A stretch of 21,659 bases of DNA. Origin: Deltaproteobacteria bacterium RIFOXYA12_FULL_61_11. Lineage in GTDB: Bacteria > Bdellovibrionota_F > JAHFAK01 > YA12-FULL-61-11. Position numbers and translations under genes: made by a program. The DNA lies in the NCBI GenBank assembly GCA_001799195.1, contig MGSU01000013.1:1-21659 (forward strand). The letters run 5' to 3'. Positions 1-21,659 of the stretch are shown one piece after another. Within the stretch, counting starts at the first letter, position 1. Every line of letters begins with the position of its first letter. The notes below the pieces were generated by a model that made no database searches, was not told where the DNA came from, and saw only the letters and a program-made list of their open reading frames with translations.

Positions 1-219
1 CCGTCGCACAAGGCGATCGAGCTGGGCCGTCACGGTATCGTGCTCCGCAAGGCCGGTCGATCCGCCATCTTCCTGCCTCAGGTCGCCCCCGAGCAGGGTT
101 GGAATCTCGCAACCACGCTCGACCACCTCGCTCAGAAAGCCGGGCTCTCTGCCGATGCCTGGAGACAAGGGGCGACCTTCGAAGTCTTCGAGGCCTTCGT
201 CTTCCACGAAAGGCCCTGA
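1..219 (+). CDS. AMMECR1-family protein (AmmeMemoRadiSam system protein A-like), 3' end only
   Basis: The reading frame is open from the first base and ends in TGA at 217-219, giving the last 72 residues of a protein whose start lies outside the window. The segment GIVLRKAGRSAIFLPQVAPE, then a GWN motif, LDHLAQKAGL and a closing FEVFEAFVF strand match the C-terminal half of the AMMECR1 fold as found in AmmeMemoRadiSam system protein A. The biochemical role of that family is not settled; it usually occurs with a Memo-like protein and a radical SAM protein, neither of which is in view. Only three bases separate its stop from the next start, so the two genes are very likely co-transcribed. The family call rests on a partial sequence. 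Confidence 0.8.
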   Translation, partial: PSHKAIELGRHGIVLRKAGRSAIFLPQVAPEQGWNLATTLDHLAQKAGLSADAWRQGATFEVFEAFVFHERP

Positions 220-222
220 GCG

Positions 223-3200
223 ATGCGCCCTCGCGAACAGACCGGGAGGTGGGCCCAGGTGCTACCCGCGATGTTCCTCGGGGCCTATTCGCTCTGCGGT
301 CAAACCCTCGCTTTTCGCGCCGTTTCCGGCCTTGGCGACGGGGATCAACTCGCACTTGCCGCCTTCTTCTCCTCTTGGCTGGGCTGGTTCGGTCTCGGCC
401 TCCTGCTCGGCCGTTCGCAGTTGAGCTCGCATCCGTCCGTTCCCTCGTTACTCCTGATTCAACCGCCGGCTCTCGCTTTGCAACTCGGCCTCCTGACCGC
501 CCTACCCTCACTCATGGGAGCCGGTCCCCACGAACCTCTCCCGGCTGGACAACTCTGTCTGGCGCTGCTCTTGAGCAACGCCCCCTTCCCCCTCCTCGGA
601 GGCTGGACCTTCCAACGTCTGGTCGATACCGCGGCGCGACTCTGGGGAGGTCTCAGCGGACCGCGCGTCTACCTGCTCGACGCCCTGGGAGGCCTCGCCG
701 GTGGGTTGGTCTTCGCCATATGGTTATTCCACGGCCTCCCTCCCTGGCAACTGGCTCTTTCGATGAACCTCCTGCTCGGAACAGCGATCCTCCTCACGAG
801 TCGGGAACAACCTCGTCGCATGCTCGCAGCGGGGCTCGTCCTCGCCGCCTCTCTCGGCGCAGCCGGGTTGCTCGGTGACGGAGCTGCCCTTCGCGCAGCC
901 ATCTTGCAACCTATCTATCCCGAGGCCACGGTCCAGGTTTCGGCGAGCACTCCGAGCGGCGAGTTGGCTCGTTTGCAGCACCATGACCAAGAGCTGCTCG
1001 TCCTGAACGGCCGCTTGCAGGAGACCCTGCCCGACCCGGAACGCAGCGTCCTGCTCACGACCTTGGTCCTCGCAAGGAACCCCTTGGCCTCATCGATCCT
1101 CCTCGTCGGACCGGGTATTGGGCTGGTCGAACCCTTCGCAGCCCTCGGTTTCCAACGTATTCTGCTCCACCACCCGGACCCGGCCTACCTCTCCTTCAAC
1201 CGGGCGACCAGCCGTGTTCCTGGTCTTCAGACAAGAGAGGTTTCCCTGGAAGACGACCCCGAGGAGGATCCCGAGACCGGCGCCCTCGACGCGATCCTCA
1301 TGCTGGAGGGCACTCCGACGAACCTCGTCACGGCCCGGCTCACCACGGTCGAGGGCTTGACCCGACTTGCCGCCTTCCTCGCTCCCGGAGGTATCCTGCT
1401 GCTCACCGCTCCCGGAGCCCCCAATCATCCCGGAGCACCGGCCCTCGACATGGTACGATCACTGCGCCGCAACCTCGCCACCGTATTCGCGAGCGTCCAG
1501 GTCATCCTCGGAAATCCCAGCCTACTCTTGGCCTCGAGGGAACCCATCGCCGAACTCGACGCCGAGAACGCCGTCGCAGCCCTCGCTCGACGGCAGGATC
1601 GAGGACTCCTCTCCCCGGTCGAACTGCGAGCCTTGCTCGCGCCGGACCGCAAGACCAGAGCCCGAGAACTGCTAACCCAGGGAGGACTCCTCCCCGAAGA
1701 AGTCCTCCTCGGCACCTATGACCGCCCCTCGGCGCAACTCCTCGCCCTCGTTCTCCTCGCCGAGCAAGGAGGCTCGGTCCTGGCAGTCTTCCTGCGCAGA
1801 TTGGTTTTGCTTGAACCGCGGTTCCTCCTGCTCTGCCTGCTCGTCCTCTTCGCCCTGCACGGGCTCTATCTCTCGCGCTGCGAGCTGGGACAACGTCTTG
1901 GACACCTCGGTCTTGCCGGCACGGCAGCCAGCGGCATCTCGGGCATCACCTTCAGCCTGATCCTCGCCCTGGACTACCAGTTCGCCCGGGGCTCCCTCTG
2001 CCGCGACCTGGCGCTGCTCAGCGCTTCCTTCATGTTGGGTCTGGCCTTGGGCACTGCTTCAGCTAGTGCCCTACGTCAATCGATAGCCAAACTACTCCTG
2101 GGCCTTTCCCTTTTCCTCCAACTCACCGGGAGCATCCTCCTGGCTATGCTCCCCGCCCCAGGGGACCTCGGCACCACCCTGGCCTCGATAGTGGGAGCAG
2201 GCTTCGTGTGCGGCCTCGGCTTTCCCTCTGCGCTCGCCCTGTTGGGTACCTCGACCGAGAAGGCCGGCGCTCTGCTGGTGGCAGAGAATATGGGCGCTGC
2301 CCTCGCCGCCGCACTCATCGGTTCGATAGCCCTACCAGCCCTCGGCCGCCAGGCAACCCTCCTCCTGCTCGCCGCAACCCTTTGCTGGCCCCTGCTCTTG
2401 CTCGTGCACTCTCTCCGCACCCCCTCCCCTTGCCGGTCTCCAGGCAACCCCCAATTCGCCCTCCTGGGTTACCTGTCCACGGCCGGCTTCCTCGTCTTGG
2501 TCCTGCTCTCTTCCTCGACCGAACAACGCCTCCATCGTCTGGAACCCAGGCTCACGCTGACCGAGGTCCAAGCCCTGGCCCGTCAAGGCGAACGCCTCGA
2601 GGCTCATCCCGGCGGCTTCGAGCTGTACGCTCCGGACGGACGACTGGCCGCAACAGTGCTGGCCTCCACCGAACATCCTCCTCAACCCCAGGGGTACGGA
2701 GGTGAGCTGACCGTGGTAGCGAGAATAAACCCCCGGGGAGTGGTCGAGGACTTCCTGGTCAGACGGCACCTCGAAACCCCTTCCTTCTGGGCCCGGGTAC
2801 TTCCTTGGGCAGCGACCTTGCGGGGAAACGATGCCGTCGGGCTCGGCAAGATCGACGCTCTAAGCGGTGCAACGGTCAGCGCCACGGCCCTGACCGAGAC
2901 CTTGCGGAGGCTGGCGATGCTCGCCACGCGCCACGAACTCGCCTCACCGGGGCCTATGACTGTTGGGTCAACCCCTACCCTCTCTCGATTAGTCTACCTG
3001 CTGCTCGGTTTGACCTTTGCCGTGATCCTGACCCTAGTTCCCAGACGTCGCCCCCGCAGGGTGATACTCCTCCTGCACCTAGCCTTCGGCGGTATCTTCC
3101 TCGACATGCAATACGGCCTGCCCCAGGTTGCTGCCCTGCTCTCCGGGGCAATTCCCTGGTCGAGGCTGGATTTCGTGCCCGCCCTGCTCGTCCTGGTTCC

Positions 3201-3693
3201 CCTTCTCAGCGCCCTTGGAGGCAACCTCTACTGCGGCCACCTCTGTCCCTTCGGAGCCTTGCAGGAACTGCTCGGTGACCTCTCGCCCCTGCCTAAACCT
3301 TCTTTGTCGGCGCGACTCGTCAGGCTCGCCTCCCTCGCCAAGTACGGGCTGTTCTTCACCGCACTGAGTCTCTACTTCCTCACCCGCGAGGGCACGGTCC
3401 TCGAGTTCTGCCCACTGGCCGGGATGGCACGCCTCGACCTCGCTCCCGCAGCCTGGACGCTCGCGATCCTCGCACTGGTCGGGACGCTCTTCTACCCCAG
3501 GGTCTGGTGCCGCTTCCTCTGTCCGACCGGCGCGTTCCTGGCCCTTCTCGGACGTCTCACCCTCTTCACGACACGATACCCCCGCCGTCGCCTGCAGCAC
3601 TGTCCCTACCATATCGTCGACCCCCGGCAACTCGATTGCCTGCGCTGCCATCGGTGCTGCGCGGAGTACGAACCGGAGGGAAGAACAAGATGA
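223..3693 (+). CDS. Membrane fusion protein: spermidine-synthase-like domain, FMN-binding domain and NapH/NosR-like 4Fe-4S domain
   Basis: This 1156-residue protein joins three modules. Residues 1-220 are hydrophobic helices. Residues about 225-480 hold a Rossmann region with LLVGPGIGLVEP near 290-302, resembling the spermidine synthase/methyltransferase fold. More helices follow at about 525-760. Residues about 775-900 are an FMN-binding domain of the RnfG/NqrC/NosR type, with SGAT at 881-884 making Thr884 the candidate for covalent FMN attachment. Residues about 915-1156 are a membrane domain with two CxxxCP motifs (C1004/C1008 and C1096/C1100) and a terminal C1127, C1139xxC1142xxC1145C cluster, as in NapH/NosR-type electron carriers. 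Inferred role: electron transfer across the membrane to extracytoplasmic flavin. The acidic residues expected for aminopropyl transfer are not seen (GPGIG for the usual GGGDG-like loop, and LEGTP at 361-365 where a DxxDP-like motif is usual), so polyamine synthesis is unlikely. Donor and acceptor are unknown. Confidence 0.85.
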   Translation: MRPREQTGRWAQVLPAMFLGAYSLCGQTLAFRAVSGLGDGDQLALAAFFSSWLGWFGLGLLLGRSQLSSHPSVPSLLLIQPPALALQLGLLTALPSLMGAGPHEPLPAGQLCLALLLSNAPFPLLGGWTFQRLVDTAARLWGGLSGPRVYLLDALGGLAGGLVFAIWLFHGLPPWQLALSMNLLLGTAILLTSREQPRRMLAAGLVLAASLGAAGLLGDGAALRAAILQPIYPEATVQVSASTPSGELARLQHHDQELLVLNGRLQETLPDPERSVLLTTLVLARNPLASSILLVGPGIGLVEPFAALGFQRILLHHPDPAYLSFNRATSRVPGLQTREVSLEDDPEEDPETGALDAILMLEGTPTNLVTARLTTVEGLTRLAAFLAPGGILLLTAPGAPNHPGAPALDMVRSLRRNLATVFASVQVILGNPSLLLASREPIAELDAENAVAALARRQDRGLLSPVELRALLAPDRKTRARELLTQGGLLPEEVLLGTYDRPSAQLLALVLLAEQGGSVLAVFLRRLVLLEPRFLLLCLLVLFALHGLYLSRCELGQRLGHLGLAGTAASGISGITFSLILALDYQFARGSLCRDLALLSASFMLGLALGTASASALRQSIAKLLLGLSLFLQLTGSILLAMLPAPGDLGTTLASIVGAGFVCGLGFPSALALLGTSTEKAGALLVAENMGAALAAALIGSIALPALGRQATLLLLAATLCWPLLLLVHSLRTPSPCRSPGNPQFALLGYLSTAGFLVLVLLSSSTEQRLHRLEPRLTLTEVQALARQGERLEAHPGGFELYAPDGRLAATVLASTEHPPQPQGYGGELTVVARINPRGVVEDFLVRRHLETPSFWARVLPWAATLRGNDAVGLGKIDALSGATVSATALTETLRRLAMLATRHELASPGPMTVGSTPTLSRLVYLLLGLTFAVILTLVPRRRPRRVILLLHLAFGGIFLDMQYGLPQVAALLSGAIPWSRLDFVPALLVLVPLLSALGGNLYCGHLCPFGALQELLGDLSPLPKPSLSARLVRLASLAKYGLFFTALSLYFLTREGTVLEFCPLAGMARLDLAPAAWTLAILALVGTLFYPRVWCRFLCPTGAFLALLGRLTLFTTRYPRRRLQHCPYHIVDPRQLDCLRCHRCCAEYEPEGRTR

Positions 3694-3920
3694 AACAAGG
3701 TGATCGCTGGTTACTCCTGGGATTGGGGATCGGGCTGCTCGCGGCCCTGATGCACCTCGCGGGGACCGCGACCGCTCCTTGGCAGGGTGCAGGGTCCTTC
3801 TCCGTCGACTACGGGAAGAACGGAGTGCCGCGCGAGGTCCGCCTTGACCTCTTGCGCGAACAACTCCGCCAAGGGCATCTTGCGGATCACGAAGCCGAGT
3901 TCTACGAGCAGGTCCCGTGA
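3690..3920 (+). CDS. Small single-pass membrane protein, unknown function
   Basis: The 76-residue frame starts at an ATG that overlaps the stop of the redox fusion gene (ATGA), with GGAGG at 3676-3680 as ribosome binding site, so it is probably translationally coupled. Residues about 7-27 (WLLLGLGIGLLAALMHLAG) form one N-terminal membrane helix or uncleaved signal anchor. The remaining 48 residues are charged, contain no cysteine or histidine pair that would bind a cofactor, and are predicted to lie outside the membrane on one side. I do not recognise the family. The tight coupling suggests a small subunit or assembly partner of the preceding flavin/iron-sulfur protein; that is inference. Its stop is only seven bases from the stop of the convergent flagellar operon. 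Confidence 0.7.
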   Translation: MKQGDRWLLLGLGIGLLAALMHLAGTATAPWQGAGSFSVDYGKNGVPREVRLDLLREQLRQGHLADHEAEFYEQVP

Positions 3921-3927
3921 GCCGACC

Positions 3928-5148
3928 TCACTGGCCGTAACTCTTGAGGACTTTTTTGGAGAGGCTCTGGGCGATGGGACGGTCGACCAGGGCCAGGATC
4001 TTGCCCGAGACACGTTGTTTGAGTTTCATCAGGATCGACGCTGCTGTCTCGAGATTGAGTTTATTGACCAAGGCCGCCGCGGCCCTGGGTTGTATGAAGG
4101 AGAAGTACTCGATCATCTTGTTGTAGACCGTCCGTTCTATGCGTTGCTCCAAGAATTCCCGCTGATAGCTCTCGATCAGTCCCAGCTTGCGTTCGAACGG
4201 CAAATGATCGAAGACCCCCTTGTACCGTTCCTTGTCGATCACCGAGAAGGTCAGGATCACTTGCATATCATCGAAATTCGCCAATTGTGCGGCCGCATCC
4301 CTCGGATCCATCTGAGAGAAGATCTTGACCGCCGTCTTGACCGCAGGTTCGTCTTTGTTCGAGAAGGTCGAGGTGCGTCGCACCAGGTTGCCGAACTCCT
4401 CGAGCAGGAAGTTCTTCTTCTCGTCCGAGAGCCGGGGCAAGATATTGGCAAGGGCCTTGTCGCTCATCTTCGTCAGGATCTCCACCATCCTGGCGTTGTC
4501 GTACCCGCTGATCAACTCCGCAGCGCGTCGTGACTCGACTCCTTCGAAGACACTGATCATCTTGTCGATCTTCTCGCTCTCGATCAGATTCTCACGCCAC
4601 AGGTTGCGAAAGTTCTCGCTGAGCACGAAGGCTTTTTCCTTGGGTAACAAGGTGAAAACCTCAGACGCCTTGCGGATCTTGAGGCCGGAGAGGATGCTGA
4701 TCGCGGTGTAGGTGTCCAGCTTGGCCAACAATGAAGCGGCATTGAGGCTTGGCATGGCTCCGTACATCTTGACCAGCTTCGAGAGGTTCTGGGCTTCGCG
4801 TTGGTCCTTGTCCTTGAGTAACGAAAAGATAGTGTTGCGCAGCTCGTCGAGCGATTCAGAGCGGCGTTGCAGATCCTTGAGCAGGCCGCGCAAGACCTCT
4901 TCCTGCTGGTCGAGTTCTTGTTGTTTCTTCCAGAGCTCCTCGCGTTGGTTCTTCAGGTCTTGGAGGAGATCGAGGTCGTTCTTGAGCTTGGCCTCTTGCT
5001 GCATGCGGAGCTGCTCGTCCTGTTTGAGAATGTTCTCCGGGCTGTTCTCGATCGCTTCGGTCTTGGCCGCGGGATCGCCTCCTGCAGTACCCTGGGCGAG
5101 GGCAAACAGTGGACCCAGCAGGAGGAAGGCGAGAGAGAGGACTTTCAC
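3928..5148 (-). CDS. MotE-like secreted flagellar protein with coiled coil and four MgtE_N/FliG-like helical repeats
   Basis: The 406-residue product begins at a GTG whose GTGA overlaps the fliJ stop, so it is the coupled last gene of the flagellar operon. Residues 1-19 look like a signal peptide (hydrophobic, ending ALAQG). Residues about 40-120 are charged heptad-like sequence predicted as coiled coil. After that, a helical unit of about 40 residues appears four times, near 131-170, 203-243, 279-318 and 351-391, with the pattern xxPRxAAxLxxLDxxxAxxILxxL. This resembles the MgtE N-terminal domain/FliG armadillo-like fold. MotE-family proteins found after fliJ are usually about half this length with one such unit; in alphaproteobacteria MotE acts as a periplasmic chaperone for MotC. 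A role at the periplasmic face of the motor is inferred. A plain FliG paralogue is less likely because of the signal peptide. Confidence 0.7.
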   Translation of the reverse strand: MKVLSLAFLLLGPLFALAQGTAGGDPAAKTEAIENSPENILKQDEQLRMQQEAKLKNDLDLLQDLKNQREELWKKQQELDQQEEVLRGLLKDLQRRSESLDELRNTIFSLLKDKDQREAQNLSKLVKMYGAMPSLNAASLLAKLDTYTAISILSGLKIRKASEVFTLLPKEKAFVLSENFRNLWRENLIESEKIDKMISVFEGVESRRAAELISGYDNARMVEILTKMSDKALANILPRLSDEKKNFLLEEFGNLVRRTSTFSNKDEPAVKTAVKIFSQMDPRDAAAQLANFDDMQVILTFSVIDKERYKGVFDHLPFERKLGLIESYQREFLEQRIERTVYNKMIEYFSFIQPRAAAALVNKLNLETAASILMKLKQRVSGKILALVDRPIAQSLSKKVLKSYGQ

Positions 5149-5600
5149 TGCGCTTCCTCCTCGGAACGGCTACGGGCCTTTCGCACCACCGCGATCTCGT
5201 CGAATTCCCGGGTTTCTTCGGCCGCTGCCGCAGCAAGATGGGTCTCGAGCTTTCGTTCCTTGAAACGTTCCATGATCTTGAAGTCCTGGTGGGCCAAGGT
5301 CAATTTCTGGCGAACCAGGGCCAACTCCTGCTCCAGCTTGCGCAGTTCGGTGTTCAGGAGTTGTTGTTCATCGGCGATGCTGCGAAGTTGGTGATCGTGC
5401 AAGGCCAGTTGAGCCGGCGGCAACCCGGTCGGGTCGAGAAGATTGCGCTGGACGGCATGCCATTGTCGGTCGAGTTGCTCGAGACGGGCCTGTTTCGGCG
5501 CCATCCGGCTGAATACTTCGGCGACCTGTTGTTTGAGCAAGTCCTCGAGATGCTTGCGCTTACGCAGTAAGGGTTCGTACCTGAATTCAAAGCGTTTCAT
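5145..5600 (-). CDS. fliJ: Flagellar export protein FliJ
   Basis: A 151-residue, almost wholly helical and highly charged protein opens with KRFEFRYEPLLRKRKHLED, the typical N-terminal signature of FliJ (F.F.L..LL..R...E). FliJ is a cytosolic coiled-coil stalk that sits in the FliI ATPase ring and helps couple it to the export gate. Length agrees with the family (about 145-150 residues). The gene lies directly after fliI and its stop overlaps the GTG of the MotE-like gene by four bases. The sequence upstream of its ATG shows only a weak purine-rich ribosome binding site. FliJ sequences diverge strongly, so the call leans on position as well as on the N-terminal motif. Confidence 0.9.
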   Translation of the reverse strand: MKRFEFRYEPLLRKRKHLEDLLKQQVAEVFSRMAPKQARLEQLDRQWHAVQRNLLDPTGLPPAQLALHDHQLRSIADEQQLLNTELRKLEQELALVRQKLTLAHQDFKIMERFKERKLETHLAAAAAEETREFDEIAVVRKARSRSEEEAQ

Positions 5601-5625
5601 ATACTGTTCTTCGCCCTAAGCTGGT

Positions 5626-6936
5626 TCAAGGCACGGTCCTCATGGCCTCGAAGGTCTGGACCATGTTCGCGGACTCGCCCATACGCTGGCGCAGGAAGGC
5701 ATTGAGCGCATCGATACGCTGGATGGCGTAGTCGATACGCTTGTTCTTGCCCTTGACGTAAGCGCCGATGTTGATCATCTCTTCGGCCTCGGAATAGACG
5801 GCCAGGATCTCGCGCAGCTTAAGGGTCAGCTCGAGATGTTCTGGAGGTACGATATCCATCATCACCCGGCTCGCGCTCTGCAGGACGTCGATCGCCGGAT
5901 AGTGTCCGAGGTGGGCCAAGCGCCGGCTGAGCACAATGTGACCGTCGAGTATGGAGCGCGCAGCATCGGCCACGGGTTCATTCATGTCATCGCCCTCGAC
6001 CAGCACGGTGTACAATCCGGTAATGCTGCCCTGTCCTCGACTCGTTCCGGCGCGCTCCAACAACCGGGGTAAGATGTTGAAGACCGAGGGAGGATAGCCC
6101 TTGGTGGTCGGCGGTTCTCCCGCGGAGAGCCCGATTTCGCGATGCGCCATGCAAAAGCGGGTCAGGGAATCCATCATCAGGAGCACATCCTGCCCCTGGG
6201 CGCGGAAGTACTCGGCCACCGCGGTGGCAACCAAGGCTCCGCGCGAGCGCAACAGAGCGGATTGGTCCGAGGTGACCACCACCACGACCGAGCGTTTGAG
6301 CCCTTCCTCTCCGAGATCCCGTTCGATGAATTCGCGTAATTCCCTACCGCGTTCGCCGATCAAGGCGATGACATTGACCGCCGCGGAAGTGTAGCGGGCG
6401 ATCATGCCGAGCAATACGCTCTTGCCGACCCCAGAACCGGCCATGATACCGAGCCGTTGGCCCTTGCCACAGGTGAGCATCCCGTTCAGGGCGCGGATAC
6501 CGAGGTCAAGAGGTTCCTCGATCCTCGACCGTTGCATGGGGTTGAGCGGTTTCGCGTACAGCGGCACCTCGTGATGGAGATCGAGTGGTCCTTTGCCGTC
6601 GAGCGGGCGCAACATCCCGTCGAGTACTCGGCCGAGCATGGCCTCGCCGACCTGTACCTTGGGTTGATCGTCGACCAGGGTGATGGTCCCCCCCGGGGTG
6701 ATGCCGCTGAGCCCTCCGAGGGGCATGAGCAAGACCTTGTCATCGCGGAAGCCCACGACCTCTGCCAATACATAGTCCCGGGTCAGTCCAACACCTATCC
6801 GGCACAGGCTGCCGATGGATACGCCGGGACAATGCCCTTCGATCAGCAGACCTATCACCTTGGTGACCTTGCCGCTGACCTGCATGGTACGTTGGTTCTT
6901 GATGACCCGGTTGAAACGGTCGAGCGAAATGGTCAC
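5626..6936 (-). CDS. fliI: Flagellum-specific ATPase FliI
   Basis: A 436-residue ATPase related to the F1 beta subunit that drives flagellar type III export with FliH and FliJ. Visible motifs are Walker A AGSGVGKS at 166-173, ALIGERGREL at 191-200, Walker B VLLMMDSLTR with Asp256, and the following FCMAHREIGL segment with GEPPTTKGYPPSVF, all diagnostic of FliI/SctN. The N-terminal beta-barrel (VSGKVTKVIGLLIEG) is present. The start is a GTG at 6936, preceded by GAGG six bases upstream; an in-frame TGA a short way upstream and the absence of any ATG between them support this start. It lies 63 bases after fliH and 25 bases before fliJ in the operon. Length is normal for the family. Confidence 0.97.
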   Translation of the reverse strand: MTISLDRFNRVIKNQRTMQVSGKVTKVIGLLIEGHCPGVSIGSLCRIGVGLTRDYVLAEVVGFRDDKVLLMPLGGLSGITPGGTITLVDDQPKVQVGEAMLGRVLDGMLRPLDGKGPLDLHHEVPLYAKPLNPMQRSRIEEPLDLGIRALNGMLTCGKGQRLGIMAGSGVGKSVLLGMIARYTSAAVNVIALIGERGRELREFIERDLGEEGLKRSVVVVVTSDQSALLRSRGALVATAVAEYFRAQGQDVLLMMDSLTRFCMAHREIGLSAGEPPTTKGYPPSVFNILPRLLERAGTSRGQGSITGLYTVLVEGDDMNEPVADAARSILDGHIVLSRRLAHLGHYPAIDVLQSASRVMMDIVPPEHLELTLKLREILAVYSEAEEMINIGAYVKGKNKRIDYAIQRIDALNAFLRQRMGESANMVQTFEAMRTVP

Positions 6937-6999
6937 GTCAACCCTCGTACGGTGAGATCCATGCGAACCTCATGGAGAAGTACGGGGTGAAGGTCGGCT

Positions 7000-7770
7000 T
7001 CAGAACTCCTCCGGACCGGCATTCTGAAGGTTGAGACGCAACTCCTCGACCAGGGCGGCGAACTGCTCGCCGAGATGGTGGCTTACCTCGACGTTACTGG
7101 TCCGCAGGAGACAGCCCCCCTGGGGGATCTGATCGTCCTCTTTGAATACCAATTTTTCCTTTTCGGTGAGTTGCCGCAGGTAGGCCTCTCCTGCCTCATT
7201 CAGCAGCAGGTGGTCGATCGGGTTGAGGAGTACCGTGACCGAGGTGTCGATAACGAGACCGGCCATCGCGGAGTTGATCGTGTGTTTGATGATCTCGAGA
7301 CTGCGGGTCTCGATCTCGTGGCCAATGATCTTTTCGGCAATGGCGATGGAGAGGGTCACCACCTGTTCTTCGGCATCCTTCAGGCTCTGGGCTCGGAGCT
7401 GTACTACCTCGACGAGGATCTGGTTGAGCGCTGCCAGGGGAGCAGCCAATTTCTCCGAGGTCAGGCTCACCCCTTCTTGGAAACCCTGTTCATAGCCCTG
7501 GGCGAACTCGACCTTGAGCTTCTCGTCGAAAATCCGCTTCTCTTCCTCGGCCGAGATCTTGTTGGTCTGGTCTTCGTCGGTGACCCGGAAACCCTCGATG
7601 AAACCGAGTTCGGTCTGCTTCAAGGCTCGGGTGCGCTCGTCATAGAGATCATAGTCGTAGAACCGGTTGTCGCTCTTCTTGAGGAGGATATCGTAGAACT
7701 TCATATCCTTGCGATGGTTCGCGTACTTGGTATCGCGAAGGTTCGTCGGGTTCTTGAGTGGATGTTCCAC
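7000..7770 (-). CDS. fliH: Flagellar assembly protein FliH
   Basis: The 256-residue protein shows the FliH/HrpE organisation: a charged N-terminal part, a region with FAQGYEQGFQEGVSL of the glycine-repeat type seen in FliH, a helical stretch, and a C-terminal domain with VTLSIAIAEKIIGHEIETRS and TSVTVLLNPIDHLLL like the V-ATPase E-subunit. FliH binds and regulates FliI at the cytoplasmic face of the export gate. Start chosen is GTG at 7770 because GAGGG lies about seven bases before it; the internal ATG at 7704 (MKFYDILLKK) has its AGGA too close to be convincing, but it cannot be excluded. It is placed between fliG and fliI, its usual position. Confidence 0.92.
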   Translation of the reverse strand: MEHPLKNPTNLRDTKYANHRKDMKFYDILLKKSDNRFYDYDLYDERTRALKQTELGFIEGFRVTDEDQTNKISAEEEKRIFDEKLKVEFAQGYEQGFQEGVSLTSEKLAAPLAALNQILVEVVQLRAQSLKDAEEQVVTLSIAIAEKIIGHEIETRSLEIIKHTINSAMAGLVIDTSVTVLLNPIDHLLLNEAGEAYLRQLTEKEKLVFKEDDQIPQGGCLLRTSNVEVSHHLGEQFAALVEELRLNLQNAGPEEF

Positions 7771-7827
7771 GGTCAGCCCTCACACCTTATACAGTTCTTG
7801 ACGCAACTCCGCCCGGAGCTGCCTTGC

Positions 7828-8835
7828 TCAGACGTACTCCTCGTCGCCTCGGATGATGACGATCCTGCCTTCTTCCTCGAGCTTCTTCGCGATCTCGCAG
7901 ATGGTCTGCTGGGTCTTGATGACCTCGCTGACCTTGGTCGGCCCCGCAATCTCCATTTCTTCGCGCAACATATCCGCGGCGCGCTCGGACATATTGCGGA
8001 ACATCTTTTCCTTGAGCTCCTCGCTGGCCGACTTGAGAGCGATGACCAGTTCCTCCTGCTTGACCTCTTTGAGGATCTCTTGGATGCCGGCATCGTCGAT
8101 GCTGATGAGGTCCTCGAAGGTGATCATCTTGCGACGGATCTGCACCGCGAGTTCCGGGTTTGTCTTTTCGATATTCCCCAGCACCTGTCGCTCGGCTTGC
8201 TCACCCATACGGTTGAGCATGGAGACCACCGGGTCGATGCCGCCGATCTCGAGGTTGGACCCCACGGCAGTGAGCTTCATCTTGGCTATCTCTTTCTGCA
8301 ACGAGCGGTCGATCTCCCGCACCACATCAGCAGAGATCTTCTCCATGGTAGCCATGCGCAGGATGACCTCGGTCTGCATGTTTTCCGGCAGATGTCCGAG
8401 AATACGGCCGGCCCGCTCGGGATCCAGGATGGTCAGGATCACCGCGATGGTCTGAGGATGCTCCTTCTTGATCAGGGCGGCGATGATGTCCGAATCGAGG
8501 TACTGGATCGACTTGAGGGGAGCATCGTCGTCGCCCTCGAGCATGGACATGAGCAGGTCTGCGCGATCGTCGGACATGGTCCGCTGAATGACCCGCTTGA
8601 GGTATTCGGTGTCGGCCAAGAGGCCGCTGGAGGTGTCGATCAGGGAATGGAACTCGCTGACGATGTTGTTGATCTGGTCGTTCGGGATAGAGCCCATCTT
8701 GGCGATGGCCTGGTTGATCTTCTTGATCTCGCGGTCGTCGAGGAACTGGAACAGGCTGCCGGCGACCTCCTCACCGAGGATCATGACCAGGATGGCCGCC
8801 TTGTCCGGGCCGGTGAGTTGTTGTTTGGGCGCCAT
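7828..8835 (-). CDS. fliG: Flagellar motor switch protein FliG
   Basis: A 335-residue rotor protein of the C-ring, linking the FliF MS-ring to FliM and contacting the stator. The N-terminal domain (GPDKAAILVMILGEEVAGSL) is present. The middle domain carries the family EHPQ motif (KKEHPQTIAVIL, near residue 125) and ILGHLPENMQTEVILRMA. The C-terminal torque domain reads TFEDLISIDDAGIQEILKEV followed by charged helices with FRNMSERAADMLREEME. Length is exactly that expected. AGGA lies six bases upstream of the ATG. A 103-base gap separates it from fliF upstream, containing a six-base-pair hairpin but no clear terminator, so the gene is probably transcribed with fliF. Confidence 0.97.
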   Translation of the reverse strand: MAPKQQLTGPDKAAILVMILGEEVAGSLFQFLDDREIKKINQAIAKMGSIPNDQINNIVSEFHSLIDTSSGLLADTEYLKRVIQRTMSDDRADLLMSMLEGDDDAPLKSIQYLDSDIIAALIKKEHPQTIAVILTILDPERAGRILGHLPENMQTEVILRMATMEKISADVVREIDRSLQKEIAKMKLTAVGSNLEIGGIDPVVSMLNRMGEQAERQVLGNIEKTNPELAVQIRRKMITFEDLISIDDAGIQEILKEVKQEELVIALKSASEELKEKMFRNMSERAADMLREEMEIAGPTKVSEVIKTQQTICEIAKKLEEEGRIVIIRGDEEYV

Positions 8836-8938
8836 GACCGTTCCTCGCTCTTCTGTTGTTCTCCCTCGTCACCGCGACGAGTATAGCACCGGCCGTTTGC
8901 ACACCTCAAGCCGGCAACGCGGTGCGGCACACCTGAGC

Positions 8939-10534
8939 TTACGTAGTCAACCAACCGCGGAGCTGTTGGACCATTTTTTCCGGGTCCTGCATGGCCAATT
9001 CTTTGATCACCCGTTTCTTGTCCTCGATCGACTTCTGGGACGACTTGGCCTCGTCGAGCACTTCTTCCGCCATGGACACCTCCTCCCGTTTCAGGGAGAT
9101 ATTCTGGGTCAACCAGCGGATGATCGGCACGACGATAAACAGCAACGACAGGATCGCGATCAGGAGCAGGCCGCCGATCTTGGCAAAATAGAAGATCATG
9201 GCCTGCTGGCGCATCTTCTCGAGGTATTCGTCGGCGTCGGAGTAGTCGGTGACCTTGAACGGCTTCTCGCGGACCACGACCTCATCCCCGCGGGTTTTGT
9301 CGTAGCCGATCGCGGTTTGGACGAGTTGCTCGAGTTCCTTGAGTTCTTCATCGGTCCGCTTCTCCAGAGTTGATTCTGGACCCTTCACCGTCCGATTCAC
9401 GTCGACCATCACGGCCACGGTCAGCTTCTTGACCTTGCCGTAGGGTTTGGTCGTGCGTTTGGTTTCTTTGTTGATCTCGTAGTCGATCTTCTCGTTCAAA
9501 CGGTCGGAGTTGTTGCCGGCGGTCTGGCGGTTCTCCTGCCCAGGCAAATTTGCCGAGCCCGGCACCCCGGTCGGCTGGTACCGATTGCCCTCGAACTTCT
9601 CGGTCGTGCGTTGCTCGGCCTTGACCACTGCGCTATCCGGATCATAGCGTTCCTCGGTCTTCTCGATTTGCTCGTAATCCACATCGGCAGCGACCTTGGC
9701 GGTCACCTTGCCGGACCCGACAACCTGGCTCAACAATTGGGTGATCTTGGTCTCGTAACTCTTCTCGAGGTTCTTCTGGTACTCGAGCATCGAGGCATTG
9801 AGCTTGTTGAAATCCCCACCGCCGGACCGGTTGAGCATCGCGCCCTTCTGGTCGATGATGGAGATACCCTCGGGTTCGAGTCCCTCGATACTGCTGGCCA
9901 CAAGATGCGTGATACCCATAACCTGGGCCTCGGAGAGAGCCCGACCCGGCTTGAGGCTGAGGATGATCGAGGCCGTGGGCTTGGTTTCCTCCTCCATGAA
10001 AAGTGACTTCTCCGGCAGGACGATGTGGACCCGCGACTTCTGGACCGAATCGATGCTATTGATGGTACGGGCCAATTCACCCTGCAAGGCTCGCTGGTAG
10101 TTGAGCTTTTGCGTGAACTCGGTCATGCCGATGCTCTTGTTGTCGAAAATCTCGAAACCGACCCCCGTACCCTGGGGCACACCCTCACTGGCGAACTGCA
10201 TCCGCAACCTGAGAACCTTGTCGGGTGGGACGAGGAGACTCTGGCCGTTCTGGGACAACACGTGGGGGATCTTCTCTTTCTCGAGTTGCGAGACGATGTG
10301 GTTGGCATCGGAGGGATCGAGGTTGGTGAAGAGCGGCTGGTAGTCCTCTTCAGTGGTGCGGAAGGCCAGCCACGATACCAGCGATATCCCCGAAGCCACG
10401 ATGGCGAGCAGAGCGTAGAATTTTCGATCGAAGAGCAAGGCCGTCAACGAATTGGATCCATTCGCCGGCGCAGCGAGCGGCGTTGGTTGAGGAGTTGTCG
10501 CTGGGGCGTCCTGGACCTGATTCTTGTCGGGCAT
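8939..10534 (-). CDS. fliF: Flagellar MS-ring protein FliF
   Basis: The inner-membrane MS-ring protein on which the basal body is built. The first transmembrane helix (FYALLAIVASGISLVSWLAF) lies near residues 37-57, followed by the ring-building motif region with YQPLFTNLDPSDANHIVSQL, the VPQGTGVGFEIFD segment, and the SRVHIVLPEKSLF motif. The second helix (IGGLLLIAILSLLFIVVPII) precedes a cytosolic tail that binds FliG. I chose the ATG at 10534 (531 residues, beginning MPDKNQ) because AGGAG lies nine bases upstream and because a sigma-54-like promoter at 10571-10586 would place the transcript start near 10560. Longer in-frame starts at 10555 and 10603 exist but fit that promoter poorly. It is the first gene of the operon. 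Confidence 0.95.
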   Translation of the reverse strand: MPDKNQVQDAPATTPQPTPLAAPANGSNSLTALLFDRKFYALLAIVASGISLVSWLAFRTTEEDYQPLFTNLDPSDANHIVSQLEKEKIPHVLSQNGQSLLVPPDKVLRLRMQFASEGVPQGTGVGFEIFDNKSIGMTEFTQKLNYQRALQGELARTINSIDSVQKSRVHIVLPEKSLFMEEETKPTASIILSLKPGRALSEAQVMGITHLVASSIEGLEPEGISIIDQKGAMLNRSGGGDFNKLNASMLEYQKNLEKSYETKITQLLSQVVGSGKVTAKVAADVDYEQIEKTEERYDPDSAVVKAEQRTTEKFEGNRYQPTGVPGSANLPGQENRQTAGNNSDRLNEKIDYEINKETKRTTKPYGKVKKLTVAVMVDVNRTVKGPESTLEKRTDEELKELEQLVQTAIGYDKTRGDEVVVREKPFKVTDYSDADEYLEKMRQQAMIFYFAKIGGLLLIAILSLLFIVVPIIRWLTQNISLKREEVSMAEEVLDEAKSSQKSIEDKKRVIKELAMQDPEKMVQQLRGWLTT

Positions 10535-10570
10535 CGGTACGTTCTCCTTGACCATGGCCGTGCGCCAATT

Positions 10571-10586
10571 AGCAAGAAACGCTCCA
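10571..10586 (-). promoter_or_regulatory. Sigma-54 (RpoN)-like promoter for the fliF operon
   Basis: Read on the minus strand the site is TGGAGCGTTTCTTGCT. It has the invariant GG, ten intervening bases, then GC, and matches the consensus TGGCACG-N4-TTGCT except at two positions (AG for CA). Sigma-54 control of flagellar operons is established in many proteobacteria. The expected transcript start near 10560 leaves a leader of about 26 bases with a ribosome binding site before the fliF ATG at 10534. No enhancer site for an activator was identified. Confidence 0.5.
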
Positions 10587-10764
10587 GCCCACCTGTCCCC
10601 CAAACACTAACAACACCATGGAATAAATAGCAAATAATGAAACACTCAGCAAGCCCCCGAACCTGCTTCGTCAAACCATTGACATCATTCTTCCCGGTCC
10701 TGACACCCCCGCGACCTCGTTCCTCTTCCCTGACCCCTGGATACCTCATCCTCTACCAGGGCTG

Positions 10765-10773
10765 TGGTATACT
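10765..10773 (+). promoter_or_regulatory. Extended -10 promoter candidate for the CxxC small protein
   Basis: TGG directly followed by TATACT forms an extended -10 element (TGnTATAAT type) about 33 bases before the ATG at 10807. No good -35 hexamer is seen at the right distance, which is common for extended -10 promoters. It points away from fliF. Confidence 0.4.
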
Positions 10774-10806
10774 AATCGGGATCACCAGCCGGGGAACCGA
10801 AAAGGG

Positions 10807-11004
10807 ATGATCCAGAGCTACCTCAGTCGCTACCTCGATTTCTCAAAGTGTCACATCATCAAGAAATTCGAGACTTGTGCCCATTGCGGCTGGGAATTGG
10901 TGGCCAGCCATCAAACCGATTTCACCGGTTCGACCGTGGTGCAGACCGTGGTTTGCCAGGGTTGTAAGAAGATCCTCGAGATCTCCCACCACCTCTTGCA
11001 TTGA
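10807..11004 (+). CDS. Small zinc-ribbon-like protein, unknown function
   Basis: A 65-residue protein with two CxxC knuckles, C24xxC27 (CAHCGW) and C50xxC53 (CQGCKK), separated by about 22 residues, the layout of a small treble-clef or zinc ribbon that would bind one zinc. An extra cysteine is at residue 15. There is no signal peptide or membrane helix, so it should be cytosolic. A plausible extended -10 promoter lies just upstream; AAAGGG directly abuts the ATG and GGGGAA lies about ten bases before it, so the ribosome binding site is uncertain. It is divergent from fliF and convergent with miaA, with ten bases between the stops. I do not recognise a named family and assign no function. Confidence 0.65.
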   Translation: MIQSYLSRYLDFSKCHIIKKFETCAHCGWELVASHQTDFTGSTVVQTVVCQGCKKILEISHHLLH

Positions 11005-11014
11005 CCAGTGTCGT

Positions 11015-12013
11015 TCACCCTTCCGGCGACGCGAGGAGAAATTCTTCGACCACCCGGAAGCAGCGTTCCCGATCTCGCAGAGGGTCCAACCACAACGCTT
11101 CGGGTTGAGCCCGTAACCACGTCAATTGGGCCTTTGCGTACCGCCTCGTGCGCACCACGATGGCTTCTTTGACTTGGTCGAGGGGGAGACCGGAGCGCAG
11201 GTGCCCAACCACCTCGCGATACCCGATGGTCTGGAGCGAGGGTTTTGAGGGATCGAGTCCCCTCTCGAGCAAGGCCGAGACCTCGTCGACCAGACCGGCG
11301 GCGAACATGGCCTCGACCCGTTGGGCAATGCGCTCGTAAAGGACTTCCCGCGGCGGAGTCACCACCAGGAGCAGATATCGGTAGCGTACCTCGCGGAAGC
11401 CATGTCCCTCTTTGTACAAGGAGATAGGTCTGCCCGTGGCATAGTAGACCTCGAGGGCGCGGAGCAGCCGGACCTGATCGTTGGGATGGAGCACCGCGGC
11501 CGAGGTCGGGTCTATCCGCTGCAACCAGGCATGAGCATACTCCGGCCCAGCGGCGGCACACAAGGCCTGTACTCTCTCCCTGATTGCAGGAACCACTCCT
11601 TGCGGCAGCTCGAACAGGCCATGCAACAAGGCTTTGAGATAGAGGAACGTCCCCCCGACCACGCAAACCGGCACCTCGGCCTCGGCAATCACCTTGTCGG
11701 CCTCGATTTGAAAACGCTTGGCATTGTAGTCCTGGTCAGGACCAATGACGTCGAACAGATAATGGGGTACTCCCCGGCGCTCCGCCAAAGTGGGCTTGCC
11801 CGTGCCGATGTCCAGACCCTGGCAAACCTGCCGGGAATCCGCGTTGATCGCGATCATGCCGAAACGCAGACCCAACTCCACGGCCAAAGAGGTCTTTCCC
11901 GCAGCGGTAGGACCGCAGAGAACGACCAGAGGCCTCCCAGAGCAACTGGTTACCGAGCCGGGGACGACCGGGATGTCGCAACCGCGTGTAGTATCTTGAC
12001 CGGTCAACCGCAC
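11015..12013 (-). CDS. miaA: tRNA dimethylallyltransferase MiaA
   Basis: Transfers a dimethylallyl group to A37 of tRNAs that read codons starting with U. Visible motifs are the P-loop GPTAAGKT at 34-41, ADSRQVCQGLDIGTGKPT, which binds the tRNA and substrate, GGTFLYLKALLHGL, and the C-terminal QTIGYREVVGHL. Start chosen is GTG at 12013 (332 residues) because GGAG lies eight bases before it; a TTG at 12007 that overlaps the manA stop is another possibility. A further in-frame start at 12094 would need a much longer overlap with manA and is disfavoured. Overlap with manA is ten bases, implying co-transcription. The protein is slightly longer than usual because of a non-conserved N-terminal extension. 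Confidence 0.96.
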   Translation of the reverse strand: MRLTGQDTTRGCDIPVVPGSVTSCSGRPLVVLCGPTAAGKTSLAVELGLRFGMIAINADSRQVCQGLDIGTGKPTLAERRGVPHYLFDVIGPDQDYNAKRFQIEADKVIAEAEVPVCVVGGTFLYLKALLHGLFELPQGVVPAIRERVQALCAAAGPEYAHAWLQRIDPTSAAVLHPNDQVRLLRALEVYYATGRPISLYKEGHGFREVRYRYLLLVVTPPREVLYERIAQRVEAMFAAGLVDEVSALLERGLDPSKPSLQTIGYREVVGHLRSGLPLDQVKEAIVVRTRRYAKAQLTWLRAQPEALWLDPLRDRERCFRVVEEFLLASPEG

Positions 12014-13044
12014 TTGATCAGCTCCGCGTCGCCATCCAACTCGCAGGTTCCGAGCGAAGCCGGGACCAAAAGACACTCCCCACGTCTGAAGCACCAGGTT
12101 TCCCCTCTCGCATCCCGCACGGTCCCTCGACCGTTATAGATCACCAACAGCTCGTACCGACCCTCCCCTGGCAAGCTCCAGGGTCTCCCCGGGGATATCT
12201 TCACGAGCGAGGTCCTGAAAGGTAAGCGCGCCACGAGGTCCACCTCTGACTGAGCCCTCCGTTCGACGGCCGTATGGACGAGAGTCCTGCCGTCGAGCTC
12301 GCAACAGGCACAGGCCAGGGCCTCGGCGAGGTGCAGTTGCCGAGCGTGCCCCCCGGGACACGGGCGACCCTCGTGGTCGTAGCGGCGGCCCCAGTCCCAC
12401 AATCGATACGTCACCCCCGTGGCCCTGGGACGGAGACTCTGGACCTCGAGCATAGTGATCCCGCGGCCGAGAGCGTGAATGGTCCCCGGCGGTACCTCGA
12501 TCCAATCGCCGGGCAGGACCGGAAGGAAACGCAACAAGGGCCGAAGGTCTTCTTCCCCGCTAAGGGCCTGTTCCAATCCGCCGCGGCCGACCTCATCGCG
12601 CAAGCCGAGGTACACCCCAGCGCCGGGCTCAGCGGCGAGGATGTACCACCCCTCGGACTTGCCTGACTCCCCAGGCGCCAAGCCCACGAACCGTTCTTCG
12701 GGATGGACCTGCACCGAGAGGTCTTCTGCCGCATCGATATACTTCACCAGGACCGGTAGGCTGGCCCCATGACCGTTCCAAACCGCTTCGCCGAGTATGC
12801 TCGGTCCTCGGGCCTCGAGCAGGTGCCCCAACGGTATACGCTGGCAATCGAGGAGCACTTCGCTCTCGAAGGCCGGGTCGGTGGAGGCTTCCCAACTCTC
12901 ACCGACCACGGTATAGGCCCTGCGCTCTTCGCGGAGGGGCAATCCGGCCTTGAGTTCGTCGAGGATCCTCCTTCCTCCCCACGGGGTCCGGGACGGAGGA
13001 GTAAAATTATCGGGAGAGAGTCGCAACACGCCAAGATCGTTCAT
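12004..13044 (-). CDS. manA: Mannose-6-phosphate isomerase, class I (ManA)
   Basis: A cupin-type, zinc-dependent isomerase that interconverts mannose-6-phosphate and fructose-6-phosphate, feeding GDP-mannose and surface polysaccharide synthesis. The 346-residue product shows WGGRRI near 22, ESWEAS near 49, the metal motif VQVHPEE at 111-117 and GKSEGWYIL at 128-136. PPGTIHALGRGITMLEVQ follows, carrying a second metal-ligand histidine. The ATG at 13044 (MNDLGVLRL) was preferred over a GTG at 13116 because the conserved fold begins soon after it and a promoter candidate (13082-13110) lies between the two. The ribosome binding site (GTGGGA) is weak. It overlaps miaA by ten bases. Confidence 0.92.
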   Translation of the reverse strand: MNDLGVLRLSPDNFTPPSRTPWGGRRILDELKAGLPLREERRAYTVVGESWEASTDPAFESEVLLDCQRIPLGHLLEARGPSILGEAVWNGHGASLPVLVKYIDAAEDLSVQVHPEERFVGLAPGESGKSEGWYILAAEPGAGVYLGLRDEVGRGGLEQALSGEEDLRPLLRFLPVLPGDWIEVPPGTIHALGRGITMLEVQSLRPRATGVTYRLWDWGRRYDHEGRPCPGGHARQLHLAEALACACCELDGRTLVHTAVERRAQSEVDLVARLPFRTSLVKISPGRPWSLPGEGRYELLVIYNGRGTVRDARGETWCFRRGECLLVPASLGTCELDGDAELIKCG

Positions 13045-13081
13045 GTTCCCACTGCTCGTTCGGACACAGATGTTCTCGGCC

Positions 13082-13110
13082 ACGCTAGGTGCAACGGGAG
13101 AAAATGTCAA
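13082..13110 (-). promoter_or_regulatory. Sigma-70-type promoter candidate for manA-miaA
   Basis: On the minus strand a perfect TTGACA (13105-13110) is followed after 17 bases by TAGCGT (13082-13087). The -10 matches only three of six consensus positions. The predicted start would lie roughly 30-35 bases before the manA ATG at 13044. Confidence 0.35.
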
Positions 13111-13396
13111 AACCACTACCTGCAGTCATTCTCCTGAGGATGGCTTGGGATTGGTTGCCAACAGAGTGCCGAGAGGCTACTCTCCAGCCCCTTTCCAGGT
13201 CAGGTGCTCTACCGGAGCGAGGTGGTGTGCGCATGGTTCAATGGATGGTGCTGGTGTAAACGAGACGCATCCTAGCCCGAACAGGGCGTACTATGCTTGC
13301 CGATACAACGGCTCGATGGTACCTTGCCAACTTAGCGAACATGGTTGGGGGAATCGAGCGTGGAAACTGAGTTCGGCATTGGTATGTGCTCCTGTT

Positions 13397-13406
13397 CCCC
13401 CCCCCC
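13397..13406 (+). repeat. Homopolymeric C10 tract upstream of hsdM
   Basis: Ten consecutive C residues lie 26 bases before the hsdM ATG, between a T-rich stretch and the weak AAGGA ribosome binding site at 13416-13420. Tracts of this kind are prone to slipped-strand mispairing and, when close to a start codon, can change expression. Whether this one varies cannot be told from one sequence. Confidence 0.9.
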
Positions 13407-13432
13407 ACGAATGTGAAGGAACCAACTGACTG

Positions 13433-15775
13433 ATGGACCAAACTGCTCACAATAAGATCGTCTCCTTCATCTGGGGTATTGCTGACGACGTCCTGCGCGA
13501 TCTTTTCAAGCGCGGCAAGTATCCAGATGTGATTCTGCCGATGTGCGTCATCCGGCGCATGGATGCGGTGCTCGAGCCGACCAAGCAGAAGGTGCTCGAT
13601 ACCAGGAAGATGCTCGACGAGGCGCGGATCACCGAACAGCGCGCCGCGCTCTGTGATGCTGCTGGCCAGGCTTTCTACAACACCTCGAAGTTCACCCTGC
13701 GCGACCTCAGGTCCCGTGGCAGCCAGCAGCAGTTGCTTGCCGATTTCGAAGACTACCTCAACGGCTTCTCACCCAACGTCCAGGACATCCTCGACAACTT
13801 CAAATTCCGCAATCAGCTTTCCACGCTCTCCAAGGCCGATGCCATCGGCACGCTCATCAACAAGTTCCTCGACCCCGAAATAGACCTCTCGCCGTCGGGC
13901 ATCGACAACCATGCCATGGGCACGGTCTTCGAAGAACTTGTCCGCAAGTTCAACGAGGACAACAACGAAGAGGCGGGCGAGCACTGGACGCCGCGCGACG
14001 CAGTGCGCCTGATGGCCAACTTTGTGTTTCTGCCCATAGCAGATCAGCTGAGGTCGGGCACCTATCTGCTGTATGACTGCGCCTGTGGCACCGGCGGCAT
14101 GCTTACCGTAGCAGAGGAAACGCTCACCAAGATCGCTTCCAAGCGTAACCAGGAGATCGAAAGCTTGCTTTATGGGCAGGAAAGTCAGCCTGAAACTTAT
14201 GCCGTTTGCAAGGCGGACATGCTGCTCAAGGGGGAAGGCGGAAACGCCGATCACATCGTCGGTGGCGCAGAATGGTCCACTCTCTCGCATGATGCCTTTC
14301 CTGCCCAGGAATTCGATTTCATGCTCGCCAATCCGCCCTACGGCAAGAGTTGGAAGAAAGACCTCGAAGCGATGGGCGGCAAGGATGGCATGCGCGACCC
14401 ACGCTTCAAGGTGATGCACCAGGGCGAAGAACTGTCGCTGGTAACGCGCTCCAGCGATGGGCAGATGCTATTCCTGGCCAATATGGTTTCCAAGATGAAC
14501 CACCATTCCAAACTCGGCAGCCGTATCGCCGAGGTCCACAACGGATCCTCGCTCTTTACCGGCGACGCGGGCCAGGGCGAGAGCAATATCCGGCGCTGGC
14601 TGATCGAGAACGATTGGTTGGAGGCCATCGTCGCACTACCGCTCAACCTCTTCTACAACACCGGCATCGCCACCTACGTCTGGGTGCTCTCCAATAGGAA
14701 GCCCGCGCACCGTAAGGGCCAGGTGCAGCTCATCGATGCCAGTCAGTGGTTCAAGCCGTTGCGCAAGAACCTCGGCAAGAAGAACTGCGAGCTCTCGCCC
14801 GAGGACATCGAGCGCATCAGCCGCACCTTCCTCGAGTTCCAGGAAACCCCCGAGTCGAAAATCTTCCCCAACGCCGCCTTCGGCTACTGGAAGGTCACGG
14901 TCGAGCGACCGCTTCGCCTGAACAGCCAACTCACTCTCAAGGCCATCGAGACCCTGCGCTACACCTCGGGTGACGAGGATCTCCGCACGACGCTCTATGA
15001 GGAGTTCGGTGACGACCTCTTCACTCACTTCGCCAAGGTCTCCGCCGCGCTGGAGAAACGCCTAGCCGACTGGGGCAACGACGAGGACGAGGGCGACGAT
15101 GAAGAGGGCGGTGGCACCAAGAAAGGCCTACCCGAAAAGAAGCGCAAGAAGTTGCTGGACCCCAAGACCTGGGAGCGCGACGGCCGCCTGGTCGAAGTCG
15201 CCACCAAGCTGCGGGCAGCGCTGGGCGACAGGCTTTTCGAGGACCACAACGTCTTCCGCGACCTCGTGGATGCCGCGCTCAAGCAGGCCGAGCTCAAGCT
15301 CCCCGCCGCCGACCTGAAGCAGATTCTCAAAGCTATAAGCTGGCGCGTCGAGACCGCACCGCCGGTTATCGCCAAGGTGCACAAGCCCGGCAAGGCCAAG
15401 GCCGACCCCCTGCACGGCCTATTCCTGCTCCCCGCTACCTCTGGGAGAGGGGCCGGGGGTGAGGGTACTTCGCGTATCGTGGAGTATGAGCCCGACTCCG
15501 ACCTGCGCGACACCGAGCAGGTGCCGCTGCTCGAAGACGGTGGCCCAGAGAATGATGGAATCGCTGCCTTTTTCCGCCGCGAGGTTCTGCCCTACACGCC
15601 CGACGCGTGGATCAAGGAGGACGCCACCAAGATCGGCTACGAGGTCAGCTTCACGCGCCACTTCTACAAGCCGCAGCCGCTGCGCACACTGGAGGAGATC
15701 AGCGCCGACATCCTCGCCATCGAGAAGGAAGCCGAGGGGCTGCTGGATGGAATTATCGGAGGAGAGAAGCCATAA
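13433..15775 (+). CDS. hsdM: Type I restriction-modification DNA methyltransferase subunit HsdM (long form)
   Basis: The 780-residue protein is the N6-adenine methylase subunit of a type I system, acting with HsdS. Residues about 5-140 form the HsdM N-terminal helical domain (IVSFIWGIADDVLRDLFKRG). The SAM-binding motif I is DCACGTGGM at 215-223, and the catalytic NPPY is at 300-303. WTPRDAVRLM precedes motif I as usual. It exceeds the common 500-residue HsdM by a C-terminal extension ending in FTRHFYKPQPLRTLEEISAD, typical of the longer HsdM class. A GC-rich dispersed repeat interrupts the extension in frame at residues 666-679. The ribosome binding site AAGGA is 12 bases from the ATG, and a C10 tract lies upstream. 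Its TAA shares one base with the ATG of the SIR2 gene. Confidence 0.95.
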   Translation: MDQTAHNKIVSFIWGIADDVLRDLFKRGKYPDVILPMCVIRRMDAVLEPTKQKVLDTRKMLDEARITEQRAALCDAAGQAFYNTSKFTLRDLRSRGSQQQLLADFEDYLNGFSPNVQDILDNFKFRNQLSTLSKADAIGTLINKFLDPEIDLSPSGIDNHAMGTVFEELVRKFNEDNNEEAGEHWTPRDAVRLMANFVFLPIADQLRSGTYLLYDCACGTGGMLTVAEETLTKIASKRNQEIESLLYGQESQPETYAVCKADMLLKGEGGNADHIVGGAEWSTLSHDAFPAQEFDFMLANPPYGKSWKKDLEAMGGKDGMRDPRFKVMHQGEELSLVTRSSDGQMLFLANMVSKMNHHSKLGSRIAEVHNGSSLFTGDAGQGESNIRRWLIENDWLEAIVALPLNLFYNTGIATYVWVLSNRKPAHRKGQVQLIDASQWFKPLRKNLGKKNCELSPEDIERISRTFLEFQETPESKIFPNAAFGYWKVTVERPLRLNSQLTLKAIETLRYTSGDEDLRTTLYEEFGDDLFTHFAKVSAALEKRLADWGNDEDEGDDEEGGGTKKGLPEKKRKKLLDPKTWERDGRLVEVATKLRAALGDRLFEDHNVFRDLVDAALKQAELKLPAADLKQILKAISWRVETAPPVIAKVHKPGKAKADPLHGLFLLPATSGRGAGGEGTSRIVEYEPDSDLRDTEQVPLLEDGGPENDGIAAFFRREVLPYTPDAWIKEDATKIGYEVSFTRHFYKPQPLRTLEEISADILAIEKEAEGLLDGIIGGEKP
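15428..15467 (+). repeat. GC-rich dispersed repeat element inserted in frame within hsdM
   Basis: The stretch CTCTGGGAGAGGGGCCGGGG and the bases on each side resemble the imperfect palindromic repeats of many proteobacteria. These elements give peptides like TPGPSPRGSGE on one strand and SGRGAGGEG on the other. Here it adds about 14 residues (LPATSGRGAGGEGT) without breaking the hsdM frame. No second copy was seen in the window. Confidence 0.6.
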
Positions 15776-17205
15776 TGGCCGTGGACTTGAAGGCGCACCT
15801 GAAAAGCGGTGGGCAGGTTCTTAAGACACGCGACGACCATGCTCCTGTCTTTCTGAATCGGACTGCAGATTCGACGGTAGCCGATCAGTTCACTTTGCCC
15901 GCAGACTCGCAATGCTCTTGGGCGAAACCCGGAGAATCATTCTGCACAGAGAAGCTACGCCCGCGCATCGAGCCATGGTTGACGGCGCTCGTTCAGTCTG
16001 AGCATCTGTCGCTGCTGGTCGGCTCGGGGCTTACGCATGCCGTGCACCGACTGGGAACGGGCGCGAACCTGCCCGGAATGAACGCAGTCACTTTCAAGTG
16101 TCTGGGTGACGAGATTACACAAGAAGCAAAACGTACATCCGAAGCGGCCGGGCGCCATGCGGTGAACTTCGAGGACCAGATCCGAGTCGCGAACGAGTTG
16201 CTGCGCGGACTCGAGATACTTGCTGTGGCGAAGGAGGCTGGCTCTGAAGAGCAAAATCAAGTTGCCACACTGCGAAGTGACCTGAAGGACATCATTGAGT
16301 TATTCGCCAAATCCATCCTGCAGTGCGAAGAGAGCCTCGCGAAAGCCAATGGGACAAAGCGTGAGGAAGCCTTCAACTACCTCATCAGCTTCTTGATGAG
16401 CTTTGCAAGTCGTGCCGGTACGCGCGAGCGCCTGCAGCTCTTCACCACCAACTACGACCGCTTCATCGAAGCCGGTGCGGACGCGGCTGGGCTACGTCTC
16501 ATCGACCGCTTTGTCGGCACGCTGGCGCCGGTATTCCGCGCGTCGCGTCTCGATGTGGACCTACACTACAACCCACCTGGTATCCGCGGGGAGCCTCGCT
16601 ACCTCGAAGGCGTCGCACGTTTCACCAAACTGCACGGATCGGTCGATTGGCTTGCCAATGATGGCTCGATTCGCCGTATCGGCCTGCCCTTTGGCGCTCA
16701 GGAGGTTGCACCTTTCCTGTCGGCGTCTGGCCTGACAGGCAGCGATGCCTCCGGCCTGATGATATATCCCAATGCCGCCAAGGATCGCGAGACGTTGGTG
16801 TACCCCTACGTCGAATTGTTCCGGGACTTTGCTGCCGCCATCTGCCGTCCGAACAGCACCGTGGTCTGTTACGGCTACAGTTTCGGCGACGAGCACATCA
16901 ACCGCGTGCTTGAGGACATGCTGACGATTCCATCGGCGCACCTAGTCATAATCGCTTACGACGATCCGTTGGGTCGCATCATGGACACCTACAAGCGGCT
17001 GGGTCGGCATGCTCAGATCACCCTGCTCATCGGCAACCATCTCGGCGACTTGCTGGCCCTGGTCAATCACTACCTGCCGAAGCCCGCGATCGACCGCACG
17101 ACCTTCCGCATGGCGGAGCTGCTCAAGGCGCGCTGGGGCACAGGTCCGCAGGACGCCATCGAAGCGGAGACCCCGCCTACGAACGATGGGGGCTCGGCGT
17201 CATGA
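15775..17205 (+). CDS. SIR2-family protein, predicted NADase of a SIR2-HerA defence pair
   Basis: A 476-residue protein with the sirtuin NAD-binding signatures: LLVGSGLTH at 80-88 (the GAG-like loop), TTNYD at 224-228 with the conserved Asn226, KLHGSVDW at 285-292 with the catalytic-type His287, and YGYSFGDEHINRVL at 366-379 closing the Rossmann fold. There is no cysteine zinc module between them, unlike deacetylase sirtuins, which fits the defence SIR2 class that hydrolyses NAD+ on phage infection. A helical insert fills about 110-215. The start is the ATG sharing one base with the hsdM stop, with GGAGGAGA upstream; its own stop overlaps the HerA ATG (ATGA). Adjacency to HerA is the hallmark of the two-gene SIR2-HerA antiphage system. 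NADase activity is inferred from motifs. Confidence 0.88.
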   Translation: MAVDLKAHLKSGGQVLKTRDDHAPVFLNRTADSTVADQFTLPADSQCSWAKPGESFCTEKLRPRIEPWLTALVQSEHLSLLVGSGLTHAVHRLGTGANLPGMNAVTFKCLGDEITQEAKRTSEAAGRHAVNFEDQIRVANELLRGLEILAVAKEAGSEEQNQVATLRSDLKDIIELFAKSILQCEESLAKANGTKREEAFNYLISFLMSFASRAGTRERLQLFTTNYDRFIEAGADAAGLRLIDRFVGTLAPVFRASRLDVDLHYNPPGIRGEPRYLEGVARFTKLHGSVDWLANDGSIRRIGLPFGAQEVAPFLSASGLTGSDASGLMIYPNAAKDRETLVYPYVELFRDFAAAICRPNSTVVCYGYSFGDEHINRVLEDMLTIPSAHLVIIAYDDPLGRIMDTYKRLGRHAQITLLIGNHLGDLLALVNHYLPKPAIDRTTFRMAELLKARWGTGPQDAIEAETPPTNDGGSAS

Positions 17206-19328
17206 GTCGGACACCGTTCGAGCAAGCAGGCAGTCTGCTGATTGGCACGGTGGACTTTGTTTCGCCGGACGAGATCAAGGTGGTTTTGGACATCGAGGCC
17301 CCTGATTCGGTTGCTTTGAATACCGGAGGCCCACGGCAGTTTCCCAGGGTCAACGGCTACCTGCTGATCCCTGTGGATGAAGCGTTTCTGGTTGGCCAGG
17401 TCGAGTGGCTCACCGTCGAACGCTCCGCCTTTCCGAAGCGGCGTGGGATGCAGGACTTCGGGCTGGTAGATCTGCCGTATCCGCTGCGCAAGTTGAGGCT
17501 CAATCCGCTCGGCACGCTCCGCAAACGCTCACGAGACGGGGCATACGACTTCCGCCGCGGCGCGGACGGCTTGCCCTCGATTGGCGCTGCGGTTCTCTTG
17601 CCCACGGATAGCCAGCTTCGGTCGATCGTCGAATCGGGGGAACAACGACGGGTGAAAATAGGCACGAGCCCGCTCGCCGGCGATGCGGAGGTCTCTATCG
17701 ATCCCAATCGCTTATTCGGGCGTCACCTCGCCGTGTTGGGAAACACCGGAAGCGGCAAGTCCTGCTCGGTCGCCGGCTTGATCCGTTGGAGCCTTGAACA
17801 GGCGACGCATGCACGCTCGGAAGCAGGCGCAACGGGGCGACCCAATGCGCGATTCATCGTGCTCGACCCAAACGGAGAATACTTGCGCGCCTTTAGTGGC
17901 GACGACGCGCTCAAAGCACGCATCTTCAAGGTGAATCCGAGTGGGGGCGGAACAGCGCTGAAGGTGCCACTTTGGTTCTGGAACAGCGCGGAGTGGTGTT
18001 CGTTCACACAGGCCAGCGCGAGGACGCAGCGGCCCCTGCTCCGGCGCGCGCTCCGAGAAGTGAAAGCTGGCCGGATCGGCACCGTCGAACCGACTGAAGA
18101 GGAGCGAAAGCTAGGTCTGCGCCGATATCTCTCGTCCCGATTCATCACTATTCAGCGCGATCTGCGGTCTGGGGCAATCCAGACCGACGAGAGCAAATTC
18201 GGCTTTCGCCTAAAAGCGATGAACGACGATCTGGAGCAGAAGCACCAGGAGTTCCCGTCTGACGGACTCGACGCCATTCGGGAGGCCATCGAAGATGCTT
18301 TGAAGGCAACCTTCAATACCTTCGTCGATAAAAGTACGCACAAGACTGTGGAGTACTACCGCGCTTTCACGGAGGGCCAAGTCCGCCAGATAGTTGATGC
18401 GCTACGCGCTTCTCTCAACGGTCTCGGCGGAGTCATCTACCAGGAGGGTCCGGACGACGATATTCCGTTGGCGTTCAGCGGCACCGACCTCGCGGATCAT
18501 CTAGATTTCCTCGCAGAGCAAGAAAACGTCAGCCAGTTCCTCGACTTTTTGGTGGCCCGTATCCGAACGTTCCTGTCTGACCCGAAGATGACGGCGGTCA
18601 TTGGAAATGTAGGAGCAGTCACGCTTGAGACGTGGCTCAGCGACTACATCGGCAATAACAACGCTGATGGTGGGTGCGTATCGGTGATCGATCTGTCCCT
18701 TGTACCAACCGAGGTCGTTCATGTTGTTACCGCCGTCATCGCGCGCATGGTATTCGAGGCATCGCAACGGTACGTGAAACTGAATAATGGTGTCGCGCTG
18801 CCCACTGTCCTGGTGATGGAAGAGGCGCATACCTTCATCAAGCGCTACAAGGAGGACGTCGAGAATCAGGAAACCGCCAGCATCTGCTGCCAGGTCTTCG
18901 AGCGCATCGCCCGCGAAGGTCGCAAGTTCGGACTCGGCTTAGTCCTATCATCGCAACGCCCATCTGAGCTCTCGCCCACGGTGCTGTCGCAGTGCAACAC
19001 CTTCCTGCTCCACCGCATCAGCAATGATCGCGATCAGGAACTCGTCAACCAACTCGTCCCAGACAACCTCCGCGGACTGCTCCGCGAGCTGCCCTCGTTG
19101 CCCTCGCAAAGCGCCATTCTGCTCGGCTGGGCGTCGGAGCTGCCGGTTCTGGTAAAAATGAATGACCTGCCGAAGTCGCAACAGCCCCGCTCCGACGATC
19201 CGGACTTCTGGGGAGTCTGGGTTGGCAGGGGTGACAACGAAGAAAACATTGAAAGGAATATTGACTGGTCGAAGATAGCCGCTGACTGGCAGGGTTGGCC
19301 GCCGAACAAAGTTGAGGGCCAGTCATGA
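17202..19328 (+). CDS. HerA-family ATPase (FtsK/HerA superfamily), partner of SIR2
   Basis: A 708-residue hexameric-type ATPase. Residues about 1-110 look like a HAS-barrel (GSLLIGTVDFVSPDEIKVVL), the N-terminal domain of HerA. Walker A is GNTGSGKS at 180-187, followed by FIVLDPNGEY. A helical insertion spans about 265-430. Walker B is VLVMEEAH at 536-543 with Glu540-Glu541, and LSSQRPSEL around 582-590 carries the conserved sensor and candidate arginine finger Arg586. In SIR2-HerA systems the HerA hexamer assembles with SIR2 and stimulates the NADase and nuclease response. The gene is coupled by ATGA overlaps to the SIR2 gene before it and hsdS after it. A conjugation ATPase (TraC/VirB4) is unlikely because the HAS-barrel is present and transfer genes are absent. 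Confidence 0.9.
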   Translation: MSRTPFEQAGSLLIGTVDFVSPDEIKVVLDIEAPDSVALNTGGPRQFPRVNGYLLIPVDEAFLVGQVEWLTVERSAFPKRRGMQDFGLVDLPYPLRKLRLNPLGTLRKRSRDGAYDFRRGADGLPSIGAAVLLPTDSQLRSIVESGEQRRVKIGTSPLAGDAEVSIDPNRLFGRHLAVLGNTGSGKSCSVAGLIRWSLEQATHARSEAGATGRPNARFIVLDPNGEYLRAFSGDDALKARIFKVNPSGGGTALKVPLWFWNSAEWCSFTQASARTQRPLLRRALREVKAGRIGTVEPTEEERKLGLRRYLSSRFITIQRDLRSGAIQTDESKFGFRLKAMNDDLEQKHQEFPSDGLDAIREAIEDALKATFNTFVDKSTHKTVEYYRAFTEGQVRQIVDALRASLNGLGGVIYQEGPDDDIPLAFSGTDLADHLDFLAEQENVSQFLDFLVARIRTFLSDPKMTAVIGNVGAVTLETWLSDYIGNNNADGGCVSVIDLSLVPTEVVHVVTAVIARMVFEASQRYVKLNNGVALPTVLVMEEAHTFIKRYKEDVENQETASICCQVFERIAREGRKFGLGLVLSSQRPSELSPTVLSQCNTFLLHRISNDRDQELVNQLVPDNLRGLLRELPSLPSQSAILLGWASELPVLVKMNDLPKSQQPRSDDPDFWGVWVGRGDNEENIERNIDWSKIAADWQGWPPNKVEGQS

Positions 19329-20752
19329 TCGCCGATCTCAAGCCGTATGCGGAGTACAAGGAGTCGGGCTCGTGCTGGTTGGCGAGCGTACCGTCGCATT
19401 GGGAAGTTCGCAATCTCCGTACGCTAATCCGGCCACGGAATGAGCGTAACCGTCCTGAACTGCCGCTGCTCTCCGTGGCTCGTGAGAGGGGTGTTTTTGT
19501 CCGCTCTCTTACAGATGCCGACGAGAACCACAATGTAATTCCCGAGGACTTGAGCAACTACAAAGTCGCTCGTGCAGGCAATCTTGTCATCAACAAGATG
19601 AAGGCATGGCAGGGTTCGATGGGTATCGCTCCACGCGACGGAATCGTCAGCCCAGCGTACTTCGTATTCGACTTCGGCATCGCAAACCGCGCGTTTGGCC
19701 AAGCCCTTCTGCGTAGCAAACCGTATGTCGCACACTTTGGGCAGGCTTCCGACGGAGTTCGAGTCGGCCAGTGGGATTTGACCATCGCTGGTATGCGGCA
19801 GATTCCGATGCTCGCACCTCCCCCAGACGAGCAGGCGGCGATTGTGCGGTTTCTGGACTGGGCAACCGGTAAGCTGGAGCGGGCAATCCGGGCGAAGCGG
19901 AAGGTGATCGCGCTGCTGGGCGAGCAGAAGCAGGCCATCATCCACCGCGCGGTCACCCGCGGCCTCGACCCCTCCGTCCCCCTCAAACCCTCCGGCATCC
20001 CCTGGCTTGGGGATATTCCGCAGCATTGGGAGGTGCGGAAGCTTCGGACCTTGGTTCACCATATCGATCAGGGTGTCAGCCCCCTTGCAGTGGGTTTTCT
20101 CGCCGAAGGTGACTCATGGGGCGTGCTGAAGTCAGGCTGTGTGAACAGAGGCGTTTTTCGCGAAGCGGAGCACAAGCAGCTCGCGCGCAGTTTTCAGATC
20201 GATCCAGCCATTGTCGTGAAAGTCGGCGATGTCCTCGTTTCGCGCGCCTGCGGGTCGCCTTCACTCGTGGGATCGGTTGGGCGCGTGAGGTCACTTCGCT
20301 ATCAGCTTATCCTCTCAGATAAAACATTTCGCGCGGTCTTTCGTGATGTCGTAGATGTGGACTTCATGGTGTTCGCGATGAACTGTCCCTACTATCGGCA
20401 TCAGGTTGAGCAGGCGATCAGCGGCGCGGAAGGAATGGCTAACAATCTTCCTTTGTCATCCCTCCGCGATTTCAGGTTCGCGATCCCTCCCGCCAGTGAG
20501 GCGACAGCGATCGCCGGACACCTTGAACGCGAAACGACGGGGCTGCAGATCGCCATCTCCCGTCTCGAACGCGAGATCGCGCTCCTCCGCGAGTACCGCA
20601 CCCGCCTTGTCGCCGATGTGGTGACCGGCAAGCTCGATGTGCGCGAGGCGGCGGCACGGTTGCCCGACGAAAAGCCGCTCGATAGTGTCGAGGGCGGCGC
20701 CGACCTGGGCGACGAGTCCGAAGCCGTTGACGAGGAGGAGGTAGAAACATGA
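19325..20752 (+). CDS. hsdS: Type I restriction-modification specificity subunit HsdS
   Basis: A 475-residue protein with the two-fold HsdS layout that reads a bipartite DNA target. Each half opens with a matching motif: SGSCWLASVPSHWEVRNLRT near 15-34 and SGIPWLGDIPQHWEVRKLRT near 223-242. Target recognition domain 1 spans about 35-170 and domain 2 about 245-385. The conserved coiled coils are EQAAIVRFLDWATGKLERAI near 172-192 and EATAIAGHLERETTGLQIAI near 392-412, ending in REYRTRLVADVVTGKLDVRE. An acidic tail follows. Its ATG overlaps the HerA stop (ATGA). Part of its 3' end is repeated in diverged form at 21206-21286. Which bases it recognises cannot be predicted here. Confidence 0.95.
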   Translation: MIADLKPYAEYKESGSCWLASVPSHWEVRNLRTLIRPRNERNRPELPLLSVARERGVFVRSLTDADENHNVIPEDLSNYKVARAGNLVINKMKAWQGSMGIAPRDGIVSPAYFVFDFGIANRAFGQALLRSKPYVAHFGQASDGVRVGQWDLTIAGMRQIPMLAPPPDEQAAIVRFLDWATGKLERAIRAKRKVIALLGEQKQAIIHRAVTRGLDPSVPLKPSGIPWLGDIPQHWEVRKLRTLVHHIDQGVSPLAVGFLAEGDSWGVLKSGCVNRGVFREAEHKQLARSFQIDPAIVVKVGDVLVSRACGSPSLVGSVGRVRSLRYQLILSDKTFRAVFRDVVDVDFMVFAMNCPYYRHQVEQAISGAEGMANNLPLSSLRDFRFAIPPASEATAIAGHLERETTGLQIAISRLEREIALLREYRTRLVADVVTGKLDVREAAARLPDEKPLDSVEGGADLGDESEAVDEEEVET

Positions 20753-20874
20753 GCACCGGGTGCCGCCAAATGTCGATGACGGAGCCGGAAGTCTTGTTTG
20801 AGCCTCAACCGGACGATCGCTGTAAGTGCCTGCTGTTATATGAGTTCTTATTTGAGTGGAAAACGTCCTCATGA
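20749..20874 (+). CDS. 41-residue coupled small ORF, unknown
   Basis: Reads MSTGCRQMSMTEPEVLF and onward to WKTSS. It starts in an ATGA overlap with the hsdS stop and ends in an ATGA overlap with the start of the AlbA_2 fragment, and GGAGG lies seven bases before its ATG, so translation is likely. It contains three cysteines (residues 5, 25 and 27) and a hydrophobic stretch, LLLYEFLFEW. I do not recognise it. It may be a genuine small protein, or the start of a longer gene lost when this segment recombined. Confidence 0.45.
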   Translation: MSTGCRQMSMTEPEVLFEPQPDDRCKCLLLYEFLFEWKTSS

Positions 20875-21239
20875 AAACCTGGATAACCAAAGCCTTGGAG
20901 TTGCTGAGGGCAAGCCTGGAGCAGCCGAAGCACGAACTGAACGAGCTGGATTGGAAGGCCGTGCCGTCGCCAGACAAAAAACGCCTGACGGAACACCTGT
21001 CGGCACTCTCCAACCAGCCTGGTGGCGGCTATCTGGTTTTCGGAGTCGATAATACCGGCACACCCACTGGCATGGATGAGAAATCGGTCGAGACCACCGT
21101 GAACCAACTGGCCAACCTCGGGCGGGCGGGGCTTGATCCTCCTTTGGCAATCGACCACGCCGTCGTGGAATACGAATCTGTCCGGCTACTACTTGTGCTT
21201 GAGCGCCGCTCGACACCCCCGAGGGCGGCGCGGTGTTGA
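20871..21239 (+). pseudogene. Truncated AlbA_2/Schlafen-like ATP-binding domain gene
   Basis: The frame from ATG at 20871 encodes about 111 residues of an AlbA_2 (Schlafen-like, divergent AAA) domain: HELNELDWK, LSALSNQPGGGYLVFGVDN, then a helical TTVNQLANLGRAGL and the strand VRLLLVLER. The family protein is normally 400-500 residues. Here homology stops at about 21205, where the sequence switches into a diverged copy of the hsdS 3' tail in another frame, adding roughly ten unrelated residues (STPPRAARC) before a chance stop. An in-frame GTG at 20856 is an alternative start. It is a diverged paralogue of the AlbA_2 gene that begins at 21283. Confidence 0.75.
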
Positions 21240-21286
21240 GCGACGAGACTGGGATTGAGATCGATGACAACGAGGCCGAAGCATGA
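21206..21286 (+). pseudogene. Remnant of an hsdS 3' end (diverged duplicate of the hsdS tail)
   Basis: In the frame beginning CCG at 21206 it reads PLDTPEGGAVLSDETGIEID, then DNEAEA and a stop, against PLDSVEGGADLGDESEAVDE followed by EEVET at the end of the intact HsdS (20675-20752). The eight bases CCGCTCGA open both copies, and GAGGGCGGCG and GCGACGAG recur in both. Its TGA overlaps the ATG of the next gene exactly as the intact hsdS stop overlaps its follower. No start or upstream hsdS sequence belongs to it. Confidence 0.75.
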
Positions 21287-21659
21287 GTGTTGACGATCAC
21301 ATCGCTCTCGTCGATCGCTTGCGTGCTCTGTCCACCGAGACCGAGTGGGTCGAATTCAAGCGCGACAACGCAAATCCGCAGGAGATCGGCGAGTACCTGT
21401 CGGCCCTGGCGAACGAGGCCAGCCTAAGCAATCAGCCGCGGGGCTACCTGGTGTTCGGCATCGACGATACCACGCACGACGTGGTGGGCACCCGCTTCGA
21501 CCCCTACGCGGCCAAGGGAAAGGGCAACCAGGACCTACTGCCCTGGTTGGGCGCCCTGCTGCAGCCGAACCCCGGCGTTGAGGTTCTTATGGTCGACCAC
21601 CCATCAGGGCGCGTCGTAATGCTGGCTGTGGGCCCGGCTCGTGACCGCCCGACCGCGTT
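21283..21659 (+). CDS. AlbA_2/Schlafen-like ATP-binding domain protein, 5' part only
   Basis: The frame from ATG at 21283 stays open to the window end, giving 125 residues. It opens MSVDDHIALVDRLRALSTET and then shows the AlbA_2 core ETEWVEFKRDNANP, IGEYLSALANEA, NQPRGYLVFGIDD and, later, GVEVLMVDHPSGRVVMLAVG. Members often carry a winged-helix or ATPase-like C-terminal part and occur beside type I restriction genes and other defence systems; their exact role is not settled. GAGG lies about eight bases upstream. The ATG overlaps the stop of the hsdS-tail remnant, so this gene originally followed an hsdS directly. Confidence 0.85.
   Translation, partial: MSVDDHIALVDRLRALSTETEWVEFKRDNANPQEIGEYLSALANEASLSNQPRGYLVFGIDDTTHDVVGTRFDPYAAKGKGNQDLLPWLGALLQPNPGVEVLMVDHPSGRVVMLAVGPARDRPTA

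Follow-up and report, generated by a model that had tools for sequence, protein, structure and literature searches.

We find a SIR2-HerA pair nested between hsdM and hsdS of a type I restriction-modification operon, and we consider it probable (about 0.8) that this complete type I operon carries SIR2-HerA as an independent, second-line defence in a swappable slot, with the two sharing expression and transfer without any biochemical partnership. The window, i.e. the whole stretch of DNA that was analysed, is 21,659 nucleotides long, and it holds hsdM, hsdS and the nested pair, while hsdR is located on another contig of the same genome.

Gene order and junctions

Four intact genes follow one another on the forward strand: hsdM (positions 13433 to 15775), SIR2 (15775 to 17205), HerA (17202 to 19328) and hsdS (19325 to 20752), with successive overlaps of 1, 4 and 4 bases. 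The first-pass annotation had described this order and its stop/start overlaps, and both are confirmed by the coordinates and by the junction letters: hsdM and SIR2 meet at TAATG (15773 to 15777; ccaTAATGgcc), which is the left edge of the slot, SIR2 and HerA share ATGA (17202 to 17205; gtcATGAgtc), and HerA and hsdS also share ATGA (19325 to 19328; gtcATGAtcg), which is the right edge. The start of SIR2 is taken as the ATG at position 15775; the longer start at 15607 in the list of open reading frames is mechanical.

HsdM, the modification (N6-adenine methyltransferase) subunit of 780 residues, matches Pfam HsdM_N and N6_Mtase and the PADLOC MTase_I model PDLC03029 (853 bits), and its position in the HsdM tree makes it a member of the slot-bearing clade that is discussed below; the product of hsdS, of 475 residues, is the specificity subunit (PADLOC Specificity_I, PDLC03072, 330 bits). 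Scans of a kind that is uninformative for this phylum returned no sigma-70-like site on the forward strand upstream of hsdM and, in the search for terminators and RNA families, no Rfam match.

Identity of SIR2 and HerA

The SIR2 product, a sirtuin-like NADase subunit of 476 residues, matches SIR2_2 and the PADLOC model PDLC04079 (522 bits); residues N226 (in TTNYD) and H287 (in KLHGS), aligned with those of the E. coli SIR2, are invariant in 46 sequences, and the top Foldseek matches of its AlphaFold model are to the E. coli SIR2 of SIR2-HerA. The adjoining gene encodes HerA, the hexameric ATPase/translocase subunit of 708 residues (Pfam DUF87; PADLOC PDLC04098, 866 bits), with the Walker A motif GNTGSGKS at residues 180 to 187 and a Walker B motif with E540-E541; GNTGSGKS and the EE pair are invariant in 44 sequences, and the modelled fold matches SIR2/HerA and HerA-DUF4297 entries. 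The PADLOC and Pfam families, together with the junctions, agree with the earlier statement that a known NADase-ATPase pair lies inside the type I operon, rather than next to it.

The scores fall below the cut-offs of the NCBIfam equivalogs SIR2_antiphage (132 against 500 bits) and HerA_antiphage (212 against 850 bits), and reach those of the PADLOC subfamily models. Judged from these matches, the pair is a system of the same kind as SIR2-HerA/Nezha/GAO_19, in a subfamily apart from the NCBIfam equivalogs: the likeness is that of two adjoining genes, for a SIR2 NADase with conserved Asn and His and for a HerA ATPase, and the differences are the distinct subfamily and the nesting within a type I operon. 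This copy would presumably act in phage defence through NADase activity. SIR2-HerA is established as an NAD+-depleting defence that works without hsd genes (PMC11559045), and its trigger is given as unclear in a review (PMC12198126).

Recurrence of the nested order

The order hsdM-SIR2-HerA-hsdS was found in 17 other loci from at least eight phyla, a few of which have truncated ends or an hsdM that is displaced; the conservation in distant lineages raised by the first-pass annotation therefore holds and is not restricted to close relatives. Overlaps are present at every readable junction of these loci, distant phyla included. Many of the compared loci come from metagenome bins; the nested order also occurs in isolates and long contigs, i.e. 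in Acetomicrobium hydrogeniformans (2.1 Mb), in Hydrogenophilus thiooxidans, in a Gemmatimonadota contig of 5.18 Mb and in a Latescibacteria chromosome of 5.97 Mb, where a duplicated gene separates hsdM.

Two groups of plasmid relatives were set aside: the enterobacterial SIR2-HerA relatives (54-57% identity) stand alone between IS elements, outside hsd operons, and the HsdM relatives from Klebsiella and Aeromonas plasmids (57%) belong to plain hsdM-hsdS arrangements whose slot has no cargo. Phage records yielded weak, distant SIR2 matches only, with no hint of a phage origin.

A cargo slot between hsdM and hsdS

Read from the sequences of this HsdM clade, the interval between hsdM and hsdS is best described as a swappable cargo slot, a general plug-in site. 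No fewer than 13 unrelated module types, SIR2-HerA among them, occupy it, and some slots are empty; the other cargoes include GmrS, GmrSD, RloC-like AAA_13, Ppl, Hachiman-like, AbiD, PD-Lambda-3, YhcG and Fic. The cargo families are recognised or candidate defence modules, and the slot also houses cargo without a PADLOC match, e.g. a TPR protein of 934 residues.

The edges of the slot are precise: unrelated cargoes start between -10 and +4 nt from the hsdM stop (20 of 23) and stop between -12 and +8 nt from the hsdS start (19 of 23), and, where they sit in operons with hsdM/hsdR DNA that is 93-98% identical, they usually have 4-base overlaps. Exchange of cargo is seen at the DNA level in locus L017, which carries SIR2-HerA, and L238, which carries RloC-like AAA_13 (identity of 98.5% in hsdM and 95.2% in hsdR), and likewise in L155 with SIR2-HerA and L158 with Ppl (93.5% in hsdM, and 96.5% in hsdR over the 576 nt compared). 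In the last two loci the hsdS genes are alike in the first part only (73% over the whole), which does not support a shared specificity. In L019 and L021 the start of the SIR2 DNA is 93-99% alike, yet identity in the first half of hsdS goes down to 28-66%.

Trees and distances

On the HsdM tree, slot content requires at least 32 changes overall, and the presence of SIR2-HerA needs 12 (against a shuffled mean of 14.0, with 26 of 500 shuffles as low; the starred branches force five), a nearly random distribution. In the SIR2 tree the nested cases cluster within a single lineage (4 label changes versus 15.7 shuffled), whose other members stand alone or adjoin other putative methylase/restriction genes, outside the slot. 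Among the nested loci, SIR2 and HsdM distances are correlated (Spearman 0.61-0.63, compared with 0.93 for HsdM and HsdR). Because of this correlation and of the clustering of nested SIR2s, SIR2-HerA appears to be long-lived in the slot, which would also fit some adaptation to its carrier. The linkage of the SIR2-HerA and HsdM trees that the first-pass annotation had raised stands in part, i.e. as a moderate correlation of distances, and gives way where presence on the HsdM tree is concerned; strict cophylogeny with the restriction system, as the main pattern, is rejected by the trees and distances.

A dimorphic cassette in HerA

HerA contains a helical-bundle insertion at about residues 271-485 (positions 18012 to 18656, forward strand), where identity between homologues is bimodal and the edges are sharp, as in recombination. 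In the model, the insertion is all-helical except for one beta hairpin, and the form in the window belongs to the type grouped as T4. This helical domain is a two-allele cassette that is swapped through recombination; the types found in L044 and L063 are 95-99% identical outside it. The cassette offers a candidate, open to direct testing, for the determinant of what SIR2-HerA responds to.

Proposed organisation and its alternatives

We propose that the type I system of hsdM, hsdS and hsdR would act as the first line, cutting unmodified DNA, and that SIR2-HerA, of the Nezha/GAO_19 type, would act as an independent second line, an assembly of HerA hexamers with SIR2 dodecamers that depletes NAD+ upon infection by phage. 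All genes of the operon are probably on one transcript, with coupled translation. Refilling of the slot probably proceeds via recombination within the hsdM and hsdS sequence on either side, which is conserved, and the operon would therefore be a mobile carrier that lends its cargo expression and transfer, rather than a biochemical partner.

The draft state of the genome, which is in 342 contigs and of which the window is one entire contig (C13), might suggest a chance insertion or an assembly artefact in one genome; since eight or more phyla share the order, with isolates and long contigs among its sources, it is neither, and this reading is refuted. Gene order and overlaps also led the first-pass annotation to a specific functional linkage, in which the modification state of the DNA, or a DNA contact guided by HsdS, would decide when SIR2-HerA fires. 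The comparison speaks against such a linkage, which we consider highly improbable: near-identical HsdM and HsdR occur with other cargo or none, the HsdS recognition regions vary freely among nested loci (as in L019 and L021), close SIR2-HerA relatives are found off the slot, alone or beside putative other methylase/restriction genes, and the tie of SIR2-HerA to HsdM on the HsdM tree is low.

A guardian coupling as in PrrC/EcoprrI is a less remote alternative: the Hsd complex, or its anti-restriction inhibition, would keep SIR2-HerA latent or fire it, with nesting preserving stoichiometry and switch, and a general form of this coupling could cover every slot cargo. Its precedent is PrrC, which lies within a type I operon and is triggered when Stp inhibits the enzyme (PMC12707154; PMC3506569), and the coupled translation at all junctions, the moderate SIR2-HsdM distance correlation and the clustering of nested SIR2 are consistent with it. 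We nevertheless regard it as unlikely, given that near-identical HsdM/HsdR go with 13 or more unrelated kinds of cargo or with an empty slot, that SIR2-HerA of the same lineage occurs without this restriction system, and that the published system is active without hsd genes (PMC11559045). The free exchange of cargo argues against an Hsd-specific interface that would hold SIR2-HerA latent in the manner of PrrC; a general link, common to every cargo type, could still exist. Also unlikely, and offered as a tentative extension, is the idea that the slot picks cargo answering to the state of the restriction system, so that unrelated modules, SIR2-HerA among them, would be alternative back-ups fired when phage disables the enzyme, while the HerA helical cassette would sense or evade phage and be exchanged much like HsdS recognition regions.

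Relation to known systems

Defence genes embedded in type I operons are already known, and the SIR2-HerA case is a new variant of them. The broader idea that multi-gene systems can harbour embedded defence genes was reportedly set out in a 2024 preprint by Payne et al., from whose work the PADLOC PDC/HEC models are, we presume, derived. PrrC/EcoprrI, the rlo genes of C. jejuni, TgvAB of V. cholerae VPI-2 and DarTG2 of EPEC have in common with the present locus a second defence module within an hsd operon. DarTG2 is flanked by hsdS and hsdR, and the position of TgvAB is compared with that of RloF between hsdR and hsdS, whereas the present slot separates hsdM from hsdS, its cargo is SIR2-HerA and the exchange of many cargo types is seen within one HsdM clade. 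The PrrC-type guardian likewise has its effector encoded inside the hsd operon, although that effector is a PrrC-family anticodon nuclease, instead of SIR2 and HerA.

Sir2 enzymes had been linked to type I systems, and repeated toxin displacement in restriction-modification loci had been proposed, by Makarova et al. in 2012 (PMC3506569); that article is older than the SIR2-HerA NADase work, and the available portion of it contains neither the nested order nor cargo exchange at the DNA level. For GAO_19 of S. thermophilus, sir2/herA pairs are placed between or downstream of restriction-modification systems in a defence island (PMC11514479), and the available portion of that source makes no mention of nesting within an hsd operon.

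One clade of restriction operons would act as a carrier with a precise slot, where, across eight or more phyla, whole defence systems swap at gene boundaries. The nested defences are natural exchange experiments, in which near-identical restriction-modification systems with different cargo can test cooperation against mere co-travel, and the slot is usable as a discovery site for defence genes.

The hsdS-hsdR region

The type I set is completed by an intact hsdR on contig C42 (1483-4506; 1007 residues), where the motifs FELK, GSGKS and DEAH were found. AlbA_2 genes would fill a further slot, the one that separates hsdS from hsdR: in the window, a remnant AlbA_2 (Schlafen-type) gene is located at 20856 to 21239 on the forward strand (Pfam SLFN_AlbA_2; weak tblastn match); behind it the tail of hsdS is repeated, and this copy corresponds to a 43-nt direct repeat (20674-20716 and 21205-21247). 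A further AlbA_2 gene, at 21283 to 21659 on the same strand, is interrupted by the contig end; in tblastn, residues 1-124 of its homologue in L245 match the window and residues 153-550 match C42, where hsdR follows. C13 stops and C42 starts inside the same gene, and the two are joined by homology, with zero sequence overlap; in L245, hsdR is contiguous with hsdS. The span of 13433-20752 that was originally delimited leaves out this remaining part of the operon, i.e. the AlbA_2 genes and hsdR.

The operon of the window

The window is one entire contig (C13, 21,659 bases) of a draft genome of 4.64 Mb in 342 contigs, and on its forward strand hsdM (13433-15775), SIR2 (15775-17205), HerA (17202-19328) and hsdS (19325-20752) are all open; the first three are recognised by both Pfam and PADLOC, and hsdS by PADLOC alone. 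The first-pass annotation described this order with 1- or 4-base stop/start overlaps, and the sequence bears it out: the hsdM/SIR2, SIR2/HerA and HerA/hsdS junctions read TAATG, ATGA and ATGA, with overlaps of 1, 4 and 4 bases.

Located 3' of hsdS are a decayed AlbA_2 (Schlafen-type) gene and a copy of the hsdS tail (a 43-nt repeat), and the doubling of the tail around this remnant looks as if a junction had been duplicated by insertion into a slot. A second AlbA_2 gene overlaps the hsdS-tail copy (ATGA) and is cut by the contig end; the window holds its residues 1-124, by alignment with the homologue in L245 (a Gemmatimonadota contig of 5.18 Mb), while C42, another contig of the same genome, starts at residue 153 of the same protein and continues with an intact HsdR of 1007 aa, with FELK, GSGKS and DEAH motifs. 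Since C13 and C42 share one AlbA_2 protein and hsdR comes next on C42, the full operon, joined by homology, would most likely be hsdM-SIR2-HerA-hsdS-(AlbA_2 remnant)-AlbA_2-hsdR; in L245, the whole operon order is unbroken, without the AlbA_2 remnant.

The hsdS tail is found in the window at 20674-20716 and, as an hsdS-tail-like stretch, at 21205-21285. Elsewhere, a 1156-aa ORF (223-3693) looks by eye like a fusion of a spermidine-synthase-like membrane part and an FMN-binding/4Fe-4S (NosR-like) part.

Recurrence of the nested order

The window's SIR2 has been scanned against 84,980 species genomes, yielding 80 loci that were annotated with HMMs made from those same loci. The order first noted in the window is kept across distant lineages: hsdM-SIR2-HerA-hsdS occurs in Gemmatimonadota (locus L006), Pseudomonadota (L009, L019, L024), Bacillota (L012, L021, L022 and L079, the last from Candidatus Carbobacillus), Synergistota (L017), Acidobacteriota (L025), Actinomycetota (L011, a short contig with hsdS just begun in its final bases), and Latescibacterota (L013) and Cyanobacteriota (L018), where hsdM is displaced 4-5 kb upstream; SIR2-HerA-hsdS is seen in L007, a short contig starting within SIR2. 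Sampling based on HsdM has added L155 (Bacillota), L239 (Synergistota) and L245; SIR2-based sampling favours SIR2-HerA, whereas HsdM-based sampling does not, seed genomes apart.

All junctions overlap in the 12 nested loci with three junctions read, and on the SIR2 tree nesting requires 4 label changes versus 15.7 when shuffled (17 nested members tested); the trees are quick and without bootstrap, and the starred branches of the SIR2 tree are compatible with a single origin. This recurrence, the overlapping junctions and the clustering on the SIR2 tree together show that the nested form is genuine and old and has spread widely by transfer. Some of the nested loci are metagenome bins, open to misassignment, but L017 and L019 come from isolates, and L013 and L245 sit on contigs of megabase length.

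Contents of the hsdM-hsdS slot

Starting from hsdM, rather than from SIR2, is the decisive test of what the hsdM-hsdS interval contains; the window's HsdM was searched against about 1,500 genomes from five phyla, and the surroundings of the top matches were inspected. In the window's HsdM clade the slot is mostly filled, by many different cargoes: SIR2-HerA, GmrS (DUF262), GmrSD, AAA_13 proteins that we name RloC-like (PADLOC PDC-S06, with CxxC motifs as in the zinc hook), Ppl, a Hachiman-like pair (PDC-M23A/B), PD-Lambda-3_B, AbiD/Abi_2, YhcG, Fic, a UvrD/AAA_30 helicase, DUF6602, or nothing; a 934-aa TPR protein without PADLOC match (L169:7746-10550 and L170) is a candidate unknown defence gene. 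Outside the tested representatives, these labels come from clustering and gene-start sequence. Cargoes may also be stacked, as in L157 (about 4950-13955 in operon orientation), with a GmrS-like gene, a Hachiman-like pair and a split Ppl. Cargoes other than SIR2 start -10 to +4 nt from the hsdM stop in 20 of 23 cases, mostly with a 4-base overlap, and stop -12 to +8 nt from the hsdS start in 19 of 23. The second slot, between hsdS and hsdR, holds DarT/DarG, RhuM-type or AlbA_2 genes.

On the HsdM tree, the presence of SIR2-HerA requires 12 changes, against a mean of 14.0 after shuffling, with 26 of 500 shuffles equally low; the starred branches force no fewer than 5 of them. The full set of slot labels requires at least 32. 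The closest HsdM relatives of the window (about 83-88%) carry GmrS (L242), GmrSD (L243), RloC-like (L246), nothing (L244) or SIR2-HerA (L245). At the DNA level, L017 (SIR2-HerA) and L238 (RloC-like) are 98.5% identical in hsdM and 95.2% in hsdR; L155 (SIR2-HerA) and L158 (Ppl) are 93.5% identical in hsdM, 96.5% in hsdR over the part compared and 74-100% alike in the first part of hsdS, with the slot at background identity. Among nested loci, SIR2 and HsdM distances correlate at 0.61-0.63, versus 0.93 for HsdM and HsdR. Cargo exchange is, from these comparisons, recent and precise. In L155 (5163-6567), a frameshift, or else an assembly error, interrupts the nested SIR2; hsdM, HerA and hsdS are open, as is the part of hsdR that is retained.

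Proposed function of the operon

The conserved residues N226 and H287 are retained in SIR2, as are the Walker motifs in HerA, and the methylase, specificity and restriction genes are all intact; the structure models best match the SIR2 of E. coli SIR2-HerA, and the HerA of the SIR2/HerA and HerA-DUF4297 complexes. SIR2-HerA (Nezha) is an NAD+-depleting system that protects V. cholerae from ICP1-3, requiring both active-site residues and HerA (PMC11559045); the complex comprises 12 SIR2 and 6 HerA, with an activation signal listed as unclear (PMC12198126).

The operon would be expressed as one coupled transcript, with restriction as the first line of defence and SIR2-HerA as an independent second line; the gain from nesting would be expression and transfer common to the whole operon, and cargo could be replaced when the conserved flanking sequences of hsdM and hsdS recombine. 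For the earlier proposal, in which the firing of SIR2-HerA depends on modification state or on HsdS contact, there is no support other than gene order. A general guardian role for every slot cargo is conceivable by analogy with PrrC, which provides the precedent (PMC12707154).

The HerA cassette

The central region of HerA (window 18012-18656, residues about 271-485), predicted to be all helical with one hairpin, is assumed to correspond to HerA's previously described helix-bundle domain. This cassette is dimorphic: HerA pairs with flanks more than 70% identical are either ~20-30% or more than 40% identical there, with few between, and the type changes at least 24 times on the flank tree, in both nested and free-standing systems. 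Between L044 (11362-13494) and L063 (11362-13491), DNA identity is 95-100% in SIR2, 95-99% in the HerA flanks and about 40% in the cassette, which spans roughly 600 nt with edges near gene nucleotides 812 and 1417; the two types are homologous still (hhalign probability 99.9). The pattern points to two main alleles of this HerA domain, swapped through recombination among genes that are elsewhere 95-99% identical; since SIR2 is unchanged by the exchange, the cassette may serve in sensing or in evading phage inhibitors.

Relation to known systems

That type I operons can have defence genes embedded in them is established. Examples are PrrC (PMC12707154), and the C. jejuni rlo genes and TgvAB in V. 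cholerae (PMC11411939, which also cites Payne et al. 2024); DarTG2 lies between hsdS and hsdR, at a site termed a potential recombination hotspot (PMC12255303). One earlier paper states a link between Sir2 enzymes and type I RM, and repeated displacement of toxins (PMC3506569), and another places S. thermophilus SIR2-HerA pairs between or adjoining RM systems (PMC11514479). In full-text literature searches, excluding preprints and most subscription journals, SIR2-HerA was nowhere described between hsdM and hsdS; the embedding is therefore of a known kind, and the hsdM-SIR2-HerA-hsdS nesting is a new form of it.

The nested SIR2 lineage and its tree neighbours also include members outside the slot: those in L014 and L015 have no recognised restriction gene adjacent, and the one in L023 adjoins a different type I system. 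Others, in L008, L020 and L036, lie in putative methylase/endonuclease operons, as read from N-terminal sequences, which may be another multi-gene setting that hosts the module. In these three loci, SIR2-HerA is located between the putative endonuclease/methylase genes upstream and a common 690-aa gene downstream.
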